A stretch of 64,000 bases of DNA, taken from assembly GCF_003351045.1 (NCBI RefSeq), contig NZ_QQZY01000003.1:186001-250000 (forward strand). The letters run 5' to 3'. The translations under genes and the position numbers were made by a program. Under the pieces are notes generated by a model. The model saw only the letters and a list, made by a program, of their open reading frames with translations, ran no database searches and had not been told where the DNA came from. Origin of the DNA: Gaiella occulta. GTDB lineage: Bacteria; Actinomycetota; Thermoleophilia; Gaiellales; Gaiellaceae. Shown here one piece after another: positions 1 through 64,000 of the stretch (within the stretch, counting starts at the first letter, position 1; the number at the start of each line of letters is the position of its first letter).

Positions 1-169
1 CGATCCCCTGCGCCTGGATCGACCGGTAGCCGCCGGCATGATCTGCCAGGTAGGCGACGCGGGCCACCTCGAGCCACACGACGTACGCTGCATGGTGGGC
101 GATCCCCTGCGCGTCCGTCTCCGCGAAGCGGACGCGCACGTCGTAGGCGTTGACGAAGCCGTCCGGCAC
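1..169 (-). CDS. Acyl-CoA thioesterase, hotdog fold (YbgC/FadM type), 5' fragment cut by the window edge
   Basis: The reverse strand reads about 56 codons from a GTG at 169 before running off the left edge. The peptide contains VRFAETDAQGIAHHAAY followed by VWLEVARVAYL. This is the signature of 4-hydroxybenzoyl-CoA/YbgC-type thioesterases, in which the conserved Asp sits just before the Gly-Ile and His residues. These cytoplasmic hotdog enzymes hydrolyse acyl-CoA thioesters. An in-frame TAG lies just upstream, so the GTG is the first possible start. TAGGCT at 176-181 lies 6 bases before it and there is no ribosome binding site, which fits a leaderless transcript. It is transcribed divergently from the transpeptidase gene. 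The C-terminal half is missing, so the substrate cannot be judged. Confidence 0.8.
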   Translation of the reverse strand, partial: MPDGFVNAYDVRVRFAETDAQGIAHHAAYVVWLEVARVAYLADHAGGYRSIQAQGI

Positions 170-232
170 GGGGCAAGCCTACGACGTCGCCGCCGCGAGC
201 GGCGCGGGAGGCCGTCCGCTATCAATGCGGCG

Positions 233-1003
233 ATGTCCGCCCGTCGCCGCCTCGCGCTGCCCGTCGCGATCGCCGCCGGCTTCGCGCTCGCCGCTCTCCC
301 GGCCCAATCGGCGGCCGCCGGCGACAGGAAGAGCCCGAGGGCCGTGCCGGCGACGGGATGTGCTCCCGGCTCCGTCCACCGGATGCGCACGGCCCGCCTG
401 TCGTACGGGGCACGAGCGCTCCGGCGCGTCCGCGCGCGGCGCCTGCCCGCTGGGCCGGTGATCGAGCGCTTCGGCACCGTCAACGTCAACGGCGTCGCGA
501 CGGTGTTCGGCGTCCTCGCGGCCCGCGTCGACGCCTCCTGCCGTCCGGTCTGGCTCGAGGTGCAGCTCCCGATCCGGCCGAGCGGCTCGACGGGGTGGGT
601 ACTCGCCCGGGACGTCGCGCTCTTCCCGGTGCGCACCCGCATCGCCGTCGACCTCTCACGGCGCCGCGTCACGCTGCTTCGCAGCGGCCGGCCGATCCTC
701 GTTGCCACCGTCGTCGTCGGCGCCCCGTCGACGCCCACGCCGACCGGCCGCTACTACGTCAACCAGCGGCTCCTCACGCGCAGCCCGACCGGCCCGTTCG
801 GACCGGGCGCCGTCGGCATCTCCGCGTTCTCGCCCGTCCTGCGCAGCTGGCCGCAGGGAGGGCCGATCGCCATCCACGGGACCGACGCTCCCGGCCTGAT
901 CGGGTTCGCCGTCTCCTACGGCTGCATGCGAGCACGCAACGCCGATATCGTGCGGTTGCTGCAACTCGCCGTCGAGGGCACCCCCGTGGACATTAGGATG
1001 TGA
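233..1003 (+). CDS. Secreted L,D-transpeptidase (YkuD family)
   Basis: A 256-residue protein with an N-terminal Arg-rich patch and hydrophobic stretch ending near Ala-Gln-Ser-Ala, a likely Sec signal peptide. The C-terminal YkuD domain carries the catalytic pattern: His215 in IHGTD and Cys231 in SYGCMR. The domain opens with a typical beta-strand segment (IAVDLSRRRVTLLRSG). L,D-transpeptidases cross-link peptidoglycan stems 3-3 or attach proteins to them outside the membrane. The middle region (residues about 80-135) resembles an SH3-like domain but is not clearly assignable. An upstream in-frame extension exists, but it overlaps the divergent thioesterase gene and would bury the signal peptide, so the ATG at 233 is preferred. 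An AT-richer TATCAAT element lies just upstream. Confidence 0.85.
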   Translation: MSARRRLALPVAIAAGFALAALPAQSAAAGDRKSPRAVPATGCAPGSVHRMRTARLSYGARALRRVRARRLPAGPVIERFGTVNVNGVATVFGVLAARVDASCRPVWLEVQLPIRPSGSTGWVLARDVALFPVRTRIAVDLSRRRVTLLRSGRPILVATVVVGAPSTPTPTGRYYVNQRLLTRSPTGPFGPGAVGISAFSPVLRSWPQGGPIAIHGTDAPGLIGFAVSYGCMRARNADIVRLLQLAVEGTPVDIRM

Positions 1004-1005
1004 GC

Positions 1006-1293
1006 ATGGCGGATCGCACCCACAGCAAGGAAGCCGATCGCGACGTGATCGCCAGGCTCGCCTCGAGGGGCGAGCAGACGATCGCGAAGCTCGCCGACCT
1101 GCCCGGCGGCAGCAAGGCGCTCAAGGCCGTCAACGACCTGCGCGCGCGGGTGGACGAGCTCGGCAGGAAGGTGCGCGGCGTCGACGCGCTCGAGCGCCGC
1201 GTCGCCAAGCTCGAGAAGGAGCTCGCGGCGCTGAAGCGGGCGCAGAAGCCGGCCGCGCCCAGGGCGCCGCGCAAGCCCGCCTCGCCCTCGTAG
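1006..1293 (+). CDS. Small coiled-coil protein of unknown function
   Basis: A 95-residue, highly charged protein. The heptad-like stretch from about residue 35 to 80 (alternating Leu/Val with Arg, Glu and Lys) predicts a coiled coil, followed by a Pro/Ala/Lys-rich tail. There is no signal peptide or membrane segment. It follows the transpeptidase gene directly. TAGGAT at 994-999 ends 6 bases before the ATG at 1006, and its AGGA could also act as a weak ribosome binding site. A GTG at 1000 would give two extra residues and a 4-base overlap. I do not recognise a family. Small proteins of this form in actinobacteria are often polymer-granule or envelope associated, but nothing here demonstrates that. 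Confidence 0.6.
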   Translation: MADRTHSKEADRDVIARLASRGEQTIAKLADLPGGSKALKAVNDLRARVDELGRKVRGVDALERRVAKLEKELAALKRAQKPAAPRAPRKPASPS

Positions 1294-1312
1294 GGCGGGC
1301 GTGGCGCACGCC

Positions 1313-2227
1313 TCAGGCCGCCGGCACGCGCAGCCGTAGAGCTCCGAGGAGCGCCTCGAAGCGCGCCGGCGTCGTGCCCGGCTGCTCGCCGTCGAGCTCG
1401 ACCGGCACCGGCTCGTCCGTCTCGACCGTCACGACCCTGCCGCGCAGCGCCTCGGCCTTCGGGTGCGGGAGGTGCGTGCCACGATAGATCTTCGGCATCG
1501 TCAGCACGAGGTCGCGCTTCGTGACGTCGCCGATCGCGACCACGTCGAGCAGGCCGTCGTCGGGCTCGGCCTCGGGACACATCTTCATGCCGCCGCCGAA
1601 GTACTTCCCGTTCGCCACGACGACGTCGAACATGCGGCCCGCGCGCGTCGCGCCGTCGACGCTGACGCGCGTCTCCACCGCCGACCAGCCGGCGAAGACC
1701 GCGAACGTGGCCCACAGGTAGGAGGCCTTGCCGCCGAGCGCCTTCGTCGCATCGTTCGCCCGCTGCGCGACGGCGCCGCTCATGCCCGCGGAGGCGACGT
1801 TTGCGAACACGGCCTCCGCATCGTGGCCGTCCCACGCGCGGTAGCTGACGCGGCCGAGGTCGATCGTGCGCACTGCGCCGTGCAGCGCCACCGCGACAGC
1901 CTGCTCGACGTCGCGCGGGATGCCGAACGTGCGCACGAAGTCCCAGCCGGTGCCGCGCGGTACGACCGCGAGCTCGGGCGCATGGGCCAGGCCGACGAGG
2001 CCGTTCGCGACCTCGTTCACCGACCCGTCGCCGCCGACGACGACGAGCAGGTCGGCGCCTGCCAGGGCCGCGCTCCGTGCGAGCTCGCCGAGGTGGCCGG
2101 GCCGCTCGCTGAACAGCGCGTCGCCCTCGAGGCCGGCGGCGGCGGCGGCGTGCGCGATCTGCGGCCAGCGCCGACCGGTGCCGCCGTTCGCCGAGGCGGG
2201 ATTGACGAGGAAGACGGAGGAGGTCAC
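1313..2227 (-). CDS. Diacylglycerol kinase / YegS-like lipid kinase
   Basis: A 304-residue cytoplasmic protein with the diacylglycerol kinase catalytic fold. It opens with VFLVNPASANGGTG, has the nucleotide-binding motif VVGGDGSVNEVANGL at about residues 60-75, and continues with PRGTGWDFVRTFGIP. It lacks additional regulatory domains, as is usual for bacterial DgkB/YegS/BmrU proteins of about 300 residues. Family members phosphorylate diacylglycerol or related lipids with ATP, recycling lipid into phosphatidic acid. The GTG start lies 5 bases after the stop of the nucleoside phosphorylase gene, so the two are probably co-transcribed although their chemistry is unrelated. The reading frame stays open far upstream, but that part only shadows the phosphorylase. 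The exact lipid substrate cannot be told. Confidence 0.88.
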   Translation of the reverse strand: MTSSVFLVNPASANGGTGRRWPQIAHAAAAAGLEGDALFSERPGHLGELARSAALAGADLLVVVGGDGSVNEVANGLVGLAHAPELAVVPRGTGWDFVRTFGIPRDVEQAVAVALHGAVRTIDLGRVSYRAWDGHDAEAVFANVASAGMSGAVAQRANDATKALGGKASYLWATFAVFAGWSAVETRVSVDGATRAGRMFDVVVANGKYFGGGMKMCPEAEPDDGLLDVVAIGDVTKRDLVLTMPKIYRGTHLPHPKAEALRGRVVTVETDEPVPVELDGEQPGTTPARFEALLGALRLRVPAA

Positions 2228-2232
2228 CGCCG

Positions 2233-2940
2233 TCAGGCGGTGACGACGTGGAGCGCGAGCTCGGTCATCTCGTCGACGGCCTTGCGCATGTCCTCGTCGC
2301 TGATGCGCAGGAACTCGCCCTCGACGATCACGTCGCTCACGATCAGCATGCAGCCCGCCTGGATGCCCCGCAGCGCCCCGAGCGTGAACAGCACCGCGGC
2401 CTCCATCTCGACCGCCAGGATGCCGCGTTCCGACCAGCGCCGCGCCTGGTCGGGATCGGGCTGGTAGAAGATGTCGCTCGACACGATCGGCCCGACGCGC
2501 ACCGGCTTGCCCAGGTGCTTCGCCTGGTGCACCGCCTCGTGCACGAGCCCGAAGTCGGCGGTCGGCGCGTGGGGCTCGCCGAGGACGTAGTGGGTCGAGG
2601 TGGCGTCCGCCGCGGTGGCGGAGAGCGCGATCACGAGGTCGCCCATCGTCATGTCGGGCTGCAGGCCGCCGCACGTGCCGACGCGCATGATCTTCTCGAC
2701 GCCGAGCTGGACCAGCTCCTCGATCACGATCGCGGCCGACGGGCAGCCCATCCCGGACGACTGCACGGAAACCGGCTTGCCGTTGAACGTACCGCTGTAG
2801 CCGAGCATGCCACGCTCGCCGTTGCGCTGGACGACGTCGTCGAAGAAGGTCTCGGCGATGTACCTGGCGCGGAGCGGATCGCCGGGGAGGAGGCAGGCGC
2901 CGGCGTAGTCGCCGGGAGTGGCTCGCACGTGAATGGGCAT
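2233..2940 (-). CDS. deoD: Purine-nucleoside phosphorylase, DeoD type
   Basis: A 235-residue protein colinear with E. coli DeoD (about 239 residues). The phosphate-binding loop is LLPGDPLRARYIAETFF near residues 17-33. The central MRVGTCGG motif supplies the phosphate-contacting Arg, VEMEAA contacts the ribose, and IVSDVI supplies the catalytic Asp. The enzyme splits purine (deoxy)nucleosides with phosphate into base and (deoxy)ribose 1-phosphate and works as a hexamer in salvage. A hypoxanthine phosphoribosyltransferase lies 3.5 kb away. The start codon lies 6 bases after a TAGGCT element (2947-2952, minus strand) with no ribosome binding site, suggesting a leaderless message. Uridine phosphorylase is a related alternative, but the SSGMGCPSA and VGTCGG segments favour DeoD. 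Confidence 0.88.
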   Translation of the reverse strand: MPIHVRATPGDYAGACLLPGDPLRARYIAETFFDDVVQRNGERGMLGYSGTFNGKPVSVQSSGMGCPSAAIVIEELVQLGVEKIMRVGTCGGLQPDMTMGDLVIALSATAADATSTHYVLGEPHAPTADFGLVHEAVHQAKHLGKPVRVGPIVSSDIFYQPDPDQARRWSERGILAVEMEAAVLFTLGALRGIQAGCMLIVSDVIVEGEFLRISDEDMRKAVDEMTELALHVVTA

Positions 2941-3030
2941 CCCGCAAGCCTACGGATTCGTCCTCCCGCGCGCCGCCGTCAACCGCCGGCCGCGTCCGAG
3001 TGCGCCGTTCCGGAGCACTAGAGTGCGGCC

Positions 3031-3816
3031 GTGGCGAAGCGCCTGATAGAGCCCTCGACGGACCAGATCCTGCGCTTCTGCGCCGGTGATCCCGTCGAGC
3101 GCGTCTTCCTCGAGGACGTCGCCCGCCGCGGGCAAGGGCGCTTCGCCGCCGTCGCGGGCGGCGACGGAGAGGTCGTGGCGCTCTGCCACCTCGGCACCAA
3201 CGTCGTGCCCTCGGGGAGCGGCTGCGAGGCCTTCGCAGCGATCGCGGCACACTCCGGCCCGCGCATGCTGATCGGCGAGGCGGGTGCGGTCGGCGACCTC
3301 TGGGACGCCGCCCGGCGCAGCCTGCCGCGCCCCCGCCAGGACCGGCCGCGCCAGCCCGTCTACGCGATCGAGAAGCCGCCGCCCGCAGGCGGCACCGGCC
3401 TGCGCCCCGCGACGCCGGCCGACCTCGACCTCCTCGTCCCGTCCTGTGCCGCAGCGCACCGCGAGGAGCTCGGCGTCGATCCTCTGCGCCGCGATCCGAC
3501 GGGCTTCCGCTGGCGTACCCGTGTGCAGATCGAGGAGGGGCGCTCGTGGCTGTGGCTGGAGGACGGCGTCATCCGCTTCAAGGCGGAGGCGTCGGCGTGG
3601 ACGCCGCAGGCGGTGCAGCTCCAGCAGGTGTGGGTCGATCCGCCGGCGCGCCGGCGCGGCTACGCGGCGCGGGCGCTGCGCGACCTGATCCGGCTCCTGC
3701 TCGAGCGCACGCCGGCCGTGTGCCTGTTCGTCCGGGCCGAGAACCTGCCGGCGATCCGCCTCTACGAGTCGGTCGGGATGGACCACGTGCTCGACTACCG
3801 CTCGGTGCTGCTCTAG
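3031..3816 (+). CDS. GNAT family N-acetyltransferase with an N-terminal DUF4081-like domain
   Basis: A 261-residue protein in two parts. Residues 1 to about 115 resemble the actinobacterial DUF4081 half (AKRLIEPSTDQILRFCAGDPVERVFLEDV). The C-terminal half is a GNAT domain with the acetyl-CoA pyrophosphate loop ARRRGYAARAL and the late strand LFVRAENLPAIRLYESVGM. GNAT enzymes move an acetyl group from acetyl-CoA to an amine or a protein; the substrate is unknown here. The GTG start at 3031 follows TAGAGT (3019-3024) by 6 bases, a leaderless arrangement. The gene diverges from deoD and is followed by a phosphatase gene after a short gap. Confidence 0.8.
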   Translation: MAKRLIEPSTDQILRFCAGDPVERVFLEDVARRGQGRFAAVAGGDGEVVALCHLGTNVVPSGSGCEAFAAIAAHSGPRMLIGEAGAVGDLWDAARRSLPRPRQDRPRQPVYAIEKPPPAGGTGLRPATPADLDLLVPSCAAAHREELGVDPLRRDPTGFRWRTRVQIEEGRSWLWLEDGVIRFKAEASAWTPQAVQLQQVWVDPPARRRGYAARALRDLIRLLLERTPAVCLFVRAENLPAIRLYESVGMDHVLDYRSVLL

Positions 3817-3829
3817 CACCGGCGTGCGC

Positions 3830-4441
3830 ATGGAGACGCTGATCCTCGCACGTCACGGCCACGCGGCGGCGAACGCCGCCGACATCGTCAGCGGGGCTCC
3901 GCCCGGGGAGGGGCTGACCCGTGCCGGCGTCGAGCAGGCATTCGCGCTGCAGGCGGCGCTCGCCGGCGAGCAGATCGACCTCGGCGCCTGTACCGCGTTT
4001 CTGCGCACGCGGCAGACGCTCGCGCTCGCGCTCGGCGACCGCACCGTCCCGACCCTCGTCGTGCCGGAGCTGAACGAGATCCGCTTCGGCAGCTTCGACG
4101 GCGGGCCGCTGGCGGCCTACCGTCGCTGGGCGTGGGAGACCGGGCCGGACGTCGCCTGCCCGGGCGGCGGCGAGAGCCGGGCGCAGGCGGCGCGCCGCTT
4201 CGCCGCGGGCCTGCGCGCGCTGCTCGAGCGGCCGGAGCCGGTGATCCTCGCGATCGGTCACGCCCTTCCCCTCCGCTACGTGATCGACGCGGCCGGCGGG
4301 CGCCTCCCCGCTGCGCGGATCGAGCGCGTCGAGCACGCCGCGCCGCTGCCCCTCACCCGGGACGCCGTCGAGGTCGCGGCCGAGACGCTCGCCGCCTGGG
4401 CGCAGCAGCCACGCTTCGCCGATACCCCGTTCGGTGGATGA
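3830..4441 (+). CDS. Histidine phosphatase family protein (phosphoglycerate mutase-like)
   Basis: A 203-residue protein with the RHG motif at the very N-terminus (LILARHGHAAANA), whose His is the phospho-acceptor. The second catalytic His is in ILAIGHALPLRYV near residue 145, and an Arg-rich phosphate pocket is formed partly by FLRTRQT. These branch-1 histidine phosphatases dephosphorylate sugar phosphates, nucleotides, cobalamin intermediates or proteins, so the substrate is open. I use ATG 3830; a GTG at 3824 would add two residues. The C-terminus runs 7 bases beyond a possible upstream start of the next reading frame, but that gene is better started at 4476. Confidence 0.82.
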   Translation: METLILARHGHAAANAADIVSGAPPGEGLTRAGVEQAFALQAALAGEQIDLGACTAFLRTRQTLALALGDRTVPTLVVPELNEIRFGSFDGGPLAAYRRWAWETGPDVACPGGGESRAQAARRFAAGLRALLERPEPVILAIGHALPLRYVIDAAGGRLPAARIERVEHAAPLPLTRDAVEVAAETLAAWAQQPRFADTPFGG

Positions 4442-4475
4442 GCGCGGCCCCTCGCGCGTCGATGTACCATCGGCC

Positions 4476-5384
4476 ATGACCGTGCGGCGCCCTCGCTTTT
4501 TGCTCGTCGCGCTCCTCGCCCTGCTCGCGCTCGCGGCCGCCGGCTGCGGTGGCGGCGCCGGCGCCGTGCCGGAGCTGACGAGCCTCGACGGGGTCGCGCA
4601 GAAGAGCTCGACGATCGACAGCGCCCGCTTCGAGATGTCGCTCGAGCTGGCGCCGCCGGGCTCGGACAGGCGGCTCCGCGTCGGCGCGAGCGGGGGACTC
4701 GACGCCCGGGCGGGCCGCGCCTCGCTCAGCCTCGACCTGTCCGCGCTCGCCGGGCTCGCGGCCGAGCTCGGCCGGAGCCTCGGCGGCGCCGTCAAGGGCG
4801 ATCTCGGGCGCCCCGACGCCTGGAAGCTCGACGTGATCCAGGACGGCGGCACCGTCTACATCCGCTTCCCGCTCCTCGCCGGGCAGCTGCCGGCCGGGAA
4901 GTCGTGGATCCGCGGCGACGCGAAGGATCTCTCGTCCGCCGGCGCCGGCCCCCTCAACCAGCTCGGCCCGCTCGCGGGCGCCGACCCGCGCGGCCTGTTC
5001 TCCTTCCTCGAGGCCGTGTCCGGTCCGATCGAGGCCGTCGGCAGCGACGAGCTTCGCGGCGTCGAGACGAGCCACTACCGCACGACGATCGACGTCGCGA
5101 AGCTCACGCGGCTCGTCCCGGCCGACCGGCGCCGGGCCCTCGGCGGGATGCTGGCGCAGGCGGGCCTCGCGGAGATCCCCCTCGAGGTCTGGATCGACGC
5201 CGAGCAACGACTGCGCAAGCTCGTCCTCGCTGTCGACGCCACGCCGCAGGGGTCGGGCGAGCGGCTCGAGGCGTCGTTGACGATGGAGCTGTTCGACTAC
5301 GGCGCCCCGCTCGCGCTGGAGCTGCCGCCCGCCGACGAGGTCGTCGACGCGAGCGCGCTGAAGCGCCTCTCGGCGCCGTCCTAG
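4476..5384 (+). CDS. Predicted lipoprotein, LppX/LprG-like beta-rich fold suspected
   Basis: A 302-residue exported protein. The N-terminus has two Arg, a run of Leu/Ala and a lipobox-like LAAAGC, so the Cys near residue 23 is probably lipidated at the outer face of the membrane. The body begins with a test for substrate-like accumulation common in LppX/LprA/F/G proteins (residues about 33-60: DGVAQKSSTIDSARFEMSLEL). It later contains a second repeat-like segment, RGVETSHYRTTIDVAKL. LppX/LprG proteins carry lipids across the envelope of actinobacteria; assignment to that family is by pattern only. TACCAT at 4465-4470 ends 5 bases before the ATG, again suggesting a leaderless message. Confidence 0.7.
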   Translation: MTVRRPRFLLVALLALLALAAAGCGGGAGAVPELTSLDGVAQKSSTIDSARFEMSLELAPPGSDRRLRVGASGGLDARAGRASLSLDLSALAGLAAELGRSLGGAVKGDLGRPDAWKLDVIQDGGTVYIRFPLLAGQLPAGKSWIRGDAKDLSSAGAGPLNQLGPLAGADPRGLFSFLEAVSGPIEAVGSDELRGVETSHYRTTIDVAKLTRLVPADRRRALGGMLAQAGLAEIPLEVWIDAEQRLRKLVLAVDATPQGSGERLEASLTMELFDYGAPLALELPPADEVVDASALKRLSAPS

Positions 5385-5454
5385 CACGCGGTCGGCTCGT
5401 CCCGGCGGGGGCGCTTCCCGGCATGACCGTCGGCACGTCCGTCACAATGGCGGC

Positions 5455-6435
5455 GTGGCGCTGCCGCTCCTCGATCGCGTCGAAGCACTGATCCGCGAGC
5501 ACGGACTCATCGAGCCCGGCGGCGCCGTCACGGCGATGGTTTCCGGCGGCGCCGACTCGACCTGCCTGTGGCATGTGTTGCGGGCGCTCGGCTACGACGT
5601 GCACGCGGTGCACGTCCACCACGGCGTGCGCGGCGCCGCCGCCGACGAGGACGCGGAGCACTGCCGCGCGCTGATGGGCGCCCGCGTGATCCGCGTCCGC
5701 GGGGTTCTTACCGAGGCGGCGATGCGCGAGCTGCGCTACGGCGCCACCGCGGCGCTCGGCCTGCGCGCGACAGGCCACACCGCCTCGGACCAGGTCGAGA
5801 CGGTGCTCTACCGGCTCGTCTCGAGCGGCAACGCGAAGGGCATCCGGGTGCGGCGCGACGACGGTGTCGTGCGCCCCCTGCTCGGTGTGACGCGGCGGGA
5901 GACGGCCGCGTACTGCGCCGAGCGCGGGCTGCCCGTGCGCGAGGACACGACCAACCCGGACACGGCGCGCGGTCTCATCCGCGACGAGATCCTGCCGCTC
6001 CTGCGGCGCCTCCATCCGGGGGTCGACGCGAACCTGCTCGCGCTCGCGCAGGAGCGGCCACGCCTGCCGCGGGGGCTCGAGGCGGCGCTCGCCGAGCTGC
6101 TCGCCTCGCGCGCGGGCTCGAAGAGCGTCGACCTCGCCGGCGGGGTGCGCGCCGTGCGCGAGTACGACCGTCTCCGCCTCGAAGGCGCCGTCGTCTGGGG
6201 CCCGTGGACGCTCTCCAGCGAGCTCGATGGGCTCGAGGTGCGGACGCGGCGGCCGGGGGATCACCTCACGGGACGGCGCAAGAAGGTGCAGGATCTGCTC
6301 GTGGACGCGAAGGTGCCGAGAGCGGAGCGGGACAGCTGGCCGGTGGTCGTGCACGGCGACGAGGTCGTCGCCGTGCCGGGTATCGCGGAGGCGCCCGGCT
6401 GGGAGGGCGCGGTCGCGGCGCGGAGGGAGGCATGA
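5455..6435 (+). CDS. tilS: tRNA(Ile)-lysidine synthase
   Basis: A 326-residue cytoplasmic enzyme with the PP-loop ATP-binding motif SGGADS at residues 30-35, followed by HAVHVHHGVRG. The segment LRATGHTASDQVETVLYRLVSSG is the TilS helix that aligns with the known LATAHHaDD motif, here with Ser-Asp instead of Asp-Asp. TilS attaches lysine to C34 of tRNA(Ile)CAU so that it reads AUA. It is essential in most bacteria. Its stop overlaps the hpt start by 4 bases, the widely conserved tilS-hpt-ftsH order. The GTG start lies 6 bases after CACAAT (5443-5448). Confidence 0.93.
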   Translation: MALPLLDRVEALIREHGLIEPGGAVTAMVSGGADSTCLWHVLRALGYDVHAVHVHHGVRGAAADEDAEHCRALMGARVIRVRGVLTEAAMRELRYGATAALGLRATGHTASDQVETVLYRLVSSGNAKGIRVRRDDGVVRPLLGVTRRETAAYCAERGLPVREDTTNPDTARGLIRDEILPLLRRLHPGVDANLLALAQERPRLPRGLEAALAELLASRAGSKSVDLAGGVRAVREYDRLRLEGAVVWGPWTLSSELDGLEVRTRRPGDHLTGRRKKVQDLLVDAKVPRAERDSWPVVVHGDEVVAVPGIAEAPGWEGAVAARREA

Positions 6436-6989
6436 GCTCGGCCGAGCAGGGGGTCGGCGAGATCCTCATCCCCGAGGCCGACGTGCGCACGCGCGTCGCC
6501 GAGCTCGGGGCGGAGATCTCCGCCGACTACGCCGGCCGCGACCTGCTGCTCGTCGGCGTGCTCAAGGGCGCCGTCTTCTTCATGGCCGACCTGATGCGGA
6601 CGCTGTCGGTGCCGTGCGAGATCGACTTCATGGCGATCTCGAGCTACGGGGCCGCGACGGACTCGTCGGGCGTCGTGCGCATCCTCAAGGACCTGGACAT
6701 CAACATCGCCGGCCGCAACGTGCTCGTCGTCGAGGACATCATCGACTCGGGCCTCACCCTCTCCTACCTGATGCGCAGCCTGCGGGCGCGCAAGCCCGCC
6801 GCTCTCGAGGTCTGCGCGCTGCTGACCAAGCCGGAGCGGCGCGAGATCGAGGTGCCGGTGCGGTACGTCGGCTTCGAGATCCCGAATCGCTTCGTGATCG
6901 GCTACGGCCTCGATTTCGCCGAGCGCTACCGGAACCTGCCCTACATCGGCGTGCTGCACCCGGATCTCGTGCCCGGCGCGACACGCTAA
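6432..6989 (+). CDS. hpt: Hypoxanthine phosphoribosyltransferase
   Basis: A 185-residue enzyme with the type I phosphoribosyltransferase PRPP loop VVEDIIDSGLTLSYL near residues 98-112 and the early LLLVGVLKGAVFFMADL substrate loop. It converts hypoxanthine or guanine plus PRPP to IMP or GMP in purine salvage. The size matches E. coli Hpt. It is translationally coupled to tilS (ATGA overlap) and has a strong purine-rich ribosome binding site (GGAGGGAGG, 6422-6430) just before the ATG. A stable hairpin follows the stop. Confidence 0.94.
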   Translation: MSSAEQGVGEILIPEADVRTRVAELGAEISADYAGRDLLLVGVLKGAVFFMADLMRTLSVPCEIDFMAISSYGAATDSSGVVRILKDLDINIAGRNVLVVEDIIDSGLTLSYLMRSLRARKPAALEVCALLTKPERREIEVPVRYVGFEIPNRFVIGYGLDFAERYRNLPYIGVLHPDLVPGATR

Positions 6990-7003
6990 GGCTCCGCCAG
7001 CCC

Positions 7004-7023
7004 GCCGGGGCGCGCACCCCGGC
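7004..7023 (+). terminator. Terminator-like hairpin after hpt
   Basis: A perfect 7-base stem, GCCGGGG (7004-7010) with CCCCGGC (7017-7023), encloses a 6-base loop 14 bases after the hpt stop. No T-run follows, so it is a candidate non-canonical terminator or mRNA 3' stabiliser. Confidence 0.45.
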
Positions 7024-7057
7024 TGCGAAGGCGACGCTGCTACCCTCCGGGGTACCC

Positions 7058-9004
<1,947 letters not shown>

Positions 9005-9134
9005 CGAGCAGGGTCGGTTCGCCCGCCCGGAGCGCGAGCGCGCAGGAGAGCAGCAGGCCGGCAGCGACGAGCGGGGCCGCCAGGTCGACGGTGGCCGCGC
9101 GGCGAGCCCGCTGTGTCAGGCTACGTTCCACGAG

Positions 9135-9968
9135 ATGACGAGACTGCTGCGACTCGATGACCCGTGGCGGCGCCCGTCGGTGATGGGTGTGCTCAACGTC
9201 ACGCCGGACAGCTTTACCGACGGCGGGCGCTTCGCGTCGGCGGCGGACGCGGCCGCAGCCGCACGCGCGATGGTCGACGACGGCGCCGCCGTCGTCGACG
9301 TCGGCGGCGAGTCGACGCGGCCGGGAGCGTCCCGCGTCGATGTCGACGAGGAGCTTCGCCGCGTCGTGCCGGTGCTCGAGCTGCTCGAGGGGATCCCGGT
9401 CTCGATCGACACCTCGAAGGCGGAGGTCGCACGCCGGGCGCTCGCGCTGGGGGCGGCGATGGTGAACGACGTGACGGCGCTGCGGGGCGACCCCGAGCTC
9501 GCGGGCGTCGTCGCAGCCGCCGGCGCGCTCGTCTGCCTGATGCACATGCAGGGAGACCCGCGCACGATGCAGGTGGCTCCGCGCTACGACGACGTCGTCG
9601 ACGACGTGGCGGCCTTTCTCGAGCAGCGCCTCGCCGCCGCCGTCGCGGCCGGCATCCGCGAGGAGCGCGTGTGTCTCGATCCCGGGATCGGCTTCGGCAA
9701 GACGCCCGACCAGAACCTCGAGCTCGTGCGGTGCCTCGACCGGATCGTCGCCATCGGCCGGCCCGTCCTCGTCGGGCTGTCGCGCAAGAGCACGCTCGGG
9801 AAGGTGCTCGGCGAGCCCGCCGCCCGCGCCGGCACGGTGGACGCGTCGGTCGGCGCCGCGGTCGCCGCCTTCGACCGCGGCGCCTCGCTCTTCCGCGTCC
9901 ACGACGTGCGCCCCCACGTCGAGGCGCTCGCCGTCGCCGCGGCGGTGGAGCGGGGAAGGGTGGCATGA
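9135..9968 (+). CDS. folP: Dihydropteroate synthase
   Basis: A 277-residue TIM-barrel enzyme with the two hallmark motifs: VMGVLNVTPDSFTDGG near the N-terminus and DVGGESTRPGA. Later strands supply SIDTSKAEVA, NDVTAL, CLDPGIGFGKT and VGLSRKSTLG. It joins 7,8-dihydropterin pyrophosphate and p-aminobenzoate to make dihydropteroate, the sulfonamide target. It begins a folate run with folB (4-base overlap) and folK, the latter separated only by an inverted protease gene. The ATG lies 7 bases after TACGTT (9122-9127) and has no ribosome binding site, so the message may be leaderless. The roughly 130 bases between ftsH and folP hold nothing else I can identify. Confidence 0.94.
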   Translation: MTRLLRLDDPWRRPSVMGVLNVTPDSFTDGGRFASAADAAAAARAMVDDGAAVVDVGGESTRPGASRVDVDEELRRVVPVLELLEGIPVSIDTSKAEVARRALALGAAMVNDVTALRGDPELAGVVAAAGALVCLMHMQGDPRTMQVAPRYDDVVDDVAAFLEQRLAAAVAAGIREERVCLDPGIGFGKTPDQNLELVRCLDRIVAIGRPVLVGLSRKSTLGKVLGEPAARAGTVDASVGAAVAAFDRGASLFRVHDVRPHVEALAVAAAVERGRVA

Positions 9969-10393
9969 CGATCGAGCTGCACGGCATCGTGCTGCACGGG
10001 TACCACGGCGTGCTCGAGCACGAGCGGCGCGACGGCCAGCGGTTCCTCGTCGACGTCGAGCTCGACCTCGCGGACGAGGCGGCGGCCCGCCGCGACCGCA
10101 TCGAGGATGCCGTCGACTACCGTGGCGTCGTCGCCCGCGTGCGCGAGATCTCCGATGCGCGCGCCTACCAGCTCCTCGAGGCGTTCACGGCGGCGGTCGC
10201 CGATGCGCTGCTCGCCGAGCTGCCTGTCGTCGCGGTGCGGGTACGCGTGCGCAAGCCCGATGTCGAGCTGGATCCACCCGTCGCGTACGCGGCCGTGCGC
10301 GTCGAGCGCCGGGCGGGATCCTCGCCCGGGAGCGCAGCTACGACTGCACGCGCAGGAGATAGGTCGCGTCGCGCACGCCCCGCGGGAACGTGA
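9965..10393 (+). CDS. folB: Dihydroneopterin aldolase
   Basis: A 142-residue enzyme; the first 115 residues match FolB. IELHGIVLHGYHGVLEHERRDGQRF carries the substrate-binding region, and an acidic/His-containing centre follows with AVDYRGVV and LLEAFTAAVADALL. FolB splits dihydroneopterin to 6-hydroxymethyl-dihydropterin and glycolaldehyde, the step before FolK. The start overlaps the folP stop by 4 bases. About 25 Ala/Arg-rich residues at the C-terminus are unusual and lie antisense to the end of the neighbouring protease gene (10338-10393). They may be a non-functional readthrough of the ancestral stop. Confidence 0.9.
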   Translation: MTIELHGIVLHGYHGVLEHERRDGQRFLVDVELDLADEAAARRDRIEDAVDYRGVVARVREISDARAYQLLEAFTAAVADALLAELPVVAVRVRVRKPDVELDPPVAYAAVRVERRAGSSPGSAATTARAGDRSRRARPAGT

Positions 10394-11888
10394 CCGCGAG
10401 GTAGGCGAAGCGGCCGGGGCCCGCGTTGCGATACGTGAGCCGCTCGCTCGTGCCCGCCGTCGCCGCCCGTGCGAGCCGGTAGGGGACGGCGCCGCGCCCG
10501 ACCACGCTCGTCACCCCCTGCCTCCACAGGCTCAGGTCGACGTCGCTGTCGGCCGACGCGGTCGCCGTCAGCCGGCCTCCCCGCGGCAGCCAGACGCGGT
10601 AGAGGTCGCGCGGGTCCTCGGCCGCGGTCAGCCGTGCCCGTACGCGCGTCGAGCGCCGGGTGGGGGTCGTCAGCGGCGGCAGCGACGTGTCGTAGAGGCC
10701 GCCCGGCCGCACGAACTCGACGTCGTCGTTCGGCTCCAGCGGATCCGGCACGGGGGCCGGGTAGGCGAGCGCCGCCTGGACGTCGAGCACGCCGAAGCCG
10801 GCGGCGTCGTCGCGTCCCGGGTCTCCGACGTCGCGCGCCGAGCGCCGCATCACCTCGAAGAGCTGGGTCGCGTCGAGCTGCGGCCGCACGGTCCACACCC
10901 AGGCCGCCGCGCCCGACACGAGCGGCGCCGCGTAGCTCGTCCCGTCGCCGAGCTTGAACCCCTTGCCGATGGCGGTCGCGATCGGGATATCCACGCCGGG
11001 GGCGACGAGATCGACGAAGCGCGACCGGCTCGAGAACGGCGCGACGCCGTCGTTGCGGTCGGTCGCGCCGACGGTGAGGACGTGGGGGATGCTCGCGGGA
11101 TAGCCGAGCGGGTTGCCGCGATCCCCGTCGTTGCCGGAAGCCGCGACGACCAGCGATCCCGCGCGCAGCGCCTGGTAGACGGCCTGCTCGATCACGACGT
11201 CCTTCGTGCTCGCTCCGAGGCTGAGGTTGATCACGCCCTTCCCCGCGTTGGCGGCGGCGAGGATGCCCTGCACGATCTCGCTCGTGGCGAGCTCGGTGCC
11301 CGCCCCTTTGGCGGCGTCCCACGAGCGCAGCAGCGCCTCGGGGTAGATGCCGACGAGCCCGAGCCCGTTGGCGGGAGCGGCGATCAGCGACGCCACGCCC
11401 GTCCCGTGCTCGCCGCCGATGCCGGCGGGCTCCTGCGCGTTGAGCGTCTCGGTGTTGGGACGGCCGAGGAACTCCGGATGGCTGACGTCGAGCCCGGAGT
11501 CGACGATCGTCACGGGCCTGCCGGCGGGCGGCGGCGTCAGCGTGTCGACGCCGACGGCGGCGCGCCACCATTCGAGCGGCACGAGCGGGTCGGAGAAGTC
11601 GAGCCTCGCGAGCCTCCCGGCAGTCCTGTCCGGCTCGACCAGCCGCACCTCCCCGCGGGCGCGCAGCCGTGCGAGCAGGGAGCGGCCGGCAGACGGCGCG
11701 AGCCGGTAGAGGGCAAGCCTCGGCGCCACGACCGTCGCTCCGGCACGGACGAGGTCGACGGCGGCGCTGCAGGCGGCCGCCGGCGTCAGCTGTACGAGCG
11801 TCGCGCCGGCAGCGGCGTGCGCGGCCGGGGGCGGGACGAGCAGGGCAGCCGCGCCGAGGATCGCGGCGGCGGCGGGGGAGGCGCGCAT
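10338..11888 (-). CDS. Secreted S8 family serine protease (subtilisin-like)
   Basis: A 516-residue protein with a signal peptide (residues 1 to about 26, ending AHAAAG). An inhibitor-like prodomain reaches to about residue 100. The peptidase S8 domain has the triad Asp130 (TIVDSGLDV), His161 (GGEHGTGVAS) and Ser318 (GDGTSYAAP), with the oxyanion Asn253 in AASGNDG. The C-terminal 150 residues look like a pre-peptidase C-terminal type beta domain (DPLEPNDDVEFV to the end). Such enzymes digest extracellular proteins. It is inserted antisense between folB and folK. The preferred ATG at 11888 gives a clean signal peptide; an in-frame start at 11957 would add 23 residues before it. Confidence 0.9.
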   Translation of the reverse strand: MRASPAAAAILGAAALLVPPPAAHAAAGATLVQLTPAAACSAAVDLVRAGATVVAPRLALYRLAPSAGRSLLARLRARGEVRLVEPDRTAGRLARLDFSDPLVPLEWWRAAVGVDTLTPPPAGRPVTIVDSGLDVSHPEFLGRPNTETLNAQEPAGIGGEHGTGVASLIAAPANGLGLVGIYPEALLRSWDAAKGAGTELATSEIVQGILAAANAGKGVINLSLGASTKDVVIEQAVYQALRAGSLVVAASGNDGDRGNPLGYPASIPHVLTVGATDRNDGVAPFSSRSRFVDLVAPGVDIPIATAIGKGFKLGDGTSYAAPLVSGAAAWVWTVRPQLDATQLFEVMRRSARDVGDPGRDDAAGFGVLDVQAALAYPAPVPDPLEPNDDVEFVRPGGLYDTSLPPLTTPTRRSTRVRARLTAAEDPRDLYRVWLPRGGRLTATASADSDVDLSLWRQGVTSVVGRGAVPYRLARAATAGTSERLTYRNAGPGRFAYLAVTFPRGVRDATYLLRVQS

Positions 11889-11950
11889 GACACGAAGTTC
11901 TACGTCGCGCGGCCGACCCCGGCTGCGGGGAACGGCGTTAAGGTTGGGTT

Positions 11951-12409
11951 GTGGCACGGGCGTATGTCGGTCTCGGCGCGAACCTCGGCGACCGGGAGGA
12001 GACGCTGCGCCTGGCCGTCGAGCTGCTCGCCGCCGCCGAGGGGGTCACCGTCGTCGGCGTGTCGTCGTTGCGCGAGACCGATCCGGTCGGCTACCTCGAC
12101 CAGCCCCGCTTCCTCAACGGCGCCGTCGCCGTCGAGACGGAGCTCGAGGCCGGAGCGCTGCTCGAGGCCCTCCTGCGGATCGAGCGGGAGCTCGGCCGCA
12201 CGCGCGAGGGGCCGCGCTTCGGGCCGCGAACCGTCGACCTCGACCTTCTCCTCTTCGACGCCGTCGCCGTCGACGAGCCCGGGCTCACCGTCCCGCATCC
12301 GCGCCTGCACGAGCGGCGCTTCGCGCTCGAGCCGCTCGCGGAGCTCGACCCGGCGCTCGTCGTCCCGGGCCGCGGCACCGTTTCCGAGCTCCTCGCGCAA
12401 CTCGACTAG
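11951..12409 (+). CDS. folK: 2-amino-4-hydroxy-6-hydroxymethyldihydropteridine pyrophosphokinase
   Basis: A 152-residue HPPK. It has VGLGANLGDREETLR at the N-terminus, RETDPVGYLDQPRFLNGAV in the middle and the diagnostic GPRTVDLDLLLFD plus VPHPRLHERRFALEPLAEL. The enzyme transfers pyrophosphate from ATP to the hydroxymethyl group of the pterin, giving the FolP substrate. The GTG start lies 6 bases after TAAGGT (11939-11944) with no Shine-Dalgarno sequence, so it is probably transcribed from its own leaderless promoter despite the nearby folP-folB pair. Confidence 0.94.
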   Translation: MARAYVGLGANLGDREETLRLAVELLAAAEGVTVVGVSSLRETDPVGYLDQPRFLNGAVAVETELEAGALLEALLRIERELGRTREGPRFGPRTVDLDLLLFDAVAVDEPGLTVPHPRLHERRFALEPLAELDPALVVPGRGTVSELLAQLD

Positions 12410-12419
12410 ACTCCGTGCC

Positions 12420-12788
12420 ATGAGCCATCTCGACGAGCTCGACGAGTTCGAGGCGAAGCTCGAGCTCGAGTTGAAGCGGGAGTACACGGCCGTCTTCGGC
12501 CTCTTCCGCTACTGCATCCTCACCCAGGATGCGACGTATCTCTGCAACCGGCTCGATCTCAAGGTCGTGCCGCAGGCGAGCTACCCGTTCTTCCACATCC
12601 AGATGGAGGACGTGTGGGTGTGGGACAAGAACCGACCCACGCGCATGATCCCGCGCGCGGAGGTGTATACGTCGGGGGACGTCACCGTCGAGGAGCTCCG
12701 CGGCGAGGGCGACGAGCCGAAGCTGACCGCCGCGGGGCTGGCCGAGCGGATCGGCGAGCCGCTGGCGCAAGACGACGACACGATCTAG
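12420..12788 (+). CDS. DUF2469 family protein
   Basis: A 122-residue soluble protein rich in Glu and Asp. The N-terminus EAKLELELKREYTAVFGLFRY and the aromatic core FFHIQMEDVWVWDKNRPTRMI match the actinobacterial DUF2469 family, whose members are about 100 residues. No biochemical role is known to me. It starts 10 bases after folK, but TAGACT (12407-12412) within the folK end lies 7 bases before its ATG, suggesting its own leaderless start. The C-terminal 25 residues after VEELRG extend past the usual family length. Confidence 0.72.
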   Translation: MSHLDELDEFEAKLELELKREYTAVFGLFRYCILTQDATYLCNRLDLKVVPQASYPFFHIQMEDVWVWDKNRPTRMIPRAEVYTSGDVTVEELRGEGDEPKLTAAGLAERIGEPLAQDDDTI

Positions 12789-12819
12789 GACACGGCGGCT
12801 GCGGCCTACAATCCCGCGC

Positions 12820-13569
12820 ATGCTCCTGGCCGTCGACGTCGGCAACACCCAGACCGTCCTCGGCGTCTACGAGGGCGAGCGCCTCGTCGAGCACTGGCGG
12901 CTCGCGACGGAGCGCACGCGCACGGGTGACGAGCTCGGCGTCCTGCTCGGCGGCATGCTCGACTTCGAGTCCGTCGACGGCATCTGCCTGTCGTCGACGG
13001 TACCGACGCTGATCCGGGAGTGGGTGCGCCTTGCCGAGCGCTGGGCGCAGGCGCCCGTGCTCGTCGTCGGCCCCGGCGTCAAGACGGGCATCCCGATCCG
13101 CTACGACGACCCGCGCGAGGTCGGCCCCGACCGGATCGTCAACTCGGTCGCCGCGAAGGCGCGCTACGGCGCGCCGGTCATCGTCGTCGACTTCGGCACC
13201 TCGACCAACTTCGACGTCGTCTCGCCCGCCGGCGAGTACGTCGGCGGCGTGCTCGCGCCCGGGATCGAGACGTCGATGGAGGCGCTGTTCGCGCGGGCTG
13301 CGCGGCTCGTCAAGGTCGACTACGTCGAGCCGCCGAGCGTGATCGGGAAGACGACGGTGGGCGGCCTGCAGTCCGGCGTCGTGTACGGGTTCGCTGGCCA
13401 GGTCGACGGCATCGTGACCGCGATCAGGGGCGAGCTCGGCGTCGAGGCGCGCGTGATCGCCACGGGCGGGCTCGCGGAGCTCGTCGCGCCGCACAGCAGC
13501 ACGATCGAGTCCGTCGATCCGTTCCTCACCCTCGACGGCCTGCGCCTCGTCTGGGAGGCCAACGCGTGA
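12820..13569 (+). CDS. coaX: Type III pantothenate kinase
   Basis: A 249-residue ASKHA-fold kinase. The phosphate motif DVGNTQTVLGVYEG is at residues 5-18, STVPTLIREW and NSVAAKARYGAP follow, and VVDFGTSTNFDVV provides the second phosphate loop with catalytic Asp. It phosphorylates pantothenate, the first committed step to CoA, without CoA feedback in this type. TACAAT (12807-12812), a near-consensus -10 box, lies 7 bases upstream of the ATG. This is one of the clearest leaderless starts in the window. A LysE-type exporter gene overlaps its stop by 4 bases. Confidence 0.94.
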   Translation: MLLAVDVGNTQTVLGVYEGERLVEHWRLATERTRTGDELGVLLGGMLDFESVDGICLSSTVPTLIREWVRLAERWAQAPVLVVGPGVKTGIPIRYDDPREVGPDRIVNSVAAKARYGAPVIVVDFGTSTNFDVVSPAGEYVGGVLAPGIETSMEALFARAARLVKVDYVEPPSVIGKTTVGGLQSGVVYGFAGQVDGIVTAIRGELGVEARVIATGGLAELVAPHSSTIESVDPFLTLDGLRLVWEANA

Positions 13570-14210
13570 TCGTCGAGCCGGCCGCGCTGGCGCTGTTCGC
13601 GCTGGCCGCGCTCGCCATCCTCGCCGTGCCGGGCCCGGCGGTCGTCTACATCGTCACGCGCAGCATCCACCAGGGCCGCGGCGCCGGCCTCGCCTCCGTG
13701 CTCGGCATCCACGTCGGCACGATCGTGCACCTGACGGCCGCCACGGCCGGTCTCTCCGCCATCCTCGTCTCGTCGGCGGCGGCATTCGCGGTCGTGAAGC
13801 TCCTCGGCGCCGCCTATCTCGTCGTCATCGGCGTGCGCGTGCTGCTCGGGAAGGGCGGCGGCACGGCCGAGCGGCAGCGCCCGCAGCGGCGCCGGCGGCG
13901 GGACTTCGCCGAGGGCGTCGTCGTGAACGTGCTCAACCCCAAGACGGCGCTGTTCTTTCTCGCCTTCCTGCCGCAGTTCGTCGACCCGGCGCGGGGCCGG
14001 GCGTGGCTGCAGATCCTCGTGCTCGGCCTCACCTTCATCGGCCTCGGCCTCGTCACCGACTCGATGTGGGCGCTGGCGGCCGGCTCGGCCGGCGAGACGC
14101 TGCGGCGCAGCCGCCGCTGGGCGCAGCTGCAGCGCTACGTGTCGGGCTCGGTCTTCGTCGGCCTCGGCTTCGTCACGGCGCTGACCGGCTCGCACCGGTC
14201 GGCATCCTGA
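13566..14210 (+). CDS. LysE/RhtB family amino acid exporter
   Basis: A 214-residue membrane protein with about six hydrophobic helices. The family signature is at the start (PGPAVVYIVTRSIHQGRGAGLASVLGIHVGT) and again in the middle (FAEGVVVNVLNPKTALFFLAFLPQFV). LysE/RhtB proteins export amino acids or analogues using the proton gradient. A GTG start overlaps the coaX stop by 4 bases, so it is translationally coupled although functionally unrelated. The substrate cannot be told. The gene abuts the convergent diguanylate cyclase gene with no gap. Confidence 0.88.
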   Translation: MIVEPAALALFALAALAILAVPGPAVVYIVTRSIHQGRGAGLASVLGIHVGTIVHLTAATAGLSAILVSSAAAFAVVKLLGAAYLVVIGVRVLLGKGGGTAERQRPQRRRRRDFAEGVVVNVLNPKTALFFLAFLPQFVDPARGRAWLQILVLGLTFIGLGLVTDSMWALAAGSAGETLRRSRRWAQLQRYVSGSVFVGLGFVTALTGSHRSAS

Positions 14211-15515
14211 TCAGACGCTTTCCAGCCGCAGCGTCAGAAGAGGGGGCAGCGACACCGCCGTCGCGTCGCGCGTCCGCTTGGCCGCGTACATCGCCTCGTC
14301 GGCGCGGTGCAGCGCCGCGAGCGGCGCCACCGAGCCGTCGAGCAGCGTGCCCCCGACCGACACCGTGATCGGGACGGCGGCGGTCGTCGTCGCGATCGGC
14401 CGGTCGGCGACGAGCGAGCGGATGCGCTCGGCGAACTGCTCGAGCTGGCGGCGGCCGCGCACGCCGGGCGCGAGCACGGTGATCTCCTCGCCGCCCCAGC
14501 GGGCGACGACGTCCGACGGGCGCAGGCCGTCGCTGAGGCGGCGCACCCCCTCGATCAGCACCTCGTCGCCGACGCGGTGGCCGAAGCGGTCGTTGATCGA
14601 CTTGAAGTGGTCGATGTCGACGACGAAGAGCCCCGCAGGCAGGGCGCCGCGCACGATGCGCGCGTGCTCGGCCGCCATCGCCTCCTCGAACGCGCGCCGG
14701 TTCGGCGCCCCCGTGAGCTGGTCACGGCGAGCGTTCTCCTGTTCGGCGGCGAGCGCGACAGCCGTGGCCTCCCTGCTGCGCTGTGCGATCGTGAGCGCCG
14801 TCAGCAGGGCCGCCGCGGTCGCCACGACGAGGACGCCGTCGCTCTCCGAGGCGAGCAGCAGCACCGCGAGCAGCGGTGTCAGCAGCACCATCTCGAGGAC
14901 GTCCACGAGGAAGCCGCGCAGCCATGTCTCCCGGAACGGGTGCGCGCGGCGCTCGAGCATGATGAGCGCGCGCCCCGCGCTGTTGACCGCGACGGCCGCG
15001 GCCATCGCCCCCGCGGCGACCGCGGTCGCGCCGGTCCCGCTCGACCACGAGGCCGAGCCGACGACGCCGGCGGCGATCCCCTGCAGCGAGGCGAGGCCGC
15101 CTTCGGCGAGCCGCCGCCGCCACACTGCCTCGCTGCGCACGACCTGCGTCGAGATGCCCGCCGCGACGCCGAGCAGCGGGCCTCCGAGCAGCGCGGCGAG
15201 CACGACGGCCGGCGCCGAGGCCGTGTACCAGCTGCGGGGGCCGATCTGGAAGACGAGGCGCTCCGCGGCAGCCGCCGCTCCCATCAGCGCGAGCGCGATC
15301 GGCAGTGACGTGCCGAGCGACCAGCCGGCGTGCGCGAGCCACGCGGCCGCTGCCGCCGCCCCGGCGAGCGGCATGCCCACGGCGACGCGGGTGCCCCGGG
15401 ACGGGTCGGCGACGCCGGCGTTCGGAGGCAGTTGAGAGCCGGGCCGGCGGGCCGGGCGTAGCGGCGCGGAGTCGGCGTTCACGTCTCCCCGTACAACGAC
15501 AGCGGGGGGCCGCAT
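14211..15515 (-). CDS. Membrane-bound diguanylate cyclase with an RxxD inhibitory site
   Basis: A 434-residue protein. Residues about 45-240 are a membrane domain of roughly six helices (MASE-like, sensory). Residues about 255-425 form a GGDEF domain with the substrate segment DIDHFKSINDRFGHRVGDEVL. The signature is RWGGEEI, with Ile where Phe is usual. The I-site RPSD lies five residues before GGEE, the spacing used for c-di-GMP feedback inhibition. The product would be c-di-GMP from two GTP. The ATG at 15515 has an upstream GGGGGA; a later Met at the start of the membrane domain is an alternative. It is convergent with the exporter gene. Confidence 0.87.
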   Translation of the reverse strand: MRPPAVVVRGDVNADSAPLRPARRPGSQLPPNAGVADPSRGTRVAVGMPLAGAAAAAAWLAHAGWSLGTSLPIALALMGAAAAAERLVFQIGPRSWYTASAPAVVLAALLGGPLLGVAAGISTQVVRSEAVWRRRLAEGGLASLQGIAAGVVGSASWSSGTGATAVAAGAMAAAVAVNSAGRALIMLERRAHPFRETWLRGFLVDVLEMVLLTPLLAVLLLASESDGVLVVATAAALLTALTIAQRSREATAVALAAEQENARRDQLTGAPNRRAFEEAMAAEHARIVRGALPAGLFVVDIDHFKSINDRFGHRVGDEVLIEGVRRLSDGLRPSDVVARWGGEEITVLAPGVRGRRQLEQFAERIRSLVADRPIATTTAAVPITVSVGGTLLDGSVAPLAALHRADEAMYAAKRTRDATAVSLPPLLTLRLESV

Positions 15516-15546
15516 CCCATCCCCCTTCGGGGTGACGGATGCGCGC

Positions 15547-16605
15547 TCAGCCGCCGCCGTAGATCGAGATCGGCAGCTCGAGCGTGATCTCGTCGCCGTG
15601 CGGCAGCCCGGCCTCGAGCTCGTCGATCAGCGCCAGCGCGCCGGGGGCTGCCGCCAGCAGCCGCCGCTCGACCTCTCCGGTCGCGTCGAGCACGACCAGC
15701 TCCTGCTTGAACGGCCGCGGGAAGCGCCCGCGCCCGAGGTACCAGCCGTAGAACTTCTTCAGGAACCCGGACGCGCGGCGCTCGCCCAGCTCGCGGACGG
15801 TCTCCCGGATGAACAGCACGAGCTCGGCGACGACCTCTTCGCGCGTCGGTTCGCCGCCGTCGCCGTCGACGATCTCCCGCAGCGCCCACGGGTTGCCCTG
15901 CGCGCCGCGTCCCACCATGACGGCGGCGGCGCCCGTCGTCGCGAGCACCGCCTGCGCCTTCGCGCGCGAGGTGATGTCGCCGGAGGCGATCACGGGCACG
16001 TCGACGAGGTCGACGAGCTCCGCGGTCAGCCGGTGGTCGGCGCTGCCGGTGTACATCTGCTGCGCCGAGCGGGGGTGCAGCGTCAGCGAGCGCGCACCCG
16101 CCTCGACGAGGCGCGGCCCGACGCTGAGACAGTCCCACGAGCCGTCGCGCAGGCCGCGCCGCATCTTCACCGAGACGGGGATCTCGACCGCATCCGCCAC
16201 CGCTGCGACAATCCGGCACGCGAGCTCCGGGTCGTCCAGCAAGGTGGCGCCCGCGCCGGTCTTGGTGACCTTGCGTACCGGGCAGCCGAAGTTGATGTCG
16301 ACGATGTCGGCGCCGGCCGCCTCCACCATGCGGGCGGCCTCGCCCATCGCGGCGGGGTCGGAGCCGAAGATCTGGATCGCGAGCGGGTGCTCGTCGGCGG
16401 CGACGCGCAGGTAGCCGAGCGTCTTCTCGTTGCGGTGCTCGATGCCCGCGCACGAGACCATCTCCGAGCACACGAGGCCGGCGCCGAAGCGGCGGCCCTG
16501 GCGGCGAAACGCCTGCACGCTGACGCCCGCCATCGGCGCCAGGACGAGCCGTGTCGGCACCTCAACGGGGCCTATCGCCCAGCTCTCGCGCAGGTCGACG
16601 TGCAT
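15547..16605 (-). CDS. dusB: tRNA-dihydrouridine synthase
   Basis: A 352-residue flavoenzyme with the Dus TIM barrel. It has LVLAPMAGVSVQAFRR at the FMN site, IQIFGSDPAAMGEAARMVE, the signature DINFGCPVRKVTKTGAGATLL with catalytic Cys, and VMVGRGAQGNPW near the phosphate group. It reduces uridines in tRNA D-loops using FMN and NADPH. I chose the ATG at 16605 because TACCAT (16613-16618, minus strand) lies 7 bases upstream; an ATG three codons earlier overlaps that element. The gene diverges from greA. Confidence 0.93.
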   Translation of the reverse strand: MHVDLRESWAIGPVEVPTRLVLAPMAGVSVQAFRRQGRRFGAGLVCSEMVSCAGIEHRNEKTLGYLRVAADEHPLAIQIFGSDPAAMGEAARMVEAAGADIVDINFGCPVRKVTKTGAGATLLDDPELACRIVAAVADAVEIPVSVKMRRGLRDGSWDCLSVGPRLVEAGARSLTLHPRSAQQMYTGSADHRLTAELVDLVDVPVIASGDITSRAKAQAVLATTGAAAVMVGRGAQGNPWALREIVDGDGGEPTREEVVAELVLFIRETVRELGERRASGFLKKFYGWYLGRGRFPRPFKQELVVLDATGEVERRLLAAAPGALALIDELEAGLPHGDEITLELPISIYGGG

Positions 16606-16630
16606 GGAGCCCATGGTAGTGGCAGCGTGT

Positions 16631-16660
16631 TTGCGCGACCGCTGTCACGACAGCTACTCT
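16631..16660 (+). promoter_or_regulatory. Predicted greA promoter
   Basis: TTGCGC (16631-16636) and TACTCT (16655-16660) are separated by 18 bases, a fair match to a vegetative promoter. They lie about 65 bases before the greA start, in the divergent region shared with dusB. Confidence 0.45.
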
Positions 16661-16725
16661 TTGCGACCATCGCGCCGCCCGGTGCCGCGCTAGACCGTCG
16701 ATCTTCCCCGCTGGAGGCAGTTGTC

Positions 16726-17202
16726 GTGAAGGACGTGCTCGTCACCCCCGAGGGCTACGAGAACCTCGTGCGGGAGCTGGAGATGCTCCGCACCCACAAG
16801 CGCCGCGAGATCGCCGAGCGGATCCGCGTCGCCCGCGAGTTCGGCGACATCGCCGAGAACGCGGAGTACGACGACGCCAAGAACGAGCAGGCGATGCTCG
16901 AGCACAAGATCGCCCAGCTCGAGGAGCGGCTCCTGAACGCGCGTGTCATCGACACGGGCGACGTCGACACGAGCGTCGTCTCGGTCGGCTCCGTCGTGCG
17001 GCTGCGCGACGTGGACGCCAAGGAGACGGTCGAGTACCACATCGTCGGTTCGGCCGAGGCGAACCCCGCCGAGCGCAAGCTCTCGAACGAGTCGCCTGTC
17101 GGTCGCGCCATCCTCGGGCGCAAGAAGGGCGAGACCGTCGAGGTGACGACCCCGCGCGGCAGCACGCTGCGGTTCAAAATCATGGAGATCAAGGCGGCCT
17201 GA
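16726..17202 (+). CDS. greA: Transcript cleavage factor GreA
   Basis: A 158-residue protein with the N-terminal coiled coil (LVRELEMLRTHKRREIAERIRVAREFG). At the hairpin tip is the acidic pair in GDIAENAEYDDAKNEQ, which activates RNA cleavage in the polymerase secondary channel. The C-terminal FKBP-like domain ends ESPVGRAILGRKKGETVEV. It rescues backtracked RNA polymerase. The GTG start is set by GGAGG at 16713-16717, 8 bases upstream, making this one of the genes with a normal leader. It is followed by a hairpin and lysS. Confidence 0.95.
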   Translation: MKDVLVTPEGYENLVRELEMLRTHKRREIAERIRVAREFGDIAENAEYDDAKNEQAMLEHKIAQLEERLLNARVIDTGDVDTSVVSVGSVVRLRDVDAKETVEYHIVGSAEANPAERKLSNESPVGRAILGRKKGETVEVTTPRGSTLRFKIMEIKAA

Positions 17203-17208
17203 CGGCCG

Positions 17209-17228
17209 CCGTTGCGCGGACGCAACGG
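17209..17228 (+). terminator. Terminator-like hairpin after greA
   Basis: A perfect 8-base stem, CCGTTGCG (17209-17216) with CGCAACGG (17221-17228), has a 4-base loop and starts 6 bases after the greA stop. No T-run follows. It may end the greA message before lysS. Confidence 0.5.
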
Positions 17229-17257
17229 TCATGCCCGCGCGTTCGGCGCGGAGCACG

Positions 17258-18622
17258 ATGACCACCGAGCCCACATCGCCGAAGCGCTTTCCCGACAGGG
17301 ACGAGATCGCCGCCGTCCGTGACGAGTGCGAGCCGCTCGCGGCAGGCGAGGACGCCGGCAGCGTACGCCGTATCGCGGGCAGGGCGATGGCGCGGCGCGA
17401 CATGGGCAAGCTCGTCTTCCTCGACGTCGTCGACCGCTCCGGGCGCATCCAGGTGATCTGCGAGACGGCGACGACCGGAGAGATCGACGTGCTGCTCGGC
17501 GACGTGGTCGGGATCGGCGGCCGGCCGGCGCGCTCGCGCCGCGGCGAGCCCTCGCTGCTCGCCGACACCGTGGAGGTGCTCGCGCGCAACACGCGGTCGC
17601 TGCCGGACACCTTCCACGGCCTCACCGACGTCGAGGTTCGCTACCGCAGGCGCTACCTCGACCTGCTCGTGAACGAGGAGACGCGCAACGACTTCATCCT
17701 GCGCGCCCGCATCGTCAGCGCCGTGCGTGCCTACCTCGACGGCGAGGGCTTCGTCGAGGTCGAGACGCCCGTGCTGCAGCCGCGCTACGGAGGCGCGTTC
17801 GCCCGGCCGTTCGTCACCCACCACAACGAGCTCGAGCGTGACCTCTACCTGCGCATCGCGACCGAGCTGTACCTGAAGCGCCTCATCGTCGGCGGGCTCG
17901 AGCGGGTGTACGAGCTCGGCAAGGACTTCCGCAACGAGGGCATCTCGTTCAAGCACAACCCCGAGTTCACGATGCTCGAGTGGTACGAGGCCTATGCCGA
18001 CTACCGCGACACGATGGAGCGCATCGAGACCCTCGTCGAGACGGTGACGCTGCAGGTGCTCGGGACGACGGACGTGCGCTTCCGCGGCAACGAGCTCTCG
18101 CTGGCGCGGCCGTGGCGCCGCGTCGGGTTCGCCGACGCGCTCGCCGAGCACGGGCTCTGGATCCGTGACGAGGCGGGGTTGCGGGCGGCGCTCGACGCGC
18201 GCGGCGTCGACACCTCTGCCGACCGGGACTGGGCGCAGCTCGTCGATCATGCCTTCTCGCACGCCGTCGAGCCGACGCTCGTCCAACCGACGATCGTGCA
18301 CGACTACCCGGTCGAGATCTCGCCGTTCGCGCGCGCCACGGACGGCGACCCGACGATGACGGAGCGGTTCGAGTACTTCGCCGGCGGCATGGAGCTCGGC
18401 AACGCCTTCTCGGAGATCAACGACGCCGCCACCCAGCAGGAGCGCTTCGACATGCAGTCGCAGCAGGTCGAGGGCGAGCGGGGCGACCCGGACTACGTCG
18501 AGGCGCTCTCGTACGGGATGCCCCCGACGGGCGGCCTCGGCTTCGGCATCGACCGCTTCGTGATGCTGCTCACCGGTCGCGAGACGATCCGCGACGTCGT
18601 GCTGTTCCCGGCGCTGCGCTAG
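17258..18622 (+). CDS. lysS: Lysyl-tRNA synthetase, class II
   Basis: A 454-residue synthetase with an OB-fold anticodon domain at about 40-130 and a class II catalytic core. Motif 1 is in [24 protein letters not shown]. Motif 2 appears as [34 protein letters not shown] and motif 3 as [15 protein letters not shown]. It charges tRNA(Lys). It is somewhat shorter than the usual 490-500 residues because the N-terminal helix region is short. The ATG at 17258 is preferred over a start at 17231, which would add nine Ala/Arg/Ser residues. It converges with the epimerase gene across 9 bases. Confidence 0.94.
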
Positions 18623-18631
18623 CTGGACTGA

Positions 18632-19630
18632 CTACACACCTGCGCGGCCGGAACGCCGGGGCCGCCGCGCGCGCTCGTAGGCGATCACGTCGGCGAGGAT
18701 GTCGTCGAGCGTGCGCTCGGGCTCCCAGCCGACGGCGGCGCGGATCTTCTCCGTCGACGGGATGCGATGGAGCATGTCCTCGATCCCCTGCTCGTACACC
18801 TTCTCGTACGGCACGTAGCCGATCGTCGACGACGACCCGGTGCGCTCGATGATGCTGCGCGCCAGGTCGCCGACCGAGATGCGGTTCTGGGATCCGACGT
18901 TGTAGATCTCGCCCGAGGCGTCGTCGTCCATCAGCGCACGCAGCGCGCGCACCGTGTCTCGCACGTGGCAGAAGCAGCGCGTCTGACGGCCGTTGCCGTG
19001 GATCTCGAGCGGCTCGTTCGCGAGCGCCCGCTGCGCGAACGTCGGGATCACCATCCCGTACTGGCCGCTCTGGCGCGGCCCGACGGTGTTGAACAGCCGC
19101 GCGATCGTGCAGTCGAGCCCGTGCTCGGAGTGGTGGGCGAGCGCGAGGAACTCGTCCATCGCCTTCGAGTCGGCGTAGGCCCAGCGGCGCTGCGTCGTCG
19201 GCCCGTAGATGCGGCGCGCCGTCTCCTCGAGCGGCTTCTCCTCGCGGTGGTCGCCGTACACCTCGGAGGTCGACGCGACGAGCACGCGCTTGCCGAAGCG
19301 GTGGCAGTGCTCGAGCACGATCTCCGTGCCGCGCAGGTTGGTGACGAGCGTCTGCACGGGCTGCTCGACGATCAGCCGCACGCCCACCGCCGCGGCCAGG
19401 TGGTAGACGACGTCGCACTTGTAGACGAGCTCGTTGACGATCGCCCCCCGCAGCACCGAGTCGACGACGAGGTGGAACTCCTCGCGGTCGCGCAGGTGCT
19501 CGACGTTGGCGAGTGACCCGGTCGAGAGGTCGTCGAGCGCGTAGACCTCCCAGCCGTCGTCGAGCAGGCTCTCCGCGAGGTGGGAGCCGATGAAGCCGGC
19601 TCCGCCGGTGATGAGCGCCTTCCCCGCCAT
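18632..19630 (-). CDS. NAD-dependent nucleotide-sugar epimerase/dehydratase (extended SDR)
   Basis: A 332-residue extended short-chain dehydrogenase. The Rossmann NAD motif is TGGAGFIGSHL near residue 8, the acidic NAD-specific residue is in ALDDLSTG, and the catalytic Tyr/Lys pair is in YADSK. Together with ASTSEVYGDH and ARLFNTVGPRQ the pattern is closest to UDP-glucuronate decarboxylase or UDP-glucose 4-epimerase relatives. It probably makes a nucleotide sugar for surface polysaccharide. TACGCT (19639-19644, minus strand) lies 8 bases before the ATG. It diverges from clpC. The exact reaction cannot be fixed by eye. Confidence 0.85.
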   Translation of the reverse strand: MAGKALITGGAGFIGSHLAESLLDDGWEVYALDDLSTGSLANVEHLRDREEFHLVVDSVLRGAIVNELVYKCDVVYHLAAAVGVRLIVEQPVQTLVTNLRGTEIVLEHCHRFGKRVLVASTSEVYGDHREEKPLEETARRIYGPTTQRRWAYADSKAMDEFLALAHHSEHGLDCTIARLFNTVGPRQSGQYGMVIPTFAQRALANEPLEIHGNGRQTRCFCHVRDTVRALRALMDDDASGEIYNVGSQNRISVGDLARSIIERTGSSSTIGYVPYEKVYEQGIEDMLHRIPSTEKIRAAVGWEPERTLDDILADVIAYERARRPRRSGRAGV

Positions 19631-19710
19631 GACCGGGGAGCGTACAGGGTGCGCCGGGAGAACGATCCCCTCCTGTCGCGGCCGCAATCGGCACCCCCGA
19701 CCCCGTCCGG

Positions 19711-19785
19711 TACGATGGCTTCATCCCCCGACCCGGAGCCGGCGGGCCCCGCAGACTCCGGACGGTGCGTATTGCGGAAAGGAGG
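19711..19785 (+). promoter_or_regulatory. clpC leader: candidate -10 box and ribosome binding site
   Basis: TACGAT at 19711-19716 is a good -10 element without a clear -35 match. A strong GGAGG at 19781-19785 lies 9 bases before the GTG at 19795 and decides that start over an upstream ATG-like codon at 19765. Confidence 0.45.
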
Positions 19786-19794
19786 GTCGAGGGA

Positions 19795-22338
<2,544 letters not shown>

Positions 22339-22377
22339 CGGAGAGGCGAGGCCATGCCTCCGCGTAGCCTCACATCC

Positions 22378-22842
22378 GTGCCTGCGTCGATCCGCCACGC
22401 GAACCCCTCCGACTACGGCCGCGTGATCCAGCACGTGAACGCGTGGTGGGGCGGCCGCGAGATGGCGCCGATGCTGCCGAAGCTGTTCTTCCTGCACTTC
22501 GAGGGCACGAGCTTCGTGGCCGAGGACGGCGAGGGCAGGCTCGTCGCGTTCCTGATCGGCTTCCTGTCGCAGACCGACCCGGACGAGGCGTACATCCACT
22601 TCGTCGGCGTCGCCCCCGACGCGCGCGGCTCGGGAATCGGCAAGCAGCTGTACGAGCGGTTCTTCGCCGTCGCCCGCGAGCACGGGCGGACGGTCGTGCG
22701 CTGCGTCACCTCGCCGGCGAACACCGACTCGATCGGGTTCCACGAGGCGATGGGATTCGCCGTCGACCGCGTGGCGGCCGACTACGACGGGCCGGGAGAG
22801 GACCGCGTGCTCTTCGTCAAGAAGCTCCCGCCTGTCGACTGA
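22378..22842 (+). CDS. GNAT family N-acetyltransferase
   Basis: A 154-residue protein with a complete GNAT fold. The acetyl-CoA loop is in IHFVGVAPDARGSGIGKQLYERF, preceded by VAFLIGFLSQTDPDEAY and followed by CVTSPANTDSIGFHEAMGF. The substrate is unknown. Two starts compete: ATG 22354 with a weak GAGAGG upstream, and GTG 22378, which lies 7 bases after TAGCCT (22365-22370) in the same leaderless geometry as many neighbours and where the fold begins. I prefer GTG 22378; the other adds eight residues. Confidence 0.78.
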   Translation: MPASIRHANPSDYGRVIQHVNAWWGGREMAPMLPKLFFLHFEGTSFVAEDGEGRLVAFLIGFLSQTDPDEAYIHFVGVAPDARGSGIGKQLYERFFAVAREHGRTVVRCVTSPANTDSIGFHEAMGFAVDRVAADYDGPGEDRVLFVKKLPPVD

Positions 22843-22866
22843 GCCCGTCGGCTACCGTCAACAGGA

Positions 22867-24693
22867 GTGTCCGACCTCTTCGTCTCGACCGCCGCGCGCT
22901 CCTCGTCTCGTCGCCGTGCCGCTCGTGCGGGCCTCGCGGCCGCCCTCGTCCTGCTCGCCGCCGCGGCGGGGCTCGCCGGGGTCGCCCTGGCCGAGCGCGG
23001 CACGATCCCGTCCCGCACCGCGATCGCCGGCGTCGACGTCGGCGGCAAGGCCCGTGAGGAGGCGCATGCGGCAGTCGCCGAGGCCGCCCGTGCGGCGATG
23101 TCGCGCCCGATCAGGCTGCTCGGCGCCGGCGCCGGCGAGGAGCGCACGTCCGGGAGCGAGCTCGGCGCCCGGCCGCTGCTCGAGCAGGCGCTCGACGCCG
23201 CGCTCGATGCCGGCCCGCTCGATCGGCTGCTGCGGCGGGCCGGGATCGGCGACACCCGGCGCATCGAGCTCTCCTACCGGCTCGGCCCGGTGCGGGCGGC
23301 CGAGCTCGCGAACCGCCTCGACCGCCGCTTCGGCGCGCCCGCTCGGGACGCGCGCGTCGTCGTCGGCGCGCACGGGACATCGGTCGAGCCCGCGCTCGCC
23401 GGCCGGCGCGTCGACCGCGCGGCGCTGCGGGCCGGGCTGCGGACGCTGCCCGCCGTGTTCGAGATCCCGCTCGAGGTCGATCCCCCGGCCGTCGACGCGG
23501 AGGCGGCCCTGCGCGCGAAGCGGGCCGTCGACCGCCTGCTCGACGGCCCGCGTGCGGTGCGCTTCGGCGCCGTCGAGGCGCCGCTCCCGGTCGCGCGCCT
23601 GCGCGCGCTCGTGACGACGACCCCCCGCGGCGGCGCGCTGGCAGTCGAGCTCGATCCCGCGGGGCTGCGTGCCGCCCTGCTACCGCGGCTTCGCCGCTTC
23701 GAGCGCCCCGCGCGCGACGCCGGCTTCGCCGTCGAGGGCACGCGCGTACGGCTCGTGCCGTCGCTGCCGGGACGCACGCTGGACACGCGCAGGATCGCCG
23801 CGTCGCTCGTGACGAACCTCGACTCGGTCGTCCATCGGGCGCGCTTCCGCAACTCGCAGCCCGCACTGACGACCGCGGCGGCGCGGAAGCTCCGCATCAC
23901 CGAGCTCGTTTCCGAGTTCACCACGAGCTACAGCTGCTGCCAGCCGCGGGTGACGAACATCAAGCGGGCGGCGGCGCTGCTCGACGGAACGATCATCCGT
24001 CCGGGCGAAGAGTTCTCGCTCAACGAGGCGCTCGGCGAGCGCACCGAGGAAAAGGGGTTCGTGTCGGCCCCGCAGATCTACGACGGCCGCCTCGAGGACG
24101 CCGTCGGGGGCGGCATCAGCCAGGTCGCGACGACGCTGTACAACGCCGCCTTCTTCGCGGGCGTGGATCTCGTCGCGCACCGCGCGCACCAGTTCTACAT
24201 CTCGCGCTACCCGATGGGGCGCGAGGCCACCGTCTCCTGGGGCGGGCCCGAGCTGATCTTCCGCAACGACTGGCCCGCGGCGATCCTGATGAAGCTCGAC
24301 GCCGGCGACACCGGGATCACGGTGCGCTTCTACTCGACGAAGCTGGGGCGCCGCGTCGAGACGACGACAGGCGAGCCGTACGCCGTCACGCCGCCGCGCA
24401 CGATCACGGTCGAGAACCGGGCCTTGCCGGCCGGCGCGCGCAACGTCCTCCAGGAGGCAGGCGGCAGCGGCTTCACGGTGCGCTACACGCGGCAGGTGTT
24501 CCGCGGCGACCGGCTGATCCGCGACGAGACGTACACGGTGCGCTACGACCCGAAGAACGCGTTCGTCGAGGTCGGGCCCCCCAAGCCGCGCAAGCCGCCA
24601 CGGGCGAACGGGCCCCCTTCGGCGCGGTCGGGCGGCGGCGATCCGGCGCCTCCGGCCGGCGGCTCGGCGCCGGCGGCAGCCGCTCGCTCGTAG
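22867..24693 (+). CDS. Membrane-anchored VanW family protein with peptidoglycan-binding domain
   Basis: A 608-residue protein with one N-terminal membrane helix (about residues 19-40) and a large extracellular part. Residues about 55-290 contain two alpha/beta repeats like the putative peptidoglycan-binding domain PF12229. Residues about 350-480 are the VanW domain, with LDGTIIRPGEEFSLNEALG and GGGISQVATTLYNAAFFAGV. The C-terminus is a beta-rich segment (about 490-570) followed by a Pro/Ala/Gly-rich tail. VanW proteins occur in glycopeptide-resistance loci but are widespread and functionally undefined; a cell-wall role is inferred. TACCGT (22853-22858) lies 8 bases before the GTG. Confidence 0.85.
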   Translation: MSDLFVSTAARSSSRRRAARAGLAAALVLLAAAAGLAGVALAERGTIPSRTAIAGVDVGGKAREEAHAAVAEAARAAMSRPIRLLGAGAGEERTSGSELGARPLLEQALDAALDAGPLDRLLRRAGIGDTRRIELSYRLGPVRAAELANRLDRRFGAPARDARVVVGAHGTSVEPALAGRRVDRAALRAGLRTLPAVFEIPLEVDPPAVDAEAALRAKRAVDRLLDGPRAVRFGAVEAPLPVARLRALVTTTPRGGALAVELDPAGLRAALLPRLRRFERPARDAGFAVEGTRVRLVPSLPGRTLDTRRIAASLVTNLDSVVHRARFRNSQPALTTAAARKLRITELVSEFTTSYSCCQPRVTNIKRAAALLDGTIIRPGEEFSLNEALGERTEEKGFVSAPQIYDGRLEDAVGGGISQVATTLYNAAFFAGVDLVAHRAHQFYISRYPMGREATVSWGGPELIFRNDWPAAILMKLDAGDTGITVRFYSTKLGRRVETTTGEPYAVTPPRTITVENRALPAGARNVLQEAGGSGFTVRYTRQVFRGDRLIRDETYTVRYDPKNAFVEVGPPKPRKPPRANGPPSARSGGGDPAPPAGGSAPAAAARS

Positions 24694-24769
24694 GGTGGCT
24701 CGAGCGCGCTCGCGCGGGTGACCTCGTCGCCGTGGCGGCGGACGCCCTGTCCGCCCCGTCGATCGAGTT

Positions 24770-24781
24770 GTCCGAATGGAC
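24770..24781 (+). promoter_or_regulatory. Inverted repeat upstream of radA
   Basis: GTCC-GAAT-GGAC forms a 12-base inverted repeat about 23 bases before the radA -10-like TAGCAT (24805-24810), near the -35 position. It may be a regulator site; no regulator can be assigned. Confidence 0.3.
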
Positions 24782-24816
24782 GACATGACGTCCGACGCGC
24801 GGCGTAGCATGTCGGC

Positions 24817-26190
24817 ATGGCAAAGGTGGTCGTTCAGCATGTCTGCTCCGAGTGCGGCGCGACGACGGGACGATGGCTCGGTCGCTGTCCGGGGTGTGGG
24901 GCGTTCGGGACGCTCGTCGAAGAGCTGACCGGCCAGCCGACGCCGGCGAAAGGGCGGCGTGCGACGGGCGTCGCCCGCACCCCCGAGCGGCTTGCCGACG
25001 TGCGTGTGGAGGAGGCGGCGCGCATCCCCTCGGGCGTGCCGGAGCTCGACCGCGTGCTCGGAGGAGGGATCGTGCCCGCGTCGCTCGTTCTCGTCGGCGG
25101 CGAGCCCGGCGTCGGGAAGTCGACGCTCCTGCTGTCGGCGCTCGGGAACCTGGCGCGGGCGGGGCGGCGTGCGCTGCTCGTCACCGGGGAGGAGTCGGTC
25201 GCGCAGGTGAAGCTCCGCGCGGCGCGGCTCGGTGGGGCGGACGCGGTCGAGATCCTCGCCGAGACCGAGCTCGAGACGGTCTGTGCGACGCTCGAGCGCG
25301 AGCGCCCCGACGTGTGCGTGATCGACTCCGTGCAGACGCTGTACTCGTCCGAGCTCGGGTCGGCCCCCGGCTCGGTCGGACAGGTGCGCGAGTCGGCCGC
25401 GCGGCTGCTCCGCGTCGCCAAGGAGCAGGGTGTCGCGACGATCCTCGTCGGGCACGTGACGAAGGACGGCAGCGTGGCGGGCCCGCGCGTGCTCGAGCAC
25501 CTCGTCGACTGCGTGCTGCAGTTCGAAGGCGACCGCTACCACGCCCACCGCATCCTGCGCGCCGTGAAGAACCGCTTCGGCTCCACGAACGAGATCGGCG
25601 TGTTCGAGATGACCGGCACGGGGCTCGTCGGCGTGCCCGACGCCTCCGAGCTCTTCGGGCGCACCGAGGCCGGCGAGGCCGGCGCGGCCGTCGCCTGCGC
25701 GCTCGAGGGCACGCGGCCGATCCTGCTCGAGATCCAGGCGCTCGTGTCCACGACCGATCTCGCGATGCCACGACGGGTCGCGACCGGCGTCGATCCGAAG
25801 CGGCTCGCGATGATCGTCGCGGTGCTGTCGCGCCATGCCGGCATCGCGCTCGGCGCGGCCGACGTGTTCGTCAACGTCGCCGGCGGCGTGCGCATCGACG
25901 AGCCGGGGGCCGACCTCGCGGTCGCGGTCGCGATCGCGTCCGCCGCGCGCGGAATACCCGTGCGGGAGGGGACGGCGACGTTCGGAGAGGTCGGCCTCAC
26001 CGGACGGCTCCGCCCCGCCGCGCAGGCCGAACGGCGGCTCGAGGAGTGCGCGAAGCTCGGCATCGCCGTCGTGATCGCACCCGCCGGCACGTCGGCACAC
26101 GGAGGGCCGCGGATCACGCGCGCCGAGACGTTGCGGCAGGCGATCGCCGCCGCGCTCGATGCCGCGGCCCGCCCGGACGGCGCCGAGTAG
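24817..26190 (+). CDS. radA: DNA repair protein RadA
   Basis: A 457-residue protein. A zinc finger Cys10-x2-Cys13 ... Cys24-x2-Cys27 opens it. The RecA-like ATPase has Walker A GEPGVGKS at 95-102 and the RadA-specific KNRFG motif. A Lon-type domain forms the C-terminal third (GVRIDEPGADLAVAVAIASA). RadA drives branch migration during recombinational repair. It is next to disA, a conserved pair in which RadA restrains DisA activity. TAGCAT (24805-24810) ends 6 bases before the ATG. Confidence 0.95.
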   Translation: MAKVVVQHVCSECGATTGRWLGRCPGCGAFGTLVEELTGQPTPAKGRRATGVARTPERLADVRVEEAARIPSGVPELDRVLGGGIVPASLVLVGGEPGVGKSTLLLSALGNLARAGRRALLVTGEESVAQVKLRAARLGGADAVEILAETELETVCATLERERPDVCVIDSVQTLYSSELGSAPGSVGQVRESAARLLRVAKEQGVATILVGHVTKDGSVAGPRVLEHLVDCVLQFEGDRYHAHRILRAVKNRFGSTNEIGVFEMTGTGLVGVPDASELFGRTEAGEAGAAVACALEGTRPILLEIQALVSTTDLAMPRRVATGVDPKRLAMIVAVLSRHAGIALGAADVFVNVAGGVRIDEPGADLAVAVAIASAARGIPVREGTATFGEVGLTGRLRPAAQAERRLEECAKLGIAVVIAPAGTSAHGGPRITRAETLRQAIAAALDAAARPDGAE

Positions 26191-26271
26191 GACCTGGCAG
26201 CCGCGATGCGCCCTGCCCACGGCGTCCCCGAGGACACGCCGATCGGGAAGCGATCGTCTAGCCTCCGGAGC

Positions 26272-27363
26272 GTGAGCACGCTGCCCGACGACCCGATCGA
26301 GCCCGGTCTGCTCGAGGCGATCGGACGGCTCGCCCCCGGTACCGAGTTGCGCCAGGGAATCGACGACATCATCCGCTCGCACGAGGGCGCGCTGATCGTG
26401 ATCGCCAACCCGGACGAGCTCGCGTTCATGTACTCGGGCGGCATCAGGCTCGAGCAGCCGTTCACGCCGCAGCTCCTCTACGAGCTCGCGAAGATGGACG
26501 GCGCGATCGTCATCGACGAGCGCGTCTCCCGGCTCGCGTACGCGAACGTCCAGCTGATGCCTGACCCGACGATCCCGTCGCGCGAGACGGGCACGCGGCA
26601 CCGCACGGCCGAGCGCGTTGCGAAGCAGACGGGCGCGCTCGTCATCTCGATCTCCCAGCAGCGGGAGACGGTGACCGTGTTCCTCGCTCACGCCCGCTAC
26701 CAGCTCGACCCGATCGCCACCGTGCTCGCCAAGGCCAATCAGGCGCTCGCGGCGCTCGAGACCTATCGCAAGCGGCTCGAGCAGGTGCTGACGCGCCTCA
26801 CCGCGCTCGAGTTCCAGAACGCGGTCATGCTCGACGACGTGCTCGTCGTGCTGCAGCGCGCCGAGATGACCTCGCGCATGGTGCGCGAGGTGGAGCGCGA
26901 CTGCATCGAGCTCGGCTCCGAGGGGCGGCTGATCCGTGCGCAGCTCGACGAGCTGTCCGGCACGATGCCGGAGTCCGAGGCCGCAGTCGCGTCCGACTAC
27001 CACGCGAGCGACGACCCGCGCCAGGCGCTCGTCGCGCTCGAGCGGCTCGCGGCGCTCCCCTACGAGAGCCTGCTCGAGCCGGACACCCTGCAGGAGCTGC
27101 TCGGCTACCCGCGCTCGGCCAACCCGCTCGACACCGCGGTGAGCCCCCGCGGCTACCGCGCCCTCTCGCAGATCCCGCGCCTGCCGAGCGGGGTCATCCG
27201 GCGCGTCGTCGCCGAGATGGACGGGCTCGACGCCATCGCCCGCGCCTCGCTGCGCGAGCTCGAGTCCGTGGAGGGCGTCGGCTCCGTCCGCGCCCGCGAG
27301 ATCAAGGAGGGCCTGCGCCGGCTGCAGGAGCACAACCTCGTCGAGCGCTACCTCACGATGTGA
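26272..27363 (+). CDS. disA: DNA integrity scanning diadenylate cyclase DisA
   Basis: A 363-residue protein. The DAC domain carries the ATP motifs DGA (76-78 in AKMDGAIVID) and RHR (109-111 in GTRHRTAERVA). A helical spine follows, then a C-terminal helix-hairpin-helix region (ELESVEGVGSVRAREIKEGLRRL) that binds branched DNA. It makes c-di-AMP from two ATP and pauses when it meets DNA lesions. GTG 26272 is chosen because TAGCCT (26259-26264) lies 7 bases upstream and the protein then begins where the family does. An in-frame ATG at 26206 would add 22 poorly conserved residues. Confidence 0.94.
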   Translation: MSTLPDDPIEPGLLEAIGRLAPGTELRQGIDDIIRSHEGALIVIANPDELAFMYSGGIRLEQPFTPQLLYELAKMDGAIVIDERVSRLAYANVQLMPDPTIPSRETGTRHRTAERVAKQTGALVISISQQRETVTVFLAHARYQLDPIATVLAKANQALAALETYRKRLEQVLTRLTALEFQNAVMLDDVLVVLQRAEMTSRMVREVERDCIELGSEGRLIRAQLDELSGTMPESEAAVASDYHASDDPRQALVALERLAALPYESLLEPDTLQELLGYPRSANPLDTAVSPRGYRALSQIPRLPSGVIRRVVAEMDGLDAIARASLRELESVEGVGSVRAREIKEGLRRLQEHNLVERYLTM

Positions 27364-27562
27364 CGGCCGCTCCCGGGCTCCGTGCGCTTTCCCAGGAGGA
27401 CTCCGCGCCGGCCGGCGGGCGGCGATAGGGCCCGGAAACCCGTGCAGGCGGTCGGAAAGAGCCGGGAGCCGGGGGCAGATCTCAGCTAGAATATCGTTCC
27501 CTCGCCGGCAGCCCTCATCAGCGCCGGCGGTTTTCGTGAATGGCGGACAACGGGAGGGAAGC
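27364..27562 (+). promoter_or_regulatory. carD leader: -10 element, hairpin with T-run, ribosome binding site
   Basis: This gap between disA and carD contains TAGAAT at 27487-27492, a near-consensus -10 box. A 7-base hairpin follows (27503-27509 with 27523-27529, loop 13 bases), followed by GTTTT at 27530-27534. A strong GGGAGGG at 27552-27558 lies just before the carD TTG. The hairpin plus T-run sits inside the likely 5' leader and could be an attenuator or an upstream terminator. Confidence 0.45.
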
Positions 27563-28099
27563 TTGTTCGACGTCGGCGACAATGTGGTGTATCCGCACCA
27601 CGGGGCAGGCACGGTCGTCAGCAAGGAGACGCGCGTCGTCCTCGGACAGGAGCGCGAGTACCTGACGATCAAGATCCTGCACAACGACATGACGGTGAAC
27701 GTCCCGACGGAGAACGCCGAGAAGGTCGGGCTCCGCTGGGTGATCGATCTCGAGACCGTGGAGATCGTCGTGAAGGCTCTCTCGGGCGAGTCGACGGAGA
27801 TGCCGAAGAACTGGAACCGCCGCTTCAAGCACAACCGGGACAAGATGAAGACCGGCGACATCCTCGAGCTGGCCGAGGTCGTCCGCAACCTCGCGCTGCG
27901 CGACCACGAGAAGGGTCTCTCGACCGGCGAGAAGCAGATGTACGTGAAGGCCAAGAAGATACTCGCCTCCGAGATGATGTATGCCAAGCACATGAGCGAG
28001 GAAGAGGCGGCGGCGTGGCTCGACGAGGTGCTCGCCAACCCGGCCGCCGGCAAGACGAAGGCCAAGCCGAAGGCCAAGGTCGCAGCCGCGAGCGCCTAG
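27563..28099 (+). CDS. carD: CarD family transcriptional regulator
   Basis: A 178-residue protein. The N-terminal RNA-polymerase interaction domain starts FDVGDNVVYPHHGAGTVV and includes EYLTIKILHNDMTVNVPTEN. The C-terminal helical DNA-binding domain has NWNRRFKHNRDKMKTGD and LALRDHEKGLSTGEKQMYVKAKKIL, with the region that wedges open promoter bubbles. A Lys/Ala tail ends it. CarD stabilises open complexes at rRNA and many other promoters. The usual family N-terminus and the GGGAGGG site both point to a TTG start at 27563; a GTG at 27536 in frame is less likely. A strong hairpin overlaps the stop. Confidence 0.94.
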   Translation: MFDVGDNVVYPHHGAGTVVSKETRVVLGQEREYLTIKILHNDMTVNVPTENAEKVGLRWVIDLETVEIVVKALSGESTEMPKNWNRRFKHNRDKMKTGDILELAEVVRNLALRDHEKGLSTGEKQMYVKAKKILASEMMYAKHMSEEEAAAWLDEVLANPAAGKTKAKPKAKVAAASA

Positions 28100-28124
28100 T
28101 CGACAGCGCTTCGCGCTCTCGACT
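28098..28124 (+). terminator. Strong hairpin at the carD stop codon
   Basis: Twelve-base arms at 28098-28109 and 28113-28124 pair with one C-C mismatch around a 3-base loop. There is no T-run. It probably ends or stabilises the carD message before ispD. Confidence 0.55.
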
Positions 28125-28166
28125 GGTGGACATGCCTCCTCCGATGCAGGTCGTCCCTGTCGCAGA

Positions 28167-28883
28167 GTGTCGCGTGCGGTGAGCGGGTCGCAGCCGACAA
28201 CCTCCTCCACTGCTGCCGGAGGCACGTGGGCCGTGCTCGTCGCCGCCGGCGCGGGCGACCGGCTGGGCGCGGATCGGCCGAAGGCGTTCGTCGCGCTCGG
28301 TGCGCGCGTCCTGCTCGCGGAGAGCCTCGAGCGCCTCGACGGCAGCCCGTGGATCGACGCGATCGTGGTCGCGGTGCCCGAAGGGTGGGAGGAGGCCGCG
28401 ATCGTGCTCGCCGAGGAGCTCGTCACGAGCAAGGTCGCCGCCGTCGTCACGGGCGGCGCGAGTCGTGCGCACTCGGTGTGCGCCGGGCTCGAGGAGGTGC
28501 CCGACGAGGCCCTCGTCGTGCTCGTGCACGACGCCGCCCGACCCCTGGTGGACGACGGCGTGATCGAGCGTGTGCTGGCGCCGCTCGCGCAGGGCTACGA
28601 CGGCGTCGTGCCGGGCCTCCCGGTCGCCGACACCGTCAAGCGCGTGGAGCGGGGCGTCGTCGTCGAGACCGTCGATCGCGACTCGCTCGTCACCGTGCAG
28701 ACGCCGCAGGCGTTCCCGGCGCACGTGCTGCGCGCCGCGTACGCCGGCCCGCTCACGGACGCCAGCGACTGCGCGTCGCTCGTCGAGGCGCGCGGCGGCC
28801 GCATCCGCGTCGTCGACGGCGACCCACGGCTGCTGAAGGTCACGACGCCCGCCGACCTCGCGCTCGTCGCCTCGTGGCTGTGA
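28167..28883 (+). CDS. ispD: 2-C-methyl-D-erythritol 4-phosphate cytidylyltransferase
   Basis: A 238-residue enzyme with the nucleotide-binding loop VLVAAGAGDRLGADRPKAFVALG and the substrate segment VTGGASRAHSVCAGL. VLVHDAARPLVDDGVIERVL and TVQTPQAFPAHVL follow. It makes CDP-methylerythritol in the non-mevalonate isoprenoid pathway. The first 18 residues are poorly conserved; GTG 28182 is an alternative start. It is followed by a HAD gene and ispF with 4-base overlaps. Confidence 0.94.
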   Translation: MSRAVSGSQPTTSSTAAGGTWAVLVAAGAGDRLGADRPKAFVALGARVLLAESLERLDGSPWIDAIVVAVPEGWEEAAIVLAEELVTSKVAAVVTGGASRAHSVCAGLEEVPDEALVVLVHDAARPLVDDGVIERVLAPLAQGYDGVVPGLPVADTVKRVERGVVVETVDRDSLVTVQTPQAFPAHVLRAAYAGPLTDASDCASLVEARGGRIRVVDGDPRLLKVTTPADLALVASWL

Positions 28884-29485
28884 AGGCGGTCTTCTTCGAC
28901 GTCGGCGAGACGCTCGTGGACGAGGAGCGCTACTGGCGCCTGCTCGCCGAGCATGTCGGTGTCGGACCGCAGGTGCTGTGGGCGGCGCTCGGGGTCACGA
29001 TCGAGCGCGGGGAGGAGCACACGGCGATGTGGCCGCTGCTCGGCATCGAGCGGCCGTCCGCGTGGGACGAGCTCACCTACGTGCGCGCGGACCTCTACCC
29101 CGACGCGATCGGCTGCCTCGAGGCGCTCCGGGGCGCCGGGCTGTTCGTCGGCATCGCCGGCAACCAGACCTCGGCGCTCGAGCGCTGGGCGCGCGAGGAG
29201 GCGCTGCCCGCCGACTCCATCTCGTCGTCGGCGAGCATCGGCGTGCGGAAGCCCGACGCCGGGTTCTTCGAGCGGATCGTCGAGCTCGCCGGCTGTGAGC
29301 CGGGGCAGATCGCCTACGTGGGCGACCGCGTCGACAACGACGTCATCCCCGCCGCCGCCGCGGGGCTGGTGGCGGTGCACGTGCGTCGAGGGCCCTGGGG
29401 ACGCCTGCAGCGGGCCGAGGGACACGCCCACCTGATCGTCGACTCGCTCGCGGAGCTGCCCGGCGCGCTAGCGTCCGTGCGGTGA
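28880..29485 (+). CDS. HAD superfamily hydrolase between ispD and ispF
   Basis: A 201-residue haloacid-dehalogenase-like protein. Motif I is FFDVGETLVD, with Gly where phosphatases usually carry the second Asp. Motif II is in FVGIAGNQTS with Asn/Gln rather than the commoner Ser/Thr start, motif III Lys is in GVRKPDAGFF, and motif IV is YVGDRVDNDV. The fold is clear but the altered motif I leaves the reaction uncertain. GTG 28880 overlaps the ispD stop by 4 bases, and its own stop overlaps ispF by 4, so it is made with the isoprenoid enzymes. A GTG at 28874 is an alternative start. Confidence 0.82.
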   Translation: MKAVFFDVGETLVDEERYWRLLAEHVGVGPQVLWAALGVTIERGEEHTAMWPLLGIERPSAWDELTYVRADLYPDAIGCLEALRGAGLFVGIAGNQTSALERWAREEALPADSISSSASIGVRKPDAGFFERIVELAGCEPGQIAYVGDRVDNDVIPAAAAGLVAVHVRRGPWGRLQRAEGHAHLIVDSLAELPGALASVR

Positions 29486-29961
29486 GCGATCTGCGCATCG
29501 GGCTCGGCGTCGACGCGCACGCCCTCGAGGAGGGGGTGCCGCTCGTGCTCGGCGGCGTGCACATCGACCATCCGCGCGGGCTTGCAGGCCACTCCGACGG
29601 CGACGTGATCGCCCATGCGCTCGCCGACGCGCTGCTCGGTGCCGCCGGCCTCGCCGACATCGGCGCCCTGTTCCCGTCCGACGACGAGCGCTACCGCGGC
29701 GCCGACTCGCTCGAGCTGCTCGCGGAGGCGTACCGCAGGGTGCGAGAGGCAGGCTACGAGCTCGTGAACGCCGACTGCGTTCTCGTCGGGCAGCAGCCGA
29801 AGATCGCCCTGCACCGGGAGGAGATGCGCCGCCTCCTCGCCGCGGCGCTCGGCGTCGAGGCCGGTCGCGTGAACGTGCGCGCCACCACCACGGATCGGCT
29901 CGGCTTCACGGGCCGCGGCGAGGGCCTCGCCGCAGAGGCCGTCGCCCTGTTGCGGCGGTGA
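29482..29961 (+). CDS. ispF: 2-C-methyl-D-erythritol 2,4-cyclodiphosphate synthase
   Basis: A 159-residue enzyme with the metal-binding GLGVDAHAL at the N-terminus, followed by LAGHSDGDVIAHALADALLGAAGLADIGALFPSDD. The C-terminal TTTDRLGFTGRGEG forms part of the nucleotide site. The trimeric enzyme cyclises CDP-ME 2-phosphate to MEcPP. It sits downstream of ispD and a HAD gene. TAGCGT at 29469-29474, 7 bases before the GTG, could supply an internal leaderless promoter in addition to operon transcription. Confidence 0.95.
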   Translation: MSDLRIGLGVDAHALEEGVPLVLGGVHIDHPRGLAGHSDGDVIAHALADALLGAAGLADIGALFPSDDERYRGADSLELLAEAYRRVREAGYELVNADCVLVGQQPKIALHREEMRRLLAAALGVEAGRVNVRATTTDRLGFTGRGEGLAAEAVALLRR

Positions 29962-30187
29962 GGAGCGGCTCCGAGACGTCGAGGAAGAAACGCGTGCGCT
30001 CGTCGGCAAGGCGAACGCTGTGCCGACGGCGCCGTACCCCGGCGCGCTGCCTGACTGCGACCGGGACGACGCGATCGAGCGAGACCTCGTCGACGAGCCG
30101 GCGACCGCCCCGCTCTCCAGACGAGTGCTCATCCGGACATCGAGGCACCGTGACAGAGCAGGCGTCCCTGGGCCGGGGACGTGATCG
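29962..30187. other. 226-base intergenic region without a convincing gene
   Basis: Several short overlapping open frames exist on both strands (for example 80 codons on the minus strand up to 30148), all Arg/Ser-rich. None has a ribosome binding site, a leaderless -10 geometry or a recognisable family. I see no tRNA or strong hairpin. The region separates the convergent ispF and sugar-kinase genes. Confidence 0.5.
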
Positions 30188-31168
30188 TCAGTGACTCGGG
30201 ATCGTCCCGAAGAAGGCCTCGCCGGGGAGGGACGCGTCGAGCGCGTCGAGGCGGAACGGCGCGCCGGCACGATCGAGGGCCGTGAGGAGCGCGCCGGCGA
30301 CCGGCTCGCGCGACGATCGCACCGGCGTCGCGCCGGGCACGCGGGCGAGGATCTCCTCGATCAGCGTCTCGGCGCCCTCACCGCGTAGCACCCCTCCGAG
30401 AAGGACGACGGGGAAGGAGAGCTCGAGCCCGACGCGAGCAGCCGCGACCCGGGCCACGTCGCCGAGCTTCGTCCCGTGCCGCCGCACGATCGACGATGCG
30501 ACAGGGTCGCCCGCAGCGGCCAGGCTCAGCACCGCGGGTGCGAAGAGCGCCGCGTCGAAGGGCCGACGCCCACCTCGTCGGGTGAAGGCGTGCAGGACGT
30601 CCTCGACGCTCGCCGCCTGGAAGACTTCGAGGGCGTCGATCGTCAGGCCCGTCGGCGGGCCGGTGCCGAGCTCTGCCTCGTAGACGGCGTCGAGAGCGTC
30701 CGAGCCGAGCGCCCAGCCGCCGGTGTGCAGCGCCCACCAGCTCGAGTGCCACTCGCGACCGTCCGGCCCGCGCGCACCGACACAGCCGCCGGTGCCGCAG
30801 ACGACCGAGACGCCGATGCCGTCGCTCGTACCCGCGCGAAGGGCTCCGAGCGCGTCGTTGACGACAGACACGTCGGCGGAGGGCACGAGCCGGGCGAGCG
30901 CGGCGTGGAGATCTGCCTTGTCCTCGTCCCAGTCCGCGCCCGCGAGGCTGAACACCGCGGCATCGACGTCGCCGCGCCGCGCGCCGGCGGCCTCGAGCGC
31001 GCTCGCGACGGCCAGCTCGATCTCCCTGATCGCCGCCTCGAACGAGGGCGCCCCGTAGATGTCGGAGCAGCCTGCGCGGCCGGCGCCGACGATCGTCCCG
31101 TCGCTCCGCGCCGCAAGGGCCACGGTCTTGGTGTTGCCGCCGTCGACGCCGAGCGCGAGACCTCTCAC
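30188..31168 (-). CDS. BadF/BadG-type sugar kinase, probably N-acetylglucosamine kinase-like
   Basis: A 326-residue ASKHA-fold protein. The phosphate-1 motif is LGVDGGNTKTVALAA at the N-terminus. VFSLAGADWDEDKADL and VVNDALGALRAG carry the catalytic Asp region. VVCGTGGCVGARG is phosphate-2 and VVLLGGVLRGEG is near the adenosine site. This subfamily includes N-acetylglucosamine and glucosamine kinases. The GTG start overlaps the GH4 stop by 4 bases, making it the last gene of the sugar operon, so its natural substrate is probably the sugar released by the GH4 enzyme. Confidence 0.82.
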   Translation of the reverse strand: MRGLALGVDGGNTKTVALAARSDGTIVGAGRAGCSDIYGAPSFEAAIREIELAVASALEAAGARRGDVDAAVFSLAGADWDEDKADLHAALARLVPSADVSVVNDALGALRAGTSDGIGVSVVCGTGGCVGARGPDGREWHSSWWALHTGGWALGSDALDAVYEAELGTGPPTGLTIDALEVFQAASVEDVLHAFTRRGGRRPFDAALFAPAVLSLAAAGDPVASSIVRRHGTKLGDVARVAAARVGLELSFPVVLLGGVLRGEGAETLIEEILARVPGATPVRSSREPVAGALLTALDRAGAPFRLDALDASLPGEAFFGTIPSH

Positions 31169-32469
31169 GGCGCGAGGAGGCGATCCGGCAGGAACGCGCG
31201 ATGAGCGGCCGACAGCTCCGCGTAGACGGCCTCCGCCTTCTCCACCGAAAGGACGAGCGGGTTCGCCGCGAGCGCCCGGATCGCGTCCCGCCTCGTCCCC
31301 GACCAGGCGGCTTCGGCCGCCAGCATCTGATACTCGGCGAGCATCTCTACCAGCCCGCGCAGGTGCCTGGGCAGCTCGGGCTGGGCGAGGGGCTGCACCC
31401 ACTGCGCGTCGCAGCGCCCGGTCACCTCGACGACGAGGTCGTCGCAGAACCCGGGCAGCGAGCCGCGATTCGGCACGTTGACGGGGAGGACGTCACCCGT
31501 GTCGTTGAAGACCGCGTGCATCGCGTCGATCGCGAGCTCGAGCTCGTGGATTCCTCCCCGCGAGCGGGCAGGGTCGAGCACGGGATCGTCCGTCTCGGCC
31601 TGCTCGGCGTAGTGATCCCAGTAGCCCGGCACCCACGACAGGATGTCCTCCGCCCGCGTCTTCGGCTTGGCCAGCTGCTCGGCCAGGACCTCGTCGCGCC
31701 AGTAGTAGTAGAGGAAGTAGTCGGCCGGGATCGACTCCATGGCGGAGGCCAGCCGCAGGAGCCTCTGCTCCCCGACCGACAGGGGGGAACCCGGGGCGAG
31801 CGCCTGACACGCTTCATGGACATAGGGCATCAGGTCACCGCCGTCGAAGGCGTGCTCGACGCTCCAGCAGGCATGGTTGAGGCCGATCATCCGGGACGTC
31901 ACGCGCTCCGGGTCGAGCCCCGCCGCCTGCGCGAGCTCGGCGGTGAAGGAGTACGGCCCCTCGCACAGCGACACGAGCGGGATCGCGCAGTTCGACGTCC
32001 ACGCCTGGGCGACGACGTTCACCGGGTTCGTGTAGTTGAACACCTTCGCGTGCGGGCACACCGCATCGATGTCGGCGGCGACCGCCTTCATCACCTCGAT
32101 CGCGCGCAGCGCCATGAAGAACCCGCCGACGCCCTGCGTCTCCTGGCCTATCAACCCGTGCGCGTTGGCGGTGCGCTCGTCGAGCGCGCGCGCCTCGAAG
32201 CCGCCGGGGCGAAAGCTGGAGAGGACCGCGTCACAGGCGTCGAGCCCGGCGCGGCGGTCGGTCGTCGACGAGACCGCGATGTCGAGGCCGCGCGCGCGGG
32301 CCATCTTGCGCGCGAGCGTCTCGACCAGCGAGAGCCGATCCGGGGCGATGTCGATCAGGGCGATCTCGGAGCCGTCGAAATCGGCCCCTCGATGGTGGAT
32401 GAACGACGCCATCGTTCCGGCGGCCCGCGTGGAGCCGCCTCCGAGATAGGCCATCTTGATCCGTGCCAT
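31165..32469 (-). CDS. Glycoside hydrolase family 4 enzyme
   Basis: A 434-residue NAD- and metal-dependent glycosidase. The Rossmann motif is IKMAYLGGGSTRAAG at the N-terminus. The sugar/phosphate segment is FNYTNPVNVVAQAW. The metal ligands are probably the Cys in VSLCEGPYS and the His in GLNHACWSVEH. GH4 enzymes cleave alpha- or beta-glycosides by an oxidation-elimination route, many on 6-phosphosugars. Here transport is by ABC rather than PTS, so a non-phosphorylated substrate is likelier. The ATG has a good AAAGGAGAG just upstream; the open frame beyond it is a shadow. Confidence 0.88.
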   Translation of the reverse strand: MARIKMAYLGGGSTRAAGTMASFIHHRGADFDGSEIALIDIAPDRLSLVETLARKMARARGLDIAVSSTTDRRAGLDACDAVLSSFRPGGFEARALDERTANAHGLIGQETQGVGGFFMALRAIEVMKAVAADIDAVCPHAKVFNYTNPVNVVAQAWTSNCAIPLVSLCEGPYSFTAELAQAAGLDPERVTSRMIGLNHACWSVEHAFDGGDLMPYVHEACQALAPGSPLSVGEQRLLRLASAMESIPADYFLYYYWRDEVLAEQLAKPKTRAEDILSWVPGYWDHYAEQAETDDPVLDPARSRGGIHELELAIDAMHAVFNDTGDVLPVNVPNRGSLPGFCDDLVVEVTGRCDAQWVQPLAQPELPRHLRGLVEMLAEYQMLAAEAAWSGTRRDAIRALAANPLVLSVEKAEAVYAELSAAHRAFLPDRLLAP

Positions 32470-32479
32470 CGCTCTCCTT

Positions 32480-33562
32480 TCAGGTCGCGAGCGCCACGCC
32501 GGTGGTGGCATCGAAGAGGTGCAGCGAGCCGACCGCGAGCCCGAAGGCGACCGTATCGCCGATGCCGATCCGGACATTGCCTTCGGCCTCGATCACGAAG
32601 CGGGCGCCGTCGGCGGCCTCGACGCCGATGAAGGTCTCCCGGCCGAGCGCCTCGACGTACTCGACCCGGCCGCTGAACGGGCCGGCGAGCGAAGCGCCGT
32701 CGACCCACGGCCGGCAGTGCTCCGGGCGCACACCCACGATCACCTCTCCCGGCACGTCGAGCCCGCGCTCCCCGAGCGGCACGCGAAGGTCGCCGCGGGT
32801 CAGCGCTGGTGCCGCTCCCGCTCCGGACGACATCGCGACCAGCGACATCGCCGGGCTTCCGATGAAGGTCGCCACGAACGTGTTCGCGGGGTGCGAGTAA
32901 ACCGTGTCCGGATCGCCGACCTGCTCGAGCCGTCCCTGGCTCATGACGGCGATCCGGTCGCCCATCGTCATCGCTTCCACCTGATCGTGGGTGACGTAGA
33001 CGGTCGTCGTCCCGACCGCACGCTGCAGCCTCCTGATCTCCCCCCGGGTCTGAGCTCTCAGCTTGGCGTCGAGGTTGGAAAGGGGCTCGTCCATCAGGAA
33101 CGCCTTCGGCTCGCGCACGAGCGCCCGGCCGAGCGCGACGCGCTGCCGTTGCCCGCCGGAGAGCTGACGGGGCTTGCGGCCGAGCAGTTCCTCGATTCCG
33201 AGTGCCTCGGCTGCCGAGAAGACTCTGCGATCGATCTCGCTTCGCGGGATCTTGGCCATCTTGAGGCCGAAGGCGAGATTCTCGCGCACCGACATCTGCG
33301 GGTACAGCGCATAGTCCTGGAACACCATCGCGATGTTGCGTCGGCGCGGAGCGACGCGGTCGACGACCTCGTCCCCGATCCTGATGTGCCCGGCCGAGAG
33401 CCCCTCCAGGCCGGCGAGCAGCCGCAGCGCCGTGGTCTTGCCCGAGCCGGACGGCCCGACGAGCACCATGAACTCGCCGTCCGCGATCTCGAGTGACAGG
33501 TCGTTCAGGGCGACCACGTCGCCGAAGCGCTTCGCCGCGCGGTCGTAGGAGATGGAGGTCAC
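32480..33562 (-). CDS. ABC sugar transporter ATP-binding protein (UgpC/MsmK type)
   Basis: A 360-residue ATPase with Walker A GPSGSGKTT at about 36-44, the Q-loop in VFQDYALYPQM, signature LSGGQRQRVALGRAL and Walker B FLMDEPLSNLD. The switch His is in YVTHDQVEA. The C-terminal 120 residues form the TOBE/MalK-type regulatory domain. It powers the adjacent carbohydrate importer. It starts 4 bases after the second permease gene. Unlike many actinobacteria that share one MsmK for several importers, this locus has its own. Confidence 0.92.
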   Translation of the reverse strand: MTSISYDRAAKRFGDVVALNDLSLEIADGEFMVLVGPSGSGKTTALRLLAGLEGLSAGHIRIGDEVVDRVAPRRRNIAMVFQDYALYPQMSVRENLAFGLKMAKIPRSEIDRRVFSAAEALGIEELLGRKPRQLSGGQRQRVALGRALVREPKAFLMDEPLSNLDAKLRAQTRGEIRRLQRAVGTTTVYVTHDQVEAMTMGDRIAVMSQGRLEQVGDPDTVYSHPANTFVATFIGSPAMSLVAMSSGAGAAPALTRGDLRVPLGERGLDVPGEVIVGVRPEHCRPWVDGASLAGPFSGRVEYVEALGRETFIGVEAADGARFVIEAEGNVRIGIGDTVAFGLAVGSLHLFDATTGVALAT

Positions 33563-33566
33563 CGGC

Positions 33567-34388
33567 TCAGCCCTTCAGTGATCCGGAGACCATGCCCCGG
33601 ATGAAGTGTCGTTGGAGGAAGACGTAGACGAGCAGGACGGGGAAGGCGACGATGATCGACGCCGCGGCGAGGAGCTGAACGTGTGTCTGTCGCTGGGTCT
33701 GGAAGAAGACGAGCGAGAGCGGTGCGGTGAGGATGTTCTGTCCCGACAGCATCACGAGCGAGAGCAGGAAGTCGTTCCACGTCCACATGAACACGAGCAC
33801 GACCATCGTCAGGATCGCGGGGCGGCCGTACGGGAGTAGCACGCGGACGAGCACTCCGAGGCTCGAGGCGCCGTCGATCCTCGCCGCCTCGATCAGCGAG
33901 CGTGGCGCCGAGAGGAAGAACGCGCGCATCCAGAACGTCCCGAACGCGATCGAGAGCGCCGTGCTCGGGAGGATCACCCCCCACACGGTGTCGGTGAGGC
34001 CGATCCGCCGGAAGTCGAAGTAGAGCGGGATGATCGTCGCCTCGAAGGGCATCAGGAGACCGAAGAGGAAGACGTAGAAGAGGAACGACGAGCCGCGGAA
34101 CCGCATCGTGCCGAAGGCGTACCCGGTCAGCAGCGACAGCACGGTCGAGAGCGCCACCGTCGTCGAGGTGATCATCGCGCTCGTCCAGAGCGACGACCCG
34201 AAGGCGCCCTCCTTCCACGCCTGGCGGAACGAGTCGAGCGTGAACGGATCGGGGATCGCGAAACCCGAGACCACCGCGTCGGGCCCGTGGAACGCGGTGA
34301 GCAGGATGCCGGCGATCGGGGCGAGCGCGAGGACCGAGAAGAGGACGAGGAGCCCGTAGTTCACGGCCCGCTCCAGTGTCCCGCTCAC
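33567..34388 (-). CDS. ABC sugar transporter permease (MalG/AraQ type)
   Basis: A 273-residue membrane protein with six helices. The EAA loop that contacts the ATPase is EAARIDGASSLGVLVRVLLPYGRPA. The C-terminus HFIRGMVSGSLKG is typical of this family. The GTG overlaps the first permease stop by 4 bases. Together with the 312-residue permease, the ATPase and the binding protein it forms a CUT1-type carbohydrate importer. Confidence 0.92.
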   Translation of the reverse strand: MSGTLERAVNYGLLVLFSVLALAPIAGILLTAFHGPDAVVSGFAIPDPFTLDSFRQAWKEGAFGSSLWTSAMITSTTVALSTVLSLLTGYAFGTMRFRGSSFLFYVFLFGLLMPFEATIIPLYFDFRRIGLTDTVWGVILPSTALSIAFGTFWMRAFFLSAPRSLIEAARIDGASSLGVLVRVLLPYGRPAILTMVVLVFMWTWNDFLLSLVMLSGQNILTAPLSLVFFQTQRQTHVQLLAAASIIVAFPVLLVYVFLQRHFIRGMVSGSLKG

Positions 34389-35323
34389 GTCGAGCTCCGT
34401 TCCCCGACCCGCGTGATCGCGAACGCGACGATGAAGATGGCGATCGCGAGCACGATCCCGATCGCCGCTCCGAGCCCGGCCTCGCCGGTCTGGAAGGCGG
34501 CCGTGTAGAGCCGGTAGGACGGGACGCTCGTCGACGTCCCCGGGCCGCCGCCGGTCATCACGTACACGAGGTCGAAGCTCCGAAGTGCGGCTGTCGTCGT
34601 GAGAACGAGGACGACGACGATCTCGTTCCGCAGCCCCGGGAGGGTGACGACGAAGAACTCCCGTACGGGGCCGGCGCCGTCGACGCGCGCGGCGTCGTAC
34701 AGGCTCGTCGGGATCTTCTGCGCTCCGGCGACGAGCAGCACCATGGCGAGGCCGAACATCACCCACGTGCCGACGAGCCCGACCGACGGCAGCGCCCAGC
34801 CGAAGTCGCCGAGCCACGGGCGAGCGGAGCTCCCCAGCCCGGCGGCGCGGAGGCCCTCGTTGAGGGGGCCGTCAGGAGCGAGGATCCAGCGCCAGACGAT
34901 GCCGACGGAAACCAGCGCGACGACCTGCGGCAGGAAGAGGACGGCCCGGAAGACGGAGATGCCGCGCACTCGCATCCTCGAGAGCAGTGCGGCGAGGAGG
35001 AGCCCGAGCACGAGCGGAAGCAGCGCGTAGAAGAGCACGAGCACGAGCGCGTGGGTGAACGTCTCGCGCACCTGCGGGTCGGTGAAGACGCGGCGGTAGT
35101 TGTCGAGGCCGACCCACGCCGACGGCGTGATGCCGTCCCAGGCGTGGAACGAGATCCAGAGCGTGTGCCCGAAGGGCACGAGCACGAAGGCCGCGTAGAC
35201 GAGCAGCCCCGGGAGGACGTACAGGTAGCCGATCCGGCGCGGCTCACCGGGGGGACGGACGTCCCCCCGGTGTCGCCCACCGGCCGCCTCGACCGAGGCG
35301 GCCGCCGTCATCACGCCCGCCAC
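34385..35323 (-). CDS. ABC sugar transporter permease (MalF/UgpA type)
   Basis: A 312-residue membrane protein. About 30 polar N-terminal residues precede six membrane helices beginning YLYVLPGLLVYAAFVLVPFG. The EAA-type loop is DAARVDGAGPVREFFVVTLPGLRNE, and DLVYVMTGGGPGTST is the usual late motif. It starts 10 bases after the binding-protein gene. It pairs with the downstream permease to form the importer channel. Confidence 0.92.
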   Translation of the reverse strand: MAGVMTAAASVEAAGGRHRGDVRPPGEPRRIGYLYVLPGLLVYAAFVLVPFGHTLWISFHAWDGITPSAWVGLDNYRRVFTDPQVRETFTHALVLVLFYALLPLVLGLLLAALLSRMRVRGISVFRAVLFLPQVVALVSVGIVWRWILAPDGPLNEGLRAAGLGSSARPWLGDFGWALPSVGLVGTWVMFGLAMVLLVAGAQKIPTSLYDAARVDGAGPVREFFVVTLPGLRNEIVVVLVLTTTAALRSFDLVYVMTGGGPGTSTSVPSYRLYTAAFQTGEAGLGAAIGIVLAIAIFIVAFAITRVGERSST

Positions 35324-35333
35324 GCCCGACGGC

Positions 35334-36656
35334 CTACGTGCTGTGGAACTTCAGATAGTCGCCGTCGAGCTTCTTCGCGAACGAGGCGGGGGTGAGCTTC
35401 CCGGCCATCAGCTCCTGGATGGCCGCGGTGATCGTGTCGTAGAACGTGGGGGTCGCCCAGTCCATGTACCCGGCCATCGCGTTCGTCTTGCTGAGCTTCG
35501 CCCACCCGGTGATCGCGTCGCCGCGGACCCCGGAGCCGGGCTTCGCCGTCACCACGATCGCGGGGACGTCACCGGCGGCCTGGATCACCTTCGCGGCGGC
35601 CGGGCTCGTGATGAAGTCGATGTACTTCGCCGAGAGCTCCTTGTTCTTCGCCTTCGCCGGGATCGCCCAGGCGAGGCCACCGCTCGCCAGCGCGCCCGGG
35701 GTCTTGCCGGCGCGCGCGCTCGGGAGCAGCATCAGGCCGACGTTGTCCTTGAGCGAGCTGGCCATGTCACCGGTCTTCCAGGTTCCGGTGATGGTGAAGA
35801 CGGCGCCACCCTGCTGGAACTTCTTCGTCGCGTCGTCGTAGCCGAGGCCCGAGAAGCCGTCGGAGTAGTAGCCGGCCTGCGCCCACTTCTGGACCGTCCC
35901 GGCCGCCTTCAGCACCGCTGCTGTCGACCACTTCGATCCCTTCTTGCCGAAGATCGTGCTCCCGACCTGGGCGGCCGGCGCGACGGCCATCAGCACGGAC
36001 TGGAACTCGTGGATCCCGGGCCACTTGTCGAGGTTCCCGAATGCGATCGGCGTCTCCCCGGCCGTCTTGGCGGCGGCGAGCGCCGTCTCGAACTCGGCGA
36101 GGGTCCTCGGCACGCCGATCCCGAGCGCCTTGAGCTTCGCCTTGTTGTAGAAGACGCCGACCCAGTCACCGGTGGTCGAGATCCCGTATAGGCTTCCGCT
36201 GCCGATCTGGCCCTTGGGGGTCGCGCGGCCGTCGATCGTGAGCAGGGCGGCGGACTGCCGCTTGCCCCAGCCCCACTTCGCCGCGTACCCGTCGAGCGGC
36301 GTGAGGAGCTTCGCCTTGACGAGCTGGCCGAGGTCGCCGAGCCCCTGGTTGACGTGGGTCACGTCGGGCGGGTTCGAGCCCGAAAGCTGGAGCGCGTCGG
36401 TCTTGACGAGGTCGGAGTACGACTTCGAGATGTGCTTGATCGTCACACCCGGATTCGCCTTCTCGAACAGCCTGTCCAGCTGCTTCAGGGCCGCGATGCG
36501 GGCGACGTTCCCACCCTCGCCGTCCTGGACGACGAGGGTCGTCGCCGACCTCGCGCCGGTCGCCTGCCCGGCGAGCACTGCGAGCGCGACGACGAGCATC
36601 GCCATGAAGGCGAGCGAGGCACGTGCCCTGCTGCCCGATGTGCGGGAGCGCGTCAT
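35334..36656 (-). CDS. Extracellular solute-binding protein, carbohydrate type (family 1)
   Basis: A 440-residue protein with a Sec signal (basic start, hydrophobic residues about 14-32, then AGQATGARSA). No lipobox Cys is present, which is unusual for a Gram-positive-type organism. The mature part shows the family fold, including LDRLFEKANPGVTIKHISKSYSDL and the hinge-like YGISTTGDWVGVFYNKA. It captures the sugar for the importer. The ATG overlaps the gntR stop, and GGAGGAGG lies 9 bases upstream, so high expression is likely. Confidence 0.9.
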   Translation of the reverse strand: MTRSRTSGSRARASLAFMAMLVVALAVLAGQATGARSATTLVVQDGEGGNVARIAALKQLDRLFEKANPGVTIKHISKSYSDLVKTDALQLSGSNPPDVTHVNQGLGDLGQLVKAKLLTPLDGYAAKWGWGKRQSAALLTIDGRATPKGQIGSGSLYGISTTGDWVGVFYNKAKLKALGIGVPRTLAEFETALAAAKTAGETPIAFGNLDKWPGIHEFQSVLMAVAPAAQVGSTIFGKKGSKWSTAAVLKAAGTVQKWAQAGYYSDGFSGLGYDDATKKFQQGGAVFTITGTWKTGDMASSLKDNVGLMLLPSARAGKTPGALASGGLAWAIPAKAKNKELSAKYIDFITSPAAAKVIQAAGDVPAIVVTAKPGSGVRGDAITGWAKLSKTNAMAGYMDWATPTFYDTITAAIQELMAGKLTPASFAKKLDGDYLKFHST

Positions 36657-37408
36657 GGTGTCATTCCTCCTCCTGGTCGCCGCTCCCGCACGAGGGTCGC
36701 GTGGAAGCGATAGCGGTCACTTCGATAGGCCGTCTCGCCCAGCTCGACGACGCGATTGGCACTGTCGTAGCTGGTCGTCCGGGCGAGGAGCAGAGGGTCG
36801 CCGACGGCGACGCCGAGCCTGCGCGCCTGAGCGGCATTCGCCGCGCAGGCCTCGGTGGTGTAGTCGGCCCGCACCAGTGCCGCCCCGGCCTCTTCCAGGA
36901 CGGAGTACAGGGATGCCTTCCTGAAGTCGACGTGCGGCAACTCGGGCGCGATCGCGATCGGGACACGCGTGTGGTCGAGTGCGACAGCCACACCGTCGAG
37001 CATCCGGAGGCGGTCGATCTCGAACATCTCCGCGCCCGGAGCGATCCCGATGCGCTCCGCCTCCTCGAGGGTGGCAGGGCGGACGCGCTTCCGCAGTACG
37101 CGCGCGGTCGCAGTCAGGCCTCGCCGTGCGCCGAGCTCGGTGAAGCTGAGCAGCGCGTTCGGAGGCTCCGCGAGAGCTACCTCGCTCACGTACCGTCCGC
37201 TCCCCGGTGCCGCCCGGACGAGGCCCTCGTCTGCGAGCGCGTCGAGCGCCCTCCTGATCGTCACGCGACTCACGCCGAGTCGCTCGGCGAGGTGCCGTTC
37301 GGACTGCAGGCGCGCGCCGGGAGGGATCCTTCCGGACCGGATCTGGGACTCGATGGCCTCACGCACCTGGTCGTGGAGAGGCCGTGGCCCGACGAGGGAC
37401 GCCGTCAT
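36653..37408 (-). CDS. GntR/HutC family transcriptional regulator with UTRA domain
   Basis: A 251-residue regulator. The winged helix is at about 8-75 (LHDQVREAIESQIRSGRIPPGARLQSERHLAERLGVSRVTIRRAL). The UTRA ligand domain is at about 95-235, with LRMLDGVAVALDHTRVPIA and a C-terminal VVELGETAYRSDRYRFH. HutC-type proteins sense sugar phosphates or amino sugars. It heads the importer operon and diverges from the SIS gene, so it probably controls both directions. CATACT lies just before its start on the minus strand. Confidence 0.92.
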   Translation of the reverse strand: MTASLVGPRPLHDQVREAIESQIRSGRIPPGARLQSERHLAERLGVSRVTIRRALDALADEGLVRAAPGSGRYVSEVALAEPPNALLSFTELGARRGLTATARVLRKRVRPATLEEAERIGIAPGAEMFEIDRLRMLDGVAVALDHTRVPIAIAPELPHVDFRKASLYSVLEEAGAALVRADYTTEACAANAAQARRLGVAVGDPLLLARTTSYDSANRVVELGETAYRSDRYRFHATLVRERRPGGGMTP

Positions 37409-37460
37409 GCCGCGGGAGTATGCGGAACGAATTGGTCGAGGTCAAGTCTCGATGTGGTCT

Positions 37461-37504
37461 GTCACTGGTATGTGACTCGTCCGATTGGTATGGTTGCCGA
37501 CCAT
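37461..37504. promoter_or_regulatory. Candidate operators in the gntR/SIS divergent region
   Basis: GTCAC-N6-GTGAC (37461-37476) and ATGGT-N5-ACCAT (37490-37504) are inverted repeats. The word TGGTATG occurs at 37466-37472 and 37486-37492, exactly 20 bases apart. The second site overlaps the TATGGT -10-like box (37489-37494) and the start codon of the SIS gene. A bound repressor would block that gene directly. The GntR protein encoded next door is the obvious candidate. Confidence 0.5.
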
Positions 37505-38507
37505 GGCTTCGTGGCGTGAGACGTACCTCTGGAGGGAAACCCTTGCCGTCCCCGAGTCGCTCGCCAGGACGGCGTCCGACACGGAGGGGATCGACGCGGT
37601 CGCGCGACTTCTCGGCGACCCGGGCGTGCGGAGGATCGTCGCGACCGGGAACGGCGCGGCGTACTATGCCGCCGTCGCTCTCTGGCTCGCGTCCCTCGAC
37701 GGCCGGAGCGGCCCGGACGTCCTTGCTCTGCCGGCAGGACTCGTGGCGAAGGGAGCGTTCCGCTGGCGCGAGGGCGACGCGCTGCTCGCGTTCTCGTCGT
37801 CCGGCGAGATGCGCGACGTCATCGAGGCTCTCGATGCCGGCGCACCGACCCCGTTCGCCGCTGTCACGGCGAGCCCGGGATCGACGATCGGCTCGCGCGC
37901 CGACGCCGTCGGTCTCGTCACGATCGAGTCGCAGGACGCAGTGACGCACACGCAGGGATTCTGCGGGAACGTGCTGGTGGCGTTGGCCGTCTGGGCGACG
38001 ATCACGGGCGACGCGGGACTCCGTGCCGCCGTGCTCGATGCGCCGGATGCCGTGGAGGGGTCCTGCGAGGCGGCCGAGGAGTGGGCGCTCGCCCTGCCGT
38101 GCCTCGCGCCGTCGGCGGGGGTGGTGTTCGGCTCGGGCCCGGCCTGGGCAGGCGCGCTCGAGGGGGCGCTGTTGCTGAAGGAGGTCGCGTGTCTCCCGGC
38201 GGAGGGAGTCGAGACCCGGGAGGGCGCGACGTCCGCGATGTACCCGCTCGGTCCCGGGCACGTCGTCGTGAGCCTCCCGACCGGACCCGACGCGGTCATC
38301 GACGAGGCCGAGGCGATCTGCGCCGCACGCGGTGCGACCGTCCTGCGGGCACCGGGTGGGGCGCGCGGCGATCGGCGATTGGCCGCGCTGACGACCTTCC
38401 CTGCTCTGATCGCCCTTTCGGCCAGGCTCGGGACGGAGCGCAAGCTCGACGTCGACCAGCCCTCCTGGACGGACGCCTACTACGCCGTTGCGCGCGGTTC
38501 GGCATGA
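37503..38507 (+). CDS. SIS domain sugar-phosphate isomerase/deaminase-like protein
   Basis: A 334-residue protein with two SIS domains. The first has VRRIVATGNGAAYYAAVALWLAS and LLAFSSSGEMRDVIEAL; the second has VVFGSGPAWAGALEGALLLKEVACLPAEGVE. The layout matches the isomerase half of GlmS, AgaS and fructosamine deglycases, which act on amino-sugar phosphates. With the kinase and glycosidase it suggests amino-sugar breakdown. The ATG lies 8 bases after TATGGT and inside a candidate operator; no ribosome binding site is seen. Confidence 0.83.
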   Translation: MASWRETYLWRETLAVPESLARTASDTEGIDAVARLLGDPGVRRIVATGNGAAYYAAVALWLASLDGRSGPDVLALPAGLVAKGAFRWREGDALLAFSSSGEMRDVIEALDAGAPTPFAAVTASPGSTIGSRADAVGLVTIESQDAVTHTQGFCGNVLVALAVWATITGDAGLRAAVLDAPDAVEGSCEAAEEWALALPCLAPSAGVVFGSGPAWAGALEGALLLKEVACLPAEGVETREGATSAMYPLGPGHVVVSLPTGPDAVIDEAEAICAARGATVLRAPGGARGDRRLAALTTFPALIALSARLGTERKLDVDQPSWTDAYYAVARGSA

Positions 38508-39616
38508 GCCTCGGGATCGGTGTCCTCGGGTGCGGCAGCGTCTTCGCCGGACCGTACGCAGGGATGATCGATCGACTGCACGCGCATGGGCGCGTCCACG
38601 TCGCCGCGGTGTACGACGTCGACGACCGGAAGCGCCGCGGCGCTGCCGGTCGTTACGACGTCGAGCCCGACCTCGCCGGTCCCGGCGCGCTCATCTCGCG
38701 CGACGACGTCGATGTCGTGCTGGTGCTGACGAGTATGAACGAGCACGGGCCGCTCTCGCGCGCAGCCCTCGAGGCCGGCAAGCACGTCCTCGTCGAGAAG
38801 CCGCTCGCGACGAGCCTCGAGGAAGCGTCAGCGCTCGTCGAGCTCGCGAAGACGGCGCCGGGCCTGCTCGTCTGCGCGCCTCACGTCCTCCTCAGCCCGA
38901 CGTTCCGCGCGATCCACGCCTGCGTCCGGGAGGGTAGGATCGGGCGGCTGCTGTCCGGTCGGGCGCGTTACGGCTGGGCCGGGCCGTGGTGGGCGGACTG
39001 GTTCTACCGGCCGGGGGGCGGATCGCTCTTCGACCTCGGTGTCTACAACGTGACGACGCTTTGCGCGCTCTTCGGTCCTGCGCGTCGCGTCACGGCGATG
39101 GTCGGCACGGCGATCCCCGAGCGTGATGTGAGCGGGCGGGTGATCCCGGTCGAGGCCGACGACAACGCGCACGTGCTCCTCGACTTCGGCGACGCGCGAT
39201 TCGCGGTCGTGAGCACCGGGTTCACGATGCAGCGCTACCGGTCACCGGCCGTCGAGCTGTACGGGTCGGAGGGCACGGCGCAGCTCCTCGGCGACGACTG
39301 GGCGCCGGAGGGCTGGGAGCTGTGGCGGAACGAGGAGGCCTCCTGGAGGCTCATGCCCGAGGCCGACCCGCACTGGCAGTGGACCGACGGGTTGCGACAC
39401 CTCGTGGACTGCGTCGAGGCGGGAGTGCCCACAGCGACGCGCCCCGAGCATGCCCTGCACGCGCTCGAGATCATGCTCGCCGCGCAGGCGGCAGGTCGCG
39501 ACGGGGTCGCCCGGCAGATCCGGACGGGGTTCCCGGAGCCTGTGTACGACGGCGCGATGCTCGCAGCCGAGGAGGCACACCGCTCGCACGACAGGCGAAG
39601 CCACGATGGGATATGA
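38504..39616 (+). CDS. Gfo/Idh/MocA family NAD(P)-dependent oxidoreductase
   Basis: A 370-residue protein. The Rossmann motif is IGVLGCGSVFAGPYAGM, the conserved EKP is in HVLVEKPLATSLEEA, and the C-terminal alpha/beta domain begins near GRIGRLLSGRARYGW. Members oxidise or reduce sugars, inositols or sugar amines. It overlaps the SIS stop by 4 bases and the bicupin gene by 11 bases, so the three divergent genes form one unit. The reaction cannot be fixed by eye. Confidence 0.86.
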   Translation: MSLGIGVLGCGSVFAGPYAGMIDRLHAHGRVHVAAVYDVDDRKRRGAAGRYDVEPDLAGPGALISRDDVDVVLVLTSMNEHGPLSRAALEAGKHVLVEKPLATSLEEASALVELAKTAPGLLVCAPHVLLSPTFRAIHACVREGRIGRLLSGRARYGWAGPWWADWFYRPGGGSLFDLGVYNVTTLCALFGPARRVTAMVGTAIPERDVSGRVIPVEADDNAHVLLDFGDARFAVVSTGFTMQRYRSPAVELYGSEGTAQLLGDDWAPEGWELWRNEEASWRLMPEADPHWQWTDGLRHLVDCVEAGVPTATRPEHALHALEIMLAAQAAGRDGVARQIRTGFPEPVYDGAMLAAEEAHRSHDRRSHDGI

Positions 39617-40454
39617 ACCGTCGCCGCGCCCGACGTTCGACCAGCCGACGGCGCTGCCGTTCGCGGACGTCGCGCGGCACACGTGGGGTGACGCCGAAGC
39701 CGGTCTCGTGGACGACTGGATCTACGTGTCGAGCGGCCTCCTTCACACGATCGTGTTCGGGATGGAGCCTGGTGGGTGCTTTCGCCACTCGGGGGACTTC
39801 CGAACGGTGTTCGGCGCGGATGAGGTTCTCCACGTGCTCCAGGGCACGTTCGTGCTGGCGAACCCCGAGACGGGCGAGGTAGTCCGTCTCGAGACGGGCG
39901 ACAGCGTGTTCTTTCGGAAGAACACCTGGCATCACGGCTTCTCCTTCGGCGCGGAGCCCGTGCGCGTGCTCGAGTTCTTCGCGCCGCCTCCGTCGACCGG
40001 TGCGTCGGGTCCGTATGCGCGGACGAGGCCGTATCTTCCTGAGGGCAAGTGGGCGTACGGCGACGACGCTCTGATCGGCGCTTTGCCAGGCGCGCATCGA
40101 GCCGACGGCGGAACGCTCCATCCGATCAGAGCGGCCGACCGCACCCACCGGCTAGAGGGTGACGCGCTCGTCGGCATCGTCGCCAGTACCGAGCACCTCA
40201 CCGTCACGACGGTGAGGCTCGTTCCCGGGTCATCGAGCGATTCCGTGGCCCGCGGGGGAGACGTCCTGGTCTTCGTCGAGGACGGGAAGCTCGCCGTGCA
40301 CGCCGAGTGGAACGGTGCCCGGAGTACGATGGAGCTCGGACGCTGGGATGCCGCGTACCTGCCCTTCGGCACCACGTACCGGCTTCAGGGTGAGGGCACG
40401 GGACCGGTCGATGCGGTTGTCGGCGTCGCCCCGTCGTACGCTCGCTCTGCCTGA
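39606..40454 (+). CDS. Two-cupin-domain protein
   Basis: A 282-residue protein with two cupin folds. The first (about 45-130) has metal-ligand candidates in FRHSGDFRTVFGADEVLHVLQG and in FFRKNTWHHGFSF. The second (about 195-275) lacks an obvious full ligand set. It resembles ectoine/mannose-type sugar-binding bicupins, but I cannot name a reaction. It is last in the SIS-oxidoreductase-cupin unit. It may be an isomerase or an epimerase for the imported sugar. Confidence 0.75.
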   Translation: MGYEPSPRPTFDQPTALPFADVARHTWGDAEAGLVDDWIYVSSGLLHTIVFGMEPGGCFRHSGDFRTVFGADEVLHVLQGTFVLANPETGEVVRLETGDSVFFRKNTWHHGFSFGAEPVRVLEFFAPPPSTGASGPYARTRPYLPEGKWAYGDDALIGALPGAHRADGGTLHPIRAADRTHRLEGDALVGIVASTEHLTVTTVRLVPGSSSDSVARGGDVLVFVEDGKLAVHAEWNGARSTMELGRWDAAYLPFGTTYRLQGEGTGPVDAVVGVAPSYARSA

Positions 40455-40491
40455 CGGAGGTGGGCGAAGCGGAGGCGCCGCACGGGGCCCG

Positions 40492-41556
40492 TCAGGCCGC
40501 CGGCAGCGTGAAGCACACTCTGGCGCCGCCACCCGGCCGGTTCTCGGCCCAGATACGGCCGCCCTGGGCCTCGACGAGCCCGCGCGCGATCGCGAGGCCG
40601 AGGCCCGCTCCGCGATGGGAGCGCGCCCGGTCGCTGCGCCAGAAGCGGTCGAACATCCGCTGCTGCGCGTCATCTTCCAGGCCGTCGCCGGTGTCCTCGA
40701 CCGTGACCCGGACGACGTCCTCGAGCGGCTGCACGGAGACGGCGACGGAGCCGTCGGACGGCGTGTGGCGGAGCGCGTTGACGAGCAGGTTGAGCAGGAC
40801 GCGCTCCACCTTGTCGGGCGCGAAGCAGGCGGTCGCCGATGCGTCAACCTCGGATGCGAGGTTGACCTGCCGCAACCGGGCTTCCGCCTCGACGCCGCGC
40901 AGGCACGAGGCGACGACGCCGGCGAGCGACCCTTCCTGCAGCTCCAGCGTGAGCGCGCCGGCGTCGATGCGGGCGAGCTCGAACAGGTCGTCGACGAGCT
41001 GGGCCAGCGCCTGCACCTGCTCGCCGAGCGCCGGCAGGTAGTCGGCCGGCTCGGCGAGACCGTCCTCGAGCGCCTCCAGCATCGCCTGCATGTTGGCGAG
41101 CGGTGTGCGCAGGTCGTGGCTCGCCCAGGCGACGAGCTCGCGGCGCGCGTCGAAGAGCTGCTCGAGGTTGGAGGCCATCGCGTTGAATGCCACCGCCATG
41201 TCCGCGACCTCCGCGGGGCCGGACTCGGGCGCCCGCACGGACAGGTCGCCGCCGGCCAGTAGGCTCGAGGCGCCGCGGACGCGCTCCAGCGAGCGCGCGA
41301 TCGAGTGCGCGAGCACGAGCCCCGCGACGACGGCGACGGTCGCCGATGCCGTCGACACGGCGAGGATCTTGACGTCGGCGCCCATGTGGAACATCACCCA
41401 GCCCGAGAGCAGCACCGACGCCAGCGGCAGGCAGACCGCCAGCGCCGCGAGGCCGGCGAGCTGCAGGCGCACGGTCGGCAGCAGCCGCAGCACGAAGGCG
41501 AGCGCGAGGCCGACGCCGAGGGTCAGCGCCGCGATCGCGGCCGCGTAGCCGATCAC
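40492..41556 (-). CDS. Sensor histidine kinase
   Basis: A 354-residue membrane kinase. Two membrane helices (about 5-25 and 33-58, with a further hydrophobic stretch near 65-83) leave almost no extracellular loop. A HAMP linker follows. HisKA has the phospho-acceptor His147 in WASHDLRTPLANM. The ATPase domain has NLLVNALRHTPSDG, DTGDGL and GAGLGLAIARGLV. The short sensor region suggests it senses the membrane or an interacting protein. The GTG overlaps the response-regulator stop by 4 bases. Confidence 0.92.
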   Translation of the reverse strand: MIGYAAAIAALTLGVGLALAFVLRLLPTVRLQLAGLAALAVCLPLASVLLSGWVMFHMGADVKILAVSTASATVAVVAGLVLAHSIARSLERVRGASSLLAGGDLSVRAPESGPAEVADMAVAFNAMASNLEQLFDARRELVAWASHDLRTPLANMQAMLEALEDGLAEPADYLPALGEQVQALAQLVDDLFELARIDAGALTLELQEGSLAGVVASCLRGVEAEARLRQVNLASEVDASATACFAPDKVERVLLNLLVNALRHTPSDGSVAVSVQPLEDVVRVTVEDTGDGLEDDAQQRMFDRFWRSDRARSHRGAGLGLAIARGLVEAQGGRIWAENRPGGGARVCFTLPAA

Positions 41557-42230
41557 GGCACGAGGCGGTAGCCGACGCCCCAGACGGTCTGCAGGTGTCG
41601 CGGCGCGGAGGGATCGTCCTCGATCTTCTCGCGCAGCCTCCGCATGTGCACGGTTACGGTGCCGGTGTCGAGCGCCGCCTCGTATCCCCACACGCGGCTC
41701 ATCAGCTGATCGCGCCCGAACACCCGGCGCGCGTTGCCCGCGAGGAAGGCGAGCAGGTCGAACTCCCTCGCCGTCAGCCTCACCTCCGTCCCGGCCTTTC
41801 GCACCTCGCGCGTGCCGGGCTCGATGACGACGTCGCCGAACGCCAGCCGCTCCGACACCTCGGCGGCCGGTCGCGCGCGGCGCAGCACGGTGCGCACGCG
41901 CGCGGCGAGCTCGCGCGGGGAGAACGGCTTCGTCACGTAGTCGTCTGCGCCGAGCTCGAGCCCCACGATGCGGTCGGCCTCCTCGCCGCGCGCGGTGAGC
42001 AGGATAACGGGGAGCTCGGAGCGCGAGCGGATCCAGCGGCACAGCTCGAGACCGTCGCCGCCGGGCAGCATCACGTCGAGCACGACGAGGTCGGGCGTTC
42101 GCCGCTCGAGCAGCTCGCGGGCGCTGTCGCCCCGGTCGGCCTCGAGCGTCTCGTAGCCCTCGCGCTCGAGATAGCGCACGACGACCTCGCGCACGATCGG
42201 CTCGTCGTCGACGACGAGGACGGTGGTCAT
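41553..42230 (-). CDS. OmpR family response regulator
   Basis: A 225-residue regulator. The receiver domain has the acidic pair DDE, phospho-acceptor Asp52 in VVLDVMLPG, and the Thr/Lys switch (LLTARG, VTKPFSP). The C-terminal winged helix has LTAREFDLLAFLAGNARRVFGRDQL and VTVHMRRLREKIEDDP. CACAAT on the minus strand lies 6 bases before the ATG. The gene diverges from a small secreted-protein gene it may control. Confidence 0.93.
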   Translation of the reverse strand: MTTVLVVDDEPIVREVVVRYLEREGYETLEADRGDSARELLERRTPDLVVLDVMLPGGDGLELCRWIRSRSELPVILLTARGEEADRIVGLELGADDYVTKPFSPRELAARVRTVLRRARPAAEVSERLAFGDVVIEPGTREVRKAGTEVRLTAREFDLLAFLAGNARRVFGRDQLMSRVWGYEAALDTGTVTVHMRRLREKIEDDPSAPRHLQTVWGVGYRLVP

Positions 42231-42277
42231 GGCCCCATTGTGCGTGCCGCTTTCTTTCAGCGGGGTTAACTCGGGCC

Positions 42278-42318
42278 GCGTAAGGCCGCGTTCGGCACAC
42301 GTTCACGCCTGCGTAAGG
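42278..42318. promoter_or_regulatory. Direct repeats GCGTAAGG in the response-regulator/secreted-protein gap
   Basis: Two identical 8-base words, at 42278-42285 and 42311-42318, lie 33 bases apart (about three helical turns) and just upstream of TACGGT (42328-42333), a -10 candidate for the secreted-protein gene. OmpR-type regulators bind direct repeats, so these are plausible sites for the neighbouring regulator. Confidence 0.4.
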
Positions 42319-42369
42319 GACGGGGTCTACGGTCGCTGCGCTCCACCACAAACGACAGGAGGATCTGCC

Positions 42370-42792
42370 ATGAGGCGCATCGCCGCACTGCTCGCCGCTC
42401 TCGCCGCGCTCTCGCTCGCCCTCGCCGTCCCGGCGCTGGCGGCGGCAGGGGACGGCTCGGTGAAGACGTTCAACCGCGGGGCGACGCTCGGGTACTACCG
42501 CGATCAGATCGTGTCGTACTACGACCTGGGCCCCGTCAAGCTCGCCGGAGGGAACAGGGTCGCCCCGATCTGGGTGTTCCCGAGCAACGGAGCAGCGGGA
42601 CAGCGCAACATCATCGACACGGTGCCGGGGCAGAAGGGCTACACGCCGCTGTGGGCGGTGCGGCTCGTGACGTGGAAGGACGGCGTCAGCGCGCGCGTGC
42701 TCCGCTCCGCCGCGGCCGTGAAGAAGGCCGTCGCGAGCGGGGAGGCGACGGTGAAGGCAACGCCGATCGTCGTCAACTGCCCGGTGCTGTAG
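42370..42792 (+). CDS. Small secreted protein of unknown function
   Basis: A 140-residue protein with a clear signal peptide (MRRIAALLAALAALSLALAVPALAAAG). The mature part of about 115 residues has the pattern DQIVSYYDLGPVKLAGGNRVAPIW and ends with ATPIVVNCPVL. I recall similar compact secreted domains ending in NCPV in soil actinobacteria and halophilic archaea but cannot name a characterised function. AGGAGG at 42358-42363 is 7 bases upstream. A stable hairpin follows. Its position opposite the two-component system suggests it belongs to that regulon. Confidence 0.75.
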   Translation: MRRIAALLAALAALSLALAVPALAAAGDGSVKTFNRGATLGYYRDQIVSYYDLGPVKLAGGNRVAPIWVFPSNGAAGQRNIIDTVPGQKGYTPLWAVRLVTWKDGVSARVLRSAAAVKKAVASGEATVKATPIVVNCPVL

Positions 42793-42814
42793 GCAGAAGG
42801 GCCTGCCGTTCGAG

Positions 42815-42846
42815 GGGGGTGCTTCGTCGTCGCGCGGAGCACCCCC
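42815..42846 (+). terminator. Hairpin after the secreted-protein gene
   Basis: A perfect 9-base stem, GGGGGTGCT (42815-42823) with AGCACCCCC (42838-42846), has a 14-base loop. It lies 23 bases after the stop and before the riboswitch promoter. No T-run follows. Confidence 0.5.
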
Positions 42847-42868
42847 TCGCGGAACGGGCGCCGGTCGC

Positions 42869-42874
42869 TATCCT
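42869..42874 (+). promoter_or_regulatory. Candidate -10 box upstream of the SAM riboswitch
   Basis: TATCCT lies about 30 bases before the riboswitch P1 stem. No clear -35 match is seen at the expected spacing. Confidence 0.35.
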
Positions 42875-42903
42875 GGGCCTCGGACGCGGTGCCATGCCGC
42901 TTC

Positions 42904-42990
42904 ACATCGAGAGAGGCTGAGGGTCCCGGCCCTGCGACGCCTCGGCAACCTGCGCACCACGGCGCAAGGTGCCACACCCGGGGTGGATGT
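42904..42990 (+). ncRNA. SAM riboswitch, SAM-I type (S box)
   Basis: The leader shows the S-box core: GAGAGAGGCTGAGGG with the CCCGGCCC return strand, then CTCGGCAACC, and later AAGGTGCCA. The closing P1 stem pairs ACATC (42904-42908) with GATGT (42986-42990). S-adenosylmethionine binding normally switches off methionine genes. The ribosome binding site (AGGAGGAG, about 42997-43004) starts only 6 bases after P1, so control is probably at translation by sequestration. No terminator is visible between the aptamer and the gene. Confidence 0.85.
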
Positions 42991-43007
42991 CGAGCGAGGA
43001 GGAGACC

Positions 43008-43895
43008 ATGGGCACCGTGCAGACGACGTCGTTCACCGAGCTGCTCGCCGAGCGCGGCGTGCTGATCGCCGACGGTGCGACCGGCACGAACTACCAGACG
43101 ATGGGCATGGAGCCCGGCGTCGCCCCCGAGGAGTGGTTGTTCGACGCGCCCGAGCGGGTCGTCGAGCTGCATCGCGCGTTCGCGGACGCCGGCGCCGACA
43201 TCGTCCTCACGTGCACGTTCGGGGCGACGAGCCTGCGGCTCGTCGAGGGCCCGCTGATCGGACGGGCGCGCGAGGTGAACCTGCGCGCCGCCGAGCTCGC
43301 GCGGGAGGGGGCGGGCGAGGGACGGCTGGTCGCCGGCTCGATGGGGCCGACCGGGGCGCTGATCGAGCCCTACGGGCTGCTGACGCACGACGCCTGCGTG
43401 GAGGCGTACGCGGAGCAGGCTCTGGCCCTGGCGGACGGAGGCGTCGACCTGCTCGTGCTGGAGACGCTGTTCGCGGTCGAGGAGGCCGTCTGGGCGCTCG
43501 AGGGGGCGCGGAGCGCGACCGACCTGCCGGTCGTGGTCTCGTTCAGCTTCGACATGGGGACGCGCACCATGATGGGCCTCAGCCCCACGAACGCCGTCGC
43601 CGCCGTCGCCTCGTCGGGCGTCGCCGCCGTCGGCACGAACTGCGGCCGCTCGCTCGAGGACACCGACGTCGTCGTCGCCGAGGTGCTCGCCGCGGCCGGA
43701 GAGATCCCCGTGTGGGTGAAGCCGAACGCGGGCGTGCCGAAGATCGTGGGCGCGGAGGTCGTCTACGAGGCCGGCCCGGACATGCTCGCCGAGCACGTGG
43801 CCCGCTACGTGGAGCAGGGTGCGCGCATCGTCGGCGGCTGCTGCGGCTCGACGCCCGCGCACGTCGCCGCCATCGCCCGCGCGCTCGGGCGCTGA
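43008..43895 (+). CDS. Homocysteine S-methyltransferase (BHMT domain protein)
   Basis: A 295-residue single-domain protein. It begins LLAERGVLIADGATGTNYQTMG and has LTCTFGATSLRL. The zinc ligands Cys212 (GTNCG) and Cys278/Cys279 (GGCCGSTPAHV) are present. It transfers a methyl group to homocysteine, making methionine. The domain equals the N-terminal module of MetH, but no cobalamin or methyltetrahydrofolate modules follow in this gene. It could use S-methylmethionine or a partner protein as methyl donor. Control by the SAM riboswitch directly upstream supports a methionine-synthesis role. Confidence 0.88.
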   Translation: MGTVQTTSFTELLAERGVLIADGATGTNYQTMGMEPGVAPEEWLFDAPERVVELHRAFADAGADIVLTCTFGATSLRLVEGPLIGRAREVNLRAAELAREGAGEGRLVAGSMGPTGALIEPYGLLTHDACVEAYAEQALALADGGVDLLVLETLFAVEEAVWALEGARSATDLPVVVSFSFDMGTRTMMGLSPTNAVAAVASSGVAAVGTNCGRSLEDTDVVVAEVLAAAGEIPVWVKPNAGVPKIVGAEVVYEAGPDMLAEHVARYVEQGARIVGGCCGSTPAHVAAIARALGR

Positions 43896-43898
43896 CGC

Positions 43899-44615
43899 TC
43901 AGGCGGGGAGGCGCACGAGGCCGCCGTCGACGACGACGAGGCCGTCGCGCGCGAGCGCCGCGACGGCCTCGGGGTCGATGTCCGCGAGGCTGCGAGGCGC
44001 GGATGCGACCGCGCGCAGTGCGGCGGCGCGGCGCTGCCGGAACGACCCTTCGAAGCGTCCCTGCTTGCGTGCCGGCTCGTCGCGGGTGCCGCGCGACGGG
44101 CAGCGATCCGCGAGCGGGCAGCGCGCGCAGCGCGGCACGCGGGCGAGGCAGATCGTCGCGCCGAGATCCATCAGCGCCTGCGCCGCGGCGCTGCCGAAGC
44201 GGTGCCCCGTGCGCCGCAGCACGCGCTCGACGTTGACGTCGCGCGGCAGCACGTCCTCGCCGAGCGCGAAGCTGCGGATCGCCGCCGCCGTGTACGGCCC
44301 GACGCCGGGCAGTTCCGTCAGGTCGTCCGGCCAGCCGTCGGCGGCGATCGCCTGCGCGGCGCGATGGAGGGCGAGGGCGCGGCGGTTGTAGCCGAGCCCC
44401 TGCCACTCGCGGATCACCTCGGCGGGAGAGGCGGCCGCCAGGGCCTCGCACGTCGGCCAGCGCTCGAGCCAGGCGAGGTAACGGGGCACGACGCGATCGA
44501 CCTGCGTCTGCTGCAGCATCACCTCGCTGACGAGGATCGCGTACGGATCCTTCGTCCGCCGCCACGGCAGATCGCGGCTGCTGCGGCCGTACCAGATCAA
44601 GAGCAGCGACTCCAT
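43899..44615 (-). CDS. mutY: A/G-specific adenine glycosylase, short form
   Basis: A 238-residue HhH-GPD enzyme. Catalytic Glu31 is in SEVMLQQTQV, the hairpin is ELPGVGPYTAAAI, and catalytic Asp126 is in RDVNVERVL. The [4Fe-4S] ligands are Cys156, Cys163, Cys166 and Cys172, with the usual 6-2-5 spacing. It removes adenine mispaired with 8-oxoguanine. The C-terminal NUDIX-like recognition domain of classical MutY (about 350 residues) is absent; a short winged-helix-like tail takes its place, as in some actinobacterial MutY-like proteins. TACGAT (44622-44627, minus strand) lies 6 bases before the ATG. Confidence 0.87.
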   Translation of the reverse strand: MESLLLIWYGRSSRDLPWRRTKDPYAILVSEVMLQQTQVDRVVPRYLAWLERWPTCEALAAASPAEVIREWQGLGYNRRALALHRAAQAIAADGWPDDLTELPGVGPYTAAAIRSFALGEDVLPRDVNVERVLRRTGHRFGSAAAQALMDLGATICLARVPRCARCPLADRCPSRGTRDEPARKQGRFEGSFRQRRAAALRAVASAPRSLADIDPEAVAALARDGLVVVDGGLVRLPA

Positions 44616-44675
44616 ACGGCGATCGTAGAGCGACGCGCGGCTTGCCCGGGCGGGTGCATGTGCGAGAGTTGCGGC

Positions 44676-45275
44676 GTGCTCCTCTACAACTCTGCCGTCT
44701 CGGGCAACTGCTACAAGGTGCGGCTGCTCGCCGCCCAGCTCGACGTCCCGCTCGAGCTGCACGAGCTGAGCGTCGTCGACCGCTCCGACCGCGCGGAGGT
44801 GCTCGGCGGGCTGAACCCGGCATTGCGGGTGCCGACGCTCGTGCTCGACGACGGCCGGCCGCTGGCGGAGTCGAACGCCATCCTCTGGTACCTCGGCGAC
44901 GGCACGCGCTTCGTGCCCGAGGATCGCTACGAGCGCGCGCAGGTGCTGCAGTGGCAGTTCTTCGAGCAGTACGTGCACGAGCCGTCGATCGCCGTCGTCC
45001 GCTTCCTCGTCGCCTATTCGGGCGAGGCCGAAAAGCACGCGCAGCGGATCGCCGAGCGGACTGCGCACGGCTACGTCGCTCTCGACGCGATGGAAGCCCA
45101 CCTCACAGGGCGATCCTTTCTCGTGGCCGAGCGCTACACCCTGGCCGACATCTCGCTCTACGCCTACACGCACGTCGCCCACGAGGGCCGCTTCGACCTG
45201 GCGCCGTATCCCGCCGTGCGGGCGTGGCTCGATCGGGTCGCGAGCCAGCCGGGGCATATTCCGATCGACGCATGA
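44676..45275 (+). CDS. Glutathione S-transferase-like protein
   Basis: A 199-residue GST fold. The thioredoxin-like N-terminal domain is VLLYNSAVSGNCYKVRLLAAQL with RVPTLVLDDGRPLAESNAILWYL. The helical C-terminal domain includes LVAERYTLADISLYAYTHV, the conserved N-capping motif. Actinobacteria generally lack glutathione, so the thiol partner is unclear. GTG 44676 is used because the fold begins there; ATG 44658 would add six residues including two Cys. It overlaps the next gene by 4 bases. Confidence 0.83.
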   Translation: MLLYNSAVSGNCYKVRLLAAQLDVPLELHELSVVDRSDRAEVLGGLNPALRVPTLVLDDGRPLAESNAILWYLGDGTRFVPEDRYERAQVLQWQFFEQYVHEPSIAVVRFLVAYSGEAEKHAQRIAERTAHGYVALDAMEAHLTGRSFLVAERYTLADISLYAYTHVAHEGRFDLAPYPAVRAWLDRVASQPGHIPIDA

Positions 45276-46336
45276 GCCGGGGCGTCCGCGTCCGCTTCGC
45301 GCCGAGCCCCACCGGCTCGCTCCACCTCGGCAACGCGCTCAGCGCCGTCGCGAACCGCGCCTTCGCGGACGCGCACGGCGGCATGCTCGTGCTGCGCATC
45401 GACGACACCGATCCGGCGCGCAACCTCCCCGGCGGGGAAACGGCCATCCTCGACGACCTCGCCTGGCTCGGCGTCGAGTGGGACGAGGGGCCGGTGCGCC
45501 AGAGCGAGCGCGGCGCCCTCTACGCGGACGCGGTCGAGCGGGCGCTCGCGCACGGCGCCGTGCGCGACGACGACGGCTCCGTGCGGCTCGGCGGCACCAC
45601 GCTCGCGCGCCCCGACGGCAGCGCCACCTACCAGCTCGCCACCGTCGCCGACGATCTCGATCTGCGCATCACCCACATCGTCAGGGGATCCGACCACCGG
45701 CCGAACGAGGAGCTGCAGCGGCGGATCGCGCGGGCGCTCGGCGGCGAGCTCCCCGAGGTGATCCATCACGGCCTGCTGCTCGGCGCGGACGGCCGGAAGC
45801 TGTCGAAGCGCGCCGCACACGCGTCGGTCGCGCAACTCCGCGCAGAGGGGATCCCGGCGGCGGCCGTGCGCGCCTACCTCGACGAGCTCGACCTCCCGCG
45901 CCACGACGTCCATCTCGATGCGGCGCGGCTGCAGCGGCTCGCGATCGACGCGATCGACGCGATGCCGGACGACGACCTCGCGGCGGCCGCCGGGGCTCCG
46001 GTCGATCTCGCCCGCGCCCTCCGGGGCGCGCGCACGCTGGTCGAGGCGCGCGCGATCGCCCGGCAGATCACCGCGCCCGAGGCGGTGAGCCTGGGCGAGG
46101 AGGCCCGCGCGACGATGGAGCGGTTCGCCGAGCTGCGCGCTCCGGGGCCGGCGCGGCTCGACGAGGACGCGGCGCGGTCGATCGTCCGCGAGCTCAAGGC
46201 CGTCGGCGCGAGCCTGAAGGCGCTGCGGCTGGCCCTCACCGGCGCCGAGCGCGGCCCCGAGCTGTGGACCGTCCTCGCGGCGCTCGACCGCGACGAGGCG
46301 CTCGCGCGCGCGGGCGCGGCTATAACACCCCGATGA
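45272..46336 (+). CDS. gltX: Compact glutamyl-tRNA synthetase-like enzyme
   Basis: A 354-residue class I synthetase. The HIGH-type motif is in SPTGSLHLGN (His18). LRIDDTDPARN, TYQLATVADDLDLRITHIVRGSDH and the KMSKS-type KLSKR follow. A helical C-terminal region (about 225-350) resembles the anticodon-binding part of GltX, ending in LALTGAERGPELWTVLAAL. It is much shorter than usual bacterial GltX (470-500) because the connection/zinc subdomain between residues about 80 and 115 is nearly absent. It is longer than tRNA(Asp)-modifying GluQ (about 300), which lacks the C-terminal domain. It overlaps cysS by 4 bases. Confidence 0.82.
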   Translation: MSRGVRVRFAPSPTGSLHLGNALSAVANRAFADAHGGMLVLRIDDTDPARNLPGGETAILDDLAWLGVEWDEGPVRQSERGALYADAVERALAHGAVRDDDGSVRLGGTTLARPDGSATYQLATVADDLDLRITHIVRGSDHRPNEELQRRIARALGGELPEVIHHGLLLGADGRKLSKRAAHASVAQLRAEGIPAAAVRAYLDELDLPRHDVHLDAARLQRLAIDAIDAMPDDDLAAAAGAPVDLARALRGARTLVEARAIARQITAPEAVSLGEEARATMERFAELRAPGPARLDEDAARSIVRELKAVGASLKALRLALTGAERGPELWTVLAALDRDEALARAGAAITPR

Positions 46337-47613
46337 CGGTGCGCCTCTACGACACGTCGACGCGGGCGCTCGTCGCGCTGCCCGCGCCGCCCGCGCCGGT
46401 CGGCATGTACGTGTGCGGGCCCACCGTCTACCAGCGCGCCCACATCGGCAACGCGCGCCCTTTCGTCGTCTTCTCGTGGCTGCGCAACTGGCTGCGCGAG
46501 CGCGGCCATGCCGTCACGTTCGTCCACAACATCACCGACGTCAACGACAAGATCTACGAGGCCGCGCCGGGCAGAAGCGCCGAGCGCGCCCTGGAGGCGA
46601 CGCGCTGGTACCTGGAGGACATCGAGGCCTTCGGCCTCGGCATGCCCGACGAGCTCCCGCGTGCGACCGAGACGATCCCCGACATCGTGGCGCTCGTCGA
46701 GGAGCTCGTCGCCTCCGGCCATGCCTACGAGGCCGGCGGCGACGTCTACTTCCGTGTCGCCGGCTTCGAGAGCTACGGGGCGCTCTCGGGCCAGCGGCCC
46801 GACCAGGTGGAGGAGCAGGAGCCGAACCCGCTCAAGGAGGATCCCCGCGACTTCGCCCTCTGGAAGGCGACCAAAGAGGGGGAGGACACCTGGTGGGAGT
46901 CGCCGTGGGGACGCGGCCGGCCCGGGTGGCACATCGAGTGCTCCGCGATGGCCGAGAAGACGCTCGGGCCCGAGTTCCTCATCCACGGCGGCGGCCTCGA
47001 CCTCGTGTTCCCGCATCACGAGAACGAGCGCGCCCAGTCGCTGGCGCTGGGCCGGCCCTTCGCGCGGATCTGGATGCACAACGGGATGCTGCGCTTCACC
47101 GGCGAGAAGATGTCGAAGTCGCTCGGCAACGTGGCGACGATCCGCGACGTGATCGACGAGTGGGGCCGTGAGACGGCGCTCCTCTTCTTCCTCTCCGGGC
47201 ACTGGCGCAAGCCGATCGACTTCTCGGCCGGGACGATGGCCGCCGCGCGCGCCCAGGTCGAGGGCCTCCGCAACGCCCTGCGCGGCGCGCGGCGCGCCGA
47301 GGGCGACTGGGGCCTGTTCGCCGCGGCGCTCGACGACGACTTCAACACCCCGGCGGCGCTCGCGCTGCTGCACGAGTGGGCGCGCGCCGGCGCGCTCGAC
47401 GAGCTGCGGCGCGGTCTCGCCCTGTTCGGCCTCGCCTCCCTCGACGAGCGGCCGCAGCCTCCCGCCGAGGTCGTCCGCCTCGCCGGCGAGCGGCAGGCGG
47501 CACGGGCCGCCCGCGACTTCGCCGAGGCCGACCGGCTTCGCGCCTCGATCGCGGCCTCCGGGTGGGAAGTGCGGGACGTCGCCGACGGCTTCGAGCTCCT
47601 GCCGCTCCGGTGA
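46333..47613 (+). CDS. cysS: Cysteinyl-tRNA synthetase
   Basis: A 426-residue class I synthetase. VGMYVCGPTVYQRAHIGNARPFVVF has the zinc Cys and HIGN. NITDVNDKIYEAA, PGWHIECSAMAEKTLG and FPHHENERAQS supply further zinc and substrate residues, and KMSKSLGN is intact. The anticodon region is shorter than in E. coli (461). It charges tRNA(Cys). It overlaps gltX and rlmB by 4 bases on each side, a run conserved in many bacteria. MshC, the mycothiol paralogue, is a possible confusion, but the full C-terminal domain and next-door rlmB favour CysS. Confidence 0.93.
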   Translation: MTVRLYDTSTRALVALPAPPAPVGMYVCGPTVYQRAHIGNARPFVVFSWLRNWLRERGHAVTFVHNITDVNDKIYEAAPGRSAERALEATRWYLEDIEAFGLGMPDELPRATETIPDIVALVEELVASGHAYEAGGDVYFRVAGFESYGALSGQRPDQVEEQEPNPLKEDPRDFALWKATKEGEDTWWESPWGRGRPGWHIECSAMAEKTLGPEFLIHGGGLDLVFPHHENERAQSLALGRPFARIWMHNGMLRFTGEKMSKSLGNVATIRDVIDEWGRETALLFFLSGHWRKPIDFSAGTMAAARAQVEGLRNALRGARRAEGDWGLFAAALDDDFNTPAALALLHEWARAGALDELRRGLALFGLASLDERPQPPAEVVRLAGERQAARAARDFAEADRLRASIAASGWEVRDVADGFELLPLR

Positions 47614-48311
47614 CGCGCGACCTCGTCTACGGGCGCAACGCCGTGCGCGAGGCGCTACGGGGGCGGCGGGAGGTGCTGGAGCTGTGGGTGTCCGAGCGGG
47701 CGGCCGCGTCGCTCGACTGGATCGCCGAGGGGCCTCGCGCCCAGGTGCGCAAGGAGCGCGAGCTGACCGAGGCTGCGGGCAGCCCCGACCACCAGGGGGT
47801 CGTGGCCTGGGCCCAGCCCTATCCGTACGCGGATGCCTGGGAGCTCGCCGCGGGCGAAGCGCCGCTTCTCGCCTGCCTCGACCAGGTCACCGACCCCCGC
47901 AATCTCGGCGCCGTCGCCCGTAGCGCGGCCGGAGCGGGCGCCGACGGCGTCATCGTCCCGGCGCACGGGTCGGCAACCGTGACCGCGGCCGTCTGCCGCG
48001 CGTCGGCCGGGGCGGTGGAGCACCTTCCGATCGCCGTCGTCCCCAACCTGGCCCGCTTCCTCTCCGACATCAAGCGCCCCGACCTGTGGTCGTATACAGC
48101 CTCCGCCGACGCCGCGGAGACGATGTGGCGCACCGACCTCACGGCTGGCGTCGCGCTCGTGTTCGGTGCCGAGGGCAAGGGCGTGCGTCCCCTCGTGCGC
48201 AGGACCTGCGACGGGGCGGTGTCGATCCCGCTCGCCGACGGCGTCGAATCGCTGAACGTGAGCGTTGCCGCCGCGGTGCTCCTCTACGAGGCGCGGCGGC
48301 AGCGCTCCTGA
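47610..48311 (+). CDS. rlmB: 23S rRNA (guanosine 2'-O-)methyltransferase, RlmB/TrmH family
   Basis: A 233-residue SPOUT methyltransferase. The substrate-binding N-terminal part is short (DLVYGRNAVREALRG). The knot domain shows LDQVTDPRNLGAVARSAAGAGADGVI, LVFGAEGKGVRPLVRRTCD and SIPLADGVESLNVSVAAAVLLYE, the three SpoU motifs. It methylates a guanosine in the peptidyl-transferase region of 23S rRNA. The GTG overlaps the cysS stop by 4 bases. A hairpin follows. Confidence 0.92.
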   Translation: MTRDLVYGRNAVREALRGRREVLELWVSERAAASLDWIAEGPRAQVRKERELTEAAGSPDHQGVVAWAQPYPYADAWELAAGEAPLLACLDQVTDPRNLGAVARSAAGAGADGVIVPAHGSATVTAAVCRASAGAVEHLPIAVVPNLARFLSDIKRPDLWSYTASADAAETMWRTDLTAGVALVFGAEGKGVRPLVRRTCDGAVSIPLADGVESLNVSVAAAVLLYEARRQRS

Positions 48312-48313
48312 TC

Positions 48314-48333
48314 CGGCGGCGGATGCGCCGCCG
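48314..48333 (+). terminator. Hairpin after rlmB
   Basis: A perfect 8-base stem, CGGCGGCG (48314-48321) with CGCCGCCG (48326-48333), has a 4-base loop and begins 3 bases after the rlmB stop. No T-run follows. Confidence 0.5.
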
Positions 48334-48355
48334 CGTCCGCCCGTACGATGGTCGC

Positions 48356-48790
48356 GTGCCCGAGCCGACGCTCTACCTGTTCGACGGCTACAACCTCCTG
48401 CACGCCGGCGGCTACGAGGACGCGCGCATGCTGATCGACCGGCTCGCGAGCTTCGTGGCCCTGCGCGGCGCCCGGGGCGTCGTCGTCTTCGACGGCGGAG
48501 GAGAGGATCTCGATGTCGGCGCGCTCGCCGTCCGCTTCGCCGCGAACGCCGACACGCTGCTCGAGCGCCTCGCAGCCGAGCATCGCGGCCGCGAACGCGT
48601 CTGCCTCGTCTCCTCCGACGCCGCCGTGCGCGGCACCTCGGGCCAGGAGGTGCGCAAGATCTCGTCGGCGACGTTCCTCGGCGGCCTCGAGCCCATCGTC
48701 CACGACGAGAGCGACGCGTCCCGGCTGCGCGACCGCGTCGACGAGGCAACCCGGGCCAGGCTCGAGCGGCTTCGCCGCGGGCTCGACTGA
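48356..48790 (+). CDS. NYN domain protein (YacP-like RNase family)
   Basis: A 144-residue protein with the NYN/PIN-like fold. It has YLFDGYNLLHAGGYED at the start with the catalytic Asp, GVVVFDGGGEDLDVGALAV in the middle, and VCLVSSDAAVRGTSGQEVRKISS carrying further acidic residues. YacP (Rae1 in Bacillus) cleaves mRNA on the ribosome. The rlmB-yacP-sigH order is the same as in Bacillus. TACGAT (48344-48349) lies 6 bases before the GTG, so it may be separately transcribed. Confidence 0.86.
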   Translation: MPEPTLYLFDGYNLLHAGGYEDARMLIDRLASFVALRGARGVVVFDGGGEDLDVGALAVRFAANADTLLERLAAEHRGRERVCLVSSDAAVRGTSGQEVRKISSATFLGGLEPIVHDESDASRLRDRVDEATRARLERLRRGLD

Positions 48791-48904
48791 GCCGCGCTCC
48801 ACCGTCGGGGCGGGCCGCAGCGGCGTGTGTGCCGCGCGCGCAAGGCCGGTGCGAAACCAGGCACGAACATCTGTTCTAATCACCATGCAAGAACTGCAAA
48901 GGGG

Positions 48905-48933
48905 TTGTAACGCTCGCAAGAAGGTGCTAGCTT
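48905..48933 (+). promoter_or_regulatory. Predicted sigH promoter
   Basis: TTGTAA (48905-48910) and TAGCTT (48928-48933) are separated by 17 bases and lie about 80 bases before the sigma-factor gene, within a relatively A/T-rich stretch. This gives the sigma gene its own leader of about 75 bases. Confidence 0.55.
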
Positions 48934-49014
48934 CTCCCTCGACTTCAGGGTGAGACTTGACGCTCGAGCCCCGGAGACCGGAACGAAAAACCACGGAAAT
49001 CCAGGGGAGAAGCG

Positions 49015-49680
49015 ATGCCCGCGCGCACAGCCGCCGCACCGAAGTCACCACAGAAGGTTCAACGCGAGCTTGAGGATTTGCAGCTCGTGATCAAGGCGCG
49101 CAACGGCAGCCAGGCCGCGCTCGACCAGCTGATGCGCCGCTACCACGGGTTCGTGCGGCTCAAGGCGAGCTCGTACTTCCTTGCCGGCGGCGACGCGGAC
49201 GACCTCATCCAGGAGGGGATGATCGGCCTCTACAAGGCGGTGCGCGATTTCCGCCACGACAAGGAGACCTCGTTCCGCTCCTTCGCCGAGCTGTGCGTGA
49301 CGCGGCAGATCATCACGGCGATCAAGACGGCGACGAGGTTCAAGCACGCACCGCTGAACACGTACGTGTCCTTCAGCCACTCGCCCGCCGGGCAGGACGG
49401 CGAGGGCGATTGCACGCTCGGCGACGCGCTCCCGGGCCCGAGCACGAACGACCCGTCCATCTGCGTCATCTCCACCGAGGAGCTGCAGAGCCTCGTCGGC
49501 TGCCTCGGCTCGAGCCTCTCCTCGCTCGAGTCCGATGCGCTGCGCCTCTACCTCGACGGCCGCTCGTACGACGACATGGCCGACGAGCTCGGGTGCGACA
49601 CGAAGACGATCGACAACGCGCTCCAGCGCGTGAAGCGCAAGATCCTCGCGCACCAGGCGTCGCGCGCGGTCCCCGCCTGA
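49015..49680 (+). CDS. sigH: Sigma-70 family factor, SigH/Spo0H-like
   Basis: A 221-residue sigma factor. Region 2 reads DADDLIQEGMIGLYKAVRDF then TSFRSFAELCVTRQIITAIK, very close to Bacillus SigH. Region 4 is SLSSLESDALRLYLDGRSYDDMADELGCDTKTIDNALQRVKRKI. There is no region 1.1. Bacillus SigH controls the transition to stationary phase, competence and sporulation; the role here is unknown. AGGGGAGA lies just before the ATG, and a separate promoter is predicted. In Bacillus and many others this gene is followed by rpmG-secE-nusG; here it meets the convergent catabolic operon. Confidence 0.9.
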   Translation: MPARTAAAPKSPQKVQRELEDLQLVIKARNGSQAALDQLMRRYHGFVRLKASSYFLAGGDADDLIQEGMIGLYKAVRDFRHDKETSFRSFAELCVTRQIITAIKTATRFKHAPLNTYVSFSHSPAGQDGEGDCTLGDALPGPSTNDPSICVISTEELQSLVGCLGSSLSSLESDALRLYLDGRSYDDMADELGCDTKTIDNALQRVKRKILAHQASRAVPA

Positions 49681-49704
49681 GCCGGCGCCTTCCGCTTCCT
49701 CCTG

Positions 49705-49736
49705 CGACCGAGGCCTGCGGCTGGAGGCCTCGGTCG
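49705..49736. terminator. Strong bidirectional hairpin between sigH and the catabolic operon
   Basis: A perfect 12-base stem (49705-49716 with 49725-49736) has an 8-base loop and fills most of the 62-base gap between two convergent genes. There is no T-run in either direction. It probably ends both transcripts. Confidence 0.65.
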
Positions 49737-49742
49737 TCGACG

Positions 49743-51581
49743 TCAAGCGCCGGTGTCGTCCTCGAGGATCTCGACCGTGCCCGCGGCGCCGTCGACACGA
49801 AGGCGTTGACCCGTACGGATTCGCTTCGTGCCGAACCCGGTGCCGACGACGGCGGGAAGCCCGTACTCGCGCGACACGATCGCGGCGTGCGCCATGATCC
49901 CGCCGATGTCCGACACGGCCGCCTTGATGCGGCTGAAGACCGGCGCCCAGCTCGGCGCCGTGATCGGGCAGACGAGGATCTCCCCGTCCTCGACGTCCTC
50001 GAGCTCGGCCGCGGAGAAGATCACGCGTGCCGGCCCCTCGGCCACGCCGGGTGCGGCGCCGATGCCCTGCAGGACGCCGGAGTCGTCGCCGCCCGCGTTG
50101 CGCCAGCGGTCGACCGTCTCCTCGGTGATGCCCCACAGCATCACGGTGAACGGCTCCGTGATCGAGTCAGGCACCTTGCCGAGAGCGGGAGGCGGCGACC
50201 AGCGGCGCAGCGCCTCCATGATCCGCTTGCGGTCGGCCACCTCGCGCTGCCAGTACGCGCGCCGGTCGGGGGTCTCGGTCGCCCAGCCGGTGATCAGGTC
50301 GGCGAGCGCCGGGTGGACCTCGTGCCGCTGCAGCAGGAAGACGTCCTCCTTGTCGTCGAGGAAGCCGTGGGCGGCGAAGACCGCCCCGAGCTCCCGCACC
50401 TTGTTCCAGAACAGCGAGTAGTGCTGGTGCTCCGCGTAGAAGTTGTGGTTTTCGACGAACGGGTAGACGGTGCGGGCGAGCGCGACGAGGCCGTCGAAGG
50501 CGGCACGATCGTCGTCGCTGCCGAGGAGCGCCCGGTACTCCGAGGTGATGCGGTCGCGCTCGGCCTGCACGCCCTCGAGCGGCCGGTCGATCTCGTCGCC
50601 GCGAACGAGCTTCTCGACGTACGTCTTCAGCGCGCCGAACGGCGTCCGCAGGTCGTCGATCCACGCCCTGTCCCCGTGCGTGAGCCCGGCGCCGGTGGAG
50701 AACCAGAACCACGGCTCCTTCGCCGTCTCCAGCGCGGCGATCCACTCGTCTCCCCTCGGCGCCTGCGCGACGGCGGAGAGCACAGCCTCCGGTGTGTCGC
50801 CGCGAGCGAGCTGGTCGACGAGACCGAGCTCGACACCGAGCCGCGCCAGCTTCCGGAGTTCGTCGTCCGGCCGGAACATGAGGATGTCGATCCCCGCGAC
50901 CATCTTGGCGACGTTCTGGTCGCTGATGCCCGGGAACGCGCGCTGGCAGAGCTCACGGAACGTCATGTAGGCGCCGTAGCCGAGGCCGAGCATCTCGAAG
51001 TGCAGGTACGCCATCTCCTGCACGTTCTCGAGCAGCTCGTTGTAGGAGCGCGCGAGGTGGAAGCCGCTCGTCAGCTCGCGCGCCTGCGTCACGACCTCGT
51101 CCGGCTCGACGTCGGGCAGCGGCTCGAACGTGATGCGCGTCAGTCGCTGCCGGCAGTCGTTTGCCTTGGCCACCCAGTTCTCGTAGATCTCGTCCCAGTT
51201 CTCGAAGTAGTGGCCGGCGCGGGGGTTGAAGTACGCGGCGCGACGAGCGATCTCGTCGGGGTCGGTGATCATCGTGGGGCTGACGTAGACGTAGCCGTTC
51301 ACGACCCGGTGGTCGAGCCCGAGCGCCGTCGGCACGACGAACACCTTGGTGGTGTTCTGGTTGAGGATCAGCCAGGTGTTCTCCGGCATCAGCAGGTCGA
51401 AGGGGTACATCGGCTCGGGGTAGTGCATCGAGTCGTGGAACCAGAACTTCTCGTCCTCGAACGCGCGGCGATCCTCGCTGAAGCAGGCGTAGTACGGGTA
51501 GAGGCGCTGCCAGCCCTCCGCGCCTTCGGGCGTCTCCACCTCGAAGGGGCTCTGGAAGTTCGCCGGTGCGCGGTCGCTCAT
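49743..51581 (-). CDS. PEP-utilising (phosphohistidine) domain protein, phenylphosphate synthase PpsA-like, copy 1
   Basis: A 612-residue soluble protein. The long N-terminal part (1 to about 480) is shared with the 610-residue protein at 59121-60953 along its whole length (for example HRVVNGYVYVSP, FRELCQRAFPGI and GIDILMFRPDDE). The C-terminal 90 residues are a PEP-utilising mobile domain with His565 in GGIMAHAAIVSREYGLPAVV, the phospho-carrier His of dikinases. The size and layout match the 70-kDa subunit of phenylphosphate synthase, which passes phosphate from the ATP-grasp subunit to a phenolic hydroxyl. GGAGGAG precedes the ATG, which overlaps the deformylase stop. It is the last gene of the operon. 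Confidence 0.85.
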   Translation of the reverse strand: MSDRAPANFQSPFEVETPEGAEGWQRLYPYYACFSEDRRAFEDEKFWFHDSMHYPEPMYPFDLLMPENTWLILNQNTTKVFVVPTALGLDHRVVNGYVYVSPTMITDPDEIARRAAYFNPRAGHYFENWDEIYENWVAKANDCRQRLTRITFEPLPDVEPDEVVTQARELTSGFHLARSYNELLENVQEMAYLHFEMLGLGYGAYMTFRELCQRAFPGISDQNVAKMVAGIDILMFRPDDELRKLARLGVELGLVDQLARGDTPEAVLSAVAQAPRGDEWIAALETAKEPWFWFSTGAGLTHGDRAWIDDLRTPFGALKTYVEKLVRGDEIDRPLEGVQAERDRITSEYRALLGSDDDRAAFDGLVALARTVYPFVENHNFYAEHQHYSLFWNKVRELGAVFAAHGFLDDKEDVFLLQRHEVHPALADLITGWATETPDRRAYWQREVADRKRIMEALRRWSPPPALGKVPDSITEPFTVMLWGITEETVDRWRNAGGDDSGVLQGIGAAPGVAEGPARVIFSAAELEDVEDGEILVCPITAPSWAPVFSRIKAAVSDIGGIMAHAAIVSREYGLPAVVGTGFGTKRIRTGQRLRVDGAAGTVEILEDDTGA

Positions 51582-52459
51582 CGTGCTCCTCCATCGGTTT
51601 CGGGCAACGGGTCGGCCCCGCCGGGCGCGCCCCGGCCGTGCAGGGTGCGGGCGAGGAACGGTCGGACGATCGCGAGGAAGCCGGCCAGGTCGTCCCAGGG
51701 CAGCATGTGGCCGGCGCCGGGCAGGACGGCGACCTCGGCCGCCGGGTTGGCCGCCGCGACCTCCGCCGCGCCGGTCTCGCCGACGACGGGGCCGGCGCCG
51801 CCCCAGACGAACAGGGTGGGAGAGTGCAGGCGCACCCAGTCCTCGAAGAAGTCCTCCTCGTGGAAGAGGCGGTGGGTCTCGACCACCGCCGTCTCGTCGC
51901 AGGTGCCGAGCCAGGCGGCGCGGAGCTCGAGCTGCTCCTGCGTCCAGGTCGGGAAGAACGGTCGCATGTCGTCGGCGCTGGCGCCGGCCCGGGCGAGGCG
52001 GAGCGACTCGACGAACGCCTCCACCGGGGTCGGGTACGGCGCGCGCCCGGGCCCGCTCAGCGGCGGGTCCGCCACGACCAGCGGGCCTCGCAGCGCCGGG
52101 TAGAGCGCGCCGAACGCGGCGGCGATGCGGGCGCCGGCGGAGTGGCCGAGAACCGCCGGCCGGTCGAGCTCGAGCGCCGCGAGCGCCTCCGCGACGTCGC
52201 GCGCGAGCTCTTCCCGCGCGTAGCTTCGTCCCCGCTCCGAGAGACCGCGCCCGCGCACGTCCATGGTGAGGACGCGGAACTCGGAGGCGAGCTCGAGAGC
52301 CACGAACTCCCAGGTCACCGCGGGGCTGGTGATTCCCGGAAGGATCACGAGGGCGGGCAGGTGCGCCGCGCCGTACTCGAGGAAGTGCAGGCGGAGGCCG
52401 TTCGCCTCCACCGTGCGGCTGCGTCCGACCGGTTGCGTCGGGGGCGCGTGCGTGCTCAC
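51578..52459 (-). CDS. nicD: N-formylmaleamate deformylase (NicD-like alpha/beta hydrolase)
   Basis: A 293-residue alpha/beta hydrolase. Ser107 is in VLGHSAGARIA, and His251 is in GAGHMLPWDDL. LVILPGITSPAVTWEFV, MDVRGRGLS, DPPLSGPGRAPYP and DDMRPFFPTWTQEQLELRAAWL agree closely, from memory, with Pseudomonas NicD. That enzyme hydrolyses N-formylmaleamate to maleamate and formate in nicotinate breakdown. Its place in an operon with NicX-, NicE- and NicF-like proteins supports the same reaction. It overlaps both neighbours by 4 bases. Confidence 0.9.
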   Translation of the reverse strand: MSTHAPPTQPVGRSRTVEANGLRLHFLEYGAAHLPALVILPGITSPAVTWEFVALELASEFRVLTMDVRGRGLSERGRSYAREELARDVAEALAALELDRPAVLGHSAGARIAAAFGALYPALRGPLVVADPPLSGPGRAPYPTPVEAFVESLRLARAGASADDMRPFFPTWTQEQLELRAAWLGTCDETAVVETHRLFHEEDFFEDWVRLHSPTLFVWGGAGPVVGETGAAEVAAANPAAEVAVLPGAGHMLPWDDLAGFLAIVRPFLARTLHGRGAPGGADPLPETDGGAR

Positions 52460-53085
52460 GACGCCGCCTCGGCGAGGCGCTGATCGAGCTCGGCCAGCAC
52501 GGCCTCGAGCCGGTCACGGGCGGTGGCGCGGGCGTGATCGAGGCGCACCCGCTCGCACATCCAACGGAGCTTCTCGCGGCCCTTCTCGAGGCTGCACGAT
52601 CCGTCCAGCACCCAGCCCGCGACGAGCTGCCCGTTCACCTCGAGGAAGGAGATCGAGTCGGCTGCCTGCATCAGGTCGCCCTCGGGCGAGCCGCCGAATT
52701 CGTGCTCGCGAATCGGCAGCACGCCCTCGACGAAGCGCGCGGACGCCCCCTTGCCGACCAGCCAACCGGCGACCACCGCAGCCGACCGGTCGCAGTGGGC
52801 GCGGTTGTAGTCGACGTCGTCCCATGCCTGTCGCCCCTTGTCGAGGATGGGGCCGCCGCGGATCGAACGCTCCATGTCGTGCATCAGCGCGGCCAGCACG
52901 AGCGGCTCCGGCGCCTCGGGCTCGACTGCGAGCAGCCAGTCGCCCGCCCGTGACAGGTGCACGCCGTCGTAGTACGGGCCGATCCACTCGAGCGCGAGGC
53001 GCCGCAGCTCCAGGAACTCGTCGCTGAAGGCGCGGTCGGCGGGGAGTGCGCCGGGCGCCGGCGTGACGATCACCCCGTCAGGCAC
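52456..53085 (-). CDS. HD domain protein, putative phosphohydrolase
   Basis: A 209-residue soluble protein. His43, the His69-Asp70 pair in AALMHDMERS and a later His in IREHEFGG are placed like the metal ligands of HD hydrolases. Most HD proteins hydrolyse phosphate esters or nucleotides. It is not one of the known Nic enzymes. It sits between the SRPBCC subunit and the deformylase and overlaps both (8 and 4 bases). One idea is removal of phosphate from a phosphorylated pyridine intermediate; this is inference only. Confidence 0.75.
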   Translation of the reverse strand: MPDGVIVTPAPGALPADRAFSDEFLELRRLALEWIGPYYDGVHLSRAGDWLLAVEPEAPEPLVLAALMHDMERSIRGGPILDKGRQAWDDVDYNRAHCDRSAAVVAGWLVGKGASARFVEGVLPIREHEFGGSPEGDLMQAADSISFLEVNGQLVAGWVLDGSCSLEKGREKLRWMCERVRLDHARATARDRLEAVLAELDQRLAEAAS

Positions 53086-53530
53086 CGCGCACCTCGCGCT
53101 CGAGCGCCTCCGCGAACTGCTTCGCGGCCTGCGCCGCCTGCCGCGCGACCACCTTCCCGCCGACGACCCCGAGCATGCCGCCGAGCGCGACGTCGGCCTC
53201 CAGGACGACCCGCGTCGCCCCTGCGCCGTCGTCCTCGAGCCGGACGACGTTCGTCACCCGCACGTTGCCGGCCGCGCCGCGGACGCTCCGGCCGGTGGCC
53301 GAGAAGCTGATCGACTGGCCGGGCTCGACGCCTGTAATGCGCATCTTCGCGTCGAAGGTCGCGTTCATCGGCCCGAGCGACTGGGTGATGCGCAGGTTCG
53401 AGCTGCCGTCCTCGAGCATCGTCACCTGCTCGACGCCGGGGAGGCAGCGCGCCACCCGCTCGACCACCCCGACCACCTCCCAGACGGCCTCGCGCGGCTC
53501 GGCGACCACGAACGACTCGGACACCTTCAC
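53078..53530 (-). CDS. SRPBCC/CoxG family subunit of the molybdenum hydroxylase
   Basis: A 150-residue protein of the CoxG branch. It begins VKVSESFVVAEPREAVWEVV, then has VARCLPGVEQVTMLED, GPMNATFDAKMRI, and the C-terminal helix GGMLGVVGGKVVARQAAQAAKQFAEALE. CoxG-type proteins bind or help mature molybdenum hydroxylases. In several pyridine-type hydroxylases this domain is fused to another subunit; here it is a separate gene. The GTG overlaps the large-subunit stop by 4 bases. Confidence 0.86.
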   Translation of the reverse strand: MKVSESFVVAEPREAVWEVVGVVERVARCLPGVEQVTMLEDGSSNLRITQSLGPMNATFDAKMRITGVEPGQSISFSATGRSVRGAAGNVRVTNVVRLEDDGAGATRVVLEADVALGGMLGVVGGKVVARQAAQAAKQFAEALEREVRGA

Positions 53531-55911
53531 GGCGTGCCTCCCTTCCGCCCGGTTGCTTGCCGGAGTGCGCGCCAGACGAGCTCGGGCGTGATCGGCAGCC
53601 GGCCGATCTCGACGCCGAAGTCGGCGAGCGCGTCGCAGATGGCGTTGGCGAGCGCGGCCCCGGGCGGGATCGTGCCGATCTCGCCGACGCCGCGGACACC
53701 GAAGGGCGTCACGGGTGAGGGCACCTCGGTGTGATACAGCTCGACCTCCGGCAGGTCCGCGGCCGTCGGCGCGAAGTAGTCGAGCATCGAGCCGTTCAGG
53801 AGCTGACCTGTGTCGGGGTCGTAGCGGATCTCTTCCATCAGCGCGGCGCCGAAGCCCTGTGCGAGGGCGCCCAGCACCTGCCCTTCGACGAGCATCGGGT
53901 TGACGGCGGTGCCGCAGTCGTGCACGACCACGAAGTGCTCGATGTCGAAGTCGCCGGTGGCGGCGTCGACGGCGACCACGGCGGCGGCGCTGCCGTACGC
54001 GTATGCGGCCGCCTCGGGCTCGTAGTGGACGGTCGCGTCCAGGCCCGGCGCCTCGTCCGCAGGCAGCCCCTGTCCGATGATCGCCGTCTCGAAGACGCGA
54101 GCGAGCGGGAGCCTGATCGCGTGGTCGCCGACGACGCGAACCTCGCGCCCGGCGATCTCGAGGTCGTCGGCATCGACCTCGAGCAGCGACGCCGCGATCC
54201 GCAGCGTCTTCGCGGCAAGCTCGAGGCTTGCCCGCTCGATCGCGCCCGCGGCCGCGATCATCGTGCGTGAGGCGAACGAGCCGGTGTTGACCGGCGAGGC
54301 GGCGGTGTCGCCGACGTGGACCGAGACGGCGTCCACGTCGATGCCGAGCGCCTGGGAGCACACCTGGGCGAACGCGGTCTCCGGGCTCTGGCCGAACGAG
54401 GGCACGCCCGTGTAGAGGTCGACGCCACCGGAGCGGTTGGCCCGCAGCGTCACGCTCTCGTGGACGCCGAAGCGCGAGCCGCGGTCCGCGAGGAACTTCG
54501 CGCTCGCGTAGCCCGTCCGCTCGACGAACGAGGTAAGCCCGACGCCGACGTGGCGTCCGTCGGCGCGGGGGCCGCGTCCCGCGGCGCGCAGCCCCTCGTA
54601 GTCGACCGCGTCGGCGGCCATCCGCAGGCAGCGCCCGTAGTCGCCGCTGTCGTAGACGGCGCCGGCGGGGTTCTGCCACGGCAGCTCGTGGGGCTGGAGC
54701 ATGTTCTGGAGGCGCAGGTCGAGCGGATCGCGACCGAGACGGCGGGCGAGGCGGTCGACCAGCACCTCGCGCACGAAGTTGGACTCCGGCTGGCCGTAGC
54801 CGCGGTAGGCGCCGATCGGGGTCTTGCTCGTCAGCGTGACGCGGCGCTCCATGTGCGCGTCGCGGACGCGGTAGGGGCCGGGGAAGGTGATCGTCGTCAG
54901 CTGGGCGGAGCCGAACGGCGAGTTGAGCGCGCCGAGGTCGGTGGCGTAGACGTCGGTGAGCGCGAGGATGGTGCCGTCGTGGCTCGCGCCGAGGCGGGCG
55001 TCGTGCACCGACTCGCGGCCGTGCGTGGAGGCGCGGAAGTGCTCCGTCCGGTCCTCCACCCACTTGACCGGCCGGCGCGTGTCCTTGGCGTGGAGGCACG
55101 CGAGCACGTCCTCGGGGTAGATGCCGAGCTTCAGCCCGAAGCCGCCGCCGACATCGCCGACGACGACGCGGATCGCGCCCTCGTCGAGGCCGAGCGCCTC
55201 GCCGAGCTGCACGCGCACGAGGTGCGGCACCTGGGTCGAGTGGTGGACAAGCAGCTCGCGGCCGCCGGAGCGCCACTCTGCCACGACGGCGCGCGTCTCC
55301 ATCGGCAGCGCGGTGACGCGGTTGATCCAGAATCGGTCAGAGACGACGACGTCGGCGCGCGCGAGCATGCTCTCGGGATCGCCGGCGCCCTGCGAGTTGA
55401 CCGTGAGCAGGTTGGTCGGGAGCACGTCTGGATAGAGCACGGGGCCGTTCTCCATCGCGGCGACCACGTCGGGCACGTGCGGGAGCGGGTCGTAGTCGAT
55501 CGCGATCCGTTCGATCGCGTCCTCGGCGACGTAGCGGTCGACCGCGACGACGCTGACGACGGGCTGTCCCTCGTAGATCGCGATATCGGTGGCCATCGCG
55601 TAGTTGGGGAGATCGGGCGCCCCGGGCACGGGGCGCAGCACCGAGATCGGGTTCGTTCGCTCGACGACCTCGCGGCCGACGATCACCTGCTCGACGCCGT
55701 CGAGCGCGAGCGCCTCCGAGACGTCGACCGACAGCACGCGCGCCCGCGGGAACGGGCAGCGGCCGACCGCCATGTGGAGCGCGTGGGCCGGCTCGACGTC
55801 GTCGCTGAAGCGTCCGTCGCCGCGCAGTAGGCGGTCGTCCTCGCGCCGCGGCACGCGGTCGCCGACACCCCCCGCGCGCACGGCGCGCTCGGAGTCGAGG
55901 ACGCTAGCCAC
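53527..55911 (-). CDS. Molybdenum hydroxylase large subunit (xanthine dehydrogenase family)
   Basis: A 794-residue subunit. It has the small a/b hammerhead domain (about 25-145) and two molybdopterin-cytosine-dinucleotide-binding halves. VVGDVGGGFGLKLGIYPED, KTPIGAYRGYGQPESNFV and the C-terminal GVRGVGEIGTIPP with catalytic Glu744 are the family motifs. The active-site loop is AYRG rather than the AYRCSFR of CO dehydrogenase, so this is a hydroxylase of N-heteroaromatics, not a CO enzyme. With its Fe-S and FAD partners and the SRPBCC subunit it probably inserts water-derived oxygen next to the ring nitrogen. Confidence 0.93.
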   Translation of the reverse strand: MASVLDSERAVRAGGVGDRVPRREDDRLLRGDGRFSDDVEPAHALHMAVGRCPFPRARVLSVDVSEALALDGVEQVIVGREVVERTNPISVLRPVPGAPDLPNYAMATDIAIYEGQPVVSVVAVDRYVAEDAIERIAIDYDPLPHVPDVVAAMENGPVLYPDVLPTNLLTVNSQGAGDPESMLARADVVVSDRFWINRVTALPMETRAVVAEWRSGGRELLVHHSTQVPHLVRVQLGEALGLDEGAIRVVVGDVGGGFGLKLGIYPEDVLACLHAKDTRRPVKWVEDRTEHFRASTHGRESVHDARLGASHDGTILALTDVYATDLGALNSPFGSAQLTTITFPGPYRVRDAHMERRVTLTSKTPIGAYRGYGQPESNFVREVLVDRLARRLGRDPLDLRLQNMLQPHELPWQNPAGAVYDSGDYGRCLRMAADAVDYEGLRAAGRGPRADGRHVGVGLTSFVERTGYASAKFLADRGSRFGVHESVTLRANRSGGVDLYTGVPSFGQSPETAFAQVCSQALGIDVDAVSVHVGDTAASPVNTGSFASRTMIAAAGAIERASLELAAKTLRIAASLLEVDADDLEIAGREVRVVGDHAIRLPLARVFETAIIGQGLPADEAPGLDATVHYEPEAAAYAYGSAAAVVAVDAATGDFDIEHFVVVHDCGTAVNPMLVEGQVLGALAQGFGAALMEEIRYDPDTGQLLNGSMLDYFAPTAADLPEVELYHTEVPSPVTPFGVRGVGEIGTIPPGAALANAICDALADFGVEIGRLPITPELVWRALRQATGRKGGTP

Positions 55912-56401
55912 GACCCTCGCCCCGCCTTGCCTGCAGGTGCCGCTCGACGGCGGTCACGATCGGCTCGTAGCCGGTGCACCGGCACAGCACGCCGGCGAGC
56001 TCGCCGCGGATCTCGTCGCGCGTCGGCACGGACCCGCGACGGGCCAGCGCGGTCGCGGTCATCAGGAACCCCGGCGTGCAGAAGCCGCACTGCAGCGCGT
56101 GCTCGTCCTTGAACGCCTGCTGCAGCGGCGAGAGCTCGTCGGGGCCCGCGAGGGACTCGACCGTCGTCAGCTCCATCCCGTCGGCCTGGGCCGCGAACAG
56201 CAGGCACGACTTCACCGCGTCGTCGCCGACGAGCACGGTGCAGTTGCCGCACACGCCCTGCTCACAGCCGATGTGCGTGCCGGTCAGACCGAGCTCGCGG
56301 CGCAGGAAGTCGGCGAGGTGGAGGCGCGGCTCGACCGACCGGCGATAGAGTCGTCCGTTCACCGTCACGGCGACCTCGACCCGCTCGGGTGCGTCAGCCA
56401 C
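55904..56401 (-). CDS. Molybdenum hydroxylase [2Fe-2S] subunit
   Basis: A 165-residue protein with two iron-sulfur domains. The plant-type cluster uses Cys46, Cys51, Cys54 and Cys66 (IGCEQGVCGNC and KSC). The helical cluster uses Cys105, Cys108, Cys140 and Cys142 (QCGFC and LCRCTGYEPIV). It relays electrons from the molybdenum site to FAD. It overlaps the FAD-subunit stop and the large-subunit start by 8 bases each. Confidence 0.95.
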   Translation of the reverse strand: MADAPERVEVAVTVNGRLYRRSVEPRLHLADFLRRELGLTGTHIGCEQGVCGNCTVLVGDDAVKSCLLFAAQADGMELTTVESLAGPDELSPLQQAFKDEHALQCGFCTPGFLMTATALARRGSVPTRDEIRGELAGVLCRCTGYEPIVTAVERHLQARRGEGRG

Positions 56402-57263
56402 GGAGCGCCGCCTCCTCGTCGCGCAGGCGCCTGAGGACGCGCTCGACGTGCACGCCGGCGAGGTGCCGCCGGTACTCCTCGGAGGCCCGCACGTCCGACG
56501 GGGGGTCGATCACCGCGAGACACGCTTGCACGGCTGCGTCGATCGAGCCGGCGTCGAGGGTGGTGCCTTCCAGGCGACGGACTGCCTCGGGCACGAGGAC
56601 AGGCCGGTCGTCGACGCCCGCGAGGGCGAGGCGGAGCTCCTGCCACGCGCCGTCGGCGCCCCGCGTGCCGGTCACCGCGACCGCGAGCACGGCGAAGTCG
56701 TTGTGACGCCGCGACACCTCGAAGAACCCGTAGGCGGCCGGCGCCTCGGGGAAGCGGACCGCCACGATCAGCTCGTCGGGTTCGAGCGTGGTCGTGTAGG
56801 GTCCGAGCAGGAAGTCGTCGAGCGGGATCTCGCGCACGCCCTCCCGGCTCTGCGCGCATACGACGGCGCCGAGCGCGAGGCACACGAGCGGCATCTCGCC
56901 GACGGGGTCGGCCTGCGCGAGGCTGCCGCCGAGGGTGCCCCGGTTGCGGACCTGGCGGTCGCCGACGAAGCGGACGGCGTGCTGCAGCAACGGCAGCCGC
57001 TCGGCGACGAGGGGCGAGGACTCGAGTTCGGAGTAGCGCGTGAGCGCTCCCACCGTCAGCCCGTCGCCGTCGACGACGATCCCGGCGAGCCCGGCGACGC
57101 GGTTGAGGTCGACGAGCGCCGCCGGCTGCATCAGTCGCATGTGCAGCATCGGCACGAGGCTCTGGCCGCCGGCGAGCGGCCGGGCGCCGGCGTTCTCGGC
57201 CAGGGCCGTGATGGCGCTCTCGACGCTGTCGGGCCGGATGTACGTGAACGGCGCCGGCTTCAC
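56394..57263 (-). CDS. Molybdenum hydroxylase FAD-binding subunit
   Basis: A 289-residue subunit of the CoxM/XdhB type. FAD motifs are ARPLAGGQSLVPMLHMRL and VRNRGTLGGSLAQADPVGEMP. A CO-dehydrogenase-flavoprotein C-terminal domain follows. It passes electrons to the terminal acceptor. The GTG overlaps the ATP-grasp gene stop by 4 bases. Confidence 0.94.
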   Translation of the reverse strand: MKPAPFTYIRPDSVESAITALAENAGARPLAGGQSLVPMLHMRLMQPAALVDLNRVAGLAGIVVDGDGLTVGALTRYSELESSPLVAERLPLLQHAVRFVGDRQVRNRGTLGGSLAQADPVGEMPLVCLALGAVVCAQSREGVREIPLDDFLLGPYTTTLEPDELIVAVRFPEAPAAYGFFEVSRRHNDFAVLAVAVTGTRGADGAWQELRLALAGVDDRPVLVPEAVRRLEGTTLDAGSIDAAVQACLAVIDPPSDVRASEEYRRHLAGVHVERVLRRLRDEEAALRG

Positions 57264-58351
57264 GAGCCGCCGTCGTCCTTCGGCGCGAGGCGTCCGCCGC
57301 TGACGAACGTGCTCAGCACGAGGTCGACGGCGCTGCCCGCACCCGCGGAGACGGTCGGGACCGGCCGGCGGCTCCAGACGGTCTCGGGGCGCACCTGCAG
57401 CACGTGCACCGCGCCGGCCTCGTCGACTGCCCACTCGATGTCCTGCGGGGCGCCGCGATGGGCCTCGATCCGTTTCGCGAGCGCGGCGAGCGCCTCCACC
57501 TGCGCCTCCTCGAGGCACGGCTCGAGGCGCCGATCGTCGGGCACCTGGCGCAACTGCACGCCGGTGCCCGGCTCGAAACGGTACTCGGACGCCTTCTCCA
57601 CGATCGCCCGGTCGACGACGTCGAGCGTGACCTTGTCGAGCCGGAACCGGTCGGGCGTGACCTCACCGGCGACGACGGCCTCGCCGAGCCCCCAGCCTGC
57701 CTCGATCACGATCTTCGAGCGGTCACCCGTGACCGGGTCGAGCGTGAACATCACACCGGCGGCGCGGGGCTGCACGAGCTGCTGAACGACGACGGCCATG
57801 CCCACGTCGACGACGGTGCCGTTGCCGTCACCTGGCCGGTAGGTGAGCACCGCGGCGCCGAACAGGCCCGTCCAGCAGCGGCGGACGTGCTCGAGCACCG
57901 CGTCGACGCCGATGACCCACAGATAGGTCTCGTACTGCCCGGCGAAGCTCGCTCCGGCGAGATCCTCGGCGACGCCGCTCGAACGGACCGCGACCGGCAC
58001 GTCGGGGCTGCCGGCTCGCTCGCATAGACGCGCGTAGGCCTCCGCGACCGCGTCGGCGACGGCAGCCGGCAGGGGCGTCGACTCGATCGCCTCGCGCATC
58101 GTCGCGGCGGCGTCCTCGATCGCGAGCAGGTCGCCTCCGTGGGCGGCCGTGCGGGCGCTCCGGGCGAGCTCGCCGAGCCTGCCGTCGCCCATGAACGTGC
58201 GGTAGGCGTCGGTCGTGACGGCGAACGCGGGCGGCACGGCGAAACCGGCGGCCGCCATCTCGCCGAGGCTCGAGAACTTGCCCCCGACGAGCGCGCCCGA
58301 GTCGGTTCCGACCTCGTCGAGCCAGAGGACGAGCGTGTCGGCGGCGCTCAT
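57260..58351 (-). CDS. ATP-grasp dikinase subunit (PEP synthase/PPDK N-terminal domain, phenylphosphate synthase PpsB-like)
   Basis: A 363-residue stand-alone version of the ATP-binding domain of PEP synthase and pyruvate-phosphate dikinase. VGGKFSSLGEMAAAGFAVPPAFAVTT is at the start. PVAVRSSGVAEDLAGASFAGQYETYL and AGVMFTLDPVTGD lie in the ATP-binding region. EAGWGLGEAVVAGEVTPDRF and PQDIEWAVDEAGAVHVLQVRPET complete the grasp. It lacks the His and PEP domains; these are supplied by the two PpsA-like proteins in the same operon. The 363/612 split copies phenylphosphate synthase. Confidence 0.88.
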   Translation of the reverse strand: MSAADTLVLWLDEVGTDSGALVGGKFSSLGEMAAAGFAVPPAFAVTTDAYRTFMGDGRLGELARSARTAAHGGDLLAIEDAAATMREAIESTPLPAAVADAVAEAYARLCERAGSPDVPVAVRSSGVAEDLAGASFAGQYETYLWVIGVDAVLEHVRRCWTGLFGAAVLTYRPGDGNGTVVDVGMAVVVQQLVQPRAAGVMFTLDPVTGDRSKIVIEAGWGLGEAVVAGEVTPDRFRLDKVTLDVVDRAIVEKASEYRFEPGTGVQLRQVPDDRRLEPCLEEAQVEALAALAKRIEAHRGAPQDIEWAVDEAGAVHVLQVRPETVWSRRPVPTVSAGAGSAVDLVLSTFVSGGRLAPKDDGGS

Positions 58352-59124
58352 GGCGCACCGGTCGCGGCGACGTCCGCGGCGAGCATGCGGCCGCCGCCGG
58401 CGACCGTCGGCGACAGGCCGAGCGCGAGCAGGATCGACCGCGCCGTTGCCGTCGCGGCGGTCACGACCGGGATGCCGACCTCGCCCTCGACGAGCTCGAC
58501 CACCTCCAGGCTGGGCATCTGCACGCAGGCGGAGAGGACGAGCGCGTCGAGGTCGTCGCGGTCGCAGACGCGGCGTGCCTGCTCGACGAGGACGTGCGAC
58601 GGGATGCGCCCGACCTCGACGTTGTCCGAGACCTCGAGCGCCACGAGGTCGGCCACCTCGATCTCCTCGGCGCGGACGTAGTCGGCCACGAGCTCGGCGA
58701 GCGGCCGCATGTAGGGAGTGATCATTGCGACGCGCCGGGCGCCGATCGCCTGCAGACCGTCGATCAGGGCTCCCGCGCTGGTGACGACCGGCGGCTGACG
58801 GGGTGACTGCTCCAGCGCGCCCTCGAGTCGTGCCTGCACGTCACGGTGGGCGCCCGGCCCGCGGGCCATCACGGCCACGAGGCAGGCGTACGCGATCACC
58901 TCGACCGGGGCGTCGGCGAGCGACTGGGCGGCCACGTCGGAGGCCTGCACCATCCGGTCGAGCTCCTCGGCCGTGACGTGCGACAGGCGCGCCCGTGCGG
59001 AGTGCCAGGTGAACGATTCTCCCGTCGTCAGGCCGCGCCGCCGGAAGAGCTCGGGCAGCTCGGTCTCCATGGTCGTGTTCGAGCTCGGGACGATCAGTCC
59101 CACACGGCGTGCCTGGTCGCTCAC
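58348..59124 (-). CDS. nicE: Maleate cis-trans isomerase (NicE-like)
   Basis: A 258-residue Asp/Glu-racemase superfamily enzyme. It starts RVGLIVPSSNTTMETELPELF. The two catalytic Cys are Cys81 (IAYACLVAV) and Cys200 (LSACVQMPSL), placed as in characterised maleate isomerases. It converts maleate to fumarate, the exit of the maleamate pathway into the citric acid cycle. The close match to Pseudomonas NicE along its length is from memory. It overlaps both neighbours by 4 bases. Confidence 0.9.
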   Translation of the reverse strand: MSDQARRVGLIVPSSNTTMETELPELFRRRGLTTGESFTWHSARARLSHVTAEELDRMVQASDVAAQSLADAPVEVIAYACLVAVMARGPGAHRDVQARLEGALEQSPRQPPVVTSAGALIDGLQAIGARRVAMITPYMRPLAELVADYVRAEEIEVADLVALEVSDNVEVGRIPSHVLVEQARRVCDRDDLDALVLSACVQMPSLEVVELVEGEVGIPVVTAATATARSILLALGLSPTVAGGGRMLAADVAATGAP

Positions 59125-60953
59125 GGTGCCTCCTCGAGCAGCGTCACGACGCCGTCGTCGCCGTTGACCTCGATCAGTTGCCCCGTGCGGATCCGCTGTG
59201 TCGCGAAGCCGGTGCCGACAACGGCGGGCAGGCCGTACTCGCGGGAGACGATCGCGGTGTGCGCCATGATCCCGCCGATGTCCGAGACCGCGGCGGCGAT
59301 CGTGGAGAACACCGGCGCCCACGACGGCGCGGTGATGCGGCACACGAGGATCTCGCCGGGCTGGACGTCGTGCAGGCCGTCGCTCGTCGTGACCACGCGC
59401 GCGCGCCCGCGTGCGACGCCGCCGGAGGCGGCGACGCCGTTCAGGATCGCCGCGTCCTCCTCCTTGCCGCCGAGCCACTCGTCGACGACCTCCTGCGTGA
59501 TCCCCCACAGCATGATCGTGAGGGGCTCGGTGATCTCCTCGGGTGGGCGCCCGAGCGCGGGGGGCGGCGTCCACGCGCGCAGTCGCTCGTAGACGTCCCG
59601 GCGCCGCCGCACGACGTCCGGCCAGTACGAGGGCCCGCGCGCGTCGGTGCCCGTCGCCCAGCCGATGCAGAGGTCGTAGAGGGCGTCGTGCACCTCGGTG
59701 CGGCGGAGGAAGAAGATGTCCTCCTCGTCGGCGAAGAACCCGTGGGCGACGAACACGCGGCCGAGCTCGCGCACCTTCGACCAGAAGATCGAGTGGTGCC
59801 AGTGCTCGACGTAGAAGTTGTGGTTCTCGACATACGGGTAGACGGTGCGGGCGAGCTGGACGAGGCCGTCGAAGGTGGCTCGGTCGTCGTCGCCGAGCAG
59901 CGCCCGGTACTCGGCCGTGAGCCGCTCGCGCTCCTCCACGATCTGCTCGAGCGGCCGTTCGATCGTCTCGCCGTTGAGGAGGCGCTGCGCGTAGCCGCGC
60001 AGCGCGTTCAGAGGCAGGCGCAGGTCGTCGATCCACGCCCTGTCGGTGTGGGTGTAGCCGGCGCCTGTCGAATACCAGAACCACGGGTCCTTCGCTGCCT
60101 CGAGCGCCTCGAGCCACTCCCGTCCGCGCGGCAGCGAGCCCATTGCGGCGAGCAGCGCCGACGGATCACCCTGGGTGAGCACGGCCTCCGTGAGCCCGAG
60201 GTCGATGGCGAGGCGCGCGAGCTTGCGGACCTCGTCGTCGGGCCGAAACAGCAGGATGTCGATGCCGGCCACCATGCGCGCGACCGTGCGGTCGGCGATC
60301 CCGGGGAAGGCGCGCTGGCAGAACTCGCGGAACGTCAGGTAGGCGCCGTAGCCGAGGTTGAGCATCTCGAAGTGGTACGAGCCCATCTCGAACAGGCTCG
60401 CCAGCAGGTCGGCGTAGCGGCGCTGCAGGTGGTAGGTCGAGTAGACGCCGTGGTGCTCGCGGACGACACGCTCGTCCTCGAGCTCGGGCAGCGGCTCGAA
60501 GCTGATCGCCTGCAGCCGCTCGACGCAGTCGGTCGCCTTCTCGATCCAGGCGGCATAGATCTCGTCCCAGTGCTCGAAGTAGTAGCCGGCACGCCGGCTG
60601 AACACCTCGGCTCGCTGTGCGACCAGCTCGGGGTCGGTGATCGCGTTGGGGCTGATGTAGAGGTAACCGTTGACGACGCGGTGGTCGATGCCGAGCGACG
60701 GCGGGATCTGCCAGACGCGGGTCGTCAGCTGGTTGACGGCGACGGCCCAGTTCTCGGTCATGATCGCGTCGAACGGGTAGACCGGCTCAGGGTTGTGCAT
60801 CCCGTCGAAGAACCAGAACTTGCCCTCCTCGAAGTCGCGTCGCGCCTCGGAGAAGGTGTAGTAGTAGGGGTAGAGATCCTCCCAGCCGTCTGCACCCTCC
60901 GGCGAGGGGACCGAGAACGGGCTCGGGAACGTTCGGCCGGCGTCCTCGCTCAT
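59121..60953 (-). CDS. PEP-utilising (phosphohistidine) domain protein, phenylphosphate synthase PpsA-like, copy 2
   Basis: A 610-residue paralogue of the protein at 49743-51581. Both carry the phospho-carrier His at residue 565, here in GGIMAHTAIVSREYGLPAVV. They differ by scattered substitutions and small gaps, so they are old duplicates rather than recent copies. Copy 2 sits beside the ATP-grasp gene, and copy 1 is last in the operon. They may be two subunits of one complex or act on two hydroxylated intermediates. The ATG overlaps the dioxygenase stop by 4 bases. Confidence 0.85.
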   Translation of the reverse strand: MSEDAGRTFPSPFSVPSPEGADGWEDLYPYYYTFSEARRDFEEGKFWFFDGMHNPEPVYPFDAIMTENWAVAVNQLTTRVWQIPPSLGIDHRVVNGYLYISPNAITDPELVAQRAEVFSRRAGYYFEHWDEIYAAWIEKATDCVERLQAISFEPLPELEDERVVREHHGVYSTYHLQRRYADLLASLFEMGSYHFEMLNLGYGAYLTFREFCQRAFPGIADRTVARMVAGIDILLFRPDDEVRKLARLAIDLGLTEAVLTQGDPSALLAAMGSLPRGREWLEALEAAKDPWFWYSTGAGYTHTDRAWIDDLRLPLNALRGYAQRLLNGETIERPLEQIVEERERLTAEYRALLGDDDRATFDGLVQLARTVYPYVENHNFYVEHWHHSIFWSKVRELGRVFVAHGFFADEEDIFFLRRTEVHDALYDLCIGWATGTDARGPSYWPDVVRRRRDVYERLRAWTPPPALGRPPEEITEPLTIMLWGITQEVVDEWLGGKEEDAAILNGVAASGGVARGRARVVTTSDGLHDVQPGEILVCRITAPSWAPVFSTIAAAVSDIGGIMAHTAIVSREYGLPAVVGTGFATQRIRTGQLIEVNGDDGVVTLLEEAP

Positions 60954-62005
60954 GCCCGCGTCCCGGCGGCGGCCTTCATCTCGGCAACGACGACGTCTCC
61001 GTCGAGCACGATCGGCTCGTCGTCGAGGAAGAGGCTGCAGTTGCGCATCGGGACGTCGACGTGGCAGGCGGTGTCGTTCGTCCCGCCGAGCTCGCCGTTG
61101 GGCCCCGTCGAGAAGAGCACGTTGCCGTAGAACGAGCGAACCTCCATGCCCATGCCGCGGGTGTCGGTCGCCAGCGCCGACCAGCGTGCCCGGTGGTCGA
61201 GGCCCCAGCCGATGTGCGCGATGCCGTAGGCGCGCTCGTCGTCGAACGCGGCCATGTAGTCGCGCAGCAGGTCGGCGTCGACGGAGCCGCGGATGTCGAC
61301 GATGCGGCCCTGCTCGATCGTCAGCTCGATCGGTGACTGCACGTACGACTTGTGCGGCAGCAGGATGTCGCCGGGCGCGATCACGACCTTCCCGTCGACG
61401 CCGTCGTCGGCGCCGCCCGTGAACACGAAGCCGCTCGGCCAGTGATCCCACCGGCCCGCGGTGTCGGTGTGCCCGTACTGCGTCATCACCGGGTAGTGGC
61501 CGAGCTGGTAGGTGACGTCGGTGCCGGCCTCGTTGGTGAACCGCAGGGTCTTGGCCTGGCGCAGGAGCTGCTCGCCGGCCTCGACGCGCTCCCGGATCTC
61601 CTGTGTGGGGAACAGCCGCTGCAGCAGGTCGACCGGCTCGATGCAGAGCAGGACGCGCGTGCCCGCCGCCTGGATCTCCAGCTGCTCCTTCGAGAACAGC
61701 AGGAACATCAGGTCGATCAGCAGGTCAGCTTCCTTCAAGGCCTCGATCACGGGCCGGTTGCGGGCGAGCGGCGTCGCGCCGACGGTCCAGGCGCCGAACG
61801 AGCCGTCGAGGCTCGACGACACCTCCGGCAGGGTGACGAGGTACGACGTGGCGCCGAGCTTCTGGGCGGCGTCCATGAACGTCCGTGCATAGTCGACGCG
61901 CTGGTCGCCCTGGGCGAGGACGGCCACCGTCTCGCCCTCCTGGACGCCGCACATCTCGAGTGCCGCGCGGGTGAGGTCGACGAAGGACTGGGAGTAGCTG
62001 CTCAT
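60950..62005 (-). CDS. nicX: 2,5-dihydroxypyridine 5,6-dioxygenase (NicX-like)
   Basis: A 351-residue protein of the M29-peptidase-like fold. The iron ligands of NicX, two His and one Asp, are matched by His264 (IAHIGWGL), His315 and Asp317 (CHVDVPMRNC). GRWDHWPSGFVF, DILLPHKSY and YGNVLFSTGPNGELGG agree, from memory, with Pseudomonas NicX. It opens the ring of 2,5-dihydroxypyridine with O2 to give N-formylmaleamate. TAGGAGGG lies about 8 bases before the ATG. It follows the amidase gene by 12 bases. Confidence 0.92.
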   Translation of the reverse strand: MSSYSQSFVDLTRAALEMCGVQEGETVAVLAQGDQRVDYARTFMDAAQKLGATSYLVTLPEVSSSLDGSFGAWTVGATPLARNRPVIEALKEADLLIDLMFLLFSKEQLEIQAAGTRVLLCIEPVDLLQRLFPTQEIRERVEAGEQLLRQAKTLRFTNEAGTDVTYQLGHYPVMTQYGHTDTAGRWDHWPSGFVFTGGADDGVDGKVVIAPGDILLPHKSYVQSPIELTIEQGRIVDIRGSVDADLLRDYMAAFDDERAYGIAHIGWGLDHRARWSALATDTRGMGMEVRSFYGNVLFSTGPNGELGGTNDTACHVDVPMRNCSLFLDDEPIVLDGDVVVAEMKAAAGTRA

Positions 62006-62017
62006 CTGATGGCCCTC

Positions 62018-62734
62018 CTACGGGGTGGTCGTCCCGTCGGGACGTTGGCTACGGTCGTCGGGGGCTGCCGCACCCCATGGTGCCGAGAGGTACGCGACCG
62101 CATCGTCGAGCGCGATCACGTCGCCGTACTTGGCGTCGATGTCGAAGAGGTTCGCGTCGTGTGGTGCGCGGGCGCGGTCGCCGACCGCCTCGCGTACGAC
62201 GAGCGTCGGGAAGCCATGCTGGACGGAGTCGACGACGGAGGCGCGCACGCAGCCGCTCGTCGTTGCGCCGCAGATCACGACCGTGTCGACGCCGCGCCGG
62301 TGGAGGTCATCCGCGAGGTCGGTGCCGAAGAACGCGGAGGCGCCCTTCTTCGTCACCACCGGCTCGCCGTCGGCCGGCTCCAGTCGTGGGTCGACCTCGA
62401 CGAGCTCCGATCCGGCCGCCAGCACCGCGAGGCCCGGCGCCTTGCGCAGCCAGGCGAGCCGCTCCTCGTCGCCGGGGTCGTACGCGATCGTCGTGAAGAC
62501 GATCGGGCAGCCCCCGGCGCGCGCGGCGTCGACGAGGCTCTTCGCCGCCCCGACCTCGGACGTGAGATCGCTGCCGGTCGGGAACGCCGCCTCGGTGAAG
62601 CCGCGGCTGAGGTCGACGACGACGAGCGCGGGCCGCGGGCCGCGCTCGACCCTGGCGCCGAAGCCGGCCCGGGAATACACGCGGGCCGTCTCGTCACCCC
62701 GTTCGGCTGTCGTGTCGTCGAGGTTGTAAGTCAC
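62018..62734 (-). CDS. nicF: Isochorismatase-family amidase, probably maleamate amidohydrolase (NicF-like)
   Basis: A 238-residue cysteine amidohydrolase. The triad is Asp41 (LVVVDLSRGF), Lys129 (VTKKGASAF) and Cys162 (GATTSGCVRAS). The N-terminal GFGARVERGPRPAL is typical of the N-carbamoylsarcosine/maleamate amidase branch. It should release ammonia from maleamate to give maleate. It is the first gene of the operon. GTG 62734 is chosen because an upstream in-frame ATG (62773) falls inside the -35 box; the predicted transcript starts about 4 bases before the GTG, so it is nearly leaderless. Confidence 0.85.
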   Translation of the reverse strand: MTYNLDDTTAERGDETARVYSRAGFGARVERGPRPALVVVDLSRGFTEAAFPTGSDLTSEVGAAKSLVDAARAGGCPIVFTTIAYDPGDEERLAWLRKAPGLAVLAAGSELVEVDPRLEPADGEPVVTKKGASAFFGTDLADDLHRRGVDTVVICGATTSGCVRASVVDSVQHGFPTLVVREAVGDRARAPHDANLFDIDAKYGDVIALDDAVAYLSAPWGAAAPDDRSQRPDGTTTP

Positions 62735-62744
62735 TCTGCATTGT

Positions 62745-62773
62745 TGTATACACGCATCCAGTGGGGAGGTCAA
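62745..62773 (-). promoter_or_regulatory. Operon promoter with overlapping TGTATACA palindrome
   Basis: On the minus strand, TTGACC (62768-62773) and TATACA (62745-62750) are separated by 17 bases, the best vegetative promoter match I found in the window. The -10 box lies inside the perfect 8-base palindrome TGTATACA (62745-62752). This resembles the TTGTATACAA-type operators of FCD-domain GntR repressors. A bound repressor would cover the -10 box. No such regulator gene is in view; it may lie beyond the right edge. Confidence 0.65.
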
Positions 62774-62836
62774 ACGTCATACGAAGCACGACGGGCACGA
62801 GGCGAGCATGGACCGTCTCCGCCGTGCCTCCGCGCC

Positions 62837-62860
62837 GACCGGCTCTGGTCGCAGCCGGTC
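62837..62860 (+). repeat. Inverted repeat in the leader of the Amt-like gene
   Basis: GACCGGCT (62837-62844) and AGCCGGTC (62853-62860) form a perfect 8-base stem with an 8-base loop about 70 bases before the start codon. It may be an RNA hairpin or a regulator site in the 157-base divergent region, which holds nothing else recognisable besides the operon promoter. Confidence 0.4.
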
Positions 62861-62929
62861 GCCCAGTCACGAGAGACACGCCGCGAGCGGCCGCGGCACC
62901 CCTGACTCATGGGAGGAAGGACGAGGCCG

Positions 62930-64000
62930 ATGGCCACCTTTAAGGAGCAAGTCTCGCTCGATGTCTTCTATCTCGACCTGCTCTACGCGTTCGCCGCGAT
63001 GTGCGTCGTGCTCGTGGTGCTGGGCCTGTGCCTGGTCGACGGCGGGCTCGTGCGGGCGAAGAGCATGGTCGACACGTGGGTGCTGAAGATCGCAGCCGCC
63101 ATGGTGGGTGGGTTGACGACGATCTTCGTCGGCTACGCGATCTGGCAATGGTCGTTCAACACCGCCTTCGGCGTCCCGGGCCCGCTCGGGCAGGCGCTCA
63201 AGGACTGGTGGCTGTTCGGCAACAACATGACGGAGTTCGCGGGGAACCTCGACCCCAAGAAGGTCGTCGAGGCCGACGTGAACCAGGTGTTCGTCGTGTT
63301 CTTCATGACGTTCTCGATGGCGACCATGGCCCTGATCCACAGCGCCGTCGTCGAGCGCATCAAGGCGCTGCCGCTGCTCGTCACCGCCGCGATCGTCGGG
63401 ACGGTGCTGTCACCGCTCGCGGGCTACCTCGCCTGGGGACCGGTCAGCCCGCTCACGAACCGTGGCGTGCACGACTTCGACGGCGTCTTCCCGCTCTACA
63501 TCTTCGCCGGCACGGTGAGCCTCGTCTTCGCCTGGAGGGTCGGGCCGCGGCGGGGCGTCGGAGCAGGCGGGCAGCCGTCCGCCGTCGAGCGTCCGCCCGC
63601 GAACCTCGCCATGACGGGCGCCGGGATCCTGCTGATCATGTTCGCCCTGCCCTTCATCGCGCTCGGCTCGGGCTGGGTCTTCCCGGGCGGCGGCTACTTC
63701 GGCATCTCGATGACGACCAGCGGCATGGGCATCGTCATGATCAACGTCCTCACCGCGTTCCTCGCCGGCGGCCTCTCCGGCACGGTGATCGCCTACCGCG
63801 AGCGTCAGCCCGCCTGGGTCTTCCTCGGCCCGATCTCGGGAGCGATCCTCTGCGGTGCCCTGTTCGACGTCGCCAAGCCCTGGGTGATCCTGATCGTCGC
63901 CCTGTTCGGGCCCTTCGTGACCCTGCTCGGCCAGCGGGTGATGGTCGCGCTCGGGATCGACGACCCGAAGGTCGTCCCGCTCGCGCTGTTCAACGGCGTG
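62930..64000 (+). CDS. Divergent Amt/ammonium-transporter family protein, cut by the window edge
   Basis: The frame stays open for 357 codons to the window end. Multiple membrane helices and the landmarks DGGLVRAKSM (about 37-46), SAVVERIKALPLL, HDFDGVFPLYIFAG and LGIDDPKVVPLAL place it in the Amt family. The pore His pair of AmtB appears lost: Tyr190 occupies the place of His168 in the DFAGG-type motif, and Leu353 falls at the place of His318 in an ungapped reading after the DD pair. The Asp of the first motif (Asp182) is kept. GGGAGGAAGG lies 9 bases upstream. Transport of ammonium or of the pyridine substrate are both possible. Confidence 0.75.
   Translation, partial: MATFKEQVSLDVFYLDLLYAFAAMCVVLVVLGLCLVDGGLVRAKSMVDTWVLKIAAAMVGGLTTIFVGYAIWQWSFNTAFGVPGPLGQALKDWWLFGNNMTEFAGNLDPKKVVEADVNQVFVVFFMTFSMATMALIHSAVVERIKALPLLVTAAIVGTVLSPLAGYLAWGPVSPLTNRGVHDFDGVFPLYIFAGTVSLVFAWRVGPRRGVGAGGQPSAVERPPANLAMTGAGILLIMFALPFIALGSGWVFPGGGYFGISMTTSGMGIVMINVLTAFLAGGLSGTVIAYRERQPAWVFLGPISGAILCGALFDVAKPWVILIVALFGPFVTLLGQRVMVALGIDDPKVVPLALFNGV

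Follow-up and report, generated by a model that had tools for sequence, protein, structure and literature searches.

Several pathways combine a hexosamine kinase with a SIS or NagB deaminase (NagK/NagB-II; AgaK/AgaS, with AgaK as the kinase), and the locus described below likewise pairs a BadF-family kinase with a SIS protein whose fold is that of GlmS/NagB-II. The E. coli ycj operon combines an ABC sugar importer with annotated guloside/glucoside 3-dehydrogenases, which we take to be of the Gfo/Idh type, and includes the epimerase YcjR and the phosphorylase YcjT. The E. coli chb system relies on PTS import, the deacetylase ChbG and the cytosolic GH4 enzyme ChbF, with no kinase; according to PMC13197890, which cites Walter et al. 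2021, ChbF requires an amino-sugar disaccharide whose amine is free (GlcN6P-GlcNAc). Finally, oxidation-elimination pathways for glycosides (3-keto-glycoside eliminases, GH188) employ C3 oxidation by Gfo/Idh-like enzymes, as described in PMC10628242 and PMC10755693, where the pathways involve no amino sugar and neither text mentions a cupin.

We analyzed a 64,000-nucleotide stretch of the Gaiella occulta genome (hereafter, the window), in which the initial annotation had described a divergent ten-gene sugar locus. This description held up, with all ten genes being intact and each matching a Pfam family above its cut-off:

30188..31168, minus strand: KIN, BadF/BcrAD-family sugar kinase (Pfam PF01869, BcrAD_BadFG, 82.2 bits)
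31165..32469, minus strand: GH4 glycosidase of the CEGP clade (C169, E170, H199, Y251; Pfam PF02056/PF11975)
32480..33562, minus strand: CUT1 ABC ATPase with MalK-type TOBE domain (UgpC subfamily, 425.6 bits, cut-off 432)
~33567..34394 (start codon inferred), minus strand: CUT1 permease 2, PM2 (BPD_transp_1)
34385..35323, minus strand: CUT1 permease 1, PM1 (BPD_transp_1)
35334..36656, minus strand: CUT1 sugar-binding protein, SBP (SBP_bac_1)
36653..37408, minus strand: GntR/UTRA regulator (Pfam and NCBIfam models)
37466..37492, plus strand: direct repeat TGGTATG-N13-TGGTATG, candidate operator in the divergent promoter region
37503..38507, plus strand: SIS, divergent double-SIS protein, GlmS/NagB-II-like (Pfam SIS, 26.6 bits, cut-off 25)
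38504..39616, plus strand: OXR, Gfo/Idh/MocA oxidoreductase (GFO_IDH_MocA, 69.8 bits)
39606..40454, plus strand: CUP, bicupin (Cupin_2, 40.9 bits)

The start of KIN overlaps the stop of the GH4 gene, and SIS overlaps OXR, which in turn overlaps CUP; SIS thus shares an operon with OXR-CUP and not with GH4-KIN. Judged by sequence comparison, orthology of this cassette to the chb, aga, frl or iol pathways is rejected, and no clear orthology was found to a characterized chitobiose, galacturonate or inositol pathway, the outcome that the initial annotation had named as counting against its reading. Like chb, the locus encodes a presumably cytosolic GH4 enzyme, whose -1 subsite equals that of ChbF at all but one residue; unlike chb, it has ABC import and a kinase, no enzyme I over the cut-off in its genome and no ChbG deacetylase among its ten genes, while the E. 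coli stretch examined holds no SIS, OXR or bicupin gene. The GalNAc (aga) pathway was rejected because, among the matches listed, no tagatose-phosphate aldolase or deacetylase occurs in the ten genes, and the SIS protein is not of the AgaS type. The inositol (iol) pathway was rejected because OXR scores 71.8 bits against the IolG cut-off of 355, and no other iol model matches the ten proteins among the matches listed. Where ycj has YcjR and YcjT, the window has a bicupin, a GH4 enzyme and a kinase; the C3-oxidizing enzymes of the oxidation-elimination pathways are a possible precedent for OXR.

The initial annotation had called for a search for the gene set elsewhere, and this search recovered the core set in six related genomes, some of them 81-96% complete. 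SBP, PM1, PM2, GH4, OXR and CUP were present in all six. KIN adjoined GH4 in five, with the contig of the sixth (L037) stopping inside GH4, and SIS was found in five, the exception among the six being L033, where OXR and CUP also lie ~8 kb apart. GntR was present in L034 and missing from the other five, making L034 the only relative with all ten gene types. Unlike all six relatives, in which a ROK kinase adjoins CUP (or SIS, in L032), the window cassette has none. Since six relatives carry the set, the cassette genes are not chance neighbors. The GH4 type itself is sporadically distributed: it occurs in 8 of 299 genomes of the class, one of these having only part of the gene, and is absent from the four other listed members of the genus. 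The window enzyme is the sole PF02056 match in its genome. Searches of viral contigs yielded no GH4 relative, and searches of plasmids no SIS relative. Literature searches (in a collection without most subscription journals) on the gene combination, on GH4 enzymes acting on glucosamine, on GH4 motifs and on BadF together with GH4 yielded no description of this combination.

It is improbable that the locus consists of two independent operons that just happen to be divergently arranged. That explanation would account for the presence of any GH4 gene near the bicupin in just 10 of 69 bicupin loci, and for five loci described below in which the GH4 clade occurs without OXR-CUP. Against it, both groups occur together in the window and in 6/6 relatives with differing gene orders, as well as in a Hyphomicrobiales MAG, and in two alphaproteobacterial genomes a related importer stands together with OXR, CUP and a different GH4.

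The GH4 protein scores above the Pfam cut-offs for both of its domains (PF02056, Glyco_hydro_4, 130.4 bits versus 23.2; PF11975, Glyco_hydro_4C, 121.1 versus 24.1), and it is predicted to be an NAD+/metal-dependent GH4 glycosidase. Its identity to ChbF is 27%. Its residues C169, H199 and Y251 align with C172, H203 and Y258 of ChbF, corresponding to metal ligands (Cys, His) and base (Tyr), roles which for GH4 enzymes we partly presume. For BglT, the Cys and His roles are given in PMC10755693. Eight of the nine ChbF -1 subsite residues (R96, E112, T113, N150, C172, H203, Y258 and R282, as listed in PMC13197890) are kept. The ninth, N173, is Glu in all 13 CEGP sequences (Glu170 in the window), such that the window enzyme does not have the complete -1 subsite of the ChbF/BglT 6-phospho-beta-glucosidases, in which Asn follows the metal-binding Cys. 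The CEGP motif is present in 13/13 clade sequences, whereas ChbF-type enzymes have CN.P, and the clade has 100/100 support in our tree. Thus, the residue-based subfamily assignment that the initial annotation had proposed places the protein, as far as sequence can tell, in a distinct GH4 clade with a phospho-type subsite, and so offers a candidate for a GH4 specificity not seen before, one that can be tested. A MelA-type (CH motif) enzyme was rejected, since the motif is CEGP and the three CH-type sequences group separately; at the R96 position these three have Cys, Leu or Met, while all aligned CEGP and CN/CD sequences have Arg. The alpha-type enzyme GlvA has its general acid at the position matching Glu170. 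However, because the remaining subsite is of the beta/phospho type, alpha-specificity was dropped and no anomer was assigned from Glu170.

The initial annotation was right that the sugar would enter through an ABC importer rather than a PTS. The locus encodes the components of a CUT1 importer (an SBP_bac_1 protein, two BPD permeases and a MalK-type ATPase), and no PTS enzyme I over the cut-off was detected in the window genome or in the six sisters; an enzyme-I-like protein of genome G189 scores 291.1 bits against a cut-off of 341.7. The named family nearest to SBP is NgcE (80 bits versus a cut-off of 399.65), and its nearest solved sequence is the chitin oligosaccharide binding protein NagB2 (E 3.6e-18). 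The annotation had also considered the pairing of a kinase with a phospho-type GH4 to be unusual, but this is not odd within the class: a BadF-like kinase lies within 4 kb of GH4 in all 14 fetched same-class loci with more distant GH4 genes. Because of this recurrence, the neighboring BadF kinase plausibly stands in for PTS phosphorylation, which would answer how a phospho-type GH4 works in bacteria lacking a PTS.

The order of the two steps could also be reversed, with the CEGP enzyme hydrolyzing an unphosphorylated glycoside, the kinase then phosphorylating the freed amino sugar, and Glu170 either protonating an alpha-linked leaving group or holding the 2-ammonium group. We regard this order as possible but do not favor it. 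The CUT1 importer brings in unphosphorylated sugar, the model nearest to KIN is that of the GlcNAc kinase NagK_SO3507 (53.1 bits, far under the cut-off of 370), the CEGP motif is unlike the CN.P, CD and CH motifs, and the loop after GGGS reads TRAAG or TRAPG in the clade instead of the SYTPE of ChbF, all of which would fit hydrolysis first. The -1 subsite is nevertheless otherwise that of the 6-phospho enzymes, R96 and R282 included, and the nearest solved relatives by sequence are the 6-phospho-beta-glucosidases 1s6y and 5c3m.

The company that the GH4 clade keeps elsewhere lends independent support to the earlier suggestion of an amino-sugar substrate. Beyond the window's class, six loci of the clade were found, on four Deinococcus plasmids, in a Hyphomicrobiales MAG and in a genome from a different class of the same phylum. 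In each of the six, the CEGP-type GH4 gene is contiguous with genes for a NagB-like deaminase and a BadF kinase. The MAG carries both window modules, its GH4-NagB-BadF trio facing OXR-CUP-ROK-binding protein-permeases-ATPase, whereas the four Deinococcus loci and G389 have the trio without OXR-CUP; in L053, a Gfo/Idh protein of 23% identity lies further along. The five GH4-linked NagB-like proteins scanned score 124.7-198 bits, all under the nagB cut-off of 236.9, although their best matches are nagB-type models; one bears the record name 6-phosphogluconolactonase. No NagB was found in the seven cassette genomes: the nagB model scores ≤41 bits in all seven, compared to 168.7 for the MAG and 197.5 for G389. 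The window genome's sole PF01182 protein exceeds the cut-off of the 6-phosphogluconolactonase model.

In the window, the candidate for the deaminase position is SIS. Its AF2 model (mean pLDDT 89.2) is predicted to adopt the double-SIS fold of the GlmS/NagB-II group, matching GlmS 1jxa with Z 36.4 (rmsd 2.3 over 321 residues) and NagB-II 8fdb with Z 34.3 (rmsd 2.5 over 321 residues), with Z 30.3-35.5 across GlcN6P deaminases and NagB-II. In sequence, SIS falls below the GlcN6P deaminase models (GlmD 24.2 bits, cut-off 580; NagB-II 22.7, cut-off 430). Every SIS sequence aligned carries the changes T302A, S303A, T352M/F, K485L/F and His504 to Glu at GlmS positions, while Glu488, S347 and S349 are kept; these positions presumably comprise phosphate ligands and the catalytic Glu488 and His504. 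His149 and Glu240 of SIS are invariant. The losses, which set SIS apart from both GlmS and AgaS (AgaS keeps His504, T302, S303 and K485), argue against an ordinary amino-sugar-6-phosphate deaminase. The added GH4 and OXR-CUP genes also distinguish the locus from the NagK/NagB-II and AgaK/AgaS pathways. Since FrlB also lacks S303, S349 and K485 yet is annotated as acting on a 6-phosphate, the changes do not prove a loss of phosphate binding. An FrlB/FraB-like deglycase was rejected because SIS has Glu in place of the FrlB catalytic His and matches FrlB and FraB with Z 26.4 and 24.5, compared to 36.4 for GlmS. A MurQ etherase was also considered, but no murQ model matched SIS at E 0.001 among the matches listed. 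The other SIS matches in the genome were a two-domain protein of GlmS size and a short GmhA-like protein; because the SIS of the window itself went undetected in this search, another protein as divergent could have escaped it too. If real, the exchange of a NagB-like deaminase for a rewired SIS beside the same GH4 would be an elegant example of one enzyme being replaced by a non-homologous one.

NagB Glu148 and the SIS His504 position, we assume, serve ring opening. Glu148 is replaced by Pro or Asn in 22/22 NagB-like sequences at bicupin loci but is kept in 4/4 sequences belonging to the other NagB type (L104, L093, which lies beside a distant GH4, and two from Deinococcus). Two unrelated proteins lacking the presumed ring-opening residue, together with the overlap of the SIS/OXR and OXR/CUP genes, would suit a route in which OXR oxidizes the sugar, the bicupin isomerizes or epimerizes it, and SIS or a NagB-like variant receives an amino sugar in keto or open-chain form, for which ring opening is not needed. 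We consider this route doubtful, since OXR and CUP have no known reaction, their best matches being superfamily-wide, and the roles of the lost residues are presumed.

CUP occurs at 69 loci spread over several phyla, in most cases near an oxidoreductase and a ROK kinase, and the cassette provides a lead on this uncharacterized protein. Shinella granuli DSM 18401 and Ensifer are among the cultured carriers. OXR directly precedes CUP in 42 of 67 loci with room for it, and ROK directly follows CUP in 40 of 57; the rhizobial loci use a different Gfo/Idh protein. The CUP AF2 model (mean pLDDT 94.0) matches bicupins in general (quercetin dioxygenase, oxalate decarboxylase, BacB and ureidoglycine aminohydrolase; Z ~20-22), and sequence searches gave no solved relative (best E 0.19, unrelated), no NCBIfam match and only general cupin families in Pfam. 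The initial annotation had interpreted OXR and CUP as pointing to additional oxidation or isomerization. The gene neighborhoods are better seen as a separate traveling module, elsewhere with ROK, than as later steps on the GH4 product. More speculatively, and in our view unlikely, OXR-bicupin-kinase forms the core of an unrecognized amino-sugar oxidation pathway in Actinomycetota, Chloroflexota, Alphaproteobacteria and one Spirochaetales genome; it would supply SIS (among relatives of the window) or a NagB variant (elsewhere), both lacking the ring-opening residue, with an amino sugar in keto or open-chain form, and in the window would be combined with a new GH4 subfamily responsible for releasing that sugar.

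The best matches of OXR, inositol 2-dehydrogenase (IolG) and a scyllo-inositol dehydrogenase with L-glucose dehydrogenase activity (E 5.8e-24), raise the prospect of an inositol-linked substrate such as glucosaminyl-inositol, from which GH4 would free glucosamine, with OXR as inositol dehydrogenase and the bicupin acting as IolB. An IolE-like TIM-barrel protein (136.1 bits) at the Ensifer locus is in keeping with this proposal. It is nonetheless improbable, given that the scores are far under the respective cut-offs of 355 and 290, none of the 20 neighbor proteins scanned is IolD-like, no protein in the genome matched the mycothiol amidase Mca model, and the bicupin matches no specific family.

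Taken together, we estimate a probability of about one half that the locus serves to break down a glycoside containing an amino sugar, in a bacterium with no recognizable PTS, the kinase acting first, then GH4, then deamination. Counting against this reading are the residue losses and operon placement of SIS, the scores of the GH4-linked NagB-like proteins under the nagB cut-off, the uneven sharing of gene types among the relatives, and the OXR and ROK positions around CUP at other loci. From the comparisons (gene content, conservation, the GH4 clade and its company elsewhere, and the lack of NagB and enzyme I), we infer the following steps. The CUT1 importer would take up the unphosphorylated glycoside, and the BadF kinase would phosphorylate the non-reducing amino sugar in the cell, as the PTS does for ChbF. 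The NAD+/metal-dependent GH4 would then cut the phospho-glycoside into an amino-sugar-6-phosphate and another moiety. The former would be deaminated in the direction of fructose-6-phosphate by the NagB-like enzyme in other loci and by SIS or another enzyme here, while OXR and the bicupin, whose module often ends in ROK elsewhere, may oxidize or isomerize the other moiety before it is phosphorylated. The likeliest substrate is a non-acetylated glucosaminide, because the cassette lacks a deacetylase and ChbF reportedly depends on an unmodified amine. Acetylated sugars are also conceivable because a NagA-like protein over its cut-off is encoded elsewhere in the genome; no deaminase was recognized by eye around its gene in a crude gene call.

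Expression of the cassette may be governed by the GntR protein, which would sense the sugar. The candidate operator, TGGTATG-N13-TGGTATG, matches once in the window compared to zero times in 100 shuffles. With spacers of 10-18 bases, the repeat recurs in 2 of 163 loci, L034 and L070, which belong to the same genome and carry it in the same intergenic place.

The ten genes that occupy 30188-40454 lie in two divergent units:

30188-40454, minus strand, in order of transcription: GntR/UTRA protein, binding protein, two permeases, ATPase, GH4 glycosidase, BadF kinase
30188-40454, plus strand, divergent: double-SIS protein, Gfo/Idh oxidoreductase, bicupin

Stop and start codons overlap at three junctions (SIS/oxidoreductase, oxidoreductase/bicupin and GH4/kinase). 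Each of the ten proteins scored above the cut-off of a Pfam family. No listed NCBIfam model reached its curated cut-off for any of them (for the ATPase and GntR, among the best 25 matches listed); the closest among the matches listed was the ATPase, at 425.6 versus 432 for UgpC.

A clear orthologue of the GH4 was found in 7 of 299 genomes of the class, the window's own included, with 61-68% identity to the window protein in the six relatives; one further class genome carries a 120-residue GH4 fragment with 73% identity. An E value of 1e-90 was passed by the GH4 of 3 of 396 genomes in a sample of the phylum and, in the class of a Hyphomicrobiales MAG, by 1 of 240, the MAG itself. When long stretches from the six relatives were compared, the binding protein, both permeases and GH4 followed one another on a single strand in all six. 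The oxidoreductase and bicupin (6/6), a ROK kinase (6/6) and the SIS protein (5/6) were present as well, with ATPase and GntR genes varying. Of the seven cassettes, all but the window's have a ROK gene alongside; the window genome has three ROK matches elsewhere. The divergent intergenic region holds TGGTATG twice, 20 bases apart (37466-37492), and the pair recurs in the same place, 22 bases apart, only in the one relative that keeps GntR; this direct repeat is the best operator candidate.

In a tree of 21 GH4 proteins, the 13 sequences with a CEGP motif at the metal cysteine formed one group (support 100/100), separate from the CN/CD and CH types. Five rows, none of them CEGP, were flagged for long branches, so the deeper branching is uncertain. 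Clade members share 53-66% identity with the window GH4, and sequences from elsewhere in the family no more than 36%. Using the nine -1 subsite residues listed for Salmonella ChbF in PMC13197890, we found eight conserved in all 13 CEGP sequences (the L037 protein is a fragment, but spans these columns), with Asn173 replaced by Glu. According to that paper, citing Walter et al. 2021, ChbF cleaves GlcN6P-GlcNAc and is inactive on the acetylated form, which provides a precedent for a GH4 acting on unacetylated amino sugars.

Outside the class, the clade keeps company with a NagB-like deaminase. The only plasmid matches above 50% identity were on four Deinococcus plasmids, in all of which GH4, NagB-like and BadF kinase genes are adjacent; GH4 is preceded by a dipeptide-type importer in two (L052, L146), by just a binding protein in L053, where permeases lie farther away on the opposite strand, and immediately by a LacI gene in L147. 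G389, from another class of the phylum, has the order CUT1-GH4-NagB-BadF, and in the MAG GntR-GH4-NagB-BadF faces oxidoreductase-bicupin-ROK-binding protein-permeases-ATPase. A NagB-like gene is thus present in 6/6 loci outside the class. The D. psychrotolerans protein aligns with the solved GlcN6P deaminase 2bkv (E 9.8e-34). The nagB model found no match above 41 bits in any of the seven cassette genomes and scored 168.7 bits in the MAG and 197.5 in G389; none of these nine genomes passed its cut-off of 236.9. The sole PF01182 protein of the window genome is a 6-phosphogluconolactonase (166.3 bits, cut-off 124.45).

The SIS protein gives a weak Pfam match (26.6 bits), and its best PDB sequence match (E 3.7e-05) is to a sequence later solved as NagB-II. 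Its predicted model (mean pLDDT 89.2) matched GlmS along the full length (Z 36.4), GlcN6P deaminases with Z 32.6-35.5 and NagB-II with Z 30.3-34.3. Compared with E. coli GlmS, AgaS and FrlB, it conserves Glu488, Glu481, Ser347 and Ser349, and changes His504 to Glu, Lys485 to Leu/Phe, Thr302 and Ser303 to Ala, Thr352 to Met/Phe and Ser401 to His, a pattern seen in the window protein and twelve orthologue rows representing seven distinct loci (five fetched twice). Because FrlB likewise deviates at Ser303, Ser349 and Lys485, phosphate binding may persist. The protein looks like a genuine member of the GlmS/NagB-II fold with an altered active site, possibly one for a substrate that carries no phosphate or has already opened.

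The initial annotation had found it puzzling that a GH4, usually fed phosphorylated sugars by a PTS, is paired with an ABC importer, and this is now partly resolved. In neither the window genome, where the best match scored 72.5 bits, nor the six sisters, whose highest score (G189) was 291.1 against a cut-off of 341.7, did a PTS enzyme I exceed its cut-off; both G389 and the MAG possess one. BadF-like kinases (30-38% identity) lie within 4 kb in 14/14 fetched loci with other GH4s; 9 of the 15 GH4 genes there have a reading frame that abuts or overlaps that of the kinase. A kinase acting on imported disaccharides would supply a phospho-type GH4; the reverse order, with GH4 acting first and the kinase second, is nearly as likely. 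Loci L038-L051 carry more distant GH4s of the class, mostly with CN motifs but also CDQH, near BadF-like kinase genes and often with genes of a CUT1 importer. Elsewhere in the window, two minus-strand proteins that look alike by eye (open-frame limits 49746-52634 and 59124-61724) have C-terminal parts that match PTS enzyme I weakly (28.8 and 29.4 bits), perhaps a PEP-utilising domain; the second is overlapped by an open frame resembling maleate isomerase or racemase.

The bicupin is confidently modeled as such (mean pLDDT 94.0), and NCBIfam, solved-sequence and fold searches returned no close named relative. In the C-terminal half of the window bicupin (39606-40454), Arg stands at a position where 90% or more of the 40 aligned sequences have His. 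Scanning genome contigs with a bicupin alignment yielded 69 loci, many of them on short contigs, by title from Actinomycetota, Chloroflexota, Alphaproteobacteria and one Spirochaetales MAG. Where there was room, ROK lay immediately downstream in 40 of 57 and the oxidoreductase immediately upstream in 42 of 67; within 9.5 kb, the 69 loci held a NagB-like variant (21), an IolE-like TIM barrel (15), a GH4 of whatever kind (10) or SIS (7). The Glu after FN of DGHxAFNE is missing from all 22 NagB-like proteins of bicupin loci (21 from the scan plus plasmid locus L054) and kept in 4/4 of the other type. Three alphaproteobacterial loci, L110 and L117 (read in detail) and L125 (by BLAST), combine a related importer, which shares 34-50% identity with that of the window, with a different GH4 (motif CHA in L110 and L117), oxidoreductase, bicupin, NagB variant and ROK; from their isolate codes, we take them to be marine single-cell genomes. 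At L092 (3251-13423), a bicupin-ROK unit is clustered with a glycine-betaine-type binding protein, a DeoC/LacD aldolase and a GMC oxidoreductase, so the module may act on a further class of substrates as well.

Follow-up and report, generated by a model that had tools for sequence, protein, structure and literature searches.

The gene amtL, which reaches the end of a 64,000-nucleotide stretch of a Gaiella occulta contig (the window, meaning the whole stretch of DNA analyzed), encodes an Amt-family protein in which both pore histidines are replaced, and it belongs to a clade of relatives that share this loss. We consider it moderately probable that the predicted product is an Amt-fold permease or wide channel for an organic nitrogen compound degraded by the neighboring enzymes, and not an ammonium transporter of the twin-His type. 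Entry of a substrate instead of ammonium is probable because both pore histidines are replaced and because the clade sits in gene clusters for pyridine-type compounds and methylated amines.

The original prediction had called for the sequence past position 64000, and this shows that amtL is intact: a single open frame runs from the ATG at 62930 past the end of the window to a stop at C3:250312, with 312 bases beyond the window, and encodes a product of 460 amino acids. An alternative in-frame ATG upstream, at 62909, would give a product of 467 amino acids; with the start at 62930, the earlier numbering of Tyr190 is correct. The product matches the Pfam model Ammonium_transp (PF00909; E 2.2e-32, 112.7 bits against a cut-off of 23.2) over model positions 4-393 of 399, and it keeps D160 (AmtB numbering) and the C-terminal GLD motif. 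Judged by its sequence, it is a homologue of the Amt/Mep/Rh superfamily at fold level. With the curated ammonium-transporter model of NCBIfam (TIGR00836) it scored 131.2 bits and did not reach the cut-off of 343.3, which taken alone is little proof since the twin-His paralogue L002 of the same genome also stays under this cut-off with 219.7 bits. A hydropathy count gave 11 hydrophobic stretches, and an AlphaFold model built from a small alignment (L008, L009, L010 and the window part) had a pLDDT of 38 and a pTM of 0.26. A sequencing or frame error as the cause of the missing histidines was ruled out by the single open frame, the 11 hydrophobic stretches and a residue pattern common to 34 members of the clade.

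The pore residues were located in three ways: MAFFT aligned the protein with Escherichia coli AmtB and the genome's other two Amts, L-INS-i aligned 46 proteins, and phmmer compared the protein with Archaeoglobus fulgidus Amt-1 (PDB 2b2f). All three place Tyr190 at AmtB H168, as had been predicted, and Ala352 at AmtB H318, where a single-residue gap follows the DDP motif. The second site had originally been given to Leu353; the absence of a histidine there is borne out, but the aligned residue is Ala352, one before Leu353, which takes this place only in a gapless count starting at the DD pair. No histidine falls at the place of H168 or H318 in any plausible alignment register, and the possibility that one was concealed by misalignment was rejected, as the two alignments and phmmer were concordant. 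In addition, AmtB F215 is replaced by Ile and W212 by Leu, and F107, W148, D160 and S219 are retained. Since these defining pore features fail, amtL is not classed as a twin-His ammonium transporter.

Relatives of amtL were found by several searches. With the single protein as query, they came from an Actinomycetota MAG and two genomes of Planosporangium; with an eight-sequence profile, 23 of the 399 genomes sampled from the class and 15 of the 201 sampled from one order had a match; and tblastn on plasmids gave three full-length members in Paracoccus and Ponticoccus. The phylum-wide searches, with the single protein or with the profile, gave three genomes each, and the wider spread is drawn from the samples of the class and the order; coverage outside the Actinomycetota consisted of plasmids, and many of the sampled genomes were draft MAGs. 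Complete clade members scored at least 416 bits with the profile and other Amts at most 123 bits, leaving a clear gap. The resulting clade comprises 34 complete proteins from Actinomycetota and Rhodobacterales, and a maximum-likelihood tree separated it from the canonical Amts with a branch support of 100/100; the exact root is uncertain because long branches meet there. The identity of amtL as an ordinary AmtB, a grouping with AmtB beside glnK that the original prediction had set against its own reading, was rejected on the tree, the pore motif and the absent glnK linkage, the P-II gene of the genome being located on contig C1.

Neither pore histidine is present in any of the 34 clade members. 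The first site is Tyr throughout, and the second is Ala (15), Phe (10), Thr (5) or Gly (4), with Phe in one branch (the amine branch) and Ala, Gly or Thr in the other (the ring branch). Amine-branch proteins do carry a histidine 6-7 residues ahead of the second site, beside D310, which is not the pore position. The place of W212 is aliphatic (L/V/A/I) in all members, and that of F215 is V/L/I/A in 33 of 34, with F215 retained in the remaining one. At the outer recruitment site S1, D160 and W148 are retained in all 34 and place 107 is F, Y or W in 33; a lysine (Lys347 of amtL, where TM10 starts) occupies the place of AmtB D313 in every member. Throughout the clade, the histidines and the inner site have changed in one direction, with the outer aromatic/aspartate site retained. 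Among 31 control Amts from the phylum, which as the best-scoring ones of the draw lean toward the canonical type, H318 was present in 31, H168 in 30 (Glu in the remaining one), and F215, W212 and S219 were kept in all.

The distance of amtL from the NCBIfam consensus (131 bits, with the cut-off at 343) and a relative, L073, whose gene occupies two reading frames would fit a relic heading for loss and retained by hitch-hiking with its cluster. We regard this explanation as highly improbable, since 36 alignment columns are invariant over the 34 sequences, including the clade-specific Tyr190, His181, Asn177 and Lys347, and decay would not give these. The split relative (L073:9038-10419, genome G701) is either a broken gene or an assembly error. 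Separately, the bacterial Amts L021 and L023 of two related genomes (G016 and G032) have Glu at the first pore-histidine site and keep the second histidine; Glu at the first site has been described as a fungal change (PMC7447429).

The coordinates of amtL, its pore codons and the neighboring enzyme genes are given in Table 1.

Table 1. amtL, its pore codons and the adjoining catabolic genes in the window.
Feature	Position	Strand	Remark
amtL, Amt-family gene without twin-His (Tyr190/Ala352)	62930..64000 (window part)	+	ORF list, Pfam match, alignments
Tyr190 codon (TAC), place of AmtB H168	63497..63499	+	Counted from ATG 62930; three alignments
Ala352 codon (GCG), place of AmtB H318; Leu353 is the next codon	63983..63985	+	Counted from ATG 62930; three alignments
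Isochorismatase-fold amidase, NicF-like (maleamate amidohydrolase, ammonium-releasing)	62018..62773	-	Divergent from amtL; start provisional
NicX-like 2,5-dihydroxypyridine dioxygenase, M29-like fold	60950..62005	-	
PEP-utilising enzyme (mobile domain), copy 1	59124..61000	-	Start provisional
NicE-like maleate isomerase, arylmalonate decarboxylase fold	58369..59106	-	
Pyruvate phosphate dikinase ATP-binding domain protein (PPDK_N)	57260..58351	-	
FAD subunit, molybdenum hydroxylase	56394..57278	-	Start provisional
[2Fe-2S] subunit, molybdenum hydroxylase	55904..56401	-	
Molybdopterin subunit, molybdenum hydroxylase	53527..55911	-	
CoxG/SRPBCC protein, separate subunit	53189..53530	-	53% identity to the CoxG protein of locus L010
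NicD-like alpha/beta hydrolase (N-formylmaleamate deformylase)	51650..52438	-	
PEP-utilising enzyme, copy 2	49760..51556	-	

Every part of a 3hpd-type cluster is present in the window between 49760 and 62773, namely a Mo-hydroxylase, a separate SRPBCC protein, PEP-utilising/PPDK proteins and NicX, NicD, NicE and NicF. The 3-hydroxypyridine (3hpd) cluster of Ensifer adhaerens HP1 is composed of this set, its substrate in the window being putative, and the NicX product is named after the pathway enzyme. The same parts occur among the Ensifer 3hpd and the Pseudomonas putida nic genes; in the window, by contrast, the divergent Amt-family protein is the only candidate transporter of the cluster. 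The gene pair formed with the NicF-like amidase agrees with the original prediction that amtL is divergent from an ammonium-releasing pathway, and the gene after amtL encodes an ordinary GntR/FCD regulator. The neighboring genes, from which the substrate is deduced, make 3-hydroxypyridine or a close hydroxypyridine the most likely candidate for the G. occulta protein.

The combination of the PPDK ATP-binding protein with the two PEP-utilising proteins recalls phenylphosphate synthase, and relatives of these proteins are plasmid-borne in Rhodococcus, Rhizobium, Thermomicrobium and haloarchaea, in part together with aromatic-oxygenase or carboxylase genes. Beyond the window, on the amtL strand, a 4-aminobutyrate-type transaminase gene is followed by a spermidine/putrescine-type ABC transporter (C3:251522-256719, equal to L005:5522-10719), probably a separate polyamine/GABA cluster.

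In the survey of Amt-like genes beside pyridine clusters that had been proposed with the original prediction, 18 of the 24 ring-branch members adjoin NicX, Mo-hydroxylase or PEP-utilising genes in clusters of the hydroxypyridine type. The same enzyme set, a divergent amtL and a GntR/FCD regulator are found at loci L008, L009 and L010; clusters of the 3-hydroxypyridine type with a divergent amtL recur in Planosporangium, the Actinomycetota MAG and several relatives, and L027, L084 and L086 have a related cluster that combines NicX, Mo-hydroxylase, MoxR and CoxE. The most divergent member (L053, in L070:4369-12507) is accompanied by a luciferase-like monooxygenase, a flavin reductase, an alpha/beta hydrolase and an aldehyde-dehydrogenase-like ORF, a gene set that resembles a pyridine ring-opening pathway. 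In the amine branch, 6 of 10 members lie in trimethylamine (TMA), trimethylamine oxide (TMAO) or dimethylamine clusters, with Tmm, Tdm and DmmABC as neighbors on alphaproteobacterial plasmids and genes similar to Tdm as neighbors in the class to which G. occulta belongs. No recognisable catabolic neighbor accompanies the clade member at L013, L014, L047 and L058. Within the 399 genomes of the class, NicX above 500 bits was found in 10 of 14 ring-branch genomes and in 6 of 385 others (Fisher p 3e-13, a guide only, since the test takes genomes as independent, ignoring kinship, and treats two genome draws as one set), and in none of the 9 amine-branch genomes.

All of the linked pathways release ammonium; NicF frees it in the window, and in the amine clusters the N-methylglutamate route does so. 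The residues that recruit NH4+ at the outer site are retained. The protein could on this basis be a non-selective Amt-type pore for the release or recapture of the NH4+/NH3 set free by the pathway, the more so as AmtB H168A/H318A conducts hydrated NH4+ in a channel-like manner (PMC7447429). We nevertheless regard this as unlikely, and the altered ammonium channel offered as one option by the original prediction is the less favored. The genome encodes two ordinary twin-His Amts besides amtL, and one of them (C1:66628-67863) lies beside its sole P-II gene (C1:67929-68249), so that ammonium uptake is already covered. Canonical twin-His Amts likewise adjoin the clade member and fill the ammonium slot in the TMA clusters L028, L063, L073 and L074. 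Clusters that lack amtL have permeases for organic solutes nearby and not another Amt, and together with the twin-His Amts these replacements weaken the ammonium-valve reading. The difference between the branches at the second site (Phe against Ala, Gly or Thr) also fits the shape of a substrate better than a shared ammonium role.

The transporter content of the clusters is informative for the preferred reading, a permease for the degraded compound. On L004, L008, L027, L071 and L072, amtL is the sole ORF with at least five hydrophobic stretches; on L009, L010, L081, L084 and L086 further such ORFs exist and are located outside the enzyme genes. Where a NicX cluster lacks amtL, permeases of the MFS, NCS1 (cytosine/purine-type) or branched-chain ABC kind lie nearby, not all of them demonstrably in the same operon; L159, a full 3-hydroxypyridine-type cluster without amtL, has the branched-chain ABC kind. 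One substrate importer thus seems to have been exchanged for another. Other transporter genes also occur near the TMA clusters of alphaproteobacteria, neutral pyridines and amines are able to pass membranes unaided, and some clade members have no catabolic neighbor that could be recognised; these points count against the permease reading.

The original prediction had also considered a carrier for the uncharged pyridine substrate, the option that the evidence favors and extends to methylated amines. In such a permease, the substrate would be gathered at the outer aromatic site, where F107, W148 and D160 are kept, and the intact molecule would cross an inner pore that is wider, as far as its residues indicate, with Tyr190 as a possible hydrogen-bond partner or ligand at mid-pore and an exit past Lys347. 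Flux would be passive, with intracellular consumption as its driving force, and a twin-His proton relay of the AmtB style would not operate in the clade. We see a slightly better than even chance that this Amt branch gave up the twin-His ammonium mechanism and gave rise to permeases for larger organic nitrogen compounds, with sub-branches for hydroxypyridine-type rings and for tri- and dimethylamine.

Two water wires are linked in AmtB by the twin-His motif, and without it the transporter is no longer selective but acts as a channel that passes hydrated NH4+ and, in single variants, K+ (PMC7447429, PMC9040831); in vivo, the double Ala variant lost the transport of both ammonium and methylamine (PMC3647058). 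As the outcome for AmtB with Ala at both His sites differs between assays, from passage of hydrated NH4+ to loss of transport (PMC7447429, PMC3647058), loss of the motif alone does not imply a new substrate.

In another reading, the protein is a transceptor that senses the substrate or ammonium and has a blocked pore, similar to the Amt sensor proteins. Tyr190 could plug the pore, and bulky side chains occlude that of Amt5 from K. stuttgartiensis (PMC10433425), but the inner residues of the clade are smaller, not bulkier, except for the change of His to Tyr and the Phe at the second site of the amine branch. The chain stops soon after the C-terminal GLD motif with no extra or signalling domain, the gene next to amtL encodes an ordinary regulator, and the association of the protein is with catabolic enzymes. 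The sensor that had been put forward as a further option finds no support here and appears very unlikely.

Compared with AmtB and A. fulgidus Amt-1 (PF00909, TIGR00836), amtL shares the family by sequence, the GLD motif, D160 and the aromatic residues of S1; it differs in both pore histidines and in F215 and W212, in the missing glnK and in its separate clade, which is tied to the catabolism of organic nitrogen compounds. An 'amt' gene has been reported inside the marine TMA/dimethylamine (DMA) clusters of Ruegeria pomeroyi and strain KarMa, with no comment found there on any loss of the pore histidines (PMC4744692, PMC5520151, PMC7574528). Like the clade members on the Paracoccus and Ponticoccus plasmids, these genes are Amt-family genes within tmm/tdm/dmm clusters; they are labelled as an unspecified ammonium transporter, and one Ponticoccus cluster has both kinds of Amt. 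A natural change of H168 is also known from fungal Mep proteins, whose first site is Glu, but they retain the second histidine and transport ammonium (PMC7447429), whereas in the amtL clade both sites are changed (Tyr; Ala, Phe, Thr or Gly).

Williamson et al. (2020, eLife; PMC7447429) stated that natural sequences vary in the twin-His motif solely by Glu in place of the first His, in fungi, a statement that the clade of 34 sequences with both sites replaced contradicts. No description of a natural clade without both pore histidines was found in the literature searched, and the clade can be seen as a natural experiment on the role of the motif. If the preferred reading is true, no Amt lineage in nature before this clade would have combined the replacement of both pore histidines with substrates other than ammonium and methylammonium, and a number of database proteins annotated as 'ammonium transporter' would be wrongly named. 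Should the clade carry hydroxypyridines and tri- and dimethylamine, it would supply transporters for these pathways, including TMA use.

A second kind of twin-His Amt, in which W212 is replaced by Phe, N216 by Tyr and S219 by Cys, was observed in the genome itself (L002, C1:510089-511315) and at L028:13527-15002 and L063:22858-24231. In some TMA clusters it adjoins the twin-His-less gene, and it may be an Amt tuned to methylamine.
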